Shown here piece by piece: positions 1-64,000 of a stretch of 64,000 nt of DNA; the stretch's first letter is position 1, and each line of letters begins with the position of its first letter. Position numbers and translations under genes: made by a program. The notes under the pieces were generated by a model. The model was given only the letters and a program-made list of their open reading frames with translations. It was not told the DNA's origin and made no database searches. The DNA comes from Sphingomonas paeninsulae. GTDB taxonomy: Bacteria; Pseudomonadota; Alphaproteobacteria; Sphingomonadales; Sphingomonadaceae. The stretch covers positions 2,121,001 through 2,185,000 of the forward strand of contig NZ_CP032829.1 in the NCBI RefSeq assembly GCF_003660165.1, given 5' to 3'.

Positions 1-232
1 CTTAAAAAACCGTCCCGGGCTGGGCCCGCCTGTGTGCGGTAGAAACGGGCCGTGCTACTGTATTGGCGGAAGGGTCGCGGCCGATGGCTTATTGGTGGCA
101 TGATCCCCGTTAAAAAACGTGGCCCGTGGGTGTTTGCGAACTTGAGAGTGGTGACGCCGTATTGCGACGATCCCGGTTAGGAAGATGACGTTTAGCATCA
201 CCCATACCCTTCTGCTTTGAAGGAGAAATGGA
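1..232 (+). ncRNA. IS110 left-end noncoding region, candidate bridge RNA
   Basis: This is the noncoding DNA upstream of the IS110-family transposase. In the IS110 group the long noncoding end next to the transposase start is known to be transcribed as a structured bridge RNA whose loops pair with donor and target DNA. I see possible long-range pairing between ACGGGCC (45-51) and GGCCCGT (121-127), and two similar TTAAAAAAC stretches (2-10 and 110-118). A good ribosome binding site (AAGGAG) sits just before the ATG at 233. The exact RNA ends and guide loops cannot be fixed by eye. The call rests on family knowledge and position, not on a matched structure. Confidence 0.35.
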
Positions 233-1597
233 ATGGCTAAAGCAAAATCCAAAGACATTGATGCGTTGTCGATGGTCAACCCTGGTGCCGCCGCAATCGA
301 CATCGGTTCGACCATGCACATGGCGGCCATAAATCCCGAGGCTGACAATAAACCGGTACGAGCATTCGGCACATTCACCGGCGACCTGCACGATATGGCC
401 CGCTGGTTCAAAGAATGTGGCGTCACGAGTGTGGCAATGGAATCCACCGGCGTTTACTGGATCCCGGCCTATGAGATCCTGGAGGGACACGGTTTTCACG
501 TGATCCTGGTCAATGCGCGCTACGCCAAGAACGTACCCGGCCGCAAAACCGATGTCAGCGATGCTGCATGGTTACAGCGGCTTCACAGCTACGGGTTATT
601 ACGCGGCAGCTTCCGTCCGGAGGCCGAGGTGGCGACGTTACGTGCCTATTTGCGCCAGCGCGAGCGACTGATCGAATATGCGGCTTCTCATATCCAGCAT
701 ATGCAAAAAGCGCTGATGGAGATGAACGTACAGCTCCACCATGTCGTCTCTGATATCACCGGTGTGACGGGCATGCGGATTATCAGGGCCATTGTCGCGG
801 GAGAACGCAAACCCGGCGTCCTTGCCGAAATGCGCGATATCCGTTGTCACGCCAGCGTCGAGACAATCTGTGCAGCGTTGTCGGGGAACTGGCGGGATGA
901 GCACATCTTCGCACTTTGCCAGTCGCTGGCTCTGTATGATTTTTATCAGACCAAAATCGTTGAATGTGACCGAAAGCTGGAAATCGCGCTTCAGAACCTT
1001 GCAGTCGAACAAGGTCACGATATCGGAAACCTACCCAAGGTGCGGACCAAGACAAAGCAGCCGAACACGCCAGACTTCGAGGTCCGTTCGGCGCTTTACC
1101 GTGTCCTCGGCGTCGACCTGACACAGATCCACGGGATCGGCCCATCATTGGCGCTTAAGCTTGTCGGTGAATGCGGGACAGACCTTGCCGCATGGCCCAG
1201 CGCCAAGCATTTTACATCGTGGTTATGCCTGGCACCGGGGAACAAGATATCGGGAGGTAAGCTGCTCTCGTCGAAAACACGTAGGTCATCAAGTCGAGCT
1301 GCGGCGCTGTTACGCTTGGCCGCCACGACTATTGGCCGTAGCGACACTGCCCTTGGTGCCTTTTACCGCAGACTGTCAGCACGCGCCGGAAAGGCCAAAG
1401 CGGTGACCGCGACGGCGCGCAAAATCGCAGTCCTGTTTTATAACAGCCTGCGTTACGGCATGAAGTATCATGATCCCGGTGCCACCCAATATGAGGAACG
1501 CTATCGCTCGCGGGTAATCGGCAATCTCCAGCGTCGCGCCAAGGCGTTCGGCTTTGCCTTGCACGAGTTACCGGCAGCACCTGAAATGGCTGTTTCT
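1..1597 (+). mobile_element. IS110-family insertion sequence (outermost of a nested stack)
   Basis: The element consists of a long left noncoding end and one transposase gene. Its right boundary can be placed at about 1596-1597 (a CT dinucleotide), because from CTTAGGAAGGCC onward the sequence reads as the C-terminal end of an IS3-family orfA. The left end is at or beyond the window start. IS110 elements normally have no terminal inverted repeats and make no target duplication, and none is seen. The insertion interrupts the orfA of the IS3 element that follows, so it is the youngest of the four nested insertions. Confidence 0.75.
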
Positions 1598-1600
1598 TAG
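233..1600 (+). CDS. IS110-family transposase (DEDD)
   Basis: This is a 455-residue transposase with the two IS110 domains. The N-terminal RuvC-like DEDD domain shows AIDIGS near residue 22, MESTGVYW near residue 70 and GRKTDVSDAAWLQRL near residue 103. The C-terminal transposase_20 domain has HGIGPSLALKLVGE near residue 300 and a serine-containing GNKISGGKLLS. It is longer than most IS110 proteins because of an extended middle region. The enzyme makes and resolves crossover intermediates under guidance of the element's bridge RNA. The reading frame is intact. The stop codon TAG (1598-1600) appears to come from the target IS3 DNA rather than from the element, which may alter the last residues. 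The start is the ATG after AAGGAG. Confidence 0.92.
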   Translation: MAKAKSKDIDALSMVNPGAAAIDIGSTMHMAAINPEADNKPVRAFGTFTGDLHDMARWFKECGVTSVAMESTGVYWIPAYEILEGHGFHVILVNARYAKNVPGRKTDVSDAAWLQRLHSYGLLRGSFRPEAEVATLRAYLRQRERLIEYAASHIQHMQKALMEMNVQLHHVVSDITGVTGMRIIRAIVAGERKPGVLAEMRDIRCHASVETICAALSGNWRDEHIFALCQSLALYDFYQTKIVECDRKLEIALQNLAVEQGHDIGNLPKVRTKTKQPNTPDFEVRSALYRVLGVDLTQIHGIGPSLALKLVGECGTDLAAWPSAKHFTSWLCLAPGNKISGGKLLSSKTRRSSSRAAALLRLAATTIGRSDTALGAFYRRLSARAGKAKAVTATARKIAVLFYNSLRYGMKYHDPGATQYEERYRSRVIGNLQRRAKAFGFALHELPAAPEMAVS

Positions 1601-1637
1601 GAAGGCCACGCAGTTCTTCGCGAGTCAGCGGCCATGA
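1596..1637 (+). pseudogene. IS3 orfA, C-terminal remnant
   Basis: Read in the frame starting at 1596, the bases give LRKATQFFASQRP and a stop. This matches the usual C-terminal end of IS3-family OrfA (leucine-zipper tail, then LRKAT.FFA). The frame is minus one relative to orfB, and orfB's ATG (1634-1636) overlaps the orfA stop (1635-1637). That is the normal IS3 arrangement for producing an OrfAB fusion by programmed -1 frameshifting. The helix-turn-helix part of OrfA has been cut away by the IS110 insertion, so this copy should no longer transpose by itself. Confidence 0.75.
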
Positions 1638-2491
1638 GGTTCGCATTCGTGGAGAACTGGCGTCATATATGGTCTGTTGAGACCATCTGCCGGGTGATGC
1701 GGGTCAGCCCTCGCGGCTATCGTTCCTGGCGGTCACGACCGATCAGTCGTCGGGAGCGGACAGACATGAAGGTGCTGGCCCATATCCGGGAACAGTATAG
1801 CCTGAGCCTTGGCAGCTATGGTCGTCCGAGGATGACGATGGAGTTGAAGGAGGCAGGCCTCGACGTTGGCGAGCGCCGGGTCGGGCGACTGATGAAGATC
1901 AACGGGATCAAGCCAGTTCGTACGCGCAAACACAAGGTGACAACTGACAGCAACCACCGCCTGGGGGTTGCGGCAAACTGGCTTGACGGTGACTTTGCCG
2001 CCGACGTACCCAACCGTAAATGGGCGGGCGACATCACCTACATCTGGACATCAGAAGGCTGGCTCTATCTTGCCGTCATTCTCGACCTGCATAGCCGTCG
2101 TGTGGTTGGTTGGGCTGTCAGTGACAGGATGAAGAAGGATCTGGCGATCAGGGCGCTCGATATGGCGGTACGCCTGCGTCAGCCACCTGAAGGCTGCCTG
2201 TTCCACTCCGATCGCGGCAGTCAGTATTGCTCCTACGACTATCAGAAGAAATTGCAGGCCTACGGCCTGCGACCCTCGATGAGCGGCAAAGGCAATTGCT
2301 ACGACAATGCCTCTGTCGAGACGTTTTTCAAAAGCCTGAAAGCAGAACTCATCTGGCGACGAAACTGGCCAACACGGCGACAGGCGGAAGCTGCCATCTT
2401 TCAATACATCAACGGCTTCTACAACACACGTCGCCGCCACTCATATCTCGGCGGCATCAGCCCGCTCGCGTTCGAAGCCAAGGTGGCTTAA
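1634..2491 (+). CDS. IS3-family transposase OrfB
   Basis: This 285-residue protein has an N-terminal HTH_21 region (SYGRPRMTMELKEAG) and a C-terminal rve integrase core. The DDE triad is visible as D in WAGDITYIWTSEGW, D in HSDRGSQYCSYDYQ and E in NASVETFFKSLKAEL, followed by YNTRRRHSYLGGISP. Length and motifs are normal for OrfB, so the coding part is intact. Without orfA it lacks the DNA-recognition half of the OrfAB transposase and has lost its normal promoter side. It may be transcribed from the neighbouring IS110 element. Confidence 0.93.
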   Translation: MRFAFVENWRHIWSVETICRVMRVSPRGYRSWRSRPISRRERTDMKVLAHIREQYSLSLGSYGRPRMTMELKEAGLDVGERRVGRLMKINGIKPVRTRKHKVTTDSNHRLGVAANWLDGDFAADVPNRKWAGDITYIWTSEGWLYLAVILDLHSRRVVGWAVSDRMKKDLAIRALDMAVRLRQPPEGCLFHSDRGSQYCSYDYQKKLQAYGLRPSMSGKGNCYDNASVETFFKSLKAELIWRRNWPTRRQAEAAIFQYINGFYNTRRRHSYLGGISPLAFEAKVA

Positions 2492-2528
2492 TGAAATAGG
2501 TGACCGGCACGAAACCGATACAAGTCCA

Positions 2529-3249
2529 CTTCCTGATATGAAGAGTTCAGGTGCGGGTGTCTTCATCATCAAGAGCGATGCCCCGATCGGGCCCACGCCA
2601 GGGATTTCGGCGAGCCGCCGGCTGCACTCATTTTCCCGATGCCACTGTGCCAGCTGTACCTCGACTTCTTCAATCTGCTCCTGGAGCTGGCAATATTCCT
2701 TGCCCTGCGACGCGAAGAGCGCGCGAGCAAGAGTCGGCACATCCTGGTTCGCCGCGACGCGATCGAGGAGCGCGGTAATCCTGCAGGTTCCCTTTGCTGC
2801 AATCAGGCCGAACTCCGCTGCGTAGCCCCGAATTGCGTTGATCAACCGGGTGCGCGTGCGGATCAGCCGTTCGCGTACGCTCACCAGCATGAGTGCAGCC
2901 TGCTGTTCCGCCGTCTTGACAGGCACAAACCGCATCGTCGGGCGGCCCATTGCCTCACAAATCGCTTCTGCGTCGGCCGCATCATTCTTGCCACGCTTCA
3001 CGTAAGGCTTCACCAGTTACGGCGCAATCAGCTTCACTTCGTGGCCATACGAGGTCGCAGCCATGCCAAATGGTGTGACGCGCCACAAGCTTCAATGGCG
3101 ATCAGTGTTGGCGACAGCTTCTCGAAGAAAGCCATCGTCTCGGTACGACGAAGTTTTTTGCGCAGGACAGGCTGCTCCGCGCCATTTACGCCATGCAGTT
3201 GGTAAACGTGTTTTGACGTGTCGATACCAACTCGGATAAGATTTTCCAC
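2529..3249 (-). pseudogene. IS110/IS1111-type transposase, broken and truncated
   Basis: The N-terminus MENLIRVGIDTSKHVYQLHG and then IAIEACGASHH are the standard start of the DEDD domain. The frame then shifts near 3060, and the continuing sequence (YGHEVKLIAP) runs into a TAA at about 3016-3018 where the family has glutamine (APQ.VKPYVKRGKNDAADAEAI). The rest, through EIPGVGPIGASLLMMKTPAPELF, is normal until the IS3 junction removes the catalytic-serine end. The gene has three lesions: a frameshift, a nonsense codon and a C-terminal truncation. The frameshift alone could be a sequencing deletion in a G run, but the truncation is real, so it is inactive. Confidence 0.85.
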
Positions 3250-3325
3250 GGACGGTCTCCTTCATGGGTTTTGTAACAACCTCATATTGGCACATCGCGA
3301 TGCCGTTTGGAGGCCGTCCACCCCA
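2529..3325 (-). mobile_element. IS110/IS1111-family remnant, split by IS3 insertion
   Basis: The leftward element carries the N-terminal two thirds of an IS110-type transposase. Its upstream boundary is about 3325, where the IS256 reading frame stops matching. From there, on the minus strand, the sequence TGGGGTGGACGGCC starts the new element. Its 3' part is missing because the IS3 element abuts at about 2529. It therefore inserted into IS256 and was itself hit by IS3. Confidence 0.65.
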
Positions 3326-4089
3326 ACACGTTTGAACGATCGTCTCGGGGAACACAGCCGTGATCGCGTCGGGAAAGCCTTTAAGGCCGTCGACGACGGC
3401 AAGCAGGATATCGTCGACGCCGCGGTGCTTCAGCTCGTTCATGACGCGCAACCAGAACTTGGCGCCTTCGTTCTGTTCGAGCCACAGTCCGAGCACCTCC
3501 TTGCCGCCATCGGCGCGGACGCCAAGCGCAATGTGGATCGCCTTGTTGCTCACCATCCCCTCATCCCGGATCTTGACCCGCAGCGCATCGAAGAAGACCA
3601 GCGGATAAACCGGATCCAGTGGCCGCTGCTGCCAGGTCACCACTTCGTCGAACACGGCATCGGTCACCGTGCTGTCAGATCGGGCGATACACAGATGCCG
3701 TAAAGGTCATGCAGGTGTCCCACGATCTCACGCGTGCTCATGCCGCGCGCGTACATCGAGATGATCTTCTCATCGAAGCCGGGAAAGCGCCGCTGGTATT
3801 TGGCGATCAGTTGCGGATCAAAGCTCGCCTGGCGATCGCGCGGCACCTCGAGTGCCAGCCTCCCTGTATCGGTCATCACCGTCTTGCGGCCATAACCATT
3901 GCGGCTGTTATCCGCCTGATCCTCCTGCCCAAGATGATAATCCATCTCGGCATTCAGAGCGCGCTCGGTCAGCGCTTTCTTCAGGCTATCCAGCAGGCCT
4001 CCCTGATCAAAGGCCGCACTGGCGGCACCGCCCGCAAGCAATTGGTCCAAAAGCTCATTGGCTATTATAGGCTCTTTGCGTCGTGACAT
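3326..4089 (-). pseudogene. IS256-family transposase, frameshifted and truncated
   Basis: The ATG at 4089 opens MSRRKEPIIANELLDQLL, and the N-terminal domain continues through NGYGRKTVMTDTGRL and GMSTREIVGHLHDLYG. A one-base deletion near 3680 (GATCTGACAGC where the family frame needs GATCTGATCAGC) breaks the frame. The next frame continues as TDAVFDEVVTWQQRPLDPVY and FFDALRVKIRDEG to FPETIVQTC, after which the match ends. Two catalytic aspartates are present (in FFDAL and LLAVVDGLKG). The catalytic glutamate and the C-terminal third are lost, so it is non-functional. Confidence 0.85.
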
Positions 4090-4146
4090 ATTGGGTTCCT
4101 TCTTTCCCTTTATGCCCGCCCACACACGAAATTTCGGATAGTCCCC
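3326..4146 (-). mobile_element. IS256-family remnant (innermost of the stack)
   Basis: The 5' end of an IS256 (Mutator-type) element on the minus strand. The terminal sequence around 4121-4146 reads, on the minus strand, GGGGACTATCCGAAATTTCG, which resembles IS256-family terminal repeats. The transposase gene starts about 57 bases inside it. The 3' half is missing beyond 3326, where the IS110/IS1111 element is inserted, and should lie outside the window. This is the oldest insertion of the stack. Confidence 0.75.
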
Positions 4147-4370
4147 AGCTCGAGTGTATCTATCCATTAATCTGCTTGGACGCGTCGATCGCACGCACGT
4201 AGCGGCATTTACTGAAGGTTTCAGGATACTTCCTCTGTATAGAGTTTTGCGATGTATATGAAAGTATATTGGAGTGGCACCGATCTACCTGATAATCAAA
4301 AGCTCATAAATTAGGACAACTCTTCCGTCTTTCGAATTCTAGCGCTCATTACAGGAACTTTCTAAAAATC

Positions 4371-5543
4371 ATGACGAAAACGACAGACCGGCCTGTGCTG
4401 CTAGACGTCAGCCGCTCAATCTGGCGCGCTTGGTCTGGTCGGCACCCGACCGGCATTGACAGGGTTTGCCTGTCCTATGTTCGGCATTATAGAACCCAGG
4501 CTCAGGCTGTGGTTCAATATAAAGGATTTCGCCGCATATTGTCGTCACCCGCGTCGTCAGCTTTATTCGATGTACTGCTCGACGATAGACCAGATTTTAG
4601 AAAACGCGTGGCGAGCTGGAGCGTTTACCACTTACCCGGTATCCTGCCTCGGCGTATGGGCAATATGCGACCTTATCTCAACGTCGGTCACACCGGACTT
4701 GATGATCCCGGTTTCCGTCGATGGCTCGACTGGTGCGGCGTCTCCCCAATCTATATGGTGCATGATTTAATTCCAATAAGTCATCCGGAGTACGCTCGCC
4801 AAGGCGAGGCGGAGAAGCACGTTCAGCGCATCAAGACGGTATTAGAGACGGCCACCGGTATTATCGGCAACAGCACGACGACACTTAACAAGCTTACAGA
4901 TTGGGGAAGTAGTAGACAACTCCCTTCACCCCCACAAAGAGCTATTTGGCTAGGCACAACAGTTTTGAAGGCTAAATCACAATCTCCAGCAGGCGATCCG
5001 TACTTCGTAGTGTTGGGTACGATTGAGGGCCGCAAAAATCATCTTCTTTTGCTAAATCTTTGGTTGAACTGGATCGAGAGTGGGAGGATGCCAGTTGCAC
5101 GACTCTACATCGTTGGTCAGCGTGGCTGGTCCGCAGAAAAAGCTCTGGCAATGCTCGACCAATGCGACGCACTCCGATCCTATGTAGTAGAATTAAACCA
5201 TTGCAGTGACGCGGCACTTGCCGACCTCATCGGCAATGCCCGAGCGCTCGTCTTTCCGTCACTTGCGGAGGGATATGGCATGCCACTTGCTGAAGCCATG
5301 ATGGCATGCGTGCCGGTTATCGCGAGCGACCTTCCCGTGTTCCGAGAAATTGCGGGAGAACTTCCAACCTATTGCGATCCGCTAGACAGTAAATCGTGGG
5401 AGGAAGCGATTTTATCTTTTACTCCAAGACACAGCGAGCCTCGGGCAAGACAATGCGCGGCGCTGACACATTACAAGGGGCCAACTTGGGCCGACCATTT
5501 TCAACAGGTTGACGGATGGCTTGAAGAACTTGACTTAATTTAA
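4371..5543 (+). CDS. Glycosyltransferase, GT4-like (GT-B fold)
   Basis: This 390-residue soluble protein likely transfers a sugar from a nucleotide donor during assembly of a surface polysaccharide. The C-terminal Glycos_transf_1 domain is clear: FVVLGTIEGRKNH (about 212-224), LYIVGQRGW (245-253) and the E-x7-E donor-binding motif in FPSLAEGYGMPLAEA (E300 and E308). The N-terminal region has TGIDRVCLSYVRHY, common in GT4 enzymes of exopolysaccharide clusters. Base composition is clearly lower in GC than the housekeeping genes, suggesting acquisition by transfer. No partner genes remain next to it on this strand. The neighbours are IS elements and, beyond IS66, a methyltransferase. Substrate unknown. 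Confidence 0.85.
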   Translation: MTKTTDRPVLLDVSRSIWRAWSGRHPTGIDRVCLSYVRHYRTQAQAVVQYKGFRRILSSPASSALFDVLLDDRPDFRKRVASWSVYHLPGILPRRMGNMRPYLNVGHTGLDDPGFRRWLDWCGVSPIYMVHDLIPISHPEYARQGEAEKHVQRIKTVLETATGIIGNSTTTLNKLTDWGSSRQLPSPPQRAIWLGTTVLKAKSQSPAGDPYFVVLGTIEGRKNHLLLLNLWLNWIESGRMPVARLYIVGQRGWSAEKALAMLDQCDALRSYVVELNHCSDAALADLIGNARALVFPSLAEGYGMPLAEAMMACVPVIASDLPVFREIAGELPTYCDPLDSKSWEEAILSFTPRHSEPRARQCAALTHYKGPTWADHFQQVDGWLEELDLI

Positions 5544-5599
5544 CATGCAAGTTCTCTCTTCGGCGAGAATAAATGCTTTTAGAACATCCTGCATTGCTG

Positions 5600-5607
5600 G
5601 TTGAATG
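5600..5607. repeat. IS66 target-site duplication, left copy
   Basis: GTTGAATG lies directly outside the left inverted repeat and is identical to 8106-8113. Eight bases is the duplication length expected for IS66. Confidence 0.95.
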
Positions 5608-5629
5608 GTAAGCGCTAAATCCTTCCCAC
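5608..5629. repeat. IS66 inverted repeat, tnpC side
   Basis: GTAAGCGCTAAATCC and the following seven bases match the reverse complement of 8084-8105 with a few differences. The GTAAGCG tip is typical of IS66. Confidence 0.93.
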
Positions 5630-5638
5630 GGGGATTGG

Positions 5639-7201
5639 TTATGCGGCTTGCGCAGTGATGCTCGGCAGGTTCGCGGCCCGGCTGTCAGTCCAGTTATATG
5701 GCAACAGATCATCGATGGGGTCACCATCGTTTCGAAGGATGATCCGGCCAAGAACGTCGGTGAGATAGGCTTGCGGATCGATGGCGTTGAGCTTGCAGGT
5801 TTCGACCATGCTGGCGATGATTGCCCAGTTTTCGGCACCGAGGTCGTGACCTGCGAAGAGTGCATTTTTCCTTTGCAGCGCGATCGGCCGCATCGAACGC
5901 TCGACGGTATTGTTGTCGAGCTCGATGCGCCCGTCTTCGAGGAAGCGATTGAGGCCGTTCCAGTGATTGAGGGCATAGCCGATTGCTTCTGCTGTTCCCG
6001 AGCCACGTGGCAGTCTGGGCAACATATCTTTCAGCCAGGGCTTCATCGCCGCGACCAGAGGCGCGGCTTCGGCCTGACGGATTGCGCGGCGATGCTCGGG
6101 GTCTAATTCCCGGATTTTGGCCTCGATGGCGTACAGCCGGGCGATCTGGCGCAGCGCCTCATCGGCGACCGGCGCGTTGCCGCCTTTGGTCGCGTCGAAG
6201 AAGCCCCGCCGCACGTGCGCCCAACAAAAGGCGAGCTTGCCCGCGCCACCGGCACGATCGGCTGCCTCGATATGCTTATAGGCCCCATAGCCATCACACT
6301 GGACGATGCCGTGATAGCCGCCGAGCAGCTGCGCCGCCCAGACTTTGCCGCGCCCCGGCATGTAGCTGTAGACGACCGCCGGCGGATCGGTCCCGCCATG
6401 AGCACGGTCGTCGCGGGCGATCGCCCATAAATAGCCGGTTTTTGTCTTGCCCGTCCCCGGTGCCAGCACCCGCGCAGTGGTCTCATCGACAAAGAGCCGG
6501 TCACCCGACAGCAGTTCAGCCTTCATGCGGCGGGTAATCCGCCCGAGCCACGCGGCGCTGCGTCCCGCCCAGTTGCACATCGTACCGCGGTCGATTTCGA
6601 TGCCCTGGCGACGCAGTGCCTGTGCCTGCCGGTAAAAAGGACCATGGTCGGCGTATTTCCTGACGATCATGTCGGCGATCAGCGCCTCGGTTGGAAGGCC
6701 GCCCGGCACGACATGCTTTGGCGCGGGTGCCTGGAACACACCGTCGCTGCATGTGCGGCACGCCATCTTCGGACGCACCGTTACGATCACGCGATACTGG
6801 ACGGGGATGACATCGAGCCGACTGGCGACATCCTCGTCGATACAGTGCAGCGCACCGCCGCAGCAGGGACATTCGGTTTCGACCGGCATGATCACTTCGC
6901 GGATCCGTGGCAGATGCGCTGGCAGCGAAGCGCGTTCGGTGGTTTCCTTGCGCTTCTTCTCGGCTTTCGGACCGACCGGCGATTGTTCGGCGAGCGCCAA
7001 CAGCTCGGCCTGCGCGACTTCGATATCCTCGAGCGCCAGCGCCAGTTGATCGGCACTGAGCTTTTCAGAGCGCCTGCCGAACGTTGCCCGCTTCAGCTGA
7101 TCGAGCAGATGCTGCATCCGCGCCTCGCGTTCGAGCCCTGCGATTATCATCGCTTTGAGGACTCCGACATCGTCGGGAAGGTCGGCTTCGCTCGCAGACA
7201 T
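5639..7201 (-). CDS. tnpC: IS66-family transposase TnpC
   Basis: This 520-residue transposase has all IS66 parts. There is an N-terminal leucine-rich coiled region with LDQLKRATFGRRSEKL (about 33-48). A zinc-finger region has CPCCGG and CRTC. The DDE core shows LFVDETTARVLAPG, VQCDGYGAYKHI and ELDNNTVERSMRPIALQRKN. The C-terminal IS66_C tail ends LTDVLGRI...DDLLPYNW. The length is normal and the frame is open. TnpC catalyses transposition, and IS66 also needs TnpA and TnpB, both present just upstream, so the element may be active. Confidence 0.97.
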   Translation of the reverse strand: MSASEADLPDDVGVLKAMIIAGLEREARMQHLLDQLKRATFGRRSEKLSADQLALALEDIEVAQAELLALAEQSPVGPKAEKKRKETTERASLPAHLPRIREVIMPVETECPCCGGALHCIDEDVASRLDVIPVQYRVIVTVRPKMACRTCSDGVFQAPAPKHVVPGGLPTEALIADMIVRKYADHGPFYRQAQALRRQGIEIDRGTMCNWAGRSAAWLGRITRRMKAELLSGDRLFVDETTARVLAPGTGKTKTGYLWAIARDDRAHGGTDPPAVVYSYMPGRGKVWAAQLLGGYHGIVQCDGYGAYKHIEAADRAGGAGKLAFCWAHVRRGFFDATKGGNAPVADEALRQIARLYAIEAKIRELDPEHRRAIRQAEAAPLVAAMKPWLKDMLPRLPRGSGTAEAIGYALNHWNGLNRFLEDGRIELDNNTVERSMRPIALQRKNALFAGHDLGAENWAIIASMVETCKLNAIDPQAYLTDVLGRIILRNDGDPIDDLLPYNWTDSRAANLPSITAQAA

Positions 7202-7269
7202 GGACTATTTCTGGCATGTTTTTCCGCCGTCGCAACCACCATTTCGACGAGCAGATTCAGGCGTGCGAC

Positions 7270-7623
7270 CTACTGCGCAACCTGCGGTTTTTGCACCCGG
7301 GCCGCATGCATTCGGGTCCATTGCAGACCCTCGAACAGCGCCGACGCCTGGCTCGGCGTCAGTCGCATCACGTCGTCACCAACCCGCGGCCAGCAAAAGC
7401 CGCCGGTCTGGAGAACCTTGCTCACCAGCACCAGTCCCGTGCCGTCCCAGACCAGCAGCTTGATCCGGTTCGCGCGTTTCGAGCGGAAGATATACGCCAC
7501 GCCCGAGAACGGCTTCAAACCAAGCTCATTCTCGACCAGCGCTGCCAGGCTGACGGCTCCTTTCCTGAAGTCGACCGGCTTGGTCGCAACCATCACTTTG
7601 AGCGGTCCCGGCGGAAGGATCAC
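7270..7623 (-). CDS. tnpB: IS66 accessory protein TnpB
   Basis: This 117-residue protein is the IS66 Orf2-like family: LKVMVATKPVDFRKG near the start, then FSGVAYIFRSKRANRIKLLVWDGTGLVLVSK, which is the family signature. It is required with TnpA for IS66 transposition, though its biochemical role is not settled. Its ATG overlaps the stop of tnpA by four bases (ATGA-type), indicating translational coupling, and tnpC follows 68 bases further on. Confidence 0.95.
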   Translation of the reverse strand: MILPPGPLKVMVATKPVDFRKGAVSLAALVENELGLKPFSGVAYIFRSKRANRIKLLVWDGTGLVLVSKVLQTGGFCWPRVGDDVMRLTPSQASALFEGLQWTRMHAARVQKPQVAQ

Positions 7624-8054
7624 GTCGCCTGCCTGATCGCGGTAAGCACGCGTTCGATGTGCGCAGCCGTGACATTTTCGGGAACATGGATCGTTATCGC
7701 ACCGGCATGGATCACGATCTCCGCGGCGGATGATCCTGACGGCGACGGCAGGCCAGGCTCGTCGACAACCACCGGCACAAACGCCATCTCACGCGCCTTC
7801 AGCACCGTGTGCCGCCACGCATAAAGCTGCTGGGGTAAAAGGTCATTGGAGCGCGCGATCGCCGCGATATTTGCACCGGCGACAAAGCTCTCCTCGACGA
7901 TCCGCGCCTTGGCATCGGGTGCCCACATCCGGCGTGCAGCACCCGCCGGGATCACGTCCATACGCTGAGGACGACGGCCACCCTTGCTTTCGAAAGTCCT
8001 TTCGAACGTTGTTTCGATACCTGACACCAAGCTACCCCTCACATGAGGCGGCAA
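7620..8054 (-). CDS. tnpA: IS66 accessory protein TnpA
   Basis: This is a 144-residue first gene of the element. It carries a helix-turn-helix of the transposase_8 type: WAPDAKARIVEES followed by GANIAAIARSNDLLPQQLYAWR (about residues 58-80). The C-terminal part IHVPENVTAAHIERVLTAIR is typical of IS66 TnpA. The ATG at 8054 lies 51 bases inside the element end. The first residues before the helix-turn-helix look poorly conserved, so a downstream start is possible. Confidence 0.92.
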   Translation of the reverse strand: MPPHVRGSLVSGIETTFERTFESKGGRRPQRMDVIPAGAARRMWAPDAKARIVEESFVAGANIAAIARSNDLLPQQLYAWRHTVLKAREMAFVPVVVDEPGLPSPSGSSAAEIVIHAGAITIHVPENVTAAHIERVLTAIRQAT

Positions 8055-8083
8055 AGCATACTCAGATCACGGATTGCCGATAT

Positions 8084-8105
8084 GTGGGGGAGAATTGGCG
8101 CTTAC
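8084..8105. repeat. IS66 inverted repeat, tnpA side
   Basis: Read on the minus strand this starts GTAAGCGCCAATTC and pairs with 5608-5629. It sits directly next to the right target duplication. Confidence 0.93.
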
Positions 8106-8113
8106 GTTGAATG
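8106..8113. repeat. IS66 target-site duplication, right copy
   Basis: GTTGAATG, identical to 5600-5607. Confidence 0.95.
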
Positions 8114-8469
8114 TTAAGCTGGACACGAATCTACCTGAAACCTTTGCCATGCGTGCGGCAAGCTGGGCACATCCAAAAACCTCTCGCCCATTTGCTAAGG
8201 ATCTGATTCATTCGTCTTGACGGGAGGCGGTGATGAAGCACTCAGGCTCGTTCGGATTGGTGCCCAGATGATTCGATGACTCCGGAGCAGGCGCCGCACA
8301 TGGCCAACGTGATCCAGAGTGCGCCGGTCCGCTGAGCAGATCTCATGTGGCAGAAGGGTCAGTTGAGATTTTGGGCTCGGGCTCAGCGTCTATCAGGCGC
8401 GATAAGGATGCTGCAATTGAGCAACTTCGAAGGACATCTTTTCGCCTTTGGTGTGCGAAAGTCGGATCG
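8114..8469. other. Intergenic stretch without a recognisable gene
   Basis: About 356 bases between the IS66 element and the 3' end of the methyltransferase gene. There is a strong ribosome-binding-like GGGAGG at about 8221-8226 ahead of an ATG at 8233, but it opens only a 12-codon frame. Another very short frame starts at 8276. I recognise neither, and the stretch may be debris of an older mobile element. The longer rightward frame from 8347 overlaps the methyltransferase gene on the other strand and is not credible. Confidence 0.5.
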
Positions 8470-9756
8470 CTAGGCCGTGGGCGTGATATTTATCGCAAGG
8501 CCCAAAAGCCGATCGTCTGCATGCCCGTTAACATCTCTGGGGCGCAGTAGCGGGGGCGTGCGGATCGTGACGGTGCTGATACCCGATTCAGGACGGCTAA
8601 TCGTCGCCCATATTTCTGAATTCCCCGTAACAGTTTGAACCTCTGTGCCATCGACGAATAGCCTACACCGCTCCGCAAAATCGGGGACAATCTGCTGCTG
8701 AAACGGAACGCGTAATTTGCACTGCCCGTCTGGCAGTTGAACGATCCACCGAAGTTCGTCTAGAGCTGTCCAGCGAAACCCCGTTGTGCGGCTTCCTTCA
8801 ACGCCATGATAGGCCTCATCATCGCTCAACGGTGCGCCAAGCAACTGAGGCATTGCAACTTTGGCTCCAACGCGACGGGCGAACGCCTCCAACGGTGACC
8901 CTGGATAGCAAAAACAATGCGTAGCCCCTCCACTATACAAATCTAGTCCCGCGCGATCAGCAATCAGCGCTAGAGCCGTATCGGTATAAAGTGATACATG
9001 ACCGTTTCGTGGCGATGCATACCACCAGTTGCACCGAAGCTGTTCGATGTCTTCCGGTTGCAAGCATTGCGAGAAGACGACGCCGCCGGTTGGCTCCAAA
9101 AAAGAAATGAAATTTGCTATGGTTTCCATCGGTCGCGGAGAATGCTCAATTACCTCAAAGCACGTAATGACATCGAAAAGCCCCGCGGGGCGCTCTGGTA
9201 GCGAAACAGGATCATATGCTTCAAAATTAAAGCCAGCATTCCGCATATGCTGCGCGAATAATCCACTTCCGGCCCCGTAGTCGAGGAACCGACAGCCCTT
9301 GTACTCGGCGAGCAATTCGGCAAAACTATCTGCTAGTTGGCGGGGTCGTGCATATTCGTACCCGACATCAACGAGGCTCAAATCATCGTTATAAATAAAT
9401 TGTCCAAAATCGGCGACTGTCCAGTCATCAGTGAAATCAGTAAAAAGAAACCCGCACGCAAGGCATCGAAAATAGGAAACCGCGACGCCGCTAGGCCCGT
9501 ATACGTAACCATGACATTTATTGAAGTCCACGACATCGAAGAAAGGCGCGGCTCCTCCGCAGACTTTGCATGATTTCGAATGTAGATCTGAATTTTTGGT
9601 GGAGAGGCTTGGTAGGTTTCTAAGAATCGTGCGGGGGTCCATAGATTTCCTAGCTGAAACGAGGCTAGCTTTCAGCATAATGGCTCTGACAGGTGTTGCC
9701 CACTCCAATTCGCAAACTTCCAGATCGTCCACATAATCAGACTTTCGAAGCTCCAC
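8470..9756 (-). CDS. Class I SAM-dependent methyltransferase
   Basis: A 428-residue protein. Near the N-terminus two CxxC pairs (C63/C66 in CKVCGG and C98/C101 in CLACGF) probably bind zinc, as in sugar C-methyltransferase-like proteins. The SAM-binding motif I is FLDYGAGSGLFAQH (about 157-170), followed by FDVITCFEVIEHSPRP (motif II and post-motif region). A C-terminal extension of about 150 residues is unassigned. The arrangement fits sugar or polysaccharide modification, in keeping with the nearby glycosyltransferase, but the substrate cannot be named. A shorter start at M39 (9642) is possible because the first 38 residues look unlike the family. GC content is low relative to the chromosome. 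Confidence 0.82.
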   Translation of the reverse strand: MELRKSDYVDDLEVCELEWATPVRAIMLKASLVSARKSMDPRTILRNLPSLSTKNSDLHSKSCKVCGGAAPFFDVVDFNKCHGYVYGPSGVAVSYFRCLACGFLFTDFTDDWTVADFGQFIYNDDLSLVDVGYEYARPRQLADSFAELLAEYKGCRFLDYGAGSGLFAQHMRNAGFNFEAYDPVSLPERPAGLFDVITCFEVIEHSPRPMETIANFISFLEPTGGVVFSQCLQPEDIEQLRCNWWYASPRNGHVSLYTDTALALIADRAGLDLYSGGATHCFCYPGSPLEAFARRVGAKVAMPQLLGAPLSDDEAYHGVEGSRTTGFRWTALDELRWIVQLPDGQCKLRVPFQQQIVPDFAERCRLFVDGTEVQTVTGNSEIWATISRPESGISTVTIRTPPLLRPRDVNGHADDRLLGLAINITPTA

Positions 9757-10137
9757 CGCTCTTTAGCGCTGCTCGACCAGCCACCGGATCGCTTCAGCGG
9801 CATCCGCGCACTGCATTTGCACGCTGCGCATCCGTTGTCGCTGAGCATAGCCATTGTTTCACGAAACCAAACAGTTGCCTCAAGGCAGCGTGCCCGGCCT
9901 ACTGCAGGATGGACTGTTCGGAGCGAACGGTTCAATTCTGCAATGCCGAGTCGTATGGTCAGAGGCTATGGTATGCGGAACCGGACCCGGACCCAGTAGG
10001 TCGCTCCCTCTCGGATCATGTGCTGAGCCACTCCGCCTTACCCACATACCGGTGTAACAGGGTAGTGTAACCGCGGTATGCCTGTTCGTTTCGACGAAGA
10101 AGCTATGGAATTGTAAAATAGTGATTTTCTGCGGTTT
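9757..10137. other. Intergenic stretch between methyltransferase and tRNA-Arg
   Basis: About 380 bases with no convincing gene. On the minus strand a short frame ends ADAAEAIRWLVEQR just upstream of the methyltransferase, which could be the C-terminal scrap of a lost gene, but it is closed by a stop about 31 codons upstream. The overlapping frames on both strands show no family signature. Its position at the 3' end of the tRNA makes it the likely edge of the accessory region. Confidence 0.5.
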
Positions 10138-10214
10138 TGGTGCGCCCGAGTGGATTCGAACCACTGGCCTCAAGATTAGAAGTCTCGTGCTCTATCCAAC
10201 TGAGCTACGGGCGC
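10138..10214 (-). tRNA. tRNA-Arg (anticodon TCT)
   Basis: On the minus strand the gene folds as a standard cloverleaf. The acceptor stem pairs GCGCCCG with CGGGCGC, the D arm is TAGCTCAGTTGGATAGAGC, the anticodon loop is CTTCTAA with anticodon TCT, and the T loop is GGTTCGAATCC. The CCA end is encoded (10138-10140). The 3' end faces the IS-rich accessory DNA, the usual orientation for a tRNA used as an integration site. Confidence 0.96.
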
Positions 10215-10258
10215 GTTACAAGGTCCAATAGCGGGAAAATACTCTAGGCTCCACCACC

Positions 10259-10987
10259 ATGAACGAGATTTCGAAACCAGTCGCCGTAAGCGCTGATACT
10301 GTGGCACGCGACGGCTTCCGCTGGTTCGATTTTGTCATGGCCGCGTTTGTTGCGATCCTGTTGCTGTCCAATGTGATCGGTGCGGGCAAAGTCGCGACTT
10401 TGTGGGGCTATAGTTTTGGCGCGGGCATATTGTTTTTTCCATTGTCCTATCTGATCGGCGACGTGCTGACTGAGGTTTACGGATACGCCCGCGCGCGACG
10501 TTGCGTGTGGGCGGGGTTTGCCGCCGTGCTGTTCATGGCGTTCATGTCGTGGGTCGTCACCAGCCTGCCGCCGGCGCCGGGCTGGACCAACCAGCCTGCC
10601 TATGATGCCGTGTTCGGGCAGGTGCCGCGCATTGTTTTTGCTTCGGTCGCGGCGTTCTGGGCGGGCGAACTCGTCAACGCGTTTGTCATGGCAAAGATGA
10701 AGATTGCGACCAGGGGCAAACATCTGTGGTCCCGAACGATCGGGTCGACTGTGCTGGGGCAGGGGGTCGACAGCCTGATCTTCTATCCGCTCGCGTTCTG
10801 GGGAGCGGAGGGCTGGACGCATAATCTGGTGCTGACAGTGATGGTCACCAACTGGGGCTTGAAGGTCGCATGGGAAGTGTTCTTGACGCCGCTGACGTAT
10901 GCGGTGGTCGGTTATCTGAAACGCAGCGAGGGCGTGGACGTGTATGACGAGGGAACGAACTTCACACCGTTCAGAACGCGCGTTTAA
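10259..10987 (+). CDS. yhhQ: Queuosine precursor transporter, YhhQ/VUT family
   Basis: A 242-residue inner-membrane protein with about six hydrophobic segments (roughly residues 23-45, 54-72, 84-104, 124-146, 160-180 and 196-218). Family marks are LLLSNVIGAGKV near residue 35, FPLSYLIGDVLTEVYGYARAR (about 60-80), FWAGELVNAFVMAKMK (about 136-151) and GQGVDSLIFYPLAFWG (about 166-181). The family imports queuine or preQ precursors for tRNA modification. It stands alone, 44 bases after tRNA-Arg and convergent with purQ. No preQ1 riboswitch is evident in the short upstream gap. Confidence 0.9.
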   Translation: MNEISKPVAVSADTVARDGFRWFDFVMAAFVAILLLSNVIGAGKVATLWGYSFGAGILFFPLSYLIGDVLTEVYGYARARRCVWAGFAAVLFMAFMSWVVTSLPPAPGWTNQPAYDAVFGQVPRIVFASVAAFWAGELVNAFVMAKMKIATRGKHLWSRTIGSTVLGQGVDSLIFYPLAFWGAEGWTHNLVLTVMVTNWGLKVAWEVFLTPLTYAVVGYLKRSEGVDVYDEGTNFTPFRTRV

Positions 10988-10996
10988 GACAAAGGT

Positions 10997-11662
10997 TTAA
11001 CCGAGTGCTGCCATCAATCCCTCGAACATCCGGCGGCCATCGGTGCCGCCATGGGCGCTTTCGATAACGCGTTCGGGATGCGGCATCATGCCCAGAACAT
11101 TGCCAGCGTTGTTGACGATGCCAGCGATATCGCGCGCCGATCCGTTGACTGATTCGGCATAACGCAGCGCGACGCGTCCTTCGCCTTCGAGCCGGTCGAG
11201 CGTTTCGTCATCGGCAAAATAATTGCCGTCGTGGTGCGCGACCGGGACAGTGATGCGCTCATCGGCCTTGTAGCGACTGGTAAAGGCGGTCTGCGCGTTG
11301 GACACGGTCAACATGACATCGCGACAGACGAATCGAATGCCGGCGTTGCGCATCAATGCGCCAGGCAGGAGACCTGCTTCAGTCAACACCTGAAAGCCGT
11401 TGCACACACCAAGGACCGCGCGACCCTGACCGGCTGCATCGACGACGGCGCGCATGACAGGCGAACGTGCCGCCATCGCGCCCGAACGAAGATAGTCGCC
11501 GTAGGAAAAGCCGCCGGGAACCGCGATCAGATCGAGGCCGTCGGGCAGAGTGCTTTCACCGTGCCAGACCATCGCGGGAGCCTCGCCGGTGACGTCGCGC
11601 AACGCTGTCGCAAGGTCGCGGTCGCAGTTCGATCCAGGAAAGACGATGACCGCCGACTTCAT
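10997..11662 (-). CDS. purQ: Phosphoribosylformylglycinamidine synthase subunit PurQ
   Basis: A 221-residue class I glutamine amidotransferase that supplies ammonia to the PurL synthase in step four of purine synthesis. The nucleophile C87 lies in GVCNGFQVL, and the catalytic H195 and E197 are in GMMPHPERV. The N-terminal FPGSNCDRD and [14 protein letters not shown] are characteristic of PurQ. It overlaps purS by four bases. purL is not adjacent in this window. Full length. Confidence 0.97.
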
Positions 11663-11895
11663 GAGCTAACGGGCTCGATCCGGAAATTCTCGATCACGGT
11701 GTTCGCAAGCAGCTTGTTGCACATCGCCTCGATGTCGGCGGCGGAGGTGCCGTCGGCAAGGTCGAGTTCGATCAGCTTGCCCTGACGGACGTCGTTGACG
11801 CCGGTAAAGCCCAGCCCTTCGAGCGCGTGATGAATGGCTTTGCCCTGCGGGTCGAGGACGCCGGTTTTGAGAGTCACGAAGACGCGTGTTTTCAT
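11659..11895 (-). CDS. purS: Phosphoribosylformylglycinamidine synthase subunit PurS
   Basis: This 78-residue small subunit bridges PurL and PurQ in the three-part FGAM synthase found in Gram-positives and Alphaproteobacteria. The sequence [17 protein letters not shown], then [13 protein letters not shown] and the tail [16 protein letters not shown] are family-typical. Its stop overlaps the purQ start. Upstream lies the Slam gene instead of purC, which is the more usual neighbour. Confidence 0.96.
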
Positions 11896-11943
11896 GGGGG
11901 TCAGCCTATGGCTTTTGCAGCCGCCGCCCGCAACCCTTTGGTA

Positions 11944-13353
11944 TCAGAAATAGCGGGCCAGATTGAAGGCCAGTCGCGAACGTTCGCTTTGATAAAGGCT
12001 CATGGATGAGTCTATGCGTGAAAAACTATAGGTCATGCTCGGCGAAAAGCCGAGGACGCGGACCGACCGCAGACCGACGTACAAGCGCGCGTTATAGCGC
12101 CAGTCGACGCGTGGACTGACTGCCAGAAATGCGAGCGGCGCATTGTAAGTGGCATGGCTGAAACCGCCCGAAATGCCTGCATTTATGCCGTGTTTCAGTT
12201 CACCCCCGATGCCGAGGCTGAGACCAATTTCCTCATCTGAATAGGCTTCGGATTTTAGCTTGTCCGTTCGATAGAAAATGCTGGCACTCGCAACCATCGA
12301 GCGCATCACAACGCGTTCGTAGGTTCCATAAACGCCCGTTGTCCAGCCATTGTAAATTGGACTGTAACCAGAATCGGTGTGGCGTGAGTCGAGAGTAAGT
12401 CCGACGCGCTGACCGGCATCCAGAGTACGTTCGAGCGTTGCACGACCGCCAAATTGGGTCGCGGCCCGGACGCCGCCATAATAGCGTTGGCTGGCAATGC
12501 CTTCGACCGAGATCGTCATCCGATCCGATAGTTTCAGTTCGGGGCCAGCGGCAAATTGACCGGTGAAATCGTCTGCGCTTTGGCCTGCGTAATTGACACC
12601 CTGAGCGTCGATGTCGGCAAGCAACGCGATGTTTTCACCGATGTGATGGCGAATGCCAGCTGAGAGGCTGGCTGTTTGGCCGATCCCGGAGCGAGATCGA
12701 ACATTGCCGCTCAGTGCAAGCGCGTTGGGAATTGTCTGGTTACCGTAAACCAGATCGACGCTTTGTGCGTTGGTGCCATTCGTAACATTGGTGTCGGGGG
12801 CAATTCCGAAATCGAATGACAGATGATGGTCACGACCGTCGCGCAGCAATCCGCGGGACGCGCGGATGGTTGCCTGTATTTCGGGAGGAAGCTTGGCATC
12901 CTGTTCGGCAAGACGAAAATTATAGTCGGCGGCGTCGCGTTTGCCCTGAAGCATTAGCGCGCGCGCCAGTTCGAGACGGATGCGGGTCTGCCCCGGATTG
13001 CCGACGAGGGCCGCGCGGAACTCCTTGACAGCGCCTTCGGTGTCGCCGGTTTCGACGGCGATATATCCGGTCAGGAAATGGGTTTCCATGCTAAGTCCGG
13101 GAGCCTTGGAAAGTGCCGCGACCAGAGGGCGGGCCTCATCGAAACGTCGGGCCGCGACGAGTTTGGAAACGGCGGCCAACATTTCCTGTGTCGTCAGACG
13201 GACGCTGCACACGCCCGCTACGCAGGCCGGCTGCCCTGTGTCGGTAGGCGTGGCGGCATGGGCGGTGCCGATTGAAAGGCATGCTGTCGTCAGTGCCGCG
13301 ACTGTGCCACGGCCCGAAAAACTCCGGCCCAAATGATGGTGCGACACGCGCAT
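11944..13353 (-). CDS. Slam-like outer-membrane translocon (DUF560), type XI secretion
   Basis: A 469-residue protein with a signal peptide (hydrophobic stretch ending AHA, about residue 33). A tetratricopeptide-like helical domain follows at about 50-165 (RRFDEARPLVAAL, TGYIAVETGDTEGAVKEFRAAL, RIRLELARALML). Then comes a C-terminal beta-barrel of about 300 residues with alternating strands, ending in the aromatic NLARYF expected of an outer-membrane barrel. This is the domain order of surface lipoprotein assembly modulators, which move lipoproteins to the cell surface. The gene directly upstream encodes a TbpB-like lipoprotein, the usual cargo. An alternative GTG start lies two codons in and is better spaced from the GGAG. 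Interrupts the purC-purS neighbourhood. Confidence 0.85.
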   Translation of the reverse strand: MRVSHHHLGRSFSGRGTVAALTTACLSIGTAHAATPTDTGQPACVAGVCSVRLTTQEMLAAVSKLVAARRFDEARPLVAALSKAPGLSMETHFLTGYIAVETGDTEGAVKEFRAALVGNPGQTRIRLELARALMLQGKRDAADYNFRLAEQDAKLPPEIQATIRASRGLLRDGRDHHLSFDFGIAPDTNVTNGTNAQSVDLVYGNQTIPNALALSGNVRSRSGIGQTASLSAGIRHHIGENIALLADIDAQGVNYAGQSADDFTGQFAAGPELKLSDRMTISVEGIASQRYYGGVRAATQFGGRATLERTLDAGQRVGLTLDSRHTDSGYSPIYNGWTTGVYGTYERVVMRSMVASASIFYRTDKLKSEAYSDEEIGLSLGIGGELKHGINAGISGGFSHATYNAPLAFLAVSPRVDWRYNARLYVGLRSVRVLGFSPSMTYSFSRIDSSMSLYQSERSRLAFNLARYF

Positions 13354-13428
13354 CTCCTGCGGTATTCCGTCGTCCGGCGGAAAAGTTCATTTCAGTGGAT
13401 TGGCGCGTGCGGCGTACCGGCCTTTTCG

Positions 13429-14616
13429 TTAGGGGCCTTTCGCGCCAACAAATGCACCTTGAATATCAACGCGCTGTCCGGGAATGCCGCCAACGATCCG
13501 GAAGTTTCCGCCGACATTGACCGCATTCGGACCGTAAAAGGCACCATCTACTGAACTTGCGCCGGCGACATTCGACCCTGGCGAGATGGGCGAGAAATTG
13601 ACGGGAAGGGTTGTGCCATCAGGATTTTTGAAGGTGGCAGTTGCGAATTGTCCTGTGAATCCTCCTGTATGAACAAGATCAATCGTCGCGTTCGCTGTGG
13701 CATTGAATGTCGCGCCTGCCGCTACTGTCGTGTTTGTGACTTCGACGTTGTTGAGGAAGGCCTTGTCCACAGTTCCGGCAAATGTCAGGCCGGCCGTCGC
13801 TTTCGAAAAGTCGACTGCAACTGTGCTGGTGCCATAAACCCACTGAAAATAACGGGAGTTATTGACCATAGATGCCAAGAAACCGCCAGTATAGGATCCA
13901 GTGCCAGTTGTCGGAATACTGCTTTGGATCGTGGGTGCTCCAAAGACAAGAGCTCCACGCTCATAGATGTTGGTAGTCGCAGCGGTAGTGGTTCCCGCTG
14001 CCGGCGTATTTATGACGTCACGTACATAGCCGGCCAGGCTGACATAGTTCGTGCTAACGCCGGGTCTCTGATAAAAGAACGTATATTCGTCGCTAACCGA
14101 CGCACCGCCTGCGGTGGCCGCTGGACTGTTGGATGGTCCAAGTGATTCCAGATAGTTGAAACCGTCCAGAGAGGGCGCGCTCGCCGTCGGAGTAGCAGTC
14201 GGTGAAAAGTCGGTGCGGTGAGCCGGGTCCTGAAACCGAACGTTTGTGCTAATACCCGCTTTTGTATCGGCGAGGGTAAGCGTGAAAATTCCGTCTCGGG
14301 GACTATAATCGACGGTGCCGCTCGGCGTGCGGACGGTGCTGGCATTCCCCTGATAAAGCGAGGTGTTTCCGGTGACTTGAAGCGACTGGAGTGCGCCGAC
14401 AGCGTTGAAGCTCGTGTCAGCGGTCAGCGAAAGGAAGCCGACTGGAGCAGTCGTCGTGCCCGATCCAGAGCCCCCGGTCACCCCACCGCCAGTTCCGCCG
14501 GAAACGGTGCCCCCCGTCGATCCAACGGGAGCGGCGGTGCCGCCGATTGTCTGAGGGCCATCTGCACCACATGCGGTCAAAGCAGTTGCAGCCAGAAGAG
14601 CCAGGTAAATGCGCAT
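13429..14616 (-). CDS. TbpB-like surface lipoprotein, probable Slam cargo
   Basis: A 395-residue lipoprotein. The start at 14616 gives a compact signal peptide MRIYLALLAATALTAC with lipobox LTAC. A GTG four codons earlier is too close to the GGAG. After a Gly/Ser/Thr-rich linker the body is beta-rich. The C-terminal end contains VDGAFYGPNAVNVGGNFRIVGG and then GAFVGAKGP, resembling the C-terminal handle/barrel signature (GxFYGPNAxExGG) of transferrin-binding-protein-like proteins, PF01298. It is followed 75 bases later by the Slam gene. I infer it is exported to the outer surface by that translocon. No TonB-dependent receptor is adjacent, so its ligand (iron carrier, heme or other) is unknown. 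Confidence 0.78.
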   Translation of the reverse strand: MRIYLALLAATALTACGADGPQTIGGTAAPVGSTGGTVSGGTGGGVTGGSGSGTTTAPVGFLSLTADTSFNAVGALQSLQVTGNTSLYQGNASTVRTPSGTVDYSPRDGIFTLTLADTKAGISTNVRFQDPAHRTDFSPTATPTASAPSLDGFNYLESLGPSNSPAATAGGASVSDEYTFFYQRPGVSTNYVSLAGYVRDVINTPAAGTTTAATTNIYERGALVFGAPTIQSSIPTTGTGSYTGGFLASMVNNSRYFQWVYGTSTVAVDFSKATAGLTFAGTVDKAFLNNVEVTNTTVAAGATFNATANATIDLVHTGGFTGQFATATFKNPDGTTLPVNFSPISPGSNVAGASSVDGAFYGPNAVNVGGNFRIVGGIPGQRVDIQGAFVGAKGP

Positions 14617-14636
14617 GGGGATTGCCACTCCAAGAG

Positions 14637-14667
14637 TTTAGTCGGGAATTCATCTTCCCCGACTAAA
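14637..14667 (-). promoter_or_regulatory. 10-bp perfect hairpin before the lipoprotein gene
   Basis: TTTAGTCGGG (14637-14646) is perfectly complementary to CCCGACTAAA (14658-14667), with an 11-base loop. It lies between the lipid kinase gene and the TbpB-like gene, just ahead of the ribosome binding site. No T run follows on the minus strand, so it is not a classical terminator. It may be a processing or attenuation element separating the two expression levels. Confidence 0.5.
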
Positions 14668-14699
14668 TACAATTCGAATGGTTAAGAGCGCGTAAACGC

Positions 14700-15605
14700 C
14701 TATTTGGCAGGTCCCGCAAAAACCTCCAGCGCGCCGGGCTTTACGCTGAATCTCAATGGCGTCTGAAGGCGTATGATTTCGCCATCCACGGCGACTTCAA
14801 TCGTTCGCGCATGGGATGACAGTTCCAGCGTTTCGCAAACGCCGAGTGTCGCAAAATCGCGATCGGAATCACTTTTGCCGATCATCGCGCGCAGGCCAAA
14901 TCCGATCAGCCCGGCCCGACTGTTGGGTGACACTGCGAAAACCGAAAGCTTGCCGTCGTCGAGTGCGTCGCGCTGGCCGACTTTACCGAGATCGAGCGAA
15001 TAGACGTTGTTACCAATGAACAGCAGCGGTGTGCGGATTGGCTTGGCCGCCCCATCCATCGTCAGTCGCAAGCGGTGGTGGCGCAGGTTACCGAGAGTTT
15101 GCCAGCCAGCTGGAATATTGGCGATCCATTTCGGTAGGCGATGGCTTTTTTGCAGGCCATCGCGGACGCGAACCATCGCGGGGTACATGCCGATCGAGGC
15201 ATTGTTGACGAAGACCCGGTCATTGACGCTCGACAGGTCGATCTTGCGTTTGTGGCCGTCGGCGATAACTTTTGCCGCACTGGGCAGGTCCATCGGAATG
15301 CCAAGTTCACGGGCGAGATGATTGCGTGTTCCGAGCGGGAGAATGCCGAGCGTTGCGCCTGCCTTTGCTGCAATGGCAGCGGCCGATCCTAATGTGCCAT
15401 CGCCACCGCCGACGATGACCGCGCCAGTCTTTGCAGCGGTTTCGACGCGGGCTGCGATATCGTCGCCGGCGATGGCTTCAATGGTGACGGAAATGCCCGT
15501 CGTTGCGAACGCCGCCTTGATCTGATCGATCAGCGCATCACCGGCTCGCGAGGCCGCGCCGCCGTCCTTGTTGACGATGACGGCCAGAGGCCTTGCTTTT
15601 GCCAG
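14700..15605 (-). CDS. Diacylglycerol kinase-family lipid kinase
   Basis: A protein of about 301 residues. The nucleotide-binding GGGDGT is at about residues 66-71, followed by LGILPLGTRNHLARELGIP (about 90-108) and the C-terminal FIGNNVYSL and GKLSVFAVSP. These proteins phosphorylate diacylglycerol or a related lipid at the inner membrane. No ATG, GTG or TTG exists upstream of the kinase motif. The frame is open back to the purC stop codon, and the first usable codon is CTG at 15603-15605, immediately after that TAA. The first ATG (15291-15293) would lose the ATP site. I therefore annotate from CTG, assuming translational coupling to purC or an unnoticed base error. Confidence 0.78.
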   Translation of the reverse strand: MAKARPLAVIVNKDGGAASRAGDALIDQIKAAFATTGISVTIEAIAGDDIAARVETAAKTGAVIVGGGDGTLGSAAAIAAKAGATLGILPLGTRNHLARELGIPMDLPSAAKVIADGHKRKIDLSSVNDRVFVNNASIGMYPAMVRVRDGLQKSHRLPKWIANIPAGWQTLGNLRHHRLRLTMDGAAKPIRTPLLFIGNNVYSLDLGKVGQRDALDDGKLSVFAVSPNSRAGLIGFGLRAMIGKSDSDRDFATLGVCETLELSSHARTIEVAVDGEIIRLQTPLRFSVKPGALEVFAGPAK

Positions 15606-16391
15606 TTACCGGCCCCGTTTTTTGCGCTGTGTCTCGAGGTCGAGAACGACGTTATCTGCGCCCTCTGGCAACAGCCCAAGACGACGCGCGACTTCCTGAT
15701 AGGCTTCCACTTCGCCGCCGAGATCGCGACGGAAGCGGTCCTTGTCGAGCTTTTCGTTGGTGACCATGTCCCACAGGCGGCAGCCATCGGGGCTGATCTC
15801 GTCTGCCAGAATAACGCGGGCGTATTCGTTTTCCCACAATCGACCGAATTCGAGTTTGAAATCGACCAGCTTGATGCCGACGCCGGCGAACAGACCACAC
15901 ATGAAGTCGTTTACGCGAATCGCCATGTCGGCGATGTCGTGCATCTCTTCCTGGCTCGCCCAGCCGAAGCACGCGATGTGTTCATCGGTGACAAGCGGGT
16001 CGCCCAGCGCATCGTCCTTGTAATAATATTCGATGATCGTGCGCGGAAGCTGCTGCCCCTCCTCGATGCCGAGGCGTTTCGACAGCGACCCTGCGGCGAC
16101 GTTGCGAATCACGACTTCGATCGGAATGATCTCGACCTGGCGAATCAGCTGCTCACGCATATTCAGGCGACGCATGAAGTGATGCGGGATGCCGATCGTG
16201 CCGAGCAGCGTGAAGATATGCTCCGAGATTCGGTTGTTCAGCACGCCCTTGCCGTTGATCGTGCCCTTCTTCTGGGCATTGAACGCGGTCGCATCGTCCT
16301 TGAAATACTGGATAAGTGTGCCCGGCTCCGGACCTTCATACAGTATCTTGGCCTTGCCTTCGTAGATTTGGCGGCGGCGTGTCATCGGCAT
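15606..16391 (-). CDS. purC: SAICAR synthase PurC
   Basis: This 261-residue enzyme joins CAIR and aspartate with ATP to form SAICAR in purine synthesis. The signature regions are [34 protein letters not shown] near the N-terminus (two overlapping motifs), then [17 protein letters not shown] and [15 protein letters not shown] (about 192-206), followed by [14 protein letters not shown]. Full length. The next gene begins directly at its stop. In related genomes purC is usually followed by purS and purQ, while here three other genes intervene. Confidence 0.97.
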
Positions 16392-16411
16392 CTCACGTCA
16401 ATAAAGAGCGA

Positions 16412-16458
16412 CGCCCCGGTCGAGCGCGCATCGATTGGTCGGTGCGGCTGCCGGGGCG
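16412..16458 (-). terminator. Possible terminator after the MliC-like gene
   Basis: CGCCCCGG (16412-16419) pairs with CCGGGGCG (16451-16458). Read leftward, the stem is followed by a T-rich CTCTTTATT. It lies between the MliC-like gene and purC, both leftward. The loop is long (31 bases), so the call is tentative. Confidence 0.4.
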
Positions 16459-16516
16459 ATTGAAAGCGATATAATCAAACCAGTCGCCGGGCGCAACGCA
16501 CCCGGCGAAATCTGCA

Positions 16517-16897
16517 TCAGCTGCTGCAGGACTGGCTCTTTTTTGTTGGCGTCGTCAGCGAGATCTTTTTCTCGGTGCCGGTGAGCGAATAACCGTCAGC
16601 CGTCATCGGCTGCCCGGCTTCGGCAGCGCGAAGCATGATCGGCGTACCCTTTGGTGTTGGGTGAAGGTTCGCCTGCTTGTCGCCGACATAAAGTTCGACC
16701 GAAACGACGCTATTGTCGTCACAACGATAGGTCTTGGTCGACTTAACCGAAGGTGGCATTTCAGCGGGTGGCTTTGCAGCTTCTGCTGCGTTTGCGGCGG
16801 CCGCTGCATTCTCTGCGGCGGTTGGGGTGGCCTGACCATTGCACGCAGCAAGGGAAAGGATGGCCGCTACTGCGGCGAAAACGGGGGCTTTGTTCAT
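16517..16897 (-). CDS. Lipoprotein with MliC-like lysozyme-inhibitor domain
   Basis: About 126 residues from the ATG at 16897, chosen because it begins a proper lipoprotein signal (MNKAPVFAAVAAILSLAAC, lipobox LAAC). A longer frame upstream lacks a signal. After an Ala-rich spacer comes a small beta domain with YRCDDNSVVSVELYVGD, GTPIMLRAAEAG and SLTGTEKKISL. It resembles membrane-bound inhibitors of c-type lysozyme (MliC/PliC), with a C-terminal cysteine that could bond to the first. Likely periplasmic, protecting peptidoglycan. Functional assignment is by resemblance only. Confidence 0.7.
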   Translation of the reverse strand: MNKAPVFAAVAAILSLAACNGQATPTAAENAAAAANAAEAAKPPAEMPPSVKSTKTYRCDDNSVVSVELYVGDKQANLHPTPKGTPIMLRAAEAGQPMTADGYSLTGTEKKISLTTPTKKSQSCSS

Positions 16898-17000
16898 AGG
16901 CGCGCTGATTTCGCGGGTGCAGCATGGCACGTCAAGTAAATTTGCGGGAGGTGGGGGCTCGTTAACCATTATTTGGATTGCTCTGGCTTATCGATGGTCG

Positions 17001-18194
17001 ATGATAAAAACTTTGGCAGAGAACCCGGTGGCACGCGGCAATTGGGTGACAAGCGCGCGCGTGCAAATGTTCGCCACGCTGTCGCTAATCGGGACGATCG
17101 GCGCGGTCGCCTATCTTTTCCTGACTGCGCACGGGACGGTCGATTCGTTCGGGCGGCCACTCGGTACCGATTTTTCCAACGTCTGGACGGCGGGCCGGAT
17201 GGCGCTGGAGAGGCGAGCGCCGCTGGCATGGGACTGGCCGACGCACTTCGCAGCGCAGCAACTGGCTCATCATAAAGCCAACATTCCTTTCTATGGCTGG
17301 CACTATCCGCCGCCGTTCCTGCTGATCGCGGCGTTGCTGGCCCTCGTGCCCTATATTCCGGCTCTGATCGTCTGGCAGGCATCGACGCTCGCTCTGGCGC
17401 TGTTGACGGTGCGCAAGATCCTTCCATCGCCCGGAACCACGCTGGCGGCGCTCGGCGCGCCGGTTGTGCTGGTCTGCCTTGGTCACGGTCATAATGGCTT
17501 TCTGACGGCCGCATTGCTGGGCGGTGGGCTGCTCCTGCTCGACCGGCGTCCTTTTGTCGCGGGCCTGTTGCTGGGCTGTATCGTCTATAAGCCGCAGTTC
17601 GGGCTGGTTCTGCCGGTCGTACTGCTGCTGGGCGGCCACTGGCGCGCAATCTGTGGGGCGTTGTTGTCGGCAGGATTGCTTTGCGCATTGACGCTGGCGT
17701 TGTGGGGGTGGCCGGTCTGGGCTGCGTTCATCCACTCGCTGCCGCTGACGCAATCGGTCATTATCGAACAGGGAGCGACTGGCTGGGAGAAAATCCAGAG
17801 CGCATTTTCCGCAGCGCGAAACTGGGGAGCGGGTATTTCGCTGGCCTGGGGCATTCAGACGGTGGTGACTGTCGCGGCCATTATCGGCACGATGGCCGTT
17901 TCACGCGGCACGCGCCCGTTCGTTCGCAACGCTATGGTCATTGCGGCCGCGCTGCTGTCGACACCCTATTTGCTCGACTATGATCTCGTTCCCCTTGGCA
18001 TGGCGATTGCGTTTCTTGTGGTGGATGGCCGTGAACGGGGGTTTTTGCCCTATGAAAAGACTATGTTGGCCTTTGTCTGGATCGTACCTCTCTTTGGTCG
18101 CGCATTGATGAGTCTGACAACGGTTCCGCTCGGCTTCCTGTCGATTGCCGCAATATTCCTGATTGCCCTTCGCCGTTCGCGGTCGATCACTTAA
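17001..18194 (+). CDS. DUF2029 (GT87-type) integral membrane protein
   Basis: About 397 residues from ATG 17001 (MIKTLAENPVARGNW). The longer upstream frame overlaps the divergent lipoprotein and is unlikely. There are around ten hydrophobic helices. Family features are GTDFSNVWTAGRMALERR after the first helix, then FYGWHYPPPFLLIAALLALVP and GCIVYKPQFGLVLPVV. The family contains polyprenol-phosphate-mannose-dependent mannosyltransferases of actinobacteria. In proteobacteria the substrate is unknown. Stand-alone gene. Confidence 0.8.
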   Translation: MIKTLAENPVARGNWVTSARVQMFATLSLIGTIGAVAYLFLTAHGTVDSFGRPLGTDFSNVWTAGRMALERRAPLAWDWPTHFAAQQLAHHKANIPFYGWHYPPPFLLIAALLALVPYIPALIVWQASTLALALLTVRKILPSPGTTLAALGAPVVLVCLGHGHNGFLTAALLGGGLLLLDRRPFVAGLLLGCIVYKPQFGLVLPVVLLLGGHWRAICGALLSAGLLCALTLALWGWPVWAAFIHSLPLTQSVIIEQGATGWEKIQSAFSAARNWGAGISLAWGIQTVVTVAAIIGTMAVSRGTRPFVRNAMVIAAALLSTPYLLDYDLVPLGMAIAFLVVDGRERGFLPYEKTMLAFVWIVPLFGRALMSLTTVPLGFLSIAAIFLIALRRSRSIT

Positions 18195-18274
18195 GTCTGG
18201 CCGAAACGCGGCCTTTTGGGTGGGCAAGCTGGCTTTGCTTGCTGCAACCCCGGCGGCGCGGCTAGAGAGCGACC

Positions 18275-19264
18275 ATGACCATCGTCCGCGACACCATTTC
18301 ACTTATCGGCAACACCCCGCTCGTGCGGTTGAATGGCGCGAGCGACGCTACGGGTTGCGAGATTCTCGCCAAGTGCGAGTTTACCAATCCGGGCGCATCG
18401 ATCAAGGATCGCGCCGCCCTGTTCATCGTGCAGGACGCGGAGGAATCGGGTGCGCTGCGGCCCGGCGGTACGATCGTAGAGGGTACGGCGGGCAATACCG
18501 GCATTGGTCTCGCGCTCGTTGGTAATGCGAAGGGGTATAAGACGATCATCGTCATGCCTGAAACACAGAGCCGCGAGAAAATGGATACTTTGCGCGCGCT
18601 GGGGGCAGAGCTTGTGCTGGTTCCTGCAGCGCCCTTTTCCAACCCGGGGCATTTCGTCCACACATCGCGCAGGATCGCCGAGGAAACCGATGGTGCGATC
18701 TGGTCAAATCAGTTCGACAACATATCGAACCGTCGCGCGCATATCGTTGGAACGGCAGAAGAAATCTGGACGCAGACCGATGGGCGAATTGACGGTTTCG
18801 TTTGCGCAGTCGGAACCGGCGGCACGCTGGCAGGCGTCGGCCTCGGCTTGAAAGCAAAAAACGAAAAAATCGTTATTGCTTTGGCCGACCCGCATGGCGC
18901 GGCGCTGTATAATTATTACGCGCACGGTGAGTTGAAAGCCGAAGGCGAGTCGGTTGCGGAAGGGATCGGGCAGGGGCGCATCACCGCCAATCTGGAGGGC
19001 GCGCCGATCGACACACAGTTCCGTATTTCCGACGAGGAGGGACTTGAGCAGGTCGCTGCGCTGCTTCGTGACGAGGGGCTTTGTCTTGGCCTGTCCTCCG
19101 GGATCAACGTTGCGGGTGCGATCAGGCTGGCCCGTGAGCTGGGGCCGGGCAAGACCATTGTCACTATCCTGTGCGACACCGGCTTTCGTTACCTGTCGAC
19201 GCTTTATAATGCCGACTGGCTGCGCGCGAAGGGATTGACCGTTCTCCCTTGGCTTGAACGTTAG
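18275..19264 (+). CDS. cysK: Cysteine synthase A
   Basis: This 329-residue PLP enzyme forms cysteine from O-acetylserine and sulfide. The N-terminal DTISLIGNTPLVRLNG is the family signature, K44 in NPGASIKDRAA binds PLP, EGTAGNTGIGLAL (about 77-89) is the substrate loop, and GTGGTLAGVGLGLK contacts the PLP phosphate. The length is slightly above the CysK norm. The sequence fits the alphaproteobacterial CysK-like branch, though discrimination from cystathionine beta-synthase-like forms is not complete by eye. Confidence 0.88.
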   Translation: MTIVRDTISLIGNTPLVRLNGASDATGCEILAKCEFTNPGASIKDRAALFIVQDAEESGALRPGGTIVEGTAGNTGIGLALVGNAKGYKTIIVMPETQSREKMDTLRALGAELVLVPAAPFSNPGHFVHTSRRIAEETDGAIWSNQFDNISNRRAHIVGTAEEIWTQTDGRIDGFVCAVGTGGTLAGVGLGLKAKNEKIVIALADPHGAALYNYYAHGELKAEGESVAEGIGQGRITANLEGAPIDTQFRISDEEGLEQVAALLRDEGLCLGLSSGINVAGAIRLARELGPGKTIVTILCDTGFRYLSTLYNADWLRAKGLTVLPWLER

Positions 19265-19338
19265 TCCTCCCTATTTTCAGGTTTATGGTCCGTGACCGTC
19301 CTAACAGTCCGCTGCGGCGTGACAACACGCAGGAGCCA

Positions 19339-19599
19339 ATGCAGCGCATTCGTGTGGGCGTGACCGGACTTGCGGCGGTTGTCCTGATCGTCCTGCTGGC
19401 GGCAGCAATTGCGACGAGCGTTCGCCGTACCGCGAACATGAACGCGCCGGGGGCAACCGCGCCGTTGGCGACGGGGCCTAAGTCCACCAATTCGAAAACT
19501 GTCGATCCAGATTCAGAGCCATTGGCTCAACTGGGCGTCGCGCCGGGGGCGAATGATCGCAAGGACTTGTCCGATGCCCCTGAAAAGCGGGCGAATTAG
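19339..19599 (+). CDS. Small membrane-anchored protein of unknown function
   Basis: About 86 residues from ATG 19339, preceded by AGGAG (spacing short). An earlier ATG at 19285 would add 18 residues. One N-terminal membrane helix (VTGLAAVVLIVLLAAAIA) is followed by a polar, Ala/Pro/Ser/Thr-rich tail that probably sits in the periplasm. No known domain recognised. It lies in the same direction between cysK and the division cluster. Confidence 0.55.
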   Translation: MQRIRVGVTGLAAVVLIVLLAAAIATSVRRTANMNAPGATAPLATGPKSTNSKTVDPDSEPLAQLGVAPGANDRKDLSDAPEKRAN

Positions 19600-19921
19600 G
19601 CGGGCCGACTCAGCCTGTTAAGGCCGTCTCGCAATTCTGAAGAACAGTCCGCCACGGCATTACAATTCCGGCTATTCAATAAATGACCCTGAAAACTCGT
19701 TGTTGTTTTAAGAAAACGTGAAGAACATAACCAGAACCCGCCAATTTTATTGACGATTTCCCCGTTTTACCCGTGAAAACCCGTTGTGAACCGCGATATC
19801 CCCTGATACGTCTGCTTCTCAAGAGGCGGGGTCGTCTGCACGCAAACAGTTCAAACATCGCGAAAAACACATGTCGCGATGAGCGGCGGAGCTTTGCCTC
19901 TTTAGAGCAGGGAAACAGGCT
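19600..19921 (+). other. Leader region of the dcw cluster
   Basis: About 322 bases without a gene, more AT-rich than the surroundings, upstream of mraZ. It probably contains the main promoter of the division and cell wall cluster, but I cannot assign -35 and -10 boxes with confidence. The repeated CCCG motif described separately lies in its middle. Leftward frames crossing it are antisense shadows. Confidence 0.6.
19760..19784 (+). promoter_or_regulatory. Candidate MraZ operator (three spaced CCCG repeats)
   Basis: CCCGT occurs at 19761, 19770 and 19780, i.e. three direct copies 9-10 bases apart (on the other strand ACGGG copies). MraZ is known to bind three TGGG-type direct repeats spaced about 10 bases apart upstream of its own gene, so number, spacing and position all fit. 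The core base differs (CGGG, not TGGG). Inferred, not proven. Confidence 0.55.
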
Positions 19922-20437
19922 TTGGCCGATCGGGGATTGTTCAGAGGTTACGCGCTGCAGGCGATCGACGGCAAAGGCCGTGTCGCTATCCCAGCACCTC
20001 TGCGCGCCGTCATCGAACGCAACAATGGCGACCGCGTCCTCCTGATTTCCAAACATGATGCTGACCCCTGCCTGACCGGATACGATCGCGGCTGGTCCGA
20101 TCTGCTTCACGCCAAACTCGATCGCGATGAGACTCGTGCGCTGGATGCGGGCAAGGATGTCGATCGTCACAATATCGCACGCCGGGCCTTCGGTTCGGTC
20201 GATGAGGTGCCCTTCGATGCGTCGGGGCGCTTCATCCTGCCGCCGTTCTTTCGCAGCAAAGGCAAGCTCGAAGACCTCGCTTTCTTCATTGGCACCGGTG
20301 ACACGTTCGAAATCTGGAACCCCACAGTTTTGATCGAAACGCCTGGTGTGGACGAAGACCTGAAGGACATGGTTCGTTTCTGCCTCGAACAGCGGGGGCG
20401 GCATGACCGCGCCGCATATTCCCGTCCTCCTCGATGA
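19922..20437 (+). CDS. mraZ: Transcriptional regulator MraZ
   Basis: A 171-residue protein starting at TTG 19922. It has two SpoVT-AbrB-like folds: [25 protein letters not shown] (about 8-32) and [21 protein letters not shown] (about 93-113), each with the DxxGRxxxP core. MraZ forms a ring-shaped DNA-binding multimer that represses the dcw promoter. The last 35 bases overlap rsmH, so the two are translationally linked. It is somewhat longer than the E. coli protein at both ends, as is common in Sphingomonadales. Confidence 0.95.
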
Positions 20438-21320
20438 AGTCCTGACCGCGCTGGCAATTCAGCCGGGTGAACGGCATGTCGACGGCACTTATGGTGCCGG
20501 CGGTTATACGGCTGCGATGCTTGATCAGGGCGCGGATGTCACCGCGTTCGACCGTGATCCTGATGCGATTGCCGCTGCAACTCCGCATGACCGGCTGACT
20601 TTGGTTCAGGATCGTTTCTCGCAACTCGATCAGGCTGGCCCCGTCGATGGTGTCGTCCTCGATATCGGTGTGTCGTCGATGCAGATCGACCAGCCGACGC
20701 GCGGCTTTTCGTTTCAGTCCGAAGGGCCGCTCGATATGCGGATGGAGCAGGCTGGCCCAAGCGCTGCCGATTTCCTGAATACTGCCGACGAAGCCGAAAT
20801 CGCCGACATCATTTACACGCTGGGTGACGAGAAGAAATCGCGGCGCATTGCTCATGCCATCGTCGATGCGCGGCCGCTGAAGACGACAATGGACTTGTCT
20901 CGGGCCGTCCGTCGCGCGGTCGGTCATAAGCCCGGCGAGAAGAAAGATCCCGCGACGCGCACGTTTCAGGCGATCAGGATGCACATCAATCGGGAGTTGG
21001 GAGAGCTGGAAGACGGCCTTGCCGCCGCCGAGCGCGCATTGAAGCCCGGTGGTCGGCTGGCCGTCGTAACCTTCCACAGTCTCGAAGATCGCATGGTGAA
21101 GCTGTTTCTGCGTCGTCGTTCGGGTGGAGAGCCTTCCGGGTCGCGCCATCTCCCCGCCGTGGCCGCCGTTCGTGCCCCCAGCTTCGAAGCGGTCGGTAAG
21201 CCCGTTCGGGCAACGGACGCCGAAATCGACCGCAATCCGCGTGCGCGCTCCGCCACGCTTCGTTCCGCACGCCGCACCGCCGCTCCCGCATGGTCTAGCC
21301 ACGAAAGCCTCACCTCATGA
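20403..21320 (+). CDS. rsmH: 16S rRNA m4C1402 methyltransferase RsmH (MraW)
   Basis: This 305-residue SAM-dependent enzyme N4-methylates C1402 of 16S rRNA. It starts [16 protein letters not shown], with SAM motif [36 protein letters not shown], and the tail motif [19 protein letters not shown]. Length normal. Second gene of the cluster, overlapping mraZ. Confidence 0.97.
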
Positions 21321-21333
21321 TTGGCCAAACCCT

Positions 21334-21888
21334 ATGATTGGACAACGTTTCCGCTCGCTCGGCTGGGTTGCCGGTGTCGCCACCGCCGCGACCTGCCTCT
21401 ATCTTGTCTCGCTTCAGGTCGCCGCCGAACGTGGCAAGCTGGAAGCGGTGGAGCATCAGATTGCATCGGCGCAGCGCGATATGCGCCAGCTCCAGACTGA
21501 ACTCGGCACGCGTGCTTCGCTTCGCCAGCTTGAGAAGTGGAACGGCGATGTGCTGGCGCTTTCCGCTCCGAAGGCGCAACAGTTCCTGCATAGTGAAGCT
21601 CAGCTCGCCTCGCTCGGTTCAGGAGCCATTGATGACGGTACGCCTAATGCGCCGCCTGCAGTCATGAATGCCTCGTTCGAATCCGCTTCTGTCCCCACAA
21701 CGCCAGTCGCTGCGCCCGCACCCAAGAGTACGGCTGAACCCGCCCGTGCGCGCGCCGGGTTCCAGCGCGCAATATTTGTAAAGCCAGCCCTGTCTCCTCG
21801 CACTCAACGTGTTGCGATGCTCGATGCAAAGATACTCGGTGACATTGACCGCTCTGCGGCTGCAGAGGAGCGCCGCAAGCGTCCGTGA
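21334..21888 (+). CDS. ftsL: FtsL-like division protein
   Basis: A 184-residue bitopic membrane protein at the ftsL position between rsmH and ftsI. From ATG 21334 it has a short cytoplasmic part, one membrane helix (LGWVAGVATAATCLYLVSLQVA, about 9-30), then a heptad-type region ERGKLEAVEHQIASAQRD. This is the topology of FtsL, which links FtsB/FtsQ to FtsWI. The Ala/Pro-rich C-terminal half is longer than usual. The upstream extension of the frame lies inside rsmH and is not used. Identity rests mainly on position and topology. Confidence 0.8.
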   Translation: MIGQRFRSLGWVAGVATAATCLYLVSLQVAAERGKLEAVEHQIASAQRDMRQLQTELGTRASLRQLEKWNGDVLALSAPKAQQFLHSEAQLASLGSGAIDDGTPNAPPAVMNASFESASVPTTPVAAPAPKSTAEPARARAGFQRAIFVKPALSPRTQRVAMLDAKILGDIDRSAAAEERRKRP

Positions 21889-23579
21889 CAACATTGGTCG
21901 CCCAACCCCCGCGGATACGCCACCAGGACCAGCGACAGGCGTCGCTGGTCGTCGCACATCAGCGCCTGATGATGTTGATGCTGCTGTTCGGTGCCGTCAG
22001 CCTGCTGATCGCGGGTCGACTCGTCTGGCTGTCGGTGTTTCATGACGCGAAGGTGTCTTCGAGTATTTCCAGCATGTTGCCCAATCGCGGCGACATCGTC
22101 GATCGCAATGGTCAGGTGCTGGCGCGGACGATCGATGCTTGGTCAATCGGGGTCCATGCGAACAAATTGCTGAACGACCCGAAAGATGTCGCGGCAAAGC
22201 TGGCCGCTCTGATGCCGGAAAAGACCGAAGCGCAATATCTCGCCATTCTGCGGTCGGGCGTGCGTTTCACCTATCTGCGCCGTCGCGCCATGCCCGATCT
22301 GGTGGCTCAGGTGAACGCGATCGGTGAACCGGCAATGGCCTATGCCCGCGAACCCGAACGGCTCTATCCTCAGACGACGCTCGCCGCTCATGTCATCGGC
22401 TACACCGATTTCGACGGGCGTGGCGTCTCGGGCATGGAACGCGTGCTGAATGATAAGCTGTCGAATGCCCATAATCGCGCGAACGCCATCGCCCTGTCGA
22501 TCGATGCGCGCGTGCAGGCGATTATGGAAAGCGAAATGTCGGCTGCGATGGTCGATCAGCAGGCAAAGGGCGCGACCGGCATCGTGCTCGACGTTCACAC
22601 TGGCGAAGTGATCGCAATGGCGTCGCTGCCGGTCTATAATCCGAACAAGCCCGGTGAGGGACCGGACGAAGCGCGCCGCAACAATGTGACGCAGAGTGTT
22701 TATGAGCTTGGCTCGACTTTCAAACCGATCACCATAGCCAATGCGCTCGACACCGGGGTCGTCCCTTCGCTGGCGAAACGATATGATGCGACCGCACCGT
22801 TGAAAGTCGGCCGCTTTACGATCCATGACGAACATTCGGCGGGACGGTGGCTCAACGTCATCGAAACCTTGATCATGTCATCGAACATTGTAACCGCGCG
22901 CATCGCCGATGAATTGGGTGAAACGCGGACCGCCAGCCTGTTCCACAAACTTCACTTCGACACTGCGCCCGACATCGAACTGAAAGAGCGCGGCCGCCCG
23001 ATCTGGCCGACCTATTGGGGACGGACGACGGTCATGACGATCGGCTTTGGTCATGGCATGGCGGTCACCCCGCTGCATCTCGCCACGGCTTATGCAGCGC
23101 TGGTTAACGGCGGCATCTTCCGTCCCTCGACGCTGCTGAAGATAGCGCCGGGCAAGGCTCCGCAGGGTACTCGCGTGTTCTCACAGGCGACCAGCGACAA
23201 GATGCGCCAGCTTCTCCGCATGATCGTCCTCGACGGCACTGGTCGCAAGGCCGACGTCGACGGTCTCCGCGTCGGCGGCAAAACCGGAACAGCCGACAAA
23301 GCCAATGGCGGCGGTTACAACCGGCATTCGACGGTATCCACGTTCGCCGCCGCTTTCCCGATGGATGCGCCGCGTTATGTGGTGGTGACGATGCTCGATG
23401 AGCCCAAGGGCAGCGCCGCTTCGGCCGGTCAGCGAACGGCCGGGTGGGTGGTCGCACCGGCAACCAGCAAGATCATTTCGCGCATCGGTCCGTTGCTGGG
23501 TGTCATGCCCGACAACAGTAAGGACATTGACGTGAGTGCGCTTGCGCCTCTGGTCTGGAAACCGAAGGCCGGGAACTGA
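21885..23579 (+). CDS. ftsI: Peptidoglycan transpeptidase FtsI (PBP3)
   Basis: A 564-residue class B penicillin-binding protein that cross-links septal peptidoglycan. It starts at GTG 21885, overlapping the ftsL stop. One N-terminal membrane helix lies at about 28-46, followed by the PBP dimer domain (PNRGDIVDRNGQVLARTI, 66-83). The transpeptidase domain has S277 in STFK, SSN at 332-334 and KTG at 466-468. All catalytic motifs are present and the frame is open. Confidence 0.97.
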   Translation: MTTLVAQPPRIRHQDQRQASLVVAHQRLMMLMLLFGAVSLLIAGRLVWLSVFHDAKVSSSISSMLPNRGDIVDRNGQVLARTIDAWSIGVHANKLLNDPKDVAAKLAALMPEKTEAQYLAILRSGVRFTYLRRRAMPDLVAQVNAIGEPAMAYAREPERLYPQTTLAAHVIGYTDFDGRGVSGMERVLNDKLSNAHNRANAIALSIDARVQAIMESEMSAAMVDQQAKGATGIVLDVHTGEVIAMASLPVYNPNKPGEGPDEARRNNVTQSVYELGSTFKPITIANALDTGVVPSLAKRYDATAPLKVGRFTIHDEHSAGRWLNVIETLIMSSNIVTARIADELGETRTASLFHKLHFDTAPDIELKERGRPIWPTYWGRTTVMTIGFGHGMAVTPLHLATAYAALVNGGIFRPSTLLKIAPGKAPQGTRVFSQATSDKMRQLLRMIVLDGTGRKADVDGLRVGGKTGTADKANGGGYNRHSTVSTFAAAFPMDAPRYVVVTMLDEPKGSAASAGQRTAGWVVAPATSKIISRIGPLLGVMPDNSKDIDVSALAPLVWKPKAGN

Positions 23580-25021
23580 TGCGGCTCGATACGCTCCTTG
23601 AGACGGTCGGCCTCGAGAGCATAGCGCCACAGGAAGTGACGGGGTTTGCGATCGACCATCGTAAAGTCGCACCCGGCACGGTGTTCGGCGCATTCAAGGG
23701 TGCCCGGTTCAACGGTGAGGACTATATTCCCGCGGCCATCGCTGCGGGCGCTATAGCGGTCGTGACCTGCGCCGGGGTGGAAGTGGACGGTGCGGTTGCG
23801 GTGATCGCCGACGAACCACGCCGCACATTTGCGCTGCTGGCGGCAAAATTCTTTGCGCCGTTTCCGAGAACCACGGTCGCGGTGACCGGTACCAACGGTA
23901 AGACTTCGACCGTAGAGCTGACCCGCCAGCTTTGGCGGATGGCGGGCCATCATGCCGCGAGCATCGGGACGCTGGGTGTCACGACGGGCGACGAGACGGT
24001 TACGACCGGACTGACGACCCCGGACATCGTGACCTTCCTGAGCAATATGGCGGGCCTCGCACGCGAAGGCGTGACGCACGCAGCTTTCGAGGCATCGAGC
24101 CACGGCTTGCACCAATATCGTACGGAGGGGCTGCCCGTTGCCGCCGCCGGTTTCACCAATCTCAGCCGCGATCACCTCGACTATCACGGTGACATGGCGG
24201 CCTATCTGACCGCCAAGCTGCGGCTGTTTTCCGAAGTTGTCGACCCGAACGGCATCGCGGTGATCTGGCAAGACGATGAAGCGTCCGACCGGGTCATCGA
24301 CCTTGCGCGCGAACGTGGCTTGCAGTTGATGGGCATCGGTACGCGCGGCGCAACGCTGCGTTTGATCAGCCGTATTCCGACACAACTGGGCCAGACGCTG
24401 ACGGTCGTCCATGAGGATGTCGAGCATAAGATTATGCTGCCGTTGATCGGCGCTTATCAGGCCGCCAACGCCCTGATGGCGGCTGGTCTGGTGATTGCGA
24501 CGGGCGGGAATCCCATGACAACCCTGGCCAATCTGTCGCGACTGCAACCGGTCCGTGGACGGCTGGAGCGGGCGGTCATCACTCGTGCGGGCGCACCGGT
24601 CTATGTCGATTATGCCCATACGCCCGATGCTCTGGCAGCAGCGATCAGTGCGCTGAAACCCCATGCCGTCGGTCGCCTGATCCTTGTCATGGGCGCGGGT
24701 GGCGATCGTGATGCCGGTAAGCGCCCTGAAATGGGCCTGATTGCCGAAGCAATGGCCGACCGCGTTATCGTGACAGACGATAATCCCCGCAGCGAAGACC
24801 CCGAAGCCATCCGCCATGCAATCATGTCGAAAGCACCCGAAGCCACCGAAATCGGGGACCGCCGCCGGGCCATCGCCGCGGCCATTGCCGAGGCCGGACC
24901 GGGCGATATCGTCCTGATCGCGGGCAAGGGGCATGAAACCGGGCAAGTGGTCGGTGCCGGAGACGATCAGCGCATATTGCCGTTCGACGATGTTCAGGTT
25001 GCGCGGGACTGTGCGGCATGA
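23579..25021 (+). CDS. murE: UDP-MurNAc-tripeptide ligase MurE
   Basis: This 480-residue Mur ligase adds the third stem-peptide residue, diaminopimelate in Gram-negatives. ATP-binding motif VAVTGTNGKTSTVELTRQLW (about 100-119). TTPDIVTFLSNMAG and ASSHGLHQYR form the substrate site, with YVDYAHTPDALAAAI and a DNPRSEDPEAI motif that in MurE selects meso-diaminopimelate. It shares one base with the ftsI stop. Cytoplasmic. Confidence 0.97.
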   Translation: MRLDTLLETVGLESIAPQEVTGFAIDHRKVAPGTVFGAFKGARFNGEDYIPAAIAAGAIAVVTCAGVEVDGAVAVIADEPRRTFALLAAKFFAPFPRTTVAVTGTNGKTSTVELTRQLWRMAGHHAASIGTLGVTTGDETVTTGLTTPDIVTFLSNMAGLAREGVTHAAFEASSHGLHQYRTEGLPVAAAGFTNLSRDHLDYHGDMAAYLTAKLRLFSEVVDPNGIAVIWQDDEASDRVIDLARERGLQLMGIGTRGATLRLISRIPTQLGQTLTVVHEDVEHKIMLPLIGAYQAANALMAAGLVIATGGNPMTTLANLSRLQPVRGRLERAVITRAGAPVYVDYAHTPDALAAAISALKPHAVGRLILVMGAGGDRDAGKRPEMGLIAEAMADRVIVTDDNPRSEDPEAIRHAIMSKAPEATEIGDRRRAIAAAIAEAGPGDIVLIAGKGHETGQVVGAGDDQRILPFDDVQVARDCAA

Positions 25022-26385
25022 CCGCACTCTGGACTTCTGAAGCCATAGCTAAGGCAATCGGCGGTGTGGCATCCGAATCCTTTGCCGCAACCGGTGTCGC
25101 ATTCGATTCCCGTGAGATTGGGGCTGGCGACCTGTTCGTCGCAATGCCCGGTGAAGTCACCGATGGGCACCGCTTCATCGAAGGTGCATTTGCGCACGGA
25201 GCATCGGGCGCGATCGTTTCGCAGCCCGTTGCACATCCACATATATTGGTGGCCGATACAGCCGCCGTACTGGACGCCCTGGGGGTCGCATCCCGGCGGA
25301 GAACGGCAGCAAAGATTGCCGGAGTAACGGGGTCGGTTGGAAAGACCGGCACCAAGGAAGCGCTGGCCGCCGCCCTCGGGCGGTGGCCGGACACTAAAGT
25401 CCACAAATCGGTCAAGAGCTACAACAACCACACGGGCGTACCTCTCAGCCTGTCGCGGATGGCCGCCGACAGCGATTTTGCGGTGTTCGAGATGGGAATG
25501 AACCACGCGGGCGAACTGTCGGGGCTGACCCGTATGGTGCGTCCGCATGTTGCTATCGTCACCGCAATTGCTCCGGCGCACATCGAATTCTTTGCATCGG
25601 AAGCGGCGATTGCCGATGCGAAGGCTGAAATCTTTCAGGGGATCGAACCCGGCGGCACGGCGATTATCCCGTTCGATAGCCCTCACCGTGATCGGCTGGT
25701 CGGACACGCCCGTGAGCTTGGCGTTCATGTCGTGACGTTCGGGATGGGCACCGGGGCAGATGTCCACGCGCGCGAAGCCATGCCGACGGCGGGCGGCACG
25801 CTCATCACTGCGACTTTGCCGGATGCCGAACTGTGCTTCACTGTCGGACAGGTGGGCGACCACTGGGTGTCCAATGCGCTTGCGGTTATCGCGGCGGTGC
25901 AGGCGCTCGGTGGCGATCTGGCGGCTGCGGGGCTGGCGCTGGCCGAACTGGAGGGGCTTGCCGGACGTGGCGCACGTAAAACTATCCGCGCCGGAAGTGG
26001 AACCGCGCTGCTGATTGACGAAAGCTATAATGCCAATGCGGCATCGATGGTCGCGACGCTGGCCGTCCTTGGTCGCCAGACTGCGACGCGCCGCATTGCC
26101 GTTCTTGGTGAGATGCGCGAGCTTGGCACCGAAAGCGAACGTCTCCATGCCGCGATCGCCGAGCCGCTGCTGGCAGCCAACGTCGATTTTGCACTTCTCG
26201 TCGGACCGGGCATGGTCGCACTCGCCAAGGCGCTTGAGGGGAGGGTGGAGTTCCGCCATGTGCCCGACGCCGCCGCTGCGCGCGACCTGATCGAGTCGGT
26301 CATTGCCCCCGGCGATGCGATCCTCGTCAAGGGATCGAACGGGGTCGGCCTTTCCACGCTTGTCGATGCTCTGGGGGCTGCCTGA
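25018..26385 (+). CDS. murF: UDP-MurNAc-tripeptide:D-Ala-D-Ala ligase MurF
   Basis: A 455-residue ligase adding D-Ala-D-Ala to UDP-MurNAc-tripeptide. N-terminal substrate domain with [23 protein letters not shown] motif [19 protein letters not shown] (about 102-120), then [18 protein letters not shown] and the C-terminal [18 protein letters not shown]. Complete. Overlaps murE by four bases and abuts mraY by one. Confidence 0.97.
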
Positions 26386-27454
26386 TGCTTTATGTAATCG
26401 CCGATATGATGGGCTTCCCCGGCGTCCTGAATCTGTTGCGATATTTAAGCTTTCGCACCGGAGGCGCTGTAACCACGGCTCTTGTTCTCGGCTTGTTGAT
26501 CGGCCCGCGCTTCATCGGCTGGCTCCGTGTGCGTCAGGGCAAGGGGCAGCCGATCCGCGCCGATGGTCCTGCTACGCACCTTGCAAAAGTCGGCACCCCG
26601 ACGATGGGCGGGCTGATGATCCTGACCTCGCTTGGTGTTTCCAGCCTGTTGTGGATGGACTTGACCAACCCCTATGTCTGGGCCTGCATCCTCGTCACTT
26701 TCGGCTTCGGAGCCATCGGCTTCATGGACGATTGGGACAAAGTGCGGAAAAACAGCCATGCTGGCGTGTCTGGCCGCGTTCGTTTGCTGGGTGAGTTCGC
26801 CATTGCGATCATCGCCGCATGGATTATCACAAAGCATAACGGCACCGAACTTTATGTGCCGTTTTTCAGCAGTTTTCACCCCGATCTCGGTGTTTTCTAC
26901 ATCCTGTTTGCCGCATTCACGATGGTCGCGTTCGGTAATGCGGTGAACCTGACCGATGGTCTGGACGGACTGGCGACGATGCCGGTCATCATCGCCAGTG
27001 TTGCTTTCATGACGATCGTTTACCTCGCAGGTAACGCCAAGTTTGCCGTCTATCTCGGCATCCCGCACGTTCCCGGAGCCGGTGATCTGGCGATCTTCTG
27101 CGGCGGCATCGTCGGGGCGGGCCTTGCGTTCCTATGGTTCAACGCTCCCCCGGCAGCAGTGTTCATGGGTGACACCGGCAGCCTCGCTCTCGGCGGCGCT
27201 CTTGGTGCAATCGCGGTAACCGCGCACCATGAGATCGTGCTGGGGATCATCGGGGGCTGTTCGTCGTCGAGGCGATGTCGGTTATCATTCAGGTGTTCTT
27301 CTACAAGCGCACGGGCAAGCGTGTGTTCAAAATGGCACCGATCCACCATCATTTCGAACAACTCGGCTGGGCCGAGGCAACGGTTGTCATCCGTTTCTGG
27401 ATCATCAGCTTCGTGCTGGCGCTCGCGGGTCTCGCGACCCTGAAACTCAGGTGA
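26385..27454 (+). pseudogene. mraY: Phospho-MurNAc-pentapeptide transferase MraY, frameshifted (likely read error)
   Basis: MraY transfers phospho-MurNAc-pentapeptide to undecaprenyl phosphate to make lipid I. The frame from 26385 gives the expected multi-helix protein, with [27 protein letters not shown] and [17 protein letters not shown]. At 27252-27256 (GGGGG, then CTGTTC) one G is missing. The correct continuation is in the next frame as [36 protein letters not shown] and a stop at 27452-27454. Restoring one base gives a normal 356-residue protein. mraY is essential and there is no other copy here, so the break is almost certainly a homopolymer sequencing error. Confidence 0.93.
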
Positions 27455-28668
27455 TCACCAGCACCGCCTTTCGCGGCAAACGCTATGCGGTGCTTGGACT
27501 TGCGCGTTCGGGACGGGCGACTGTCGATGCTCTGCTGACGAGCGGGGCGGAGGTTGTTGCGTGGGATTCGAATGAGGATGCGCGTGAGGCGCTTGTCAGG
27601 AACGCCGAGCTTAGTTTCGCCGACCCACTCGAAACCGATCTGACCGGTTTCGCAGGCGTCGTCGTATCCCCCGGCGTCCCCCTGAACCGCCATCCCATCG
27701 CGGCTCATGCCGCAAAGTTTGGCGTACCCGTAATCGGTGACATCGAACTTTTCGCTCAGGGCCGTGCCGAACTGCCTCCGCATAAGGTTGTCGGCATCAC
27801 TGGGACTAACGGCAAATCAACCACGACCGCGCTGGTGCATCACATCCTGCAATCGTCGGGCGTGCCGACGATGATGGGCGGCAACATCGGGCTGCCGATT
27901 CTTGGGCAGGAGCCGTTGCCGACAGGTGGCGTCTATGTGCTGGAACTGTCGAGCTACCAGATCGACCTGACGTTCTCGCTCGACTGCGACGTCGCTGTAT
28001 TACTTAACATCACACCTGATCATCTCGATCGGTATGACGGGTTCGACGGCTATGCGGCATCGAAAGCGCGGCTCTTCGCGATGCAATCAACGGGGCACCC
28101 GGCAATCCGTGGTACAACGCCCACGCTCGATCAGTTCAACTGGGCTGCCTTGCAAGGGCCGCACAACGCCCAAAACGCAGCGGCGGCAATTGCTGTTTGC
28201 AAAGCTCTGGGCCTGACCGAAGCTCAAATCGAAACCGGCCTTCAGACCTACCCAGGCCTGCCACACCGCATGGAGCGCATTCGCGAGCGCGATGGCGTCC
28301 TCTATGTAAACGACAGCAAGGCAACCAACGCCACGTCGACCGCGCCAGCCCTCGCCGCTTATTCCCAAATCCTGTGGATACTCGGCGGGCAGGCAAAATC
28401 CGACGACCTCGACGCCTGCGCGCCCTATTTCGACCATGTGAAGACCGCGTTCGCCATCGGTCGCGATGGGCCGATGCTGGCAAACATTCTGCGTGACCAA
28501 ATGCCGGTTGTTCACTGCGTCACGCTCGACGTTGCCGTCCATCGCGCATCGATGGCCGCGCACCCCGGCGATACGGTACTATTATCGCCAGCCTGCGCCT
28601 CATTCGATCAATTTACCGATTTCGAGGCGCGGGGCGACGCGTTTCGTGCTCTTGTGGAGGCACTGTGA
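27451..28668 (+). CDS. murD: UDP-MurNAc-L-alanine:D-glutamate ligase MurD
   Basis: A 405-residue ligase adding D-glutamate to UDP-MurNAc-L-Ala. The start is GTG 27451, overlapping the true mraY stop. The open frame extends further upstream only because of the mraY frameshift and must not be taken as MurD sequence. Motifs: [62 protein letters not shown] and [17 protein letters not shown]. The length is a little short compared with E. coli but complete. Confidence 0.96.
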
Positions 28669-29861
28669 ACACACCTGCCGCCCGCATCCGATCATCGGTT
28701 TCCGCCCGCCTCGGTCGCTCGGATCGTTCTGCGTTCGGCCTGTGGTTCTGGGAAATCGACCGCTTCCTGCTGCTGCTCGTCTTCATTCTGATCTCGGTTG
28801 GACTGATCGCCGTCGCCGCCGCATCCCCAGCCGCAGCCGATCGCTATTCGGGGGGCAACGTCACCGTCGCACCGCTGCACTATTTCTGGCGACAGCTCGC
28901 ATGGGTAGCACTCGGCATCCCTGTGATGATCGGTGTCTCGATGCTGCCAACACAAATCGCCCGTCGGTTCGCGCTCGGCGGTGCAGCGTTTTTCAGTTTA
29001 ATGCTGGTGCTGGTTCCCCTGATCGGCTCGCAAACCAACGGTGCCCGGCGCTGGATCGGCTTTGGGCTCGCGCAGTTTCAGCCTTCCGAATTCCTGAAAC
29101 CGTTTTTCGTCGTCAGCCTCGCTTGGCTGCTATCACTCCGCGCGCATGACCGCACTTTGCCCGTCATCCCGTTGTCCGGCCTCCTGACAGGGTTGGTTGC
29201 GGTGTTCCTGATGAAGCAGCCCGATTTCGGTCAGACGATCGTGTTCTTTACGATGTGGCTGGCCTTGTTGATGCTTTCGGGAATCTCGACCAAGATCATG
29301 GGCGTGCTCGGCGCTGCCGGGGTGGTCGGCATCGTGATGGCCTATCTGTTCTATCCGGTGGCAAAACTCCGCATCGACAACTTTCTGTTCAGCGAAGGCG
29401 ACACCTATCAAACAGACAGCGCCCGTGCGACGCTGACGGCAGGTGGCTTTTTCGGAACGGGGCCGGGCGGTGGCGAAATGAAATTCCACCTTCCCGAAGC
29501 ACACACTGACTATATTTTTTCGGTGATCGGCGAGGAATTCGGCCTGATCGCCTGCATCGCCATCGCAGTGTTGTTCCTTGCGATCGTAGTGCGGGTCTTC
29601 GTGAAACTGCTCGATGAGGAAGACCCGTTCATCGTCCTCGCCGCAGCGGGACTGACCACGCAGTTCGCCGTTCAGGCGCTGATCAACATGGCGGTCAACG
29701 TCAATCTCGCGCCGTCGAAGGGCATGACGTTGCCGTTTATCAGCTATGGCGGGTCGTCGATGATCGCACTTTCGATCGGCTTTGGGCTGCTGCTGGCGTT
29801 CACTCGTCGAAATCCGTATCTGACCCGCTCACCCTATGTCGTGCGCTGGAGCAAGAAGTGA
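28665..29861 (+). CDS. ftsW: Septal peptidoglycan polymerase FtsW
   Basis: A 398-residue SEDS-family membrane protein that polymerises glycan strands at the septum with FtsI. About ten membrane helices. Characteristic segments are GSQTNGARRWIGFGLAQFQPSEFLK, LMKQPDFGQTIVFF, HLPEAHTDYIFSVIGEEFG and GMTLPFISYGGSSM. Starts with GTG overlapping the murD stop. Complete. Confidence 0.96.
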   Translation: MNTPAARIRSSVSARLGRSDRSAFGLWFWEIDRFLLLLVFILISVGLIAVAAASPAAADRYSGGNVTVAPLHYFWRQLAWVALGIPVMIGVSMLPTQIARRFALGGAAFFSLMLVLVPLIGSQTNGARRWIGFGLAQFQPSEFLKPFFVVSLAWLLSLRAHDRTLPVIPLSGLLTGLVAVFLMKQPDFGQTIVFFTMWLALLMLSGISTKIMGVLGAAGVVGIVMAYLFYPVAKLRIDNFLFSEGDTYQTDSARATLTAGGFFGTGPGGGEMKFHLPEAHTDYIFSVIGEEFGLIACIAIAVLFLAIVVRVFVKLLDEEDPFIVLAAAGLTTQFAVQALINMAVNVNLAPSKGMTLPFISYGGSSMIALSIGFGLLLAFTRRNPYLTRSPYVVRWSKK

Positions 29862-30997
29862 CGGTTAGTAAGCATTTCGTCCTGGCCGCAGGCGGCACGG
29901 GCGGTCATATGATCCCGGCGCACGCGTTGGCGGCGGAACTGATTTCGCGTGGCCACCGGGTTGCTCTAATCACCGACGCGCGCGGCGCAAAGATTCCGGG
30001 ACTGTTCGACGGTGCACAGGTTCATACCCTGCCGGCCGGTCGCTTGACGAAAAACCCGTCGAGCTGGCCGGGCGCGGCAAAGGGCATTTACGACGGCCGC
30101 TCGATGGCGTTGCGCCTGTATGAATCGTTCGAGCCGTCGGCGGTGATCGGTTTCGGCGGCTATCCCGCTTTTCCCGCGCTGCTCGCCGCTCTGAAAGCAG
30201 GCGTGCCGACTGCTGTGCATGAACAGAATGCCGTCCTTGGCCGCGTCAACCGGCTGTTAGCCGGGCGTGTCGATGCCATTGCGACCGCTTATCCAAGCGT
30301 CGCGCGGATGAAGCCTGATTGGAACGGCAAAACCCATCTCGTCGGCAATCCTGTGCGAGAGGAAATCCTGAAAATCCGCGAACAGGACTTTCCGCCACTG
30401 GATGAGAACGGCATTTTCCGCGTGCTGGTCACTGGCGGAAGTCAGGGTGCCAGCATCTTGTCGCGCGTCGTGCCCGATGGTCTGGGGATGCTACCGCTGA
30501 ACTTCCGCCGTCGTTTGCAAGTCACGCAGCAATGCCGTGCCGAGGATATCGAGGCAGTTCGCGCGCGCTATGTCCAATTGGGCGTGCCTGCCGATCTTGC
30601 CACTTATCTACCCGATCTGCCCGATCGGCTGAGCTGGTCACATCTGGTCATCGGACGTGCAGGGGCCTCGACCATCGCCGAACTGACCGCCGCTGGACGT
30701 CCGGCAATCCTGATCCCGTTGCCAAGCGCAACCGATGATCACCAGACTGCCAACGTCCGTGAGATGGTTGAGGCAGGCGGCGCGCGGTCGATTGCCGAAC
30801 GTGATTTCTCCCCGGTCGAACTCGCCAAACAGATGCAGAAACTTGGTCTCGATCCGGCAGCGCTGGCAAATGCCGCGAGACGTGCGCGCGCTTGTGGGCG
30901 TCCCGAAGCAGGACGGGACCTGGCCGATTTGGTTGAAAGTCTGTCACCCGCAGCAATCCCGCCTGCGCCGATCAAATTGAAGCCCGCTTTCGCATGA
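29858..30997 (+). CDS. murG: Lipid II synthase MurG
   Basis: A 379-residue GT28 enzyme that adds GlcNAc to lipid I on the inner membrane face. GTG start overlapping fts[70 protein letters not shown] and [23 protein letters not shown] are the family motifs. Complete. Confidence 0.97.
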
Positions 30998-32400
30998 GGG
31001 GCGTGGCAACCGACATTGGCACGATCCACTTCATCGGCATCGGCGGCATAGGCATGTCCGGCATTGCGGAGGTCATGCACAACCTTGGCTATAAGGTGCA
31101 GGGTTCGGACGTTTCCGAAGGCTATGTGATCGAGGGGCTGCGGAAGCGTGGCATCGACGTGAAGATCGGCCATTCCGCCGATAACCTTGGCGATGCTGTG
31201 GTTGTGGTCACTTCGACGGCAATCAAGCGCGGCAATCCTGAAGTCGAGCGCGCATTGGAAACGCGTGTGCCCGTTGTGCGTCGCGCCGAAATGCTGGCCG
31301 AACTGATGCGGCTGAAATCGACGGTTGCGGTTGCGGGAACACATGGCAAAACCACGACGACGTCGATGATCGCGGCGATGCTCGATGCGGGCGGGGTCGA
31401 TCCGACCGTTATCAATGGCGGCATCATCAATAGCTATGGTTCGAACGCGCGACTCGGCGCCAGCGACTGGATGGTGGTCGAAGCGGACGAGAGCGACGGC
31501 AGTTTCCTGCGCCTCGATGGAACGATTGCGGTCGTCACCAATATCGATCCCGAGCACCTCGATCATTATGGTTCGTTTGACGCGGTAAAGGATGCGTTTG
31601 TCGAATTTATCGAGAACGTGCCCTTTTATGGAGCGGCGATCCTCTGCCTCGATCATCCCGAGGTTCAGGCTTTATTGCCGCGTATTCGTGATCGCCGGAT
31701 CGTGACTTACGGCTTTAGCGCGCAAGCCGATGTGCGCGGTGTCAATGTTATACCGGGCAGCGGTGGCAACCGGTTCGAAGCGATGGTGCGGAGCCGTGAT
31801 GGTAGCATCCGCAGCATAGAGGATATCGCGCTCCCCATGTCGGGCCGCCACAATGTCCAGAATGCGCTGGCGGCGATTGCTGTGGCGATCGAGCTCGGAC
31901 TGGACGATGCGACGATTCAACAGGGGTTCGCTAAGTTCGGTGGCGTGAAGCGCCGTTTTACCAATGTCGGCGAAACCGAGGGTGTGACGATCATTGACGA
32001 TTACGGCCATCATCCGGTCGAAATTCGAGCCGTCCTTTCGGCAGCGCGAGAGGGGGCGACAGGACGGGTGATCGCCGTCGTTCAGCCACACCGTTATACG
32101 CGGCTTGGTGGTCTGATCGACGATTTTGCTCAGGCGTTTAACGATGCCGACATGGTCTATGTCACGCCGGTCTATGCGGCGGGCGAGCTGCCGATCGAGG
32201 GGGTCAGCGCGGCTGCTCTGGTCGACAAACTGAGGCAACGCGGACACCGGGCGGCCGCGGAGATTGCCGATGCCGGGGCGCTGGCCCTGGCGCTGGCTGG
32301 AGAGGCTCAGCCGGGCGACATGGTCGTCTGCCTTGGGGCTGGCGATATCACGAAATGGGCGGCGGGACTTGCTGCGGGCATAGAGGGCGCGCGGCCATGA
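30994..32400 (+). CDS. murC: UDP-MurNAc:L-alanine ligase MurC
   Basis: A 468-residue ligase adding L-alanine to UDP-MurNAc, the first stem residue. [23 protein letters not shown] at the N-terminus, ATP motif [18 protein letters not shown] (about 112-129), then [27 protein letters not shown] and [17 protein letters not shown] overlaps the murG stop by four bases. Complete. Confidence 0.97.
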
Positions 32401-33293
32401 CCCAGACGCTTGCCCCTGTCGAAGTGCGCGGTCGCCTGACCGCAAACGCTCCGCTTGCGCCGCTAGTGTGGTTTAAGACTGGCGGTCCGACCGATGAATT
32501 GTTCGAGCCAGCCGATGTTGCCGACCTGCAGGATTACCTGCGCGCAACGCCCGCTGATGTGTCAATCTGGCCGTTGGGGCTGGGGTCTAACCTGATTGTT
32601 CGCGACGGCGGTGTGCGGGGCATCACTGTGCGTCTTGGTAAGGCGTTTGCGAGCATCACAGTTGAGGGCAATACGCTCACCTGCGGAGCGGGAACTCCGG
32701 GCATTTCGGTGGCGAGCTATGCGCGCGACAATGCGATTGCCGGGCTTGAATTTCTGCGCGGGATACCGGGAACGGTCGGCGGCGCGGTGCGGATGAATGC
32801 GGGTGCCTATGGCCGCGAAGTGGCCGATTGTCTGGTCAGCGCCGATATCGTGCTGCGCTCGGGCGAACGGCGCGTGATCGCGGTCGATGATCTCGGCTAC
32901 ACCTATCGCCACTCTGAATTGCCCGACGGTGCGATCGTCGTGGGCGCGACCTTTGCCGGAGTGCCGGGGTCGCCCGCGATTATCGGTGCAGAAATGGATC
33001 GGATCGCGACAGAGCGGGAAGCCTCCCAGCCGTTGAGGAGCCGAACCGGGGGATCAACTTTCAAAAATCCTGAAGGTCAAAAGGCGTGGGCGCTGGTCGA
33101 TGCGGCCGGGTGTCGCGGGCTGCGTCGTGGGGACGCGCAAGTGTCCGAGAAACATTGTAATTTTCTGCTGAACCTTGGGTCTGCGACGAGTGCGGAGATC
33201 GAGGCGCTGGGCGAGGAGGTTCGTGAGCGGGTGCTGGCGCATTCCGGTGTTACGCTCGAGTGGGAAATTCAACGAATTGGGGAAACGGCGTGA
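32397..33293 (+). CDS. murB: UDP-N-acetylenolpyruvoylglucosamine reductase MurB
   Basis: A 298-residue flavoprotein reducing UDP-GlcNAc-enolpyruvate to UDP-MurNAc with NADPH. The start at 32397 overlaps the murC stop (an upstream ATG at 32355 lies within murC). FAD domain: [31 protein letters not shown] and [18 protein letters not shown]. Catalytic Ser in [14 protein letters not shown], and [13 protein letters not shown] near the end, fit the type II MurB. Complete. Confidence 0.97.
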
Positions 33294-34197
33294 AGGTCGT
33301 GGTTCTGATGGGCGGCTGGTCCGCCGAGCGCGAGGTTTCACTGGTGTCGGGCGCTGGCTGTGCCGATGCGTTGGAGCGGCTGGGGCATGAGGTGGTCCGC
33401 ATCGATATGGACCGCGACGTTGCGCTGCGGCTGTCCGAAGTGAAGCCCGACGTCGTGTTCAATGCGCTGCACGGTACGCCCGGTGAGGATGGTTCGGTGC
33501 AGGGTATGCTCGACCTGATGGGCCTGAAGTATACGCATTCCGGGCTGGCGACATCGGTGATCGCGATCGACAAGGTGCTGACCAAACAGTCACTGGTTCC
33601 GCATGGAGTTCGGATGCCGGGTGGGCACATCGTTAAATCGGAGTCGCTGTATCTGGGCGATCCTCTGCCGCGCCCTTATGTCCTGAAACCCATCAACGAG
33701 GGGTCTTCGGTCGGAGTTGCGATCGTCACGGCGAGTGGCAATTATGGCAACCCGATAGGACGCGATGTGGTGGGTCCGTGGCAGGAGTTTGAGGAACTGC
33801 TGGCCGAACCGTTCATCCGGGGCCGCGAACTGACGACAGCAGTCGTTGGGAACCGGGTGTTGGCGGTGACCGAGTTAAAGCCGAAAAGCGGTTTCTATGA
33901 CTATGATTCCAAATACACCGATGGGATGACCGAACACGTCTGCCCTGCAAACATTCCCGAGGAAATTGCCGCTGCCTGCCTGGAAATGGCGTTGAAGGCG
34001 CACCGCGTTCTCGGTTGCCGTGGAACGTCGCGCAGCGATTTCCGCTGGGACGATGAGCGTGGGATCGACGGCCTCTATCTGTTGGAGGTCAACACGCAGC
34101 CGGGATGACGCCATTGAGCCTCGTTCCCGAACAGGCGAAATATCTCGGCCAGAGCTACGATCAACTCGTCCAATGCATTCTGGAGGATGCCCAATGA
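33290..34197 (+). pseudogene. ddl: D-alanine-D-alanine ligase Ddl, frameshifted near the end (likely read error)
   Basis: An ATP-grasp ligase that makes D-Ala-D-Ala. GTG start at 33290 overlaps murB's stop. VVVLMGGWSAEREVSLVSG, VFNALHGTPGEDGSVQGMLDL, KPINEGSSVGVAIV and GLYLLEVNTQPG are present. After LEVNTQPG the frame hits a premature TGA. With one more G in the run 34102-34104 it continues MTPLSLVPEQAKYLGQSYDQ and stops at 34195-34197, exactly overlapping the ftsQ start as ATGA. The repaired product is about 302 residues and normal. Very probably a sequencing error. Confidence 0.92.
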
Positions 34198-35213
34198 CGG
34201 CTGCATCGATCAAGCGCGGCGGCAACGGGGGAACCCGCAAACCGCGCGCGACCGTCAAGGGTAAAGCGGGCAAGTCGAAACCCTCGATGCTGGCGCGGAG
34301 CATAGAGTCGATCCCGATCAGCGCGACTGCGATGCAACGGATCGTAACCTTCTCGATCCTCGGTGTCGCAGGCGCGGCGGTGATTTCCATTGCGGTGATG
34401 CTGGGCTTGCCAGCCTATGCTGCCGCTCAACTGTCCGAAATCGTTGGCGGCGCAGGTTTCGCGGTGAAGCGCGTCGAGGTCACCGGTATCGACCGGATGG
34501 ATCGGCTGACCGTTTATGCCGTCGCGCTCGATCAGAAAAGCCGTGCGATGCCGCTGGTCGATCTGGACAAAGTACGCGGCGAATTGCTGCAATATGGCTG
34601 GATCGCCGATGCACGTGTGTCGCGGCGCCTGCCCGATACGCTGGTGGTGGACATCGTCGAGCGGAAACCTGCGGCGGTGTGGCAACACGAGCAGCAATTG
34701 TCGCTGATCGATGACAAGGGCGTTGTTCTGGAACCGGTTGCGCTGAACGCGATGCCCGATCTGCCGTTGGTTATCGGACCCGATGCCAATGTGCAGGCGA
34801 CGGCACTGACTGATCTGATGGGTCATGCGCCACGTCTAAAACCGATGCTCGCGGGAGCGACCTGGGTCGGCAATCGCCGTTGGGATTTGCGTTTCCAGTC
34901 GGGTGAAGTGCTTGCCCTGCCAGAGGGGGATGCGCCGTCGGCCAAGGCGTTGGCAAAATTTTCCGCTATGGATGGGGTGGACCGATTGCTCGGGCGTGGT
35001 TTCGTGCGTTTTGATATGCGCGATCCGGCCAAGATGTTCGTGCGCGTGAGCCGCGACAAGCCGCGCATCGACAAGCCAGCCGGTACGGATAATAACGACG
35101 ATCAGCACAACGAAGGGGTATCGCATAATGGCACAGCCGCGCCGCGAGAATCTGATCACCGCGCTCGATATCGGGTCGTGGAAAGTGTCTGCGCTGATCG
35201 CCGAACGGGGTGA
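34194..35213 (+). CDS. ftsQ: Cell division protein FtsQ (C-terminus probably misframed)
   Basis: A bitopic division protein. Basic cytoplasmic N-terminus, membrane helix at about 60-80 (TFSILGVAGAAVISIAVML), POTRA domain (VKRVEVTGIDRMDRLTVYAVAL) and the beta domain with YGWIADARVSRRLPDTLVVDIVERKPAAVWQ. As written the frame runs 86 bases into ftsA. If one G is added to the GGGG run at 35115-35118, it ends at a TAA (35126-35128) that overlaps the ftsA ATG, the junction pattern seen throughout this cluster. I think the true end is 35128. Confidence 0.9.
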   Translation: MTAASIKRGGNGGTRKPRATVKGKAGKSKPSMLARSIESIPISATAMQRIVTFSILGVAGAAVISIAVMLGLPAYAAAQLSEIVGGAGFAVKRVEVTGIDRMDRLTVYAVALDQKSRAMPLVDLDKVRGELLQYGWIADARVSRRLPDTLVVDIVERKPAAVWQHEQQLSLIDDKGVVLEPVALNAMPDLPLVIGPDANVQATALTDLMGHAPRLKPMLAGATWVGNRRWDLRFQSGEVLALPEGDAPSAKALAKFSAMDGVDRLLGRGFVRFDMRDPAKMFVRVSRDKPRIDKPAGTDNNDDQHNEGVSHNGTAAPRESDHRARYRVVESVCADRRTG

Positions 35214-36390
35214 GGGCGGCGATCTGACCGTGCTTGGCACCGGACAGCGCGAAAGCCGGGGCGTGCGGCGGGGCTATATCGCTGACATGGATCTGACCGA
35301 AAAAGCTGTGCGCGAGGCAGTTGAACAGGCCGAACGGATCGCGGGCACAAATATCGAGGATGTCTGGGTCAGTTTCTCGGCGGGTGGCCTCGTTAGCGAT
35401 ATCGCTTCCGTCGAGGTTGAGCTTGGCGGGCATCGCATCGAACAGGACGATATCGACGAACTGCTGGCGGCGGGGCGCAGCTCGATCGACCCCGATGGGC
35501 GCATGGTCCTCCACGCGCAGCCAACACTTTACACTCTCGACGGGTTGCAGGGCGTGAAGAAGCCGTTGGGTCTCCACGCCGATACGTTGGGAGTCGATAT
35601 CCATGTGGTTGCGGCGGACGGTTCGCCGGTTCGCAATCTCGATCTCTGCGTGCGCTCGGCGCATCTCGAAGTGAAGTCGATCGTCGCGTCGCCAGTCGCG
35701 ACGGGCATGGCTTGTCTATCGGACGAGGAACGCGAACTGGGCGTCGCACTGGTCGAAATGGGCGCTGGTGTGACAAATGTTTCGCTGTTCGCGGGCGGCG
35801 TGCTGGTCGGGCTGGCATCGATTCCGTTCGGCGGATCGGACATCACCGACGACATAGCGTCCGCTTTTGGGACACGTCGCAATCAGGCCGAGCGCATGAA
35901 GTGCTTTTTCGGATCGGCGACTGCCAGCCCGAAAGACAATCATGACATGATTGAGGTCGCGCCTTTGTCGACCGAAGAAGAGCAGGGCGAAACGGCCCGG
36001 ATCACACGGGCGGCATTGATCGCGGTCATTCGTCAGCGGCTCGAGCATCTGATGGGCGAAGTTGCCAAGGCGCTAAAGGACCTCGGCTTTTCAGGGCCGG
36101 TCGGTCGGCAGGTCGTTCTCACCGGCGGCGGTGCGGAGTTAAAGGGTATTGCCGACTATGCGCAGGGTTCGCTGGGCCGTGCTGTCCGGGTTGGGCGGCC
36201 GCGCGGAATCGTTGGTTTGCCCGAAGCGCATAGCGGTCCGGGGTTCGCTACGCTTGCGGGTTTGATCCATTATGCGGCGTCCGATCCGATCGATTTACGA
36301 GCGATCGTACCTGCGGGGCAGACCGTTCATCGGCTGCCAGCGGGTGGGCTGGTTCAACGTTTGATGGCTGCATTTCGGAGCGGTTATTAA
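35128..36390 (+). CDS. ftsA: Cell division protein FtsA
   Basis: A 420-residue actin-like ATPase that tethers FtsZ to the membrane. [17 protein letters not shown] (phosphate 1), the SHS2 region with [41 protein letters not shown] (phosphate 2) and [18 protein letters not shown] (adenosine motif). The C-terminal amphipathic sequence [13 protein letters not shown] is the membrane-targeting helix. Complete. Confidence 0.97.
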
Positions 36391-36491
36391 AAAAAGCAGT
36401 TTTCGTTAACTTTTTACGTGATTCGATGAGTCGCTTAGTGCAAAAGAACTCAGGGTCAGGTTTTGACCCGCAAAATGAAGGGGATATTTCG

Positions 36492-37922
36492 ATGAGTATC
36501 GAATTCTTGCCACCGGAAGTGGATGAGCTTCGTCCACGTATCTGTGTAATTGGTGTCGGCGGTGCGGGCGGAAACGCCATTGCCAACATGATTGCCAGCC
36601 AGGTGCAGGGGGTCGATTTCATCGTCGCCAACACGGACGCGCAGGCGCTGAATTCCAGCGCCGCCGAACGGCGTTTGCAACTTGGCCTGAAGATTACGCA
36701 GGGTCTGGGCGCTGGATCGCGTCCTGAAATCGGCAAAGCAGCGGCAGAGGAAACTCTCGAGCAGGTCGAAAAGGCGCTCGATGGGTCGCACATGTGCTTC
36801 ATCGCGGCAGGCATGGGCGGCGGCACCGGAACGGGTGCGGCTCCCGTCATTGCAAAGGCTGCGCGCGATCGTGGGATCCTGACCGTTGGTGTCGTCACCA
36901 AGCCGTTCAGCTTCGAAGGTTCGCGCCGTATGAAAGCTGCGGAAGCGGGCATTATCGAATTGCAGAAGCACGTCGATACGCTGATCGTCATTCCGAACCA
37001 GAATTTGTTCCTGATCGCCAACCCTTCGACGACGTTCAAGGACGCTTTCAAGATGGCCGATGAAGTCCTGCAACAGGGCGTTCGCGGGATCACCGACCTG
37101 ATGGTGATGCCCGGCCTGATCAACCTTGATTTCGCCGACGTTCGTTCCGTCATGGGCGAAATGGGCAAGGCGATGATGGGAACCGGCGAAGCCGAGGGCG
37201 ACAACCGCGCCATCGAAGCAGCCGAAAAAGCCATCGCCAACCCGCTGCTGGACGGTGTGTCGATGAAGGGCGCAAAGGGCGTTATCATCTCGATCACCGG
37301 CGGCGAAGATATGCGCCTGATGGAAGTCGATGAAGCGGCCAGCCACATCAAGGAACTGGTCGATCCCGACGCCAACATCATTTGGGGTTCGGCGTTCAAC
37401 AACTCGTTGGACGGCAAGATCCGCGTTTCGGTTGTGGCGACCGGTATCGAAGCAGAAGCTTCGGCGATGCCAGAACCGGCCCGCGTGTTCGCATTCCCGG
37501 GCTTCAAAAAGCCTGAAGCAGCGGCTCCTGTCGCCGCTACTCTACAGGCCGAACCCGCGCCCGTAGCTGTTGCGGAGGCTGCTCCTGAAGTTGTAAGCGA
37601 AGCCGCTCCTGCGCCCGTTGTCGAAGCTGCACGCTTTGTCGATTCAAGCCTGACTGAAGACGAGTTATTGCTCGACACCGGTACGATGCTTGATGCTGCA
37701 GGGACGAGTGATCCCGTGGCTGAGGCACCGAAGGCCGGAAGTCGCTGGCTTTCCACTCCTGCGGCAGAGCCAGAAGCCAAGGCACCTACGCCCGGCGGTG
37801 GCACGTTGTTCGAACGGATGTCGAACATTGCGCGTGGTTCGGCAAAGGTCGACCCCGGCGCCGACGCGTCGAAAGACCCGCTCGACATTCCGCGTTTTCT
37901 GAACCGGCAGAATAATCAGTAA
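36492..37922 (+). CDS. ftsZ: Cell division GTPase FtsZ
   Basis: A 476-residue tubulin-like GTPase that forms the division ring. ATG 36492 is preferred (GGGGATATTTCG upstream as ribosome site). An ATG at 36426 would add 22 residues that do not resemble Fts[18 protein letters not shown] (17-33), the tubulin signature [10 protein letters not shown] (about 109-118), [19 protein letters not shown] and [14 protein letters not shown] are conserved. A long Ala/Pro/Glu linker follows, and the C-terminal peptide DIPRFLNRQ binds FtsA. Complete. Confidence 0.97.
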
Positions 37923-37946
37923 TCAGAATAACCAATAAACCGTATT

Positions 37947-37983
37947 GCCGGTCCGGTTCGTCCTTGGTGCGAACCGGCCCGGC
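37947..37983 (+). terminator. Strong hairpin after ftsZ
   Basis: GCCGGTCCGGTTCG (37947-37960) pairs with CGAACCGGCCCGGC (37970-37983) at 13 of 14 positions, with a 9-base loop. It lies 25 bases after the ftsZ stop. There is no T run, so termination would need Rho, or the hairpin may protect the mRNA 3' end. Confidence 0.55.
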
Positions 37984-38043
37984 GCGCTGGCAATCAGCCA
38001 GTGCTTGCCCCGACCGGCCCTGGTCCGGTAATCAAGGGCGATA

Positions 38044-39982
38044 ATGAAATTCACGCTGATTCTCCGTCCGTCGCATCTGCGGGCGGGCACTGTTTTTCTG
38101 GCACTTGCTGCTTCGTCGCAGGCCGTTGGTCAGACGATCGGTAATGCCCGGTCGATCCAAACACCCCCCACGCCGCCATCGCTCATCGGCTCCACCGATC
38201 CCGCCGATATGCTTTCGATGCATCTACGGACGCTATCGGTCGCACCTCGCAGCTTGTCGGCCTTGTTGGGCGCAGGCCAGTCTGCACTCGCCATCGGTGA
38301 TCCGAATGCCGCGCTGGGGTTTTTCGCGCGTGCCGAACAGGTCGATGAACGCAGCGGCAAGGCAAAGGCGGGTCTGGCGTGGGCGCTGGTAATGCTGGAG
38401 CGTCCCGACGATGCGTTGCCATTGTTTGCCAAGGCGGTTGCGCTTGGCATTCCCGAAGAGGAAGTCGCGCGCGACCGGGGTCTCGCCTATGACCTGCGGG
38501 GGATTCGCGACGGGCGCAGCGGGATTACGCGCTGGCGTTGAAGCATGAGCCCGATGACGAGACGACGCGGCGTTATGCGCTGTCGCTGGGAATCTCGGGC
38601 GACCGGGAAGATGCCATGAAAATGCTCGATCCGTTGTTGCGCAAGCAAGACCAGAGCGCGTGGCGCGCGCGGGCGTTCATTCTTGCGATGACTGGCGACG
38701 TGCCCGGCGCGAACGGTATCGCGCGACAGGTGATGCCTGCCAATCTGGCATCGACGATGGCTCCATTTTTAACGCGGTTGCCGCAATTAAATGCGGCGGA
38801 CAAGGCTCATGCAGTGGCGTTCGGAACAATGCCGTCTGCGGGAACCAACATGGCCTCGGTTGAGATCGGTGACCCGTTTCATCCGATCGGACCGGGAGCG
38901 ACCGCCGGAACAGGCAGCGCAGCCGATGGGTTGATCCCCGCGGGTGCACCTCTTGGTGCCCGAACCGAAACAGTGCAGGTCGCTCGTGCTGCTCCGCTTT
39001 CGCGGGAACGCCGCCGCCGGCCGGGGCGCGAGACGCTAACAATGGCTGCTCCGGCGACCGCAATCATTCCTGCGACTCCGGGGCAGGTTTTGCCGACACC
39101 GGGCTTTACCGCCAGCACTCCACAGGTCGCCAATTCGCCAGCCATCCGGGCCGATACGCGCGTTGCCTCATCTGAACCGACGAAGCAGCCGCCCGCAGTT
39201 GCAACGACGCCAACTGTTTTGAAGCCGACTCCTGCCGCACCCGCGCCAGCGTTCGAAACGCCACCGAGGCCGAGTGCTCCGACGCAGGTCCAGCCCGCGA
39301 CCCGGCAGGAAACCCGGACCGAAACCCAGTCCGTGTTCGAAACCAAACCGGCTTTCGAGACGAAACCTGTCGTGACCACCCACCTGCTATCGTCAGCGTG
39401 CCGCCTGCACCGCGTTCTGTCGCGATCGGTCCACCCGCGGAGGAGGTTGCAGTCGTTCGGACGCCGCCTGTCGTTCACAAACCTGCGCCAGTTCCCGCGC
39501 GTGCCGTTCCCATGTCGCGTCTGGCAGCGATCCTCGCTGGCCTGACGCCCGAGATGGAAAGCCCCGCGGCGGCGCTCCCCACGGCCGCAGAGGTTAAAGC
39601 CGCAAGGCGTCTGGCGCAGCGCAAGGCGGCTGAAGCAGCAGCCGTTGCGGCCGATCTGAAAGCGGAGAAAGCAGCGCAGGCGGCCGAAGCCGCTGAACTG
39701 CGCCGTAATCCTGCGCGGCTGTGGGTTCAGGTCGCGACTGGCAACAATGAACGCGGACTGCCATCCACCTGGGCGCGTATTCGCGACGACAACGAAACGG
39801 CGCTGAAAGGGCGCGGCGCGTGGAGCGTTCCGTTCAAGGCGACCAACAGGCTGTTGGTTGGGCCGATGAAGACGCCCGCCGAGGCTCGCGCACTGGTCAA
39901 CGCGCTCGCCAAGAGCGGCGTTTCTGCCAACACTTTCAGCAGCGAGGCCGGTCAGGAGGTTATGCGGGTCGGCGGTAAATGA
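38044..39982 (+). pseudogene. SPOR-domain protein with TPR-like repeats, two frameshifts (likely read errors)
   Basis: Three open pieces belong to one gene. Piece one (38044-38541) has a signal peptide and TPR-like ALLGAGQSALAIGDPNAALGFF. Piece two continues the repeats (RRYALSLGISGDREDAMKML) into a Pro/Thr-rich linker. Piece three ends in a SPOR domain (LWVQVATGNNERGLPSTWAR ... RLLVGPMKTPAEARALVNAL). One G is missing at 38498-38502 and one C at 39379-39381. Repair of both gives one frame of about 646 residues. SPOR domains bind denuded septal glycan, which fits a position right after ftsZ. Its ATGA-type stop overlaps the next gene. Confidence 0.85.
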
Positions 39983-41145
39983 ACGCGCGCGCGTCGTATG
40001 CCAGCGACCCGCTGCTCAGTCGCGGGCGGCAATATTTCGAAGTGTTGGGCGAAACGCGGGGTCCGCGCACGGTTTTCCAGCGCGACCGTGACCGTATCGT
40101 CCATTCGATCAGTTTCCGCCGCCTCCGTCACAAGACGCAGGTGTTCGTCGCGCCCGATGGCGATCATTTCCGCGTTCGCCTGACCCATAGTCTGGAGGTT
40201 GCGCAGATCGCGCGGACAATGGCGCGGGCGCTTGGTCTGGACGAGGATCTGACCGAGGCGCTGGCATTGGCGCATGATATTGGCCACCCGCCATTCGGCC
40301 ATGCGGGTGAGGATGCGCTGCAGGCGGCGATGGCCGACACTGGTGGTTTCGACCATAATGGCAATACGTTGCGCGCGGTGATGACGATAGATTCGCCTTA
40401 TCCGCGTTATCCTGGCTTGAACCTTAGCTGGGAAGCGCTCGAGGGGCTTGCCAAGCACAATGGCCCCGTTGGGCGGGCTGGCTGGGCGCTGGCAGAAGCT
40501 GATGCGGCATTTCCGCTCGAACTGACGAGCCATGCGTCGCTGGAGGCTCAGGTGGCGGCGATCGCCGACGACATTGCTTATGACAACCACGACATCGACG
40601 ATGGCCTGCGTGCGGGCTTGCTCGACCGCGATGCGCTGATGACATTGCCATTCGTGGCGCGGCGCTGGGATGAGGTGCGTCGGCGATATCCTGACGTTGC
40701 CGAGCCGCGGTTGATGCCCGAACTCGTTCGCCAGCAGATCGGGGCAATGGTCAACGACGTGCTGGTCGCCACACGCGCGCGGATCGCTGAATACCGGATT
40801 GCAACAGTGGACGATGTGCGGGGCGCAGGAGTCACGCTGGCGGGGTTTTCGGATGCCATGCAGGCTGATGAACGAGCCTTGAAACGCTTCATGTATTCAG
40901 AGCTTTATCATCATCCGCTACAGTTGGCGGTTGCCGAACAGGCCACGCGCGTCGTTGCGGGGTTGTTCGCCGCCTATAGCAACGATAGCTCGCTGTTACC
41001 CGAAGGATGGCGTGCGCGATTGACGGGGAATGAGCCGGGGCGCAGTCGCCATATCGGTGACTTCATTGCGGGCATGACCGACCGGTTTGCGATCAAATCG
41101 TACCGCGCGATCGTCGGGCCCATTGATTTACCTGACGGTTTTTGA
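39979..41145 (+). CDS. dGTPase-like deoxynucleoside triphosphohydrolase
   Basis: A 388-residue HD-domain protein. Start region RTVFQRDRDRIVHSISFRRLRHKTQVF, then metal ligands in RLTHSLEVAQIARTMARALGLDE and LAHDIGHPPFGHAGEDAL, with NGNTLRAVM and IADDIAYDNHDIDDGLRAGLL. It hydrolyses dNTPs to nucleosides and triphosphate. The C-terminal part matches the deoxyguanosinetriphosphate triphosphohydrolase-like (type 2) branch common in Alphaproteobacteria. Preferred substrate cannot be told from sequence. Confidence 0.93.
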   Translation: MNARASYASDPLLSRGRQYFEVLGETRGPRTVFQRDRDRIVHSISFRRLRHKTQVFVAPDGDHFRVRLTHSLEVAQIARTMARALGLDEDLTEALALAHDIGHPPFGHAGEDALQAAMADTGGFDHNGNTLRAVMTIDSPYPRYPGLNLSWEALEGLAKHNGPVGRAGWALAEADAAFPLELTSHASLEAQVAAIADDIAYDNHDIDDGLRAGLLDRDALMTLPFVARRWDEVRRRYPDVAEPRLMPELVRQQIGAMVNDVLVATRARIAEYRIATVDDVRGAGVTLAGFSDAMQADERALKRFMYSELYHHPLQLAVAEQATRVVAGLFAAYSNDSSLLPEGWRARLTGNEPGRSRHIGDFIAGMTDRFAIKSYRAIVGPIDLPDGF

Positions 41146-41270
41146 ACTTCGACACTATCGCGGCATGAACTTTTAGTCATACGCGCGAAACCAGTACGCC
41201 AAACGACTCTGACTAGGTTAGGGAGTGACTGACGTTACGTAAACCGCGCGACAACTTGGGCAAAATGTGC

Positions 41271-41963
41271 ATGGGCCGGAAAATCCTGATTATCGAAGAC
41301 GATGCGGAAACGCGGGCTTTTATTGCAAAGGGGCTCAGCGAACATGGGCATGTCGTCGATCAGTCGGCTGATGGTCGGGACGGCTTGTTCATGGCTTCGG
41401 ATGCCAGTTACGACCTGATTGTTCTTGATCGCATGTTGCCGGGAATGGACGGGCTGGGCGTGTTGCGGGCGTTGCGCGCGGCGGGAGTCATAACGCCCGT
41501 TCTGACGCTGTCGGCACTGGCATCGGTGGACGACCGAATTGCAGGGCTGGAAAATGGGGCCGACGATTATCTGGTCAAACCGTTTGCGTTTTCCGAACTT
41601 CTGGCGCGCGTCAACGCGCTGCTGCGGCGCGCGGATGGACGGAACAATACCGGTGCGGTCGAGACGCGTCTGACGGTCGGAGATCTGGACATCGACCTGT
41701 TATCGCGGACCGTAAAGCGCGCGGGCCGGACCATCGAACTGAAACCGCGTGAATATGCCCTGCTGGAATATTTCGCGCGGAACAGCGATCGGGTCGTCAC
41801 ACGAACCATGCTGCTGGAAAGCGTCTGGGATTATCATTTCGACCCGGCAACCAACGTGATCGACGTGCACGTTAGCCGCCTTCGCAAGAAACTGGACGAG
41901 GGGTTCGATAATACGCTGCTCCACACCGTACGCGGCGCAGGATACCGGCTCGCGGCCAGTTGA
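41271..41963 (+). CDS. OmpR-family response regulator
   Basis: About 230 residues from ATG 41271. ATG 41265 or TTG 41256 would add two or five residues. Receiver domain KILIIEDDAETRAFI with phospho-acceptor D53 in YDLIVLDRMLPGMDG and the conserved K in GADDYLVKPFAF. C-terminal winged helix with LTVGDLDIDLLSRTVKRAGR and VIDVHVSRLRKKLDEG, ending AGYRLAAS. It overlaps the sensor kinase gene by four bases, so they form one two-component system. Target genes and stimulus unknown. Confidence 0.92.
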   Translation: MGRKILIIEDDAETRAFIAKGLSEHGHVVDQSADGRDGLFMASDASYDLIVLDRMLPGMDGLGVLRALRAAGVITPVLTLSALASVDDRIAGLENGADDYLVKPFAFSELLARVNALLRRADGRNNTGAVETRLTVGDLDIDLLSRTVKRAGRTIELKPREYALLEYFARNSDRVVTRTMLLESVWDYHFDPATNVIDVHVSRLRKKLDEGFDNTLLHTVRGAGYRLAAS

Positions 41964-43309
41964 AACCGCTGAGGCTGCCGACCACGGCGCGGATTGCGCT
42001 GCTTTCGATCTTGCTGGCCCTGGCGACCAATTTCGCGCTTCTCGGGTTCATTCGCGTTGCTACGCAGGATGATGCGATGGCCATTATGCGGCAGCGAGTC
42101 TCGAGCGATGCCGACGTTCTGCGCGATACTGCGGCCTCCGATAATCTGCCAGCGCTTGGCGCGGCGATTTTGGATGCGGTGCGCGACGATCCTCATGTAT
42201 TTACCGGGCTGCTGGATCGCGATGGGCGAGTCATCGTCGGTAATATCAGCCGCGATCAATTGCCTGCGCGCCTCGGCAGCGTCGATTTCAAGACGATCGA
42301 TGTTCTCCGTTCGCCGCGCGGTTATGTCGTTTCTGTCGGTTACACGATGCGCCCAGGGCCTCACGGCGAATGGATTGTCGTCGGGCGTGAATTCGATCAG
42401 CATCTTGAATTGCAGGATACGCTGGAGCGGTCGCTGCTGCTCGCCCTGCTCCTGTCGATTGGTATGGGTATCGTCAGTGGTGCGCTGATCGCCCGCTATG
42501 TCGGCTCGCGCGTCGAAACCATTGCGCGTGTGGTGGATGAGGTCGGTGCCGGTGACCTGACCCTGCGCGCGCGTGTGGGGCCAAGCGGTGACGCTTTCGA
42601 TCAACTGTCGTCGCGGATCAATTCGATGCTCGATCGGCTCGGCCTGCTGATGAGTGAACTGCGGATGCTGACCGACACATTGGCCCATGATCTGCGTTCT
42701 CCGGTCGGACGGCTGCGTGCGCGGATAGAAGCCGCTCTGACTGTCACCGACGAGACGCAACGGGATCAGTTGCTGGGCGGTGTGTTGAATGAGGCCGACA
42801 ATCTGACGCGGATGCTGACCACCGTTTTGGAAATCGGTCGGTCGGAAGCGCAAACCGCGCGTAGCCAGTTCGTCGATCTGGACCCGGCGGCGCTGATTGC
42901 CGAACTGGGCGAAATGTACGAACCGCTTGCCGAGGAAAAAGGCGTGGTGCTGTCGGTCGATGCGGCTCCGTTGAAACTGGTTTCTGCACACCGCCAGCTG
43001 TTGGCGCAGGCCCTTAGCAACCTGGTGGACAATGCGCTGTATTATGGCGCGGGCGCAGCCGTAACCCTGTCGGCGCGGGATGCTGGTGGGGATGTTCGTT
43101 TGACGGTTGCCGATAATGGACCGGGGATCGCGGAGGCCGACATGACAGAGGCGCGGCGGCGGTTCGGTCGGCTCGATGCGTCGCGTGGCAAGCCCGGTGC
43201 AGGGCTTGGGCTTTCGCTGGCAGAGGCCGTTGCGCACCTTCACGGTGGACGATTGGAACTGGCCGATAATGGGCCAGGTCTTGCCGCAACCCTGATTCTC
43301 CCCCGTTGA
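41960..43309 (+). CDS. HAMP-type sensor histidine kinase
   Basis: A 449-residue kinase, TTG start at 41960 coupled to the regulator. First membrane helix about 11-31, a periplasmic sensor region of about 120 residues, second helix about 158-178. The HAMP domain includes ARYVGSRVETIARVVDEV. Phospho-acceptor H243 is in LAHDLRSPVGRLRARI. ATP-binding N box LSNLVDNALYYG (352-363), G1 box VADNGPGI (383-390) and G2 box GAGLGLSLAEAVAHLHGG. Intact. The partner is the regulator upstream. Confidence 0.93.
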   Translation: MKPLRLPTTARIALLSILLALATNFALLGFIRVATQDDAMAIMRQRVSSDADVLRDTAASDNLPALGAAILDAVRDDPHVFTGLLDRDGRVIVGNISRDQLPARLGSVDFKTIDVLRSPRGYVVSVGYTMRPGPHGEWIVVGREFDQHLELQDTLERSLLLALLLSIGMGIVSGALIARYVGSRVETIARVVDEVGAGDLTLRARVGPSGDAFDQLSSRINSMLDRLGLLMSELRMLTDTLAHDLRSPVGRLRARIEAALTVTDETQRDQLLGGVLNEADNLTRMLTTVLEIGRSEAQTARSQFVDLDPAALIAELGEMYEPLAEEKGVVLSVDAAPLKLVSAHRQLLAQALSNLVDNALYYGAGAAVTLSARDAGGDVRLTVADNGPGIAEADMTEARRRFGRLDASRGKPGAGLGLSLAEAVAHLHGGRLELADNGPGLAATLILPR

Positions 43310-43368
43310 TGACCGCGGTCGGCTCGCTAATGCTGGCGTCCGCGGCCTCGTGCCCGTAGGAACACACC

Positions 43369-46242
43369 ATGCGTTCAGTCCTGTCGCGCGTTCTGCGCTC
43401 CGCTTTCGTCTTTACCTTTGCTGCTTCGGGAGCCTTTACCGGGATCGTCGCCGAAGCGCGCACGCCTGCGAAAGCGGTTGCGCCTGCCGTCACCGCCGCA
43501 CCGGTGCCGTGGCTTTACCGGGGCAGCGACATCCCGCCCGACAAAGCCTGGATTTTTGGTGAGCTGCCTAACGGCCTGCGTTATGCCGTGCGTCGCAACG
43601 GCGTACCACCGCATCAGGTTTCGATCCGCGTGGCGATCGATGCCGGTTCGCTGATGGAGCGTGAGGGTGAGCGTGGCTTTGCCCATTTCAACGAACATCT
43701 GAGCTTCCGTGGATCGCGCTACGTTCCCGATGGTGAGGCAAAGCGCCTGTGGCAGCGACTGGGCGCGACTTTCGGGTCCGATACCAATGCATCGACCACG
43801 CCGACGCAGACGATCTATAAACTCGACCTGCCGAGCGCGACCGCCGAGGGGTTGGATGAAAGCGTCAAGATCCTGTCGGGCATGATGGCCGCGCCCGAAT
43901 TGACCCAAGCCGAAGTCGATGCTGAACGTCGCACTGTGCTTGCCGAATTGCGTGAGGGCAGCGGGCCACAACAGCGCGTTGGCGATGCCACGCGCCAGTT
44001 GTTCTTTGCTGGGCAACGACTGGGCGCAGGGTCGCCGATCGGTGACATATCCTCGCTAAACGCGGCGACTGTACCTGCGCTGCGAGAGTTTCACGACCGC
44101 TGGTATCGGCCCGAACATACGCTGGTCGTGATCGCCGGCGATGCCGATCCAGCTATCTTCGAAGCGCTGATTAAACGGTATTTCTCCGATTGGGCTCCCA
44201 AGCCGCCAACGACGGTCGCTCCCGATTTCGGCAAGCCCGATCCCAACGCGCCCCGCACACGGGTGTTGGTTGAAACCGGTCTGCCGACGGTGGTCAACAT
44301 CGCAGTTCTGCGTCCATGGGCCGAAAAGAACGATACGATCGAATATAACCGTGGCAAGCTGATCGAGACGGTGGCGACGCGCCTGATTAACCGCCGCCTC
44401 GAAACACGTGCGCGAGCGGGAGGTAGCTTCCTGTCCGCGAGTATCGACCAGCAGGATATTTCGCGTTCCGTGGACGGGACATTCATCCAGATCGTGCCGC
44501 TGGGTCAGGATTGGCAGGCGGCCATCCGTGATGTTCGCGGTGTCATTGCCGACGCGCTGACTCATCCGTCGAGTCAGGCCGATATTGACCGTGAGGCCGC
44601 CGAATTTGCATCCGCGCTGCAACAGGCCGTCGAAACCTCGACAAATGACGGCGGCGGCGAGCTTTCAGACAATCTGGTCGAGGCGGTGAATATCCATGAA
44701 ACCGTCGCCAGCCCCGAAGTGGCGCGCGACGTGTTTGCGATCATGCACGACCGACTGACTCCGGCGGCTATTCTTGCTGCTACGCAGCATCTGATGTCGG
44801 GTACACCGACCCGAGCATTACTGACTCTGCCTGCCGCCGATCCGAAAGCGGATGCGCTGTTGAATGCCGCGCTGGTCGCTGATGTGAAGGCGGGTCCAGC
44901 GACCGCCGAGGGTAAGCCTGTCAGTTTCGACCGGCTTCCCGCGCTTGGAAAGCCGGGAACAGTCGTAAAAACTTCGCAAATTCAGTCGGTCGGCCTTCAG
45001 GTTCTGGAGTTTTCCAACGGGTTGAAGCTGGTCCTGCATCCCGATCCGAACGAAGTCGGCAAGGTGCTTGTCACCGCGCGTTTCGGTGCTGGTATGAAGG
45101 CATTGCCATCGAACAAACCGACCGTTGCATGGGCTGCGCCGATCGCGTTGGTCGCGAGCGGCATCGGCGATCTTGGGCAGGAAGAACTCGACCGTCTGAC
45201 GAGCGCACGCCGGATCAATCTGGCGTTCGATACCGACGAGGACAGCTTTACTTTGCGGGCTGTGACGCGCGCTGCCGATCTGAACGACGAACTGAAACTG
45301 ATGGCGGGCAAACTGGCTCATCCGGGCTGGGATCCGGCACCGGTGTTGCGCGCCCGTGCGGCTATGGCGGCGGGCTATGACACTAATGATGCGTCGCCGA
45401 ATTCAGTAATCAATCGTGATTTGCAGGGGCTTTTGCACGGTGGCGATCCGCGTTGGTCGACACCGACGCGTGAGCAAATCGCGGCGCTGACCCCAGCAAG
45501 CTTCCGCGCGTTGTGGGAGCCGTTACTGGCGCAGGGGCCGATTGAACTGTCGATATACGGTGATTTCGATGCCACTAAGGCGGCAGCTGCAGTGGCCGCC
45601 ACTTTCGGCGCACTGGCTCCGCGCGCGCCTGCCGTCATTGCGTCCGGCAGCGCGGGTTCACCCAGCGTGAAGCCAACGCGTAAACCGATCATGCGCACGC
45701 ACCGTGGCCCCGACGATCAGGCGGCGGCGGTAATGGCATGGCCGACTGCGGGTGGGATTGCCGATGTTTATGAAAGCCGCAAACTCGATATCCTCGCCGC
45801 GATCTTCAATGATCGCCTGTTCGACCAGTTGCGAGAGGGGGAGGGTGCCAGTTACTCGCCCAATGTATCGAGCCAGTGGCCTTTAGGCATGGCTAGCGGC
45901 GGCAGCTTCGTCGTGATGTCACAGGTGAAGCCGCAGGGCGTCGATCGCTTCTTCGCACTGACCAGCAGCATTGCCGCGCAAATGGCGTCGCAGCCGGTGA
46001 CTGCGGATGAACTGGCGCGCTCGGTCGGGCCATTGCGCCAGCTGATCGCGCGAGCGGCAAGCGGAAACACGTTCTGGCTGAATCAATTGGGCGGCATTAC
46101 GCGCGAACCGCGCAAAGAGCAGGCGCTGATTACGCTGTCCACCGACTATGCGCGGATCACACCCGAAGAGTTGCAGGCAACCGCCAAGCGCTGGCTTGTG
46201 CCGGGCAAAGAGTTTCGGATGACGGTGCTGCCAGGGAAGTAG
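43369..46242 (+). CDS. M16-family zinc metallopeptidase, exported
   Basis: A 957-residue protein with a signal peptide (about 1-30). The inverted zinc motif HFNEH (H106, E109, H110) lies in RGFAHFNEHLSFRGS, with the downstream glutamate in DAERRTVLAELREGS. The two-half M16 architecture repeats in the second part (LVLHPDPNEVGKVLVTARFGAG), which lacks the zinc ligands, as in pitrilysin-type proteins. Periplasmic or outer-membrane associated, probably degrading peptides. It is 59 bases after the kinase gene and may be co-transcribed. No frame breaks. Confidence 0.9.
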   Translation: MRSVLSRVLRSAFVFTFAASGAFTGIVAEARTPAKAVAPAVTAAPVPWLYRGSDIPPDKAWIFGELPNGLRYAVRRNGVPPHQVSIRVAIDAGSLMEREGERGFAHFNEHLSFRGSRYVPDGEAKRLWQRLGATFGSDTNASTTPTQTIYKLDLPSATAEGLDESVKILSGMMAAPELTQAEVDAERRTVLAELREGSGPQQRVGDATRQLFFAGQRLGAGSPIGDISSLNAATVPALREFHDRWYRPEHTLVVIAGDADPAIFEALIKRYFSDWAPKPPTTVAPDFGKPDPNAPRTRVLVETGLPTVVNIAVLRPWAEKNDTIEYNRGKLIETVATRLINRRLETRARAGGSFLSASIDQQDISRSVDGTFIQIVPLGQDWQAAIRDVRGVIADALTHPSSQADIDREAAEFASALQQAVETSTNDGGGELSDNLVEAVNIHETVASPEVARDVFAIMHDRLTPAAILAATQHLMSGTPTRALLTLPAADPKADALLNAALVADVKAGPATAEGKPVSFDRLPALGKPGTVVKTSQIQSVGLQVLEFSNGLKLVLHPDPNEVGKVLVTARFGAGMKALPSNKPTVAWAAPIALVASGIGDLGQEELDRLTSARRINLAFDTDEDSFTLRAVTRAADLNDELKLMAGKLAHPGWDPAPVLRARAAMAAGYDTNDASPNSVINRDLQGLLHGGDPRWSTPTREQIAALTPASFRALWEPLLAQGPIELSIYGDFDATKAAAAVAATFGALAPRAPAVIASGSAGSPSVKPTRKPIMRTHRGPDDQAAAVMAWPTAGGIADVYESRKLDILAAIFNDRLFDQLREGEGASYSPNVSSQWPLGMASGGSFVVMSQVKPQGVDRFFALTSSIAAQMASQPVTADELARSVGPLRQLIARAASGNTFWLNQLGGITREPRKEQALITLSTDYARITPEELQATAKRWLVPGKEFRMTVLPGK

Positions 46243-46266
46243 GGGCGGCGAGTTATCGAGTTATCG

Positions 46267-46358
46267 AGAAACTCCGCTTCCCTGAGCCTGTCGAAGTGCT
46301 GCCCTGTTCTAACTTCAGAAAGGCAGTTTTTTAACCAGCTCGGGGAAGCGGAGTTTCT
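46267..46358. terminator. Bidirectional terminator-like inverted repeat between convergent genes
   Basis: The 20-base arm at 46267-46286 (AGAAACTCCGCTTCC...) pairs with 46339-46358. Inside, CTGCC (46299-46303) and GGCAG (46322-46326) flank a smaller stem followed by a run of six T (46327-46332), the pattern of a rightward intrinsic terminator. Part of the left arm carries CCTGAGCCTGTCGAAG, a short repeat widespread in sphingomonad genomes. It separates the M16 gene from hslU. Confidence 0.6.
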
Positions 46359-46366
46359 GAGCTATA

Positions 46367-47668
46367 TTAAAGTACGTATTTCGACAGATCGGTATTCCGC
46401 GCCACGCTTGCCAGTTGCGCGTCCACATAGGCCGCATCGACCGTCAGCGTCGTACCCTGACGATCCTCAGCCTCGAAGCTGACGTCCTCCAGCAACTTCT
46501 CCATCACCGTGGACAGCCGCCGCGCTCCGATGTTTTCGAGGCTCGCATTCACCTCCGCCGCGATGTGCGCAATCGCCGCAATCCCATCATCGGTGAACGT
46601 CACCGTCACGCCCTCGGTTGCCAGCAGCGCACGGTATTGATCGGCAAGGCTCGCCCGTGTGTCCTTCAGGATGCGGACGAAATCCTCCTCAGTCAGTGCC
46701 TTCAACTCTACGCGGATCGGCAGGCGACCCTGCAACTCGGGCAGAAGGTCGCTGGGCTTGGCGACATGAAACGCACCGCTTGCGATAAATAGGATATGGT
46801 CTGTCTTCATCGGCCCATATTTGGTCGCAACCGTCGTCCCTTCGATCAGCGGCAGCAGGTCGCGCTGTACTCCCTCGCGACTAACCGAACCGCCGCGCAC
46901 ATCGCTCACCGCGATCTTGTCGATCTCGTCCAGAAAAACGATGCCATTGGCTTCTGCATCGGCCAATGCTGCACGGCTGACCTCATCCTGATCGAGCCGT
47001 TTGTCGGCCTCCTCCTCGGTCAGTTTTTCCCAGGCCGAGCGCACATTGATCTTGCGCCGCTTTTGCTGGCCCTGACCGAATGCCTTGCCCATCATTTCGG
47101 ACAGATTGATCATGCCGACATTGCCGCCGCCGCCCGGAATCTCGAACGGCATCTGCTGTGCGGCATCGAGTTCGATCTCGATTTCCTTGTCATCCAGCGA
47201 ACCCTCCTCGAACCGCTGACGGAACGCTAACCGCGTCGCTTCCGAGGCGCCTTTGCCGGTCAGCGCATCGAGCAAGCGGCCCATCGCGGCTTCCTCGGCC
47301 TTGTCCTTCACCGCTACCCGGCGGCGTTCTTTTTCCAGCCGGATCGCTTCTTCGACCAGATCGCGGGCGATCTGTTCGACGTCGCGGCCGACATAGCCGA
47401 CTTCGGTGAACTTAGTCGCCTCGACCTTCACGAACGGCGCGTCGGCAAGTTTAGCCAGCCGCCGCGAAATCTCTGTCTTTCCGCAACCCGTGGGTCCGAT
47501 CATCAATATGTTCTTTGGCGAAACCTCGTCTCGCAGATCTGGCGAAAGCTGTTGCCGACGCCAGCGATTGCGCATTGCCACGGCAACTGCACGCTTGGCA
47601 TCCTGCTGCCCGACGATATGCGCATCCAGCGCCGCGACGATTGCTTTGGGGGTGAGTGCGTCGTTCAT
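46367..47668 (-). CDS. hslU: HslU, ATPase subunit of HslUV protease
   Basis: A 433-residue AAA+ unfoldase that feeds proteins to HslV. ATG 47668 ([20 protein letters not shown]) overlaps the hslV stop. Walker [29 protein letters not shown] pore motif, Walker [13 protein letters not shown], sensor GRLPIRVEL, and the C-terminal LSKYVL that inserts into HslV. Complete. Confidence 0.97.
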
Positions 47669-48234
47669 GCCGCGGCTCCTTCGATGATTTCGATTGTCAC
47701 GCGGTCGTTGGTGTAAACGCAAACCTCCGCTGCAATCGCCATCGCTTTCCGTGCCAGTACCTCGGCATCCGGCTCATATTCGACCAGCGCCTTGGCCGCC
47801 GACAGGGCATAGTTCCCACCCGACCCGATGGCCGCAATCCCGGCCTCGGGTTCCAGCACATCGCCATTACCCGTCAGGATCAGCGTCACGTCCTTGTCTG
47901 CGACGATCATCATCGCTTCCAGGTTGCGGAGGTATTTGTCGGTCCGCCAGTCCTTCGCCAGTTCGACGGCGGCGCGCATTAGCTGGCCGGCATGTGCCTC
48001 CAGCTTGCGCTCCAGCCGTTCGAACAGCGTAAAGGCATCGGCCGTCGCGCCCGCAAATCCGGCGATAACCGTTCCGTCACCGATGCGGCGAACCTTGCGC
48101 GCATTCGGCTTCATCACGGTCTGGCCCATCGTTACCTGACCGTCCCCGGCGATAACGACTTTCCCTGATTTGCGGACTGAAACGATGGTGGTGCCGTGCC
48201 ATGTGGGCATCGACGAAGATGTGCGATCATTCAT
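47665..48234 (-). CDS. hslV: HslV, protease subunit of HslUV
   Basis: A 189-residue proteasome-like threonine peptidase. The nucleophile is T15 in [20 protein letters not shown]. In E. coli this threonine directly follows Met1, so here a 14-residue N-terminal extension must be removed, as in other alphaproteobacterial HslV proteins with a WHGTTI-type start. [17 protein letters not shown] and [13 protein letters not shown] are conserved. First gene of the pair. Confidence 0.96.
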
Positions 48235-48289
48235 GACGGCGATATGGGGACAGTCCGCCCGCGCCGCAACGCCTCTCTGAACCGGCGGC

Positions 48290-49483
48290 TTATTTCGCCA
48301 TTGCTTCCAGTTGTGGGATGCTCACCGAACCGACTGCGGCTTTGAACACGTCGATCGATGGCGCGGTGCCCGATGCCTCGACCATGAAGCGGTCCGCGAC
48401 GATGGTGTTGTAGGTGCCAGCCTTGCCCACCGAATCCCATTTTTCGGTGGTCAGGCGGCCATCGACCTTGCCGGTCTTGTCATAGCCGGTCGCGGTTTGC
48501 TTGCTCGATTCGATGTTCATCGCACCGCCCAGCGCGGCAAGTCCGCCCAAAGCCCCCATATCGGTGACTTCGAGCCGGACGATCTGGTCACCACTGGCAT
48601 ATTCGCCCTTCGCGTTCGACCCGCCAAGGCCACCGGCCCCCGCCGACGCACTTTCGATGCTGGTTCGCGTAAAGCCACCGGGCAGGGACGCGGGCAACAG
48701 CGTCTGTAACACCGCGGGAGCGGCCGGGGGTTTTGCCTGACCGTTTTGCATATTGGCCGTGGCGGCTTCCATCTTGGCCGCCGCCGCCTGCATCTTGCCC
48801 AGATCGACCGAGCCCCCACCGGGAACGTTCATCGTGCCACCGACAACGCCAGCCGTTGCGCCGATGCCCATCGGAGGACCGAACACGCGGGCCAGCGGCA
48901 CCGCGAGCAGGCTGAGGATGAAGCTGAGCACGATCGCGACGACGATCACGACTGCGACATAGCTGACCGCCTTGTCCGCAGGGGCCTTCATCACGACCGG
49001 CAGGCCCAGATATACGAGGTAAAGGCTGTACAGCCCCAATAGGCCAAGGACCGACAGCGCCGGAATCAGGCCGAATATTCCGACCACCCATGCCGCGGTC
49101 CAGCCATAGGCCGCGACCTTGAAAGCCTGTGTTCGGTTCTTGGTCGCGCCAAAGTTCGGCGCCAGATAATCGATGATGAGCGCGAGCAGATAAACGCCGA
49201 CCAGCGCAAATATATAGGCGACGACCGCGCTTCCCACCGCGCCGACGACCGACGGGCGATAGGTGATGCCGAATATCGAATAGCCGAAGACGGTCGATCC
49301 GATCAGGCTGGCGACTGGCCCAATGGCAGCAAGCGGCAGGACATGTGATTTATAGATTTGCGCAATCGTCGTCGGCTCTGCGTCGATCACAGGCCATTCG
49401 GTTTTCGGCGTAATCAGGATCGCTTTAACCCGGTCGATCAATCCACTGTGGCGACTGGCGGGCGGCGGTACGAAATCGGTCAT
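48290..49483 (-). CDS. Yip1-family membrane protein
   Basis: About 397 residues from ATG 49483 ([23 protein letters not shown]). The frame continues upstream only through repeat DNA. Yip1 region with [31 protein letters not shown] in pieces, followed by five membrane helices (about 45-205). The C-terminal half is a soluble domain rich in Ala/Gly, with [14 protein letters not shown] and a tail ending [10 protein letters not shown]. Function unknown. Soluble part probably periplasmic or cytoplasmic-face binding. Confidence 0.8.
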
Positions 49484-49527
49484 TTCAAATCTCCCCGTGC
49501 GTCCACAAGTTTCGCCATAGAAATCGT

Positions 49528-49562
49528 TTCGACGCAAGCCCCGATCAAGCTCCGGGCAAGCA
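49528..49562. repeat. Sphingomonad-type short dispersed repeat
   Basis: AAGCCCCGATCAAGCTCCGG and the bases around it resemble short palindromic repeats scattered between genes in Sphingomonadales genomes. It lies between the holin gene and the Yip1 gene. Recognised from memory of such genomes, not by comparison here. Confidence 0.35.
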
Positions 49563-49581
49563 GCGCGCATGTCGATCGATC

Positions 49582-49995
49582 CTATTTATCGACGCCCTTC
49601 GACTTTCCCCAGCTACGCGCAGCAGTATAGCCAAGATAACCTGTCCCGAATAACGTCCACATTGGTTCGGGAATGCCGGCCAGATAGGCGTTCATACCAT
49701 TGGCGATCTCATGCGCGATTGCTGGCTGGACCGCCGCGATCAGGCCCATCGGGATCGACCATAATATAATGGTGTACATGACATAGAGAAAGCTGGGCCG
49801 TGCGCGACTGGTCCACGCATCCACCGATTGCGCTTCTGCGACGATGGCGGTCATCTGCACCCTGACCGCATCCATTTCCTGCGATCCTTCCAGTTTCAGC
49901 AGTTCGAGTTTGGCCGCATCGCGCGCACGCGGATCGGGAATGATCTTGTCGAGCAAACCCGCAATCGGGCCGACAATGGAATCGAGCAATGCCAT
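49582..49995 (-). CDS. GTA-type 3TM holin
   Basis: A 137-residue membrane protein. The N-terminal part is amphipathic and charged (KIIPDPRARDAAKLELLKLEG), then WTSRARPSFLYVMYTIILWSIPMGLIAA, and MWTLFGTGYLGYTAARSWGKSKG at the end. This is the pattern of 'holin of 3TMs, for gene-transfer release' (PF11351). It should form membrane lesions that let a lysozyme out. The adjacent upstream gene is a GH108 muramidase, giving a two-gene lysis module with no other phage gene nearby. Confidence 0.85.
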   Translation of the reverse strand: MALLDSIVGPIAGLLDKIIPDPRARDAAKLELLKLEGSQEMDAVRVQMTAIVAEAQSVDAWTSRARPSFLYVMYTIILWSIPMGLIAAVQPAIAHEIANGMNAYLAGIPEPMWTLFGTGYLGYTAARSWGKSKGVDK

Positions 49996-50072
49996 CTGAA
50001 TATCCTCTCTAAATCCCCTCTCGCTCTCGGCGCGACTGGGGGGTGAAAATGATCTGTCGGAATAAAAGCGGC

Positions 50073-50612
50073 CTACCCGATCCGGTTTGCGAGCCAGCCG
50101 TATAGGAACGCCTCATTGGCGGGACGACGCTCGGCAAGGTCGAGGTAGCGTTCGCCTTGCAGGGCTTCCAAAGCCTTCATCAGCACCGACGTTCCGCCGG
50201 GTTCCCGCTTTTTCAAAAAAGCGCGCAGTGCCACCAGCGTGGCAGCGTCAACACGCGGTCCTGCCACAATGTCGGCATAATCCGATGCCCCACGGTTCAG
50301 GGCATTCAGGGCGCGCTGAAGAAAGGCGACCGCAACCGCCGGTCCCATGTTAATCCCGGTGTCGAACAGTTCGGCCGCGATCGTCGGAGCCACCTCTGCA
50401 ACTTCGGCAAAACCCGGTCGCAGCCAGTAAATTCGATGATAGATCGCCACTGCATCGACGCGCGGAAAACTCCGCATTTCGCCTCGATACCCGTGCGCGC
50501 GAGCCACAGCCTCGGTGATCCCCCAGCGCGTTGCCCCGCCACGGTCGGCGGGATGGTTCACATAGCCGCCTTCTCGCCCGATCGCGTCGTCGATGAGTGT
50601 GTCGATATTCAT
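50073..50612 (-). CDS. GH108-family endolysin (N-acetylmuramidase)
   Basis: About 179 residues from ATG 50612 (MNIDTLIDDAIGREGGYV). The longer frame upstream is not conserved. Catalytic E14 is in the EGGYVNHPADRGGATRWGIT motif of the GH108 family. The C-terminal peptidoglycan-binding part has ELFDTGINMGPAVAVAFLQRALN. No signal peptide, so it needs the neighbouring holin for export. Operon with the holin (77 bases). Confidence 0.9.
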   Translation of the reverse strand: MNIDTLIDDAIGREGGYVNHPADRGGATRWGITEAVARAHGYRGEMRSFPRVDAVAIYHRIYWLRPGFAEVAEVAPTIAAELFDTGINMGPAVAVAFLQRALNALNRGASDYADIVAGPRVDAATLVALRAFLKKREPGGTSVLMKALEALQGERYLDLAERRPANEAFLYGWLANRIG

Positions 50613-50696
50613 AGCTGTCCCCCGATTTCGAATCGAGAGATAACCTATATGGTTCACTGTAGGACAGCGATTTGGCACTCCGCGTCGTTGGCGGTG

Positions 50697-51422
50697 TTAA
50701 GAAACAGTCCGATTGGCCGGTGAACCGCTGCCAAATCGCGCAACAAGGTCATAGGCCTCGGCCACGAATGTCTGGCGAACGCTGGTAATTTGTTCGTCGC
50801 CGCGCCACGTCCGCCGCTCTATCACCAGACACGCGTCTCCGTTGCCGATTTTTAACAGCTCGCTGATTTTCCCATCGGCACCCATCGCCGAAATGCGCGT
50901 TTCCGCCTCGGTCCACGGAACATGCCGAAGCAGCCATGTACCCGAAGCTTCGACCTCAAGATCAGCGTCGATAATCGTTGGAACAGCGGTCACGCTAACC
51001 AATCGCCGCTCCAAAGCCAGGGGTGTCCCGTTGGCGAGGTGCAGGCTTTCGACTTCGATCAGTTTTCCGCGCCCGGCCAGCGTCATCTCGTCGGCTCTAT
51101 CCTTGACCGGCGCTCGGATCGTTCGCGCAAGCAGACGATAGCCATAGGACTGCCCCCGACGTGCGACTTCCTGCGCCAGATCGGGCACGTCCAGAACCAT
51201 CGCGTGAAGGCGGGGACGGGCGACGAATGTCCCGGCCCTCTTCCGTCGCTCGATCAGCCCAATCAGTGTGAGCGCCGAAAGCGCCTTGTTCACCGTCATG
51301 CGTGAACAGCCATATTCCTGCATCAGTTCGGCTTCGATGGGCAGCCGATCTCCCGGCACCAGTTCGCCCTTTAGGATTTTGGCCTCGATATTACTTCGGA
51401 TGCGTTCGTGCAGCGGTATCAT
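50697..51422 (-). CDS. hutC: Histidine-utilisation repressor HutC (GntR family)
   Basis: About 241 residues from ATG 51422, overlapping the hutF stop. The winged helix includes IRSNIEAKILKGELVPGDRLPIEAEL split by the turn and YGCSRMTVNKALSALTLIG. The UTRA ligand domain has SLHLANGTPLALERRLV and a C-terminal VRQTFVAEAYDLVARFG. It binds urocanate, which releases it from hut operators. Downstream of hutF in the leftward arm. Confidence 0.93.
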   Translation of the reverse strand: MIPLHERIRSNIEAKILKGELVPGDRLPIEAELMQEYGCSRMTVNKALSALTLIGLIERRKRAGTFVARPRLHAMVLDVPDLAQEVARRGQSYGYRLLARTIRAPVKDRADEMTLAGRGKLIEVESLHLANGTPLALERRLVSVTAVPTIIDADLEVEASGTWLLRHVPWTEAETRISAMGADGKISELLKIGNGDACLVIERRTWRGDEQITSVRQTFVAEAYDLVARFGSGSPANRTVS

Positions 51423-52797
51423 TGGCCGAGCAATTCCCTCAATACTGTGCGATACCGTGCTTCGATAGGTTCGCGTGAACGATGACGACCGCCGCTGACC
51501 AGTTTTTCTCCACGACGCCAGACGCAATCGATCGCATCCTTCCCTGCTGCGAACACAAATGCGTCCAATAAACCGCTGTTCTCCCGCTCGATAAGCGAGG
51601 CATGGCCTGTGTCGAGACTGACGATATCGGCTGCGTTGCCGACTGCGAGTACGCCACCGATCCCCAACGCCTGAGCACCACCGGCTACCGCCGCGGCATA
51701 AAGGGTCTGGCCGGTCGATCCGCTGCCGTCTTTTGCAAGCACATTGCGCGCGCGGCTGGTCAGTCGCTGACCATATTCCAACAGCCGCAATTCCTCCGAC
51801 AGATCGATGCGTACATTGGAATCGGACCCAACGCCGATGCGACCACCCGCTTCCATGAAAGCTGCCGCCGGGAAAATTCCATCACCCAGATTGGCCTCGG
51901 TGATGGGGCATAATCCCACGACCGCACAGCTCCGCGCCAATGCCGATAATTCAGCATCATCAATGTGCGTCGCGTGGACAAGGCACCACCGGCTATCCAC
52001 GTCCGTATGATCGAGGAGCCATTGCACCGGCCTTGCGCCGCTCCACGCCAGGTAATCGTCCACTTCGCGGATCTGTTCGGCGATATGAATATGGATCGGG
52101 CCATCCCCCGCCAGTTGCTCGACAAGGCGCAGTTCGTCCGGAGTAACCGCCCGTAAGCTATGCGGCGCAACACCGACGATCGCGTCGGGCAACGGGGCCA
52201 CTAAGGTCCGCGTCTGTTCGATAAGTTTCGCAAAACCATCGATTCCGTTGATGAAACGTCGCTGGCCGACGCCCGCAGGCGCACCACCAAAACCGCCATG
52301 CGCATAAAAGACGGGCAGGAGGGTTAGCCCAATTCCGGTTTCCCCCACGGCCTCGATGATTGCCGATGCCATCTCGGCCAAGTCTGGAAAAGTATTGCCC
52401 CGCAATCATGGTGCAGATAGTGAAATTCGCCGACGCGGGTAAATCCGCTCTCCAGCATCTCGACATAGCCAAGCGCCGCGATGGCCCGCAGTTGGTTCGG
52501 CGAAATGCGATCGACAAAGCGATACATCGTTTCCCGCCACGTCCAGAAGCTGTCGCTATCCGGTCCCCGACGCTCGGCAAGACCCGCCATCCCGCGCTGA
52601 AACGCGTGACTGTGGAGGTTCGGCACGCCCGGCAAGCCGACCGTGTACCGATGTTCCCCAGCGGGCGCTGCGCATCCGGCTGTCACTCCTGTTAAAAGTC
52701 CGTCGCGGATTGTGAGGCGCACGTCTCGCGCCCAGCCACCGGGCAGCATGGCCTGATCGAAATAAAGGCATCTGTCCGACCCGCTTTCGACACTCAT
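51419..52797 (-). pseudogene. hutF: Formimidoylglutamate deiminase HutF, frameshifted (likely read error)
   Basis: HutF deaminates N-formimino-glutamate to N-formylglutamate. ATG 52797 is chosen because GGAGG lies seven bases upstream. The first piece has the metal site PNLHSHAFQRGMAGLAERRG and FTRVGEFHYLHHD. The frame then breaks at a run of four C (52399-52402, one base short). The next frame continues NTFPDLAEMASAI, HIAEQIREVDDYLAW, HATHIDD and GSDSNVRIDLSEELRLLEYGQR split normally. The repaired length is about 459 residues, typical. With hutG it defines the two-step formylglutamate route. Confidence 0.9.
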
Positions 52798-52815
52798 ATT
52801 TGCCTCCATCGACAC

Positions 52816-52832
52816 TTATGTCTATACATTAA
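52816..52832. promoter_or_regulatory. Candidate HutC operator
   Basis: TTATGTCTATACATTAA centres on the near-palindrome TGTCTATACA (52819-52828), similar to HutC sites of the TGTATATACA type. It lies in the 79-base gap between the divergent hutF (52797) and hutI (52877) starts, so one bound repressor could block both arms. Confidence 0.65.
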
Positions 52833-52876
52833 TGACGCTGACCTGCAAACTGGAGATCAGACGATGGAGTCCGACG

Positions 52877-54088
52877 ATGCAGTGTGACACCTTGTGGATC
52901 GATGCACGACTCGCGACGATGGCTAACGTCGGGGCTGTTGCCGGAGTTGGGGCCATCGACCGCGGGATGATCGCCGCCACCGATGGGCGCATCGTCTTTG
53001 CCGGACCGGTGGCCGACGCCCCATTTTTCGACGCGGCCAATGTGGTAAAGTGCGATGGTCGTTGGATCACGCCGGGGCTTATCGACTGCCACACGCATCT
53101 CGTTCACGGCGGCGACCGCTCGGCTGAATTCGAACTGCGGCTTGCCGGGGCGAGCTACGAGGAAATCGCGCGCGCGGGCGGCGGCATCGTCTCGACGATG
53201 GAGGCAACCCGCGCTGCCGGCGAAGATTCTCTTGTCCAAAGCGCATTGCCTCGTCTCGACGCGCTGATCGGGGAGGGGGCTACCACCGTGGAGGTGAAAT
53301 CCGGCTACGGCCTGACACTTGCGCACGAAATCAAGATGTTACGCGCCGCACGTCAGCTTGGCTCTGTGCGGCCCGTCGGGATCGTGACGACCTTCCTCGG
53401 CGCACACGCCTTGCCGCCCGAATATCGCGACGACCCTGACGGTTACATCACCGCCGTTTGCGAACAAATGATCCCCGCCATTGCCAGCGCGGGGCTGGCT
53501 GATGCGGTCGACGCGTTTTGCGACGGCATTGGCTTCACCGCCGCTCAAACTCGCCGTGTGTTCGAAGCAGCAACGGCCCACGGCTTGCGGGTCAAACTTC
53601 ACGCCGAACAGCTCTCGAACCTCCACGGAGCCGCCCTCGCCGCGGAATTCGGCGCGCGCTCCGCCGACCACCTCGAATATCTCGACGACGACGGTATTCA
53701 CGCAATGGCCGCCGCCGGAACCGTCGCAACGCTTCTGCCCGGTGCCTACTATTTCGTCCGCGAAAACCGACTGCCCCCGATTACACTATTGCGCGCGGCG
53801 GGCGTCCCGATTGCGCTGGCAACCGATTGCAATCCGGGGACGTCGCCGCTGACCTCGTTGCTGCTGACAATGAACATGGCCGCAACGCTGTTTCACATGA
53901 CGGTCGATGAATGCCTTACCGGCGTAACCCGAAATGCCGCGACGGCTCTTGGCCTCGGCCATGAAATCGGAACGCTCGAACCCGGCAAGTCCTGCGACCT
54001 CGCCATCTGGGACATCGAGCGTCCTGCCGAGCTTGTCTATCGTATGGGCTTCAACCCCTTGCACGCCCGTATCTGGAGAGGCCAATGA
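52877..54088 (+). CDS. hutI: Imidazolonepropionase HutI
   Basis: A 403-residue amidohydrolase that opens imidazolonepropionate to N-formimino-glutamate. ATG 52877 follows GGAG by seven bases. An ATG at 52832 lies in the operator region. Metal ligands in [21 protein letters not shown] split at the loop, [27 protein letters not shown], and [20 protein letters not shown]. Complete. Overlaps hutH by four bases. Confidence 0.96.
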
Positions 54089-55617
54089 CCGACATCATGC
54101 TCGTACCGGGCGCAGTTACGATGGATGACTGGCGCGCAATATATCGCGGCGCTGTGCCGCTGCTTGATCCAGCTTCCGCGCCGGTCATCGCCGAAAGCGC
54201 GGCCTCTGTCGAACGCATCCTTGCGCGGGGAGCGCCAGTTTACGGGATCAACACCGGCTTCGGCAAACTCGCCAGCGTCAAAATCGAGGCAAGTGACCTC
54301 GCCAAGCTCCAGCGCAACATCGTCCTGTCGCATGCGGCAGGAACCGGAGCGGCGTCGCCCATTCCGATCATCCGCCTGATGATGGCGCTCAAGCTTGCGA
54401 GTCTTGCCCAAGGCGCATCGGGAGTCCGCCGCGAGACCGTTGCATTGATTGAAGCGTATCTGGTCAAAGGACTGACCCCTGTCGTCCCCGCACAGGGTTC
54501 GGTCGGAGCTTCGGGCGACCTTGCTCCGCTGGCTCACATGGCCGCCACGATGATCGGCGTCGGCGAAATCTTCATCGGCAACCGCCGCCTTCCCGCTGCC
54601 ACCGCTCTCGCCGAAGCCGGCCTTACGCCCCTCGTCCTCGGTCCCAAGGAAGGTCTTGCGCTGCTCAATGGCACGCAATTTTCCTGTGCCAATGCGCTCG
54701 CCGGATTGTTCGACGCCGAGATCCTGTTCCAGTCCGCGCTGATCACCGGCGCGTTGTCGACCGAAGCGGCAAAGGGCACCGACGCTCCCTTCGACCCGCG
54801 CATCCACGCGCTGCGTCGCCATCCCGGCCAGATCGCTGTAGGGGCGGCTTTGCGCACGCTCATGGCCGGGTCGGCCATCCGCGCATCACACCGTGACGAC
54901 GACCCGCGCGTGCAAGATCCCTATTGTCTGCGCTGCCAGCCGCAGGTCATGGGCGCGGCGCTCGACGTGCTGCGACAGGCAGGCATCACGCTGCTCACCG
55001 AAACCAATGGTGTGTCCGACAATCCGCTGATCTTCCCGGAAACCGACGAGGCGCTGTCAGGTGGCAATTTCCACGCCGAGCCGGTCGCATTCGCTGCCGA
55101 CATGATCGCGCTGGCGGTCTGCGAAATCGGATCGATCGCCGAACGCCGCGTCGCGATGCTGGTCGATCCTGCATTGTCGGGCCTGCCAGCTTTCCTGACT
55201 CCCAGGCCGGGCCTCAACTCCGGCTTTATGATCCCCCAGGTGACGGCAGCCGCGCTTGTGTCCGAAAACAAACAGCGCGCCTATCCCGCCAGTGTCGATT
55301 CAATCCCGACCTCCGCCAATCAGGAGGATCATGTCTCGATGGCCGCCCACGGCAGCCGCCGCCTGCTGGAAATGGTAGCCAACGCGACCGCCGTGATCGG
55401 CATAGAGTTGCTCGCCGCGGCACAAGGCTGTGACCTCGCAACCAACCTGAAATCTTCAGCAGCGCTGGAGGCGGTCCGCTCCTGTCTCCGCGCGGAAGTC
55501 CCAACACTTCAGGACGACCGCCATATGCACCCGGACATGGAAGCGGCGAATGCGTTGATCCGCTCTGGCCGCATCATCGCCGCATCACGCCTAAACCTCC
55601 CCGGAGTTGCAGCATGA
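54085..55617 (+). CDS. hutH: Histidine ammonia-lyase HutH
   Basis: A 510-residue enzyme converting histidine to urocanate and ammonia. The MIO prosthetic group forms from A142-S143-G144 in [58 protein letters not shown] and [11 protein letters not shown] are conserved. Complete, second gene of the rightward hut operon. Confidence 0.97.
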
Positions 55618-56429
55618 GCGACTGGCTCGAAATTCACCGTGGCTCATCACCGTTGATCGTCGCCTTTCCGCACACGGGAACCCTGCTCCCCGATGGTATC
55701 GAACGCGATCTGGTGTCACCGTGGCGCGCGTTGAAGGATACCGATTGGTGGGTCGACCGCCTCTATGATTTCGCCCGCGATATGGGCGCGACGACGATCC
55801 GAACCACCATCTCTCGCACGGTTATCGACGTGAACCGCGACCCGTCCGGCAAGTCGCTCTATCCCGGCCATACGACGACCGAACTATGTCCGACCACGAC
55901 CTTCGACGGTGAACCACTTTACATCAACGCCCCACCGTCGGCCGACGAAATTGCACAACGACAGCACGCTTATTTCGATCCCTATCATCAAGCAATCGAA
56001 GCGGAAATCGCCCGCCTCCGCGCCCAGCATCCTCGTGTCGTCCTTTACGATGCCCATTCGATCAGAAGTCGCGCGCCACGCCTGTTCGACGGCGTATTGC
56101 CGCATATGAACATCGGGACCAACGGCGGCACGACCTGCGATCCCGCCCTCTTGAACGCCGTCGAAACCGTCCTTGTGGCATGCCCGTTCAGCTTCGTCAC
56201 CGATGGCCGGTTCAAGGGCGGCTGGACGACGCGCCACTATGGGCGCCCGACAGAGGGCATCCACGCGATCCAGATGGAACTCGCCGATCGCGGCTATCTC
56301 GACGAACCCGACCATGTCAGCCCCGAAAACTGGCCGGCCGCCTATAGCGCCGACACCGCCGCCCCGCAGCGCACCGTGCTTGCCGCCGTCCTTAAAGCCT
56401 GTCTGACTTTCACCCAGGAGCTTGCATGA
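55614..56429 (+). CDS. hutG: N-formylglutamate deformylase HutG
   Basis: A 271-residue N-formylglutamate amidohydrolase releasing glutamate and formate, the last step of the HutF route. [70 protein letters not shown] and [20 protein letters not shown] support the assignment. ATGA overlap with hutH and with hutU. Complete. Confidence 0.96.
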
Positions 56430-58093
56430 CCCGCCTCGACAACAGCCGCAAAATCCTGCCCGCGACTGGCACTGCACTCACCGCCAAAAGCTGGCTCACC
56501 GAAGCCCCTTTGCGGATGTTGATGAACAATCTCCACCCCGACGTCGCTGAACGGCCCGAGGAACTCGTCGTTTATGGCGGCATCGGGCGAGCCGCGCGCG
56601 ACTGGGAAAGTTACGACCGCATCGTCGAAACGCTACGTCGCCTGAACGACGATGAAACATTACTCGTTCAGTCGGGCAAGCCGGTCGGCGTATTCCGCAC
56701 TCACGCTGATGCCCCGCGCGTTCTGATCGCCAATTCCAACCTCGTTCCGAAATGGGCGACATGGGAGCATTTCAACGAACTCGACCGCAAGGGACTGGCG
56801 ATGTACGGTCAGATGACCGCCGGTTCGTGGATATACATCGGCAGTCAGGGGATCGTGCAGGGCACTTACGAAACCTTCGCAGAGATGGGCCGCCAGCATT
56901 ATGACGGTGACTTGTCCGGCCGCTGGTTGTTGACCGCTGGCCTTGGCGGAATGGGTGCCGCACAGCCGCTTGCTGCCGTGATGGCGGGGGCTTCATGCCT
57001 TGCCATTGAATGCCAGCCCAGCCGGATCGAAATGCGTTTGCGCACCGGCTATCTCGACCATGGCGTCGACACGATCGAAAAAGCGATGGAGATTATCGAG
57101 GACGCCCGGCGCACGAAAACCCCGGTGTCTGTCGGGCTTCTTGGCAATGCGGCGGAAATCCTCCCCGAACTTTACGCGCGCGGTATCCGCCCTGACCTGT
57201 TGACCGACCAGACATCCGCGCACGACCCCGTCAACGGCTACCTCCCCGCCGGATGGAGCGTCGCCGAATGGATCGAAAAGCGTGAACGCGACCCGCAGGT
57301 GGTTGAAGCCGCAGCGAAATCTTCGATGGCAACGCACGTCCGCGCAATGCTCGACTTTCAGTCGGCAGGGGTGCCGACCGTCGATTACGGCAATAATATC
57401 AGGCAGGTCGCAAAGGATGAGGGCGTTGCCAACGCCTTCGACTTCCCCGGCTTCGTGCCTGCCTATATCCGGCCCCTCTTTTGTCGCGGCATAGGACCCT
57501 TCCGCTGGGTGGCGCTCTCCGGCGACCCGCAAGACATCTATAAAACCGACGCAAAAGTGAAAGAGCTTTTGCCCGACGACGCCAACCTCCATCGCTGGCT
57601 CGACATGGCGCGTGAGAAAATCCAGTTTCAGGGATTACCTGCACGAATTTGCTGGGTCGGCCTTGGTGATCGCCACCGCCTTGGCCTTGCGTTCAATGAA
57701 ATGGTCGCATCCGGGGAGCTAAAGGCTCCCATCGTCATCGGCCGCGATCATCTCGACAGTGGTTCGGTCGCCAGCCCGAACCGCGAAACCGAAGCAATGC
57801 GCGACGGTTCGGATGCCGTATCCGACTGGCCGTTGCTCAACGCGCTACTCAACACCGCCAGCGGCGCTACATGGGTTTCGTTACATCATGGAGGTGGGGT
57901 CGGCATGGGCTATTCGCAGCATAGCGGCATGGTCATCGTTGCCGACGGCACCGACGCAGCGGCCAAACGGCTTGCCCGCGTCCTCTGGAACGATCCTGCC
58001 ACCGGCGTCATGCGCCACGCCGACGCAGGTTACGAAGTCGCGCTCGACTGCGCTCGTGATAAATATCTGGACCTGCCGGGTATATTGGGATGA
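56426..58093 (+). CDS. hutU: Urocanate hydratase HutU
   Basis: A 555-residue NAD-dependent hydratase turning urocanate into imidazolonepropionate. [30 protein letters not shown] (in two motifs) at the N-terminus, [18 protein letters not shown] as the NAD-binding loop, [18 protein letters not shown], and [18 protein letters not shown] near the end. Complete. Confidence 0.97.
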
Positions 58094-58668
58094 GCGGTAT
58101 AAAGGTGCTGCGCGTTGCCGATCGTACAGCATCTCCCTGGAAAAATGGCGGCGGAACGACATATCAGATCGCAGCTTTTCCGCCGGAATCCGGACTGGCT
58201 GATTTTCAGTGGAGAGTCAGTACCGCCGAGGTCGCCACTCCCGGTACTTTCTCGTCATTTCCGGGGATCGATCGAATCCTGATGGTTATCGACGGCGCAC
58301 TCGAGGTTACGATCGACGATAGTCCCGGCGTTCGGCTTGCTTCATCTTCTGCGGGCCTCAGCTTTACCGGCTATCAGCGCGTCTGGGGTTCACCGATTGG
58401 CGGCACCGCAACCGACCTGAACGTAATGACACGTCGAGGGCGCTATACAGCGAAGATGGCGCCGCTGGACGCTCAGAATGGAATGCTGTTAATTTTTGCC
58501 GACACGACGGTCGTTCTTGTCGCCCAAACTGAAACGTCATGGTCTTTTGGCAACAACACAGGAACTCTGGCCCCGCGCGATGCGATTATGATCGAAGTCC
58601 AGGAAAGCGGATGTTCCGCGTTCGCTTTTTCAGGATGTCTTTACAGAATCGAGCTGAACCGCTGCTAA
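58090..58668 (+). CDS. hutD: HutD/Ves-family cupin
   Basis: A 192-residue HutD-like double-cupin protein. It starts with the family motif [17 protein letters not shown] (about 12-28), followed by [25 protein letters not shown] (in two parts). HutD of Pseudomonas is thought to limit hut expression when histidine is plentiful. Its enzymatic role is unknown. Last gene of the operon, ATGA-overlapped with hutU. The C-terminal third has lower GC than the rest. Confidence 0.88.
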
Positions 58669-58679
58669 GATTCTATTTT

Positions 58680-58756
58680 TGGTCGGGACGAGAGGATTCG
58701 AACCTCCGACCCCCACACCCCCAGTGTGATGCGCTACCAGGCTGCGCTACGTCCCG
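58680..58756 (-). tRNA. tRNA-Pro (anticodon GGG)
   Basis: On the minus strand: acceptor CGGGACG/CGTCCCG, D arm TAGCGCAGCCTGGTAGCGC, anticodon stem TCACA/TGTGG with loop CTGGGGG and anticodon GGG, T loop GGTTCGAATCC. The CCA end is encoded (58680-58682). Sits between the convergent hutD and, on its other side, yajC. Confidence 0.96.
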
Positions 58757-58916
58757 ACCGAAGGCGCGCCAATACGGGGAAGGGGGAGTGAAGGCAAGCC
58801 GCCTGACGCGCACAAATGTTTGATGCTGCAATCTCGCCCTGCGTCCACCGCAGGTTGCGCACGCCCGGCCCCTCTGTTAGTCGCGCGCCTTCGCCATTTA
58901 CAGGCTATAGAGTTTC

Positions 58917-59255
58917 ATGTTCATAACACCCGCATACGCACAAACCGCTGGCGCGGCGACCGGTGGCATCGCCGCTTTCATGTCGCCGCTGATCCCCGTG
59001 ATCTTCACGATCGGTATCTTCTATCTACTGGTCTTCCGTCCGCAACAGCGTGCGGCAAAGGCACATAAGGCGCGTATCGCTGCCGTTAAAAAGGGCGATA
59101 GCGTCGTTACCGGTGGCGGCCTGATCGGCAAGGTCACGCGGGTCGAAGACGATAATGTCGAAATCGAAATCGCGACGGGTGTAAAGGTGAAGGCGATCAA
59201 GACGACGCTCACCGACGTCACGCCTCTCGGCGGCGCGAAACCCGCGAACGACTGA
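58917..59255 (+). CDS. yajC: Sec translocase auxiliary subunit YajC
   Basis: A 112-residue inner-membrane protein with one helix (LIPVIFTIGIFYLLVFRPQ, about 25-43) followed by a basic segment and GDSVVTGGGLIGKVTRVEDD, EIATGVKVKAIKTTLTDV. This is the YajC pattern. It joins SecDF-YidC at the Sec channel. First of three genes with secD two bases on. Confidence 0.96.
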   Translation: MFITPAYAQTAGAATGGIAAFMSPLIPVIFTIGIFYLLVFRPQQRAAKAHKARIAAVKKGDSVVTGGGLIGKVTRVEDDNVEIEIATGVKVKAIKTTLTDVTPLGGAKPAND

Positions 59256-59257
59256 CG

Positions 59258-60859
59258 ATGAACGACTTTCCCCGCTGGAAGATCTGGTCGATCATTCTCG
59301 TTCTGCTCGCGGGTATCCTGTTCGCGATTCCCAGTCTGATCCCTGAATCGACCGCCCAGCGGATCGGTATAGGTGGCTTGCCGCGCATCAACCTTGGCCT
59401 CGATCTGTCTGGCGGCAGCCATTTGCTGCTCGAAGCGCAGACGGCCGATGTTGCCAAACAGCGTCTCGACCTGATGGAAGACAGTGTCCGTCAGGAAGTT
59501 CGTCGCGCGTCGCCTGCCATCGATATCGGTGACATTTCGACCGCGAATGGTGCTCTGGCATTTTTTGTCCGCGATCCGGCACAGCTTGATTCTGCGGTTG
59601 AAAAGGTTCGCGCGCTGACCAATCCGGTCGGCGTTACCGGACAGCGCGACTGGAACGTCACGGTCGTCGATTCGACCAAAGTCACGATGACGCCAACGAC
59701 CGCAGGCATGAATGCCGCAGTCGAAAATGCGATGCAGGTTGCAACAGAAGTCGTCCGCCGCCGCATCGATGAACTCGGCACCAAGGAGCCGACGATTATC
59801 CGTCAGGGTGACGACCGTATCGTCGTTCAGGTTCCCGGTCTGCAAAATCCCGAAGCGTTGAAATCATTGCTCGGCAAAACCGCAAAGCTCGAATTCAAGC
59901 TGGTCGACCTGACCGCCGATCCGACACAGGTTGCAAAGGGTATTGCCCCCGCCGGTAGCCAGATCCTCTCCTATCCGAGCAACCCGAGCGGCGTACCGTT
60001 TATTGCGGTTCAGCGCCGTGCGATCATCAACGGCGACGAATTGTCCGATGCCAACCCCGGTAACGACCAGCAATCGAACGCGCCGGTCGTAAATATCAAG
60101 TTCAACAGTGCTGGCGCCCGCAAATTCGCGCGCGTGACGCAGGCCAACGTCGGCAAGCCGTTCGCGATGATTCTCGACAACGTGGTCCTGTCCGCGCCGA
60201 ACATCAACGAACCCATCCTCGGTGGTTCGGCGCAGATCAGCGGCAATTACACCGTCCAAAGCGCGAACGTGATGTCGATCCAGTTGCGTTCGGGTAAACT
60301 GCCGGTCGCACTGAAAGTGATCGAGGAGCGCACCGTCGGTCCTCAATTGGGCGCGGATTCGATCCACGCCGGTATCATCGCATCGGTGATCGCGGCGCTT
60401 GCGGTCGTCATCTTCATGTTGCTGACTTATGGCCGGTTCGGCGTCTATGCGAACCTTGCCGTTATCATCAACATCTTCGTGATTCTGGCGGTGATGGCGT
60501 TCTTTAACGCGACGCTGACATTGCCGGGTATCGCGGGTTTCGTGCTGACGATCGGTACAGCGGTCGATGCCAACGTGCTGATCAACGAACGTATCCGCGA
60601 AGAACAGCGGCGCGGTCGCAACCCGATCCAGTCGGTCGAACTCGGATATAAAGAAGCCAGTCGCACGATTTTCGAGGCGAACACCGTTCACTTCATCTCA
60701 GGCATCGTAATGCTCCTGCTTGGCTCCGGCCCGGTAAAGGGGTTCGCGATCGTGCTGCTGATCGGTATTTTCGTGTCGTACTTCACCGCCGTTTTCTTCA
60801 CGCGGATGCTCGCGGTCAGCTATCTGCGCCGCAAACGTCCCAGCGTCCTTCACATCTGA
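59258..60859 (+). CDS. secD: Protein translocase subunit SecD
   Basis: A 533-residue membrane protein that uses the proton gradient to help pull exported proteins across. N-terminal helix, INLGLDLSGGSHLLLEAQT split at the motif, a large periplasmic domain, then five helices with GTAVDANVLINERIREEQRRG and EANTVHFISGIVMLLLGSGPVKGFA. Complete. Confidence 0.97.
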   Translation: MNDFPRWKIWSIILVLLAGILFAIPSLIPESTAQRIGIGGLPRINLGLDLSGGSHLLLEAQTADVAKQRLDLMEDSVRQEVRRASPAIDIGDISTANGALAFFVRDPAQLDSAVEKVRALTNPVGVTGQRDWNVTVVDSTKVTMTPTTAGMNAAVENAMQVATEVVRRRIDELGTKEPTIIRQGDDRIVVQVPGLQNPEALKSLLGKTAKLEFKLVDLTADPTQVAKGIAPAGSQILSYPSNPSGVPFIAVQRRAIINGDELSDANPGNDQQSNAPVVNIKFNSAGARKFARVTQANVGKPFAMILDNVVLSAPNINEPILGGSAQISGNYTVQSANVMSIQLRSGKLPVALKVIEERTVGPQLGADSIHAGIIASVIAALAVVIFMLLTYGRFGVYANLAVIINIFVILAVMAFFNATLTLPGIAGFVLTIGTAVDANVLINERIREEQRRGRNPIQSVELGYKEASRTIFEANTVHFISGIVMLLLGSGPVKGFAIVLLIGIFVSYFTAVFFTRMLAVSYLRRKRPSVLHI

Positions 60860-60875
60860 TCCGGGTCACACGATC

Positions 60876-61847
60876 ATGCGTCTGCTGAAACTCGTCCCCG
60901 ACAACACCAACATCGGCTTCGTGCGCCTGCGCTTCTGGGCGTTCGGGCTGACCGCTTTGCTGACTGTGCTTGCGACCCTCGCGGTCGGCACGCGCGGCCT
61001 GAACCTCGGCGTTGATTTCGTCGGCGGACTGATGATCGAAGCGAAGTTCCAGCAGGTTCCCGTGATCGACAAGGTTCGCGGCACCGTGGATTCGTTGAAC
61101 GTCGGCGAGGTTTCGCTCCAGCAGTTCGGCGACCCGAAAACTGTGTCGATTCGCCTGCCGCTGCCCGCCAGCACCGATGAAGGTGCCACCAACGCCGTCG
61201 TCAACAAGGTGAAAGCGGCGCTAACCGCAACCAATCCCGACGTGGTCTTTTCACGCTATGACACTGTTTCGGGCAAGGTTTCGAACGAGCTGATCCGCAA
61301 CGGCCTGCTTGCAGTCTTCATCGCCGTCCTCGCCATCGCGATATTCAGTTGGCTGCGATACGAATGGCAATTCGGCGTCTCCACCTTCGTCGCCATCGTC
61401 CACGATCTGTTGATGACGCTCGGATTCTTCGCGATTACCCGGCTCGAATTCGACCTGAACATTGTCGCGGCCGTGCTCACGATCATCGGTTATTCGATCA
61501 ACGACAAAATCGTCATCGATGACCGTATCCGCGAGAACATGCGCAAATATCGTCAGATGGACATCGGCGCGCTGATCGATCTGTCGGTCAACGAAACGCT
61601 GCCCCGCACCGTCATGACTTCGGTCACAGTGCTTCTCGCTCTGGGCGCGCTGCTGTTGTTCGGCGGCCATGTGTTGCAGGGTTTCACTGCTGCCATGATG
61701 CTCGGCATCATCGTCGGAACTTACTCGTCGGTCTATGTGTCGTCGTCGCTACTACAGGCGCTCGGCCTGCGCGCGGAGAATTTCGACCGCAAGCCTGCCA
61801 GCCCCGCCGGTGGCAATGCCGAACGCGTAACCAAGCGCGAGCGGTAA
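60876..61847 (+). CDS. secF: Protein translocase subunit SecF
   Basis: A 323-residue partner of SecD with six helices. NLGVDFVGGLMIEAKF, SWLRYEWQFGVSTFVAIVHD, IGYSINDKIVIDDRIREN and NETLPRTVMTSVTVLLALGAL are the SecF signatures. Complete, 16 bases after secD. Confidence 0.97.
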   Translation: MRLLKLVPDNTNIGFVRLRFWAFGLTALLTVLATLAVGTRGLNLGVDFVGGLMIEAKFQQVPVIDKVRGTVDSLNVGEVSLQQFGDPKTVSIRLPLPASTDEGATNAVVNKVKAALTATNPDVVFSRYDTVSGKVSNELIRNGLLAVFIAVLAIAIFSWLRYEWQFGVSTFVAIVHDLLMTLGFFAITRLEFDLNIVAAVLTIIGYSINDKIVIDDRIRENMRKYRQMDIGALIDLSVNETLPRTVMTSVTVLLALGALLLFGGHVLQGFTAAMMLGIIVGTYSSVYVSSSLLQALGLRAENFDRKPASPAGGNAERVTKRER

Positions 61848-62198
61848 GTGTCGCTCGAACCCGTCGGCGACCCCGGCGGACCATTAATCACCGGCTTTGC
61901 GGGCAAGCTCATCAAGATCGATGGCAACCCGCGTCCCGGCGGTGTTATCCTGACGCCGGAAACTGCCCTGGACTGGGACGGCGCGGACATCAAGGCAGCA
62001 GCCACGCTCACGCCGCCGCCTGAATTTATCTTGTTCGGAACTGGCGAAACGCTGGTCCGCCCCGCACCCGCGCTGATCGCAGCTTATGAAGCGCGTGGCA
62101 TCGGTATCGAGGCGATGGATACCCGCGCCGCCGCCCGCGCGTGGAGCCTGCTACGTGGCGAAGGCCGCTGGATCAGCGCCGCGCTCCGCTCGCTCTAA
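61848..62198 (+). CDS. Mth938-like domain protein
   Basis: A 116-residue protein of the Mth938/DUF498 family, starting with GTG immediately after the secF stop. ITGFAGKLIKIDGNPRPGGVIL and the C-terminal EAMDTRAAARAWSLLRGEGR support the family. It often follows secF in Alphaproteobacteria, but its activity is unknown. Its last 26 bases overlap the convergent DUF1289 gene. Confidence 0.88.
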   Translation: MSLEPVGDPGGPLITGFAGKLIKIDGNPRPGGVILTPETALDWDGADIKAAATLTPPPEFILFGTGETLVRPAPALIAAYEARGIGIEAMDTRAAARAWSLLRGEGRWISAALRSL

Positions 62199-62364
62199 AG
62201 CGCGCCGCCGAAATCCGCATCAATATCGCTCGCCGGTCACCCGCCGTCGCGCCCGACCACGCGCCAATCTCGTCCAACGTCCGCCCGCAACCGACGCACA
62301 CGTTCTCGCGCGCGTCGATCGTGCAAATCTGCGTACACGGCGATGCAACCTCGTCAACTTTCAC
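62173..62364 (-). CDS. DUF1289 small cysteine-rich protein
   Basis: A 63-residue protein with the DUF1289 pattern SPCTQICTIDARENVCVGCGRTLDEI (in two parts), containing four cysteines that may bind metal or an Fe-S cluster. Function unknown. It overlaps the glycosyltransferase stop by four bases upstream, so it is likely co-translated, and its end overlaps the Mth938-like gene on the other strand. Confidence 0.85.
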   Translation of the reverse strand: MKVDEVASPCTQICTIDARENVCVGCGRTLDEIGAWSGATAGDRRAILMRISAARFRASGARR

Positions 62365-63524
62365 AACAGTCCCTTCAAATGCGCACGCAACTGAACCGCA
62401 TTCGCTTCCCAGCTAAACCGCGCTGCAGCCCCTGCAACAACCTCTCGGTCCGGCGGCTCAGAAAGCAACTCCCGCACCGCTCCGGCAATCGCCCCGGGCT
62501 CGCGCGTCACCAGACGCCCGGCTCCCGCACGGTCCACAACTTCGCGAGCGCCACCCACATCGGCAATCACCACCGGCGTCCCGCTGGCCAGTGCCTCGAC
62601 CCACGCATTCGCCAATCCTTCCGAGGCTGATATCAGCACCATGACATCCGCCGCCGCCAGCCAGTCGGCAATCACGTCCTGATCGACCGACCCCAGAAAC
62701 CGCACCCGATCGGCAACACCGACCCGAACCGCCAAAGCCTCCAACGCAGCCCGTTCTGCGCCGGCACCGATCAACACCAGCGTCGCTCCCGGCACGTCAG
62801 CCAACGCCGCCACCGCCAGCCCATGCCCTTTACGCTCGATCAGCGCCCCGACGCTCACCAGCACAGGTCCGAAAATTCCTAAACTAGCCTTTGCCGCCAC
62901 CCGATCACGCACATAGAACCGCGCGTGATCCAGCCCGGTATAATGCACTGCGATCCGATCTCCTGGGATTCCCAGCGCCACCATGTCCGCCCTGATCGCA
63001 GCCGAAACGCATAACATCCCGTCCGCCGCCCTTCCTGCATCCACGATCTGCCGCCGCGTCGGCCCAGCCGAACCCCAGGCATGAATATCCGCGCCTCGGG
63101 CCTTGATCGACACCGGCACCCCGAATGCCTTGCCCAAAGCAACAGCCGCAGGCCCGTCAGGAAAAAAGAACTCCGCATCGATCACATCAAACGCAAATTC
63201 CGCGCGGATCTCCCGCAGCAAAGGCACCAAATCCCGCGCCAGCAAAGCCGCATCGAGTCGCCCGCTAACTCCCGGAAGATGCGCAAACCGCGGCCGATAA
63301 ACCGTCAGCCCCTTCCACACCTCCTGCGCGGACAGGGCAGCCAATTTCCTGTATCGTGAAAATAACCGGCCCAGCGGCGGTATCCCGATGGGCGCGATCA
63401 CACGCACCTCCACATCGGGTAACGCTGCCAGCTCCATCGTCTGCCGCTCTACAAACGGCCCGAACTGCGGTCGCGTCGCATCGGGAAACAGGGTGGCAAG
63501 AGTCAAAACGCGCAACATCGCCAC
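62361..63524 (-). CDS. Glycosyltransferase, GT4 family
   Basis: A 387-residue GT-B enzyme. N-terminal LRVLTLATLFPDATRPQFGPFVERQ, the middle SIKARGADIHAWGSAGPTRRQIV, donor domain VLVSVGALIERKGHGLAVAAL, and the E-x7-E region VLISASEGLANAWVEALASGTPVVIADVGG (in pieces). Similar proteins are annotated as sugar transferases in teichuronic or exopolysaccharide pathways. The acceptor is unknown. GC normal for the chromosome, so it looks native. Next gene leftward is DUF1289. Confidence 0.9.
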   Translation of the reverse strand: MAMLRVLTLATLFPDATRPQFGPFVERQTMELAALPDVEVRVIAPIGIPPLGRLFSRYRKLAALSAQEVWKGLTVYRPRFAHLPGVSGRLDAALLARDLVPLLREIRAEFAFDVIDAEFFFPDGPAAVALGKAFGVPVSIKARGADIHAWGSAGPTRRQIVDAGRAADGMLCVSAAIRADMVALGIPGDRIAVHYTGLDHARFYVRDRVAAKASLGIFGPVLVSVGALIERKGHGLAVAALADVPGATLVLIGAGAERAALEALAVRVGVADRVRFLGSVDQDVIADWLAAADVMVLISASEGLANAWVEALASGTPVVIADVGGAREVVDRAGAGRLVTREPGAIAGAVRELLSEPPDREVVAGAAARFSWEANAVQLRAHLKGLL

Positions 63525-63553
63525 CGCCTTAGCTCAAGCCTCCCTAAAATTCC

Positions 63554-64000
63554 CTATCCTAGTATCGGAGCAGCATCCGCCAGTGGGTAGGCGAACAACA
63601 GATCGCTCCCGGCATCGACCACCAAAGCCGCGCCGCCATTGACCATCCAGCCTTCGCCAGCCTCGAACCGCGTGCCATCGACCGTGCCACCGCCGGTAAT
63701 GGGGATCAGCCAGCCCGGAACCCTGTCGGGCATTGTTACGTCACGCGCGCCGTCCCACGACCAGCGTTCCATCACAAACTTGCCGCCTTCACATAGGATC
63801 TTGCGACCCGCTCCGGCATCATATCCGGTATCCACGATCTTGAATGGTTTTGGGTCGCTGACCGCAATACCCTTGTCCAGATGAAGTTCGCGCGGACGAC
63901 CGTAATCATACAGTCGGTAAGTCAGGTCGACGTTCTGCTGAACTTCGATCACGGTCAGGCCCGCGCCGATCGCGTGGATCGTCCGGGCAGGTGAATAGAT
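63554..64000 (-). CDS. manA: Mannose-6-phosphate isomerase, class I, partial
   Basis: The C-terminal 148 residues or so of a type I phosphomannose isomerase, open to the right edge of the window, so the N-terminus is outside. The visible part starts SPARTIHAIGAGLTVIEVQQN and continues DLTYRLYDYGRPRELHLDKG, the typical cupin end. It interconverts mannose-6-phosphate and fructose-6-phosphate, supplying GDP-mannose for polysaccharides. An internal GTG at 63952 is not the true start. Gene symbol inferred from family. Confidence 0.88.
   Translation of the reverse strand: MYSPARTIHAIGAGLTVIEVQQNVDLTYRLYDYGRPRELHLDKGIAVSDPKPFKIVDTGYDAGAGRKILCEGGKFVMERWSWDGARDVTMPDRVPGWLIPITGGGTVDGTRFEAGEGWMVNGGAALVVDAGSDLLFAYPLADAAPILG

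Follow-up and report, generated by a model that had tools for sequence, protein, structure and literature searches.

Within the window, a 64,000-nucleotide stretch of DNA from Sphingomonas paeninsulae, a gene for a type 11 secretion system (T11SS) outer-membrane protein of the Slam type and the gene of a lipoprotein, its putative cargo, lie inside a block of purine synthesis genes. The features of the locus are as follows:

15606–16391, minus strand: purC, flanking the conserved block upstream (PF01259, 278 bits)
14700–15605, minus strand: diacylglycerol/lipid-kinase-like gene (YegS/MamU type), a lineage-specific neighbor (YegS_C and MamU matches on a 197-aa part)
14680–14696, minus strand: CtrA-type box TTTA-N7-TTAACC (then AT) in the putative cargo promoter (single match in the window, against an expectation of 0.02)
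14637–14667, no strand: inverted repeat, arms of 10 bp, within the leader of the cargo gene (scan of upstream regions)
13429–14616, minus strand: predicted surface lipoprotein, the cargo, 395 aa (PF01298, PDB profile match, AF2 fold match)
Within the cargo, minus strand: signal peptide with lipobox Cys16; G/S/T-rich linker; handle-like region, 13927–14436; eight-stranded C-terminal barrel, 13432–13926
11944–13353, minus strand: Slam/T11SS outer-membrane protein (DUF560, SlipAM), 469 aa (PF04575 match, relatives and AF2 model)
Within Slam, minus strand: TPR region, 12838–13191; predicted barrel, 11947–12828
11659–11895, minus strand: purS, downstream flank (PF02700, 100 bits)
10997–11662, minus strand: downstream flank and tree marker, an ORF that adjoins purS in 40/45 loci and that we take to be purQ from its position and familiar sequence features

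A preliminary description of this DNA had placed the pair, together with the lipid kinase, between purC and purS, and both positions and family matches agree with it.

Identity of the Slam and cargo genes

The Slam ORF matched the SlipAM family PF04575 with 65 bits (E = 1.1e-17; curated cut-off 22), and a SlipAM match at E ≤ 0.1 was found in all 27 aligned family members. TPR repeats lie at approximately residues 60–150; TPR_16 scored 37.8 bits, above its cut-off of 32.7, and the Slam-specific TPR model PF24575 scored 24.5 bits, below its cut-off of 35.2. In the AF2 model, to be set against the 14-stranded membrane barrel of Slam proteins, 7 helices are followed by 15 strand elements (mean pLDDT 63, residues 437–469 below 50). 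The fold neighbors of this model were mainly TPR chains, with the 14-strand pores CymA and OmpG among them; no Slam structure was among the fold matches listed, which is uninformative either way. These results support the architecture of TPR plus a predicted beta-barrel that the preliminary description had assigned to a Slam (DUF560) gene, and the HMM scan that it proposed, with PF01298 and DUF560/Slam models, returned domain matches for both genes.

The same description had noted a TbpB-like C-terminal end on the lipoprotein directly upstream of Slam, and the family matches, the PDB profile and the AF2 fold all agree. PF01298 (TbpB_B_D) scored 23.5 bits when the cargo was scanned alone, under the curated cut-off of 26, and 26.6 bits in the genome scan, with the neighbors in frame; all 27 cargo family members matched it at E ≤ 0.1 (best 2.5e-10). 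The family profile retrieved solved TbpB chains from the PDB (E = 1.3e-9) as well as a C-lobe-only structure (6.3e-7), and the single-sequence PDB search gave nothing significant, its best match being TbpB at E = 0.057. NCBIfam slam_lipo reached 30.7 bits on the cargo, under its cut-off of 80, and matched 26 of the 27 members at E ≤ 0.1. The AF2 model, obtained from three input sequences and poor outside the barrel, has a barrel whose fold matches were the C-terminal domain of NHBA (Z 17.6), the TbpB C-lobe (Z 15.6), fHbp (Z 15.4), and hemophilin (Z 15.1). A single TbpB_B_D domain match, i.e., one lobe, was found. By these matches and this model, the cargo is predicted to be a single-lobe lipoprotein with an eight-stranded barrel of the TbpB/fHbp/NHBA type, and it is most likely what the neighboring Slam carries out.

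Among known systems, fHbp is a Slam cargo, and fHbp and NHBA are single-lobe surface lipoproteins that are not known to have a dedicated TonB receptor. The window cargo resembles these neisserial proteins in its one eight-stranded C-terminal barrel and its lipobox, the NHBA C-terminal domain being the best fold match, but differs from them in sequence (11–26% identity in the listed alignments), and nothing leads one to expect the fHbp/NHBA ligands in a sphingomonad. With TbpB and LbpB it shares the barrel family PF01298 and a Slam partner; unlike TbpB, which has two lobes, each a handle plus a barrel, it has one, and no TbpA-type TonB receptor is encoded in the window. The accessible part of Grossman et al. 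2021 (PMC8406197) describes T11SS subcluster 1C as largely from environmental Sphingomonadaceae and with no characterized member. The pair resembles 1C in that an outer-membrane protein with TPR and barrel parts has a TbpBBD lipoprotein as its neighbor; relative to what that part of the account covers, the purine location, the CtrA-type promoter and the cargo exchange appear here only. The ‘Sphingomonas surface protein’ (PMC12282271) is likewise a sphingomonad T11SS cargo, but in this type, as far as the accessible text goes, proline-threonine repeats occur along with two or three pairs of handle and barrel, whereas the window cargo has one barrel and a G/S/T linker. Within the window's family, proline-threonine-rich cargo accompanies a second and distant clade of Slam proteins (three of six readable cargo genes).

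Position in the purine block and apparent exchange of the cargo

The order purC-cargo-Slam-purS-purQ, on one strand, was found in 38 of 45 relative loci and in 7 of 12 resolvable genera, with a cargo-Slam gap of mostly 0–50 bp. This locus set is skewed to one genus, g85 (24/45), and G021, in which the pair is split over contigs, stands outside it. The view that purC and purS are normally neighbors does not hold for the window's family, in which they are often non-adjacent (at least 119 genomes with both coordinates, including 8 purC places added from the loci or the window). Among 20 other purC-purS gaps, picked by size (3.1–8.2 kb), an M16 peptidase relative was found in 19, in one case through a match that covers only part of its length. 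Divergent Slam pairs hidden in these 20 gaps were considered and rejected, as tblastn gave no credible match.

The lipid-kinase gene sits between purC and the cargo; it has no ATG, GTG, or TTG start near its N-terminus, and a CTG follows the purC stop. It occurs in 3/45 loci, all within the window's genus, and looks like a later arrival. The preliminary description had considered, as a point against transfer, that relatives might always carry all three genes between purC and purS: the cargo and Slam do so in most of the loci, not all, and the lipid kinase in these three. The inverted repeat of the cargo leader was not seen at the corresponding place in the other loci compared, a few of which have unrelated repeats further upstream. 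IS elements and a low-GC stretch beside a tRNA-Arg gene are situated ~1–11 kb from purQ; among RNA elements in the 9–19.5 kb region, the tRNA-Arg alone reached the gathering score.

Trees of the cargo and Slam were made from 26 rows, after 16 rows of genus g85 had been thinned out, and the PurC+PurQ tree from 21; G353, G199, and G036 were left out of the alignments for cargo/Slam distances. The window's genus forms one clade in the Slam and PurC+PurQ trees (support 100/99 and 97/94). In the mature cargo tree, G000 groups with G089, G194, and G077, of three other genera (100/99), and AU tests on the mature cargo reject the own-genus clade (p = 1.4e-38) as well as genera g89 (p = 7.6e-9) and g78 (p = 3.5e-6). 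Forcing the four shared-allele rows together, a group defined after the identities had been seen, is rejected by the Slam and the PurC+PurQ data (AU p = 5e-5 each).

The closest relative is 100% identical to the window in PurC, 75% in Slam, and 49% in the cargo. Within genus g85, nucleotide identity between G363 and G370 is 63–75% in the mature cargo and 76–93% elsewhere; between G363 and G345 it is 80–90% in the mature cargo and 66–86% in Slam. Cargo residues 351–395 have a mean identity to the window of 66%, versus 41–42% in the remaining mature part (26 relatives). It should be noted that cargo and Slam distances are correlated (Pearson 0.92), so that the exchange is not free, and that within g85 the pur tree is rejected by the Slam data (p = 1e-55) and the Slam tree by the pur data (p = 0.006); Slam is therefore not strictly vertical there. 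Judged by these sequence comparisons, the pair has long resided in the purine block of many sphingomonads, and the mature cargo appears to have been swapped repeatedly by recombination, across species and genera and to a far greater extent than Slam. The earlier reading, ‘horizontally acquired or recombined’, finds no support for the pair, whereas ‘recombined’ is right for the cargo, as the transfer signal is strongest by far in its mature region.

A CtrA-type box before the cargo gene

The window box, TTTACGCGCTCTTAACC at 14680–14696 on the minus strand, begins with TTTA, not TTAA, and would occupy the −35 position. According to the accessible part of PMC6180460, the full CtrA site is TTAA-N7-TTAA, with the variant TTAACCAT, and activating sites lie near −35. 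We found TTWA-N7-TTAACC within 200 nt upstream of the cargo in 34 of 43 loci and in none of 158 control upstream regions, which are largely coding or short (0/43 Slam, 0/38 PurS, 0/38 PurQ, and 0/39 PurC). Two of the 45 loci, G353 (contig edge) and G199 (fragment), are out of these counts; in G085 the cargo start was placed too far downstream, which shifts the box distance and leaves the count unaffected. The box was missing in 5/43 loci even with spacings of 6–8 allowed, and it was absent before the cargo of the second Slam clade (0/6). In 20 loci (728 kb, both strands counted), the pattern occurs 12 times, each time just before the cargo and 11 times with TTTA rather than the canonical TTAA as first half-site. 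The box also precedes the cargo in G123, whose pair lies away from purine genes.

Genome-wide, enrichment is weak, with 10 matches versus 5 for the reversed pattern. One of the 10 lies ~90 nt before ctrA, and CtrA is indeed encoded (NF045991, 415 bits; cut-off 350). At five of nine genomic box places, an ORF on the same strand follows within 200 nt; the rest fall between convergent genes or within an ORF, or have nothing after them. Of two c-di-GMP genes near box places, one (L133/L134) runs toward the box and does not count as following it. From the motif and its distribution, the cargo promoter looks like a CtrA target, and the cargo/Slam system is probably CtrA-controlled. The T11SS/Slam literature that we found, open-licence papers without preprints, does not mention CtrA.

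A model of the pair, its alternatives and its meaning

We consider it probable that the pair is a stand-alone T11SS unit at a fixed site, with its own CtrA-type-box promoter and a cassette-exchanged surface cargo. The cargo would be synthesized with the signal of a lipoprotein, receive an acyl modification on Cys16 and be brought to the outer membrane, from where the neighboring Slam would move it to the cell surface. Slam would recognize, and presumably dock with, the barrel end, leaving the handle, loops and linker to face outward. Transcription would begin at the pair's own promoter, with the CtrA-type box as its −35 region, and display should therefore follow the cell's CtrA state, not purine demand; CtrA would presumably bind this box, and the direction and timing of the regulation are likewise presumptive. 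Slam and the last ~45 residues of the barrel would change comparatively little, while species would trade the mature cargo as a cassette at one and the same site, which would fit a surface protein pressed by a recognizer, be it a phage, predator, competitor, host or variable ligand.

Two other readings concern what the cargo might capture. Heme or metal capture, in which a hemophilin- or TbpB-like cargo would pass the bound ligand to a TonB receptor whose gene lies elsewhere in the genome, seems unlikely. Hemophilin and the TbpB C-lobe are among the fold neighbors of the cargo, but NHBA and fHbp, which are not known to need a receptor, match equally well or better. The genome has 61 TonB-receptor plug domain matches, none of which lies in the window, in line with the preliminary remark that no such receptor adjoins the pair; the nearest (C3:2096717-2097046) is ~36 kb from the Slam gene, and none was seen by eye among ORFs of at least 560 aa in 20 relative loci. 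What speaks for this reading, besides the 61 plug domains, is that a TonB receptor is found near 120 of 185 Slam clusters according to the accessible part of PMC5449769. Capture of a purine or nucleoside would explain the purine-block location and co-transcription, and both the order kept with purC, purS, and purQ and the nucleotide-synthesis genes near T11SS genes (accessible part of PMC12282271) suit it. It is nonetheless quite improbable: a conserved promoter motif of the pair's own stands between the preceding gene and the cargo, G123 keeps the box away from purine genes, and an M16 peptidase occupies the slot in nearly all other gaps inspected.

The divergence of the cargo could also reflect fast in-place evolution under diversifying selection, without exchange, and its dN/dS does exceed that of Slam in several pairs (0.84 vs 0.29 in G089-G148). 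We give this little credence, since alleles of four genera cluster against genus and the AU tests reject the genus clades; moreover, the G363-G345 cargo dS of 0.68 is the lowest of all genes compared (others 1.15 to saturated), a mark of recent exchange. Recent acquisition of the pair as a unit by the window's lineage, as the preliminary description had read it, could draw on the IS elements and low-GC stretch near purQ. It is already contradicted by the location common to relatives (38/45 loci); the Slam and PurC+PurQ trees agree on the window's genus, and the GC content of the pair (56–60%) is close to that of its flanks. Recent transfer of the whole pair was thus rejected and is very improbable.

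The stand-alone unit would bring together T11SS anatomy in sphingomonads, no TonB partner nearby and cassette-like cargo exchange, and its alleles form a natural set of pairs for mapping Slam recognition, for which the conserved barrel tail is a candidate, and the target of selection in the rest. Its specific prediction is that altered CtrA should alter cargo expression. More tentatively, and with rather less than even confidence, sphingomonads may possess a CtrA-controlled, probably cell-cycle- or lifestyle-timed, T11SS with a cassette-exchanged surface antigen at a fixed site, in which one Slam would export any allele and alleles would circulate between genera. Cargo variation in animal-associated T11SS is usually ascribed to host immunity, and neisserial Slam cargo shows antigen variation. 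Every T11SS protein with experimental verification belongs to the animal-associated cluster, according to the accessible part of PMC12282271. If true, the system described here would be the first T11SS linked to a developmental regulator, as far as the open-licence literature without preprints shows, and it would be a parallel, in free-living bacteria, to the antigen variation of neisserial Slam cargo.

Slam gene, cargo lipoprotein and their distribution

Both open reading frames of the preliminary description proved to be real, and its proposal of a Slam gene paired with a TbpB-like lipoprotein gene was borne out by domain matches to PF04575 and, at the family level, to PF01298. The features discussed here are the following.

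233-10214: possible island with IS110 and IS66 transposases, a methyltransferase and a low-GC stretch (52-54%), ending at a tRNA-Arg gene
11944-13353, minus strand: Slam outer-membrane gene
13429-14616, minus strand: cargo lipoprotein gene
14637-14667: inverted repeat with 10-bp arms, in the cargo leader
14680-14696, minus strand: CtrA-type box, TTWA-N7-TTAACC
14700-15605, minus strand: lipid kinase frame
43369-46242, plus strand: M16 peptidase, with relatives in purC-purS gaps of other genomes

In a profile search, the 469-aa Slam protein matches the Slam barrel family PF04575 with 65 bits (cut-off 22), and a TPR stretch precedes the barrel part. The 395-aa cargo has a lipobox at its start and a TbpB-type barrel at its end. 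Scanned alone, it scores 23.5 bits against PF01298, under the cut-off of 26, and 30.7 against NCBIfam slam_lipo, far under the cut-off of 80. Despite these single-sequence scores, the TbpB-type/Slam identity is settled because of family-level matches: each of the 27 cargo relatives reaches E ≤ 0.1 against PF01298 (the lowest being 2.5e-10), their Slam partners match SlipAM (27/27) in a family profile search, and a cargo-family profile detects solved structures of TbpB chains (E 1.3e-9) and a C-lobe-only structure (6.3e-7).

Genome-wide scans found one Slam and one TbpB-type match in the window's genome. A Slam relative is present in 59 of 199 Sphingomonadaceae genomes: 22 carry a Slam of the close clade (34-80% identity, the window itself aside), and the remaining 37 have distant Slams only, mostly 22-30% identical. 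Cargo relatives occur in 25 of the 199, with three weak matches among them (E 5e-4 to 8e-4). The Slam is found in 6/7 genomes of the window's genus (5/5 of the good ones) and in 25/32 of genus g85 (22/24 of the good ones); an order-wide draw yielded it in 6 of 196, every one from the window's family. In the second, distant Slam clade (L047-L059), a lipoprotein gene adjoins in the six readable loci, three with proline-threonine-rich linkers, and several genomes carry both clades together. The T11SS of environmental Sphingomonadaceae are a known but uncharacterised cluster in the accessible part of PMC8406197.

The purC-purS site

The order purC-cargo-Slam-purS-purQ, on one strand, is kept in 38 of 45 close-clade loci, spanning 7 of 12 resolvable genera; since genus g85 contributes 24 of the 45, the genus count is the fairer measure of conservation. 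Among the other seven loci, purC alone accompanies the pair in two, purS and purQ are present in one at the edge of a contig, purS is 9.8 kb off in another, and three are elsewhere. The lipid kinase was found in 3/45 loci, all of the window's genus. The pair is therefore old at its site, and the kinase looks like a newcomer. This sharing of the site argues against the horizontal insertion first proposed for the pair; of the three genes found together here, cargo and Slam occupy the site in most of the relative loci too, and the kinase in just those three.

In this family purC and purS, first described as normally neighbours, often lie apart. Among the matches listed, 98 genomes without the close clade had both coordinates visible: the gap was below 400 bp in 16, 400-2000 bp in 11, 2-4 kb in 25 and 4-12 kb in 24, and in 22 the genes were further apart, on different contigs or strands, or in another order. 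Relatives of the M16 peptidase (27-38% identity) occupied 19 of 20 such gaps, picked by size (3.1-8.2 kb), and were not found in the DNA around the 45 Slam loci. Within the sample, then, either the peptidase or the Slam pair fills the slot. Purine-metabolism neighbours of T11SS genes are recorded in bulk in the accessible part of PMC12282271.

Near the N-terminus of the window's kinase frame there is neither an ATG nor a GTG or TTG, and a CTG directly follows the purC stop; its counterparts in G146 and G200, of the same genus, start with ATG and GTG, respectively, overlapping that stop. The window's gene may use a non-standard start or encode a shortened protein. The tRNA-Arg gene lies 0.8 kb from purQ, and 233-10214 may be an island beside the Slam pair that does not include it.

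Exchange of the cargo

Between the window and its nearest relative, G146, identity is 100% for PurC, 91% for PurQ, 75% for Slam and 49% for the cargo. Three genomes of other genera (G089, G194, G077) share 55-56% with the window in cargo and 45-50% in Slam. They group with the window in the mature cargo tree (support 100/99); the Slam and PurC+PurQ trees place the window with its own genus (100/99 and 97/94). In AU tests on the cargo data, three genera failed to hold together as clades (p 1.4e-38, 7.6e-9, 3.5e-6), and a clade of the four allele-sharing rows, a group chosen after the identities had been seen, was rejected for Slam and for PurC+PurQ (p ~5e-5 each). Over the first 40 cargo residues, including the signal peptide, identity to the window is 78% for G146, 66% for G200 and just 47% for G193, all of its own genus, and 41-58% for the allele-sharing rows.

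Tested on 23 genomes of genus g85, the Slam and pur trees do not fit the cargo data (p 1e-5, 7e-5), nor do the cargo and pur trees fit the Slam data (p below 1e-50); on the pur data, the cargo tree fails (p 3e-6) and the Slam tree is mildly rejected (p 0.006). Even within a genus, then, inheritance of Slam is not strictly vertical, with the cargo showing the greatest conflict. Sliding nucleotide identity between relatives G363 and G370 is 63-75% in the mature cargo and 76-93% elsewhere. Between G363 and G345, cargo is closer than Slam, with a dS of 0.68 against 1.15 to saturated for other genes. Cargo residues 351-395 are best conserved (mean 66%, versus 41-42% for the remaining mature protein), and we infer that this tail may be the export handle while the remainder faces selection.

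Predicted promoter and role

Of 43 loci, 34 carry the TTWA-N7-TTAACC box upstream of the cargo, a median of 69 nt from the start codon; the count rises to 38 if the spacing may be 6-8 and to 41 for TTAACC alone. The looser form arose twice in 9000 shuffled cargo upstream regions. The box was not found upstream of Slam (0/43), PurS (0/38), PurQ (0/38) or PurC (0/39), these control regions being largely coding or short, or before cargo genes of the second clade (0/6). All 12 exact matches in 20 loci (728 kb, both strands counted) sit before the cargo, and the box is unique in the window (expected 0.02). Genome-wide, ten matches at nine places against five for a reversed control represent a small excess. 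One lies ~90 nt before ctrA (L132), its start placed by CtrA family match; by eye, another is ~175 nt before a GGDEF/EAL-type c-di-GMP gene (L131), and two more (L129, L130) are 80-91 nt ahead of same-strand ORFs. These four form a starting list of candidate CtrA targets; four remaining places precede no gene. The accessible part of PMC6180460 gives the full CtrA site as TTAA-N7-TTAA, with a variant TTAACCAT, and places activating sites near -35; a title cited in PMC9437464 reports that in Sphingomonas melonis a CtrA phosphorelay controls both motility and biofilm. Given the conserved box and the ctrA-linked copy, yet the small genome-wide excess, CtrA control of the pair is a well-supported prediction rather than a demonstration. 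The inverted repeat, possibly an operator or hairpin, was not seen in the cargo leader of the other loci compared.

The AF2 cargo model, built on three sequences, is poor overall (mean pLDDT 57), with the last ~165 residues mostly well folded into eight long strands, except for a loop near 345-351. This predicted barrel resembles the NHBA C-terminal domain (Z 17.6, 145 residues, rmsd 2.3), the TbpB C-lobe (Z 15.6), fHbp (Z 15.4) and hemophilin (Z 15.1). In the Slam model, seven helices lead into 15 strand elements, and confidence is low over the final part; fold neighbours of this model are chiefly TPR domains and, for the barrel, pores such as CymA and OmpG. As first described, no TonB receptor adjoins the pair: a genome scan placed none of 61 plug domains within the window, the nearest being ~36 kb from the Slam gene. 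The main rival explanation is a heme or metal role of the cargo, served by such a distant receptor.

Among open-licence papers, preprints excluded, we found no report of a fixed purine site for a Slam pair in Sphingomonadaceae, of a CtrA-type promoter on T11SS cargo, or of T11SS cargo exchange in sphingomonads. Most likely, judging from the sequences compared, the pair would serve for surface display of a single-lobe lipoprotein by a dedicated Slam; control would be of CtrA type, and strains and genera would exchange the lipoprotein among themselves. Phage, a predator, a competitor or a change of ligand might be the selecting agent.
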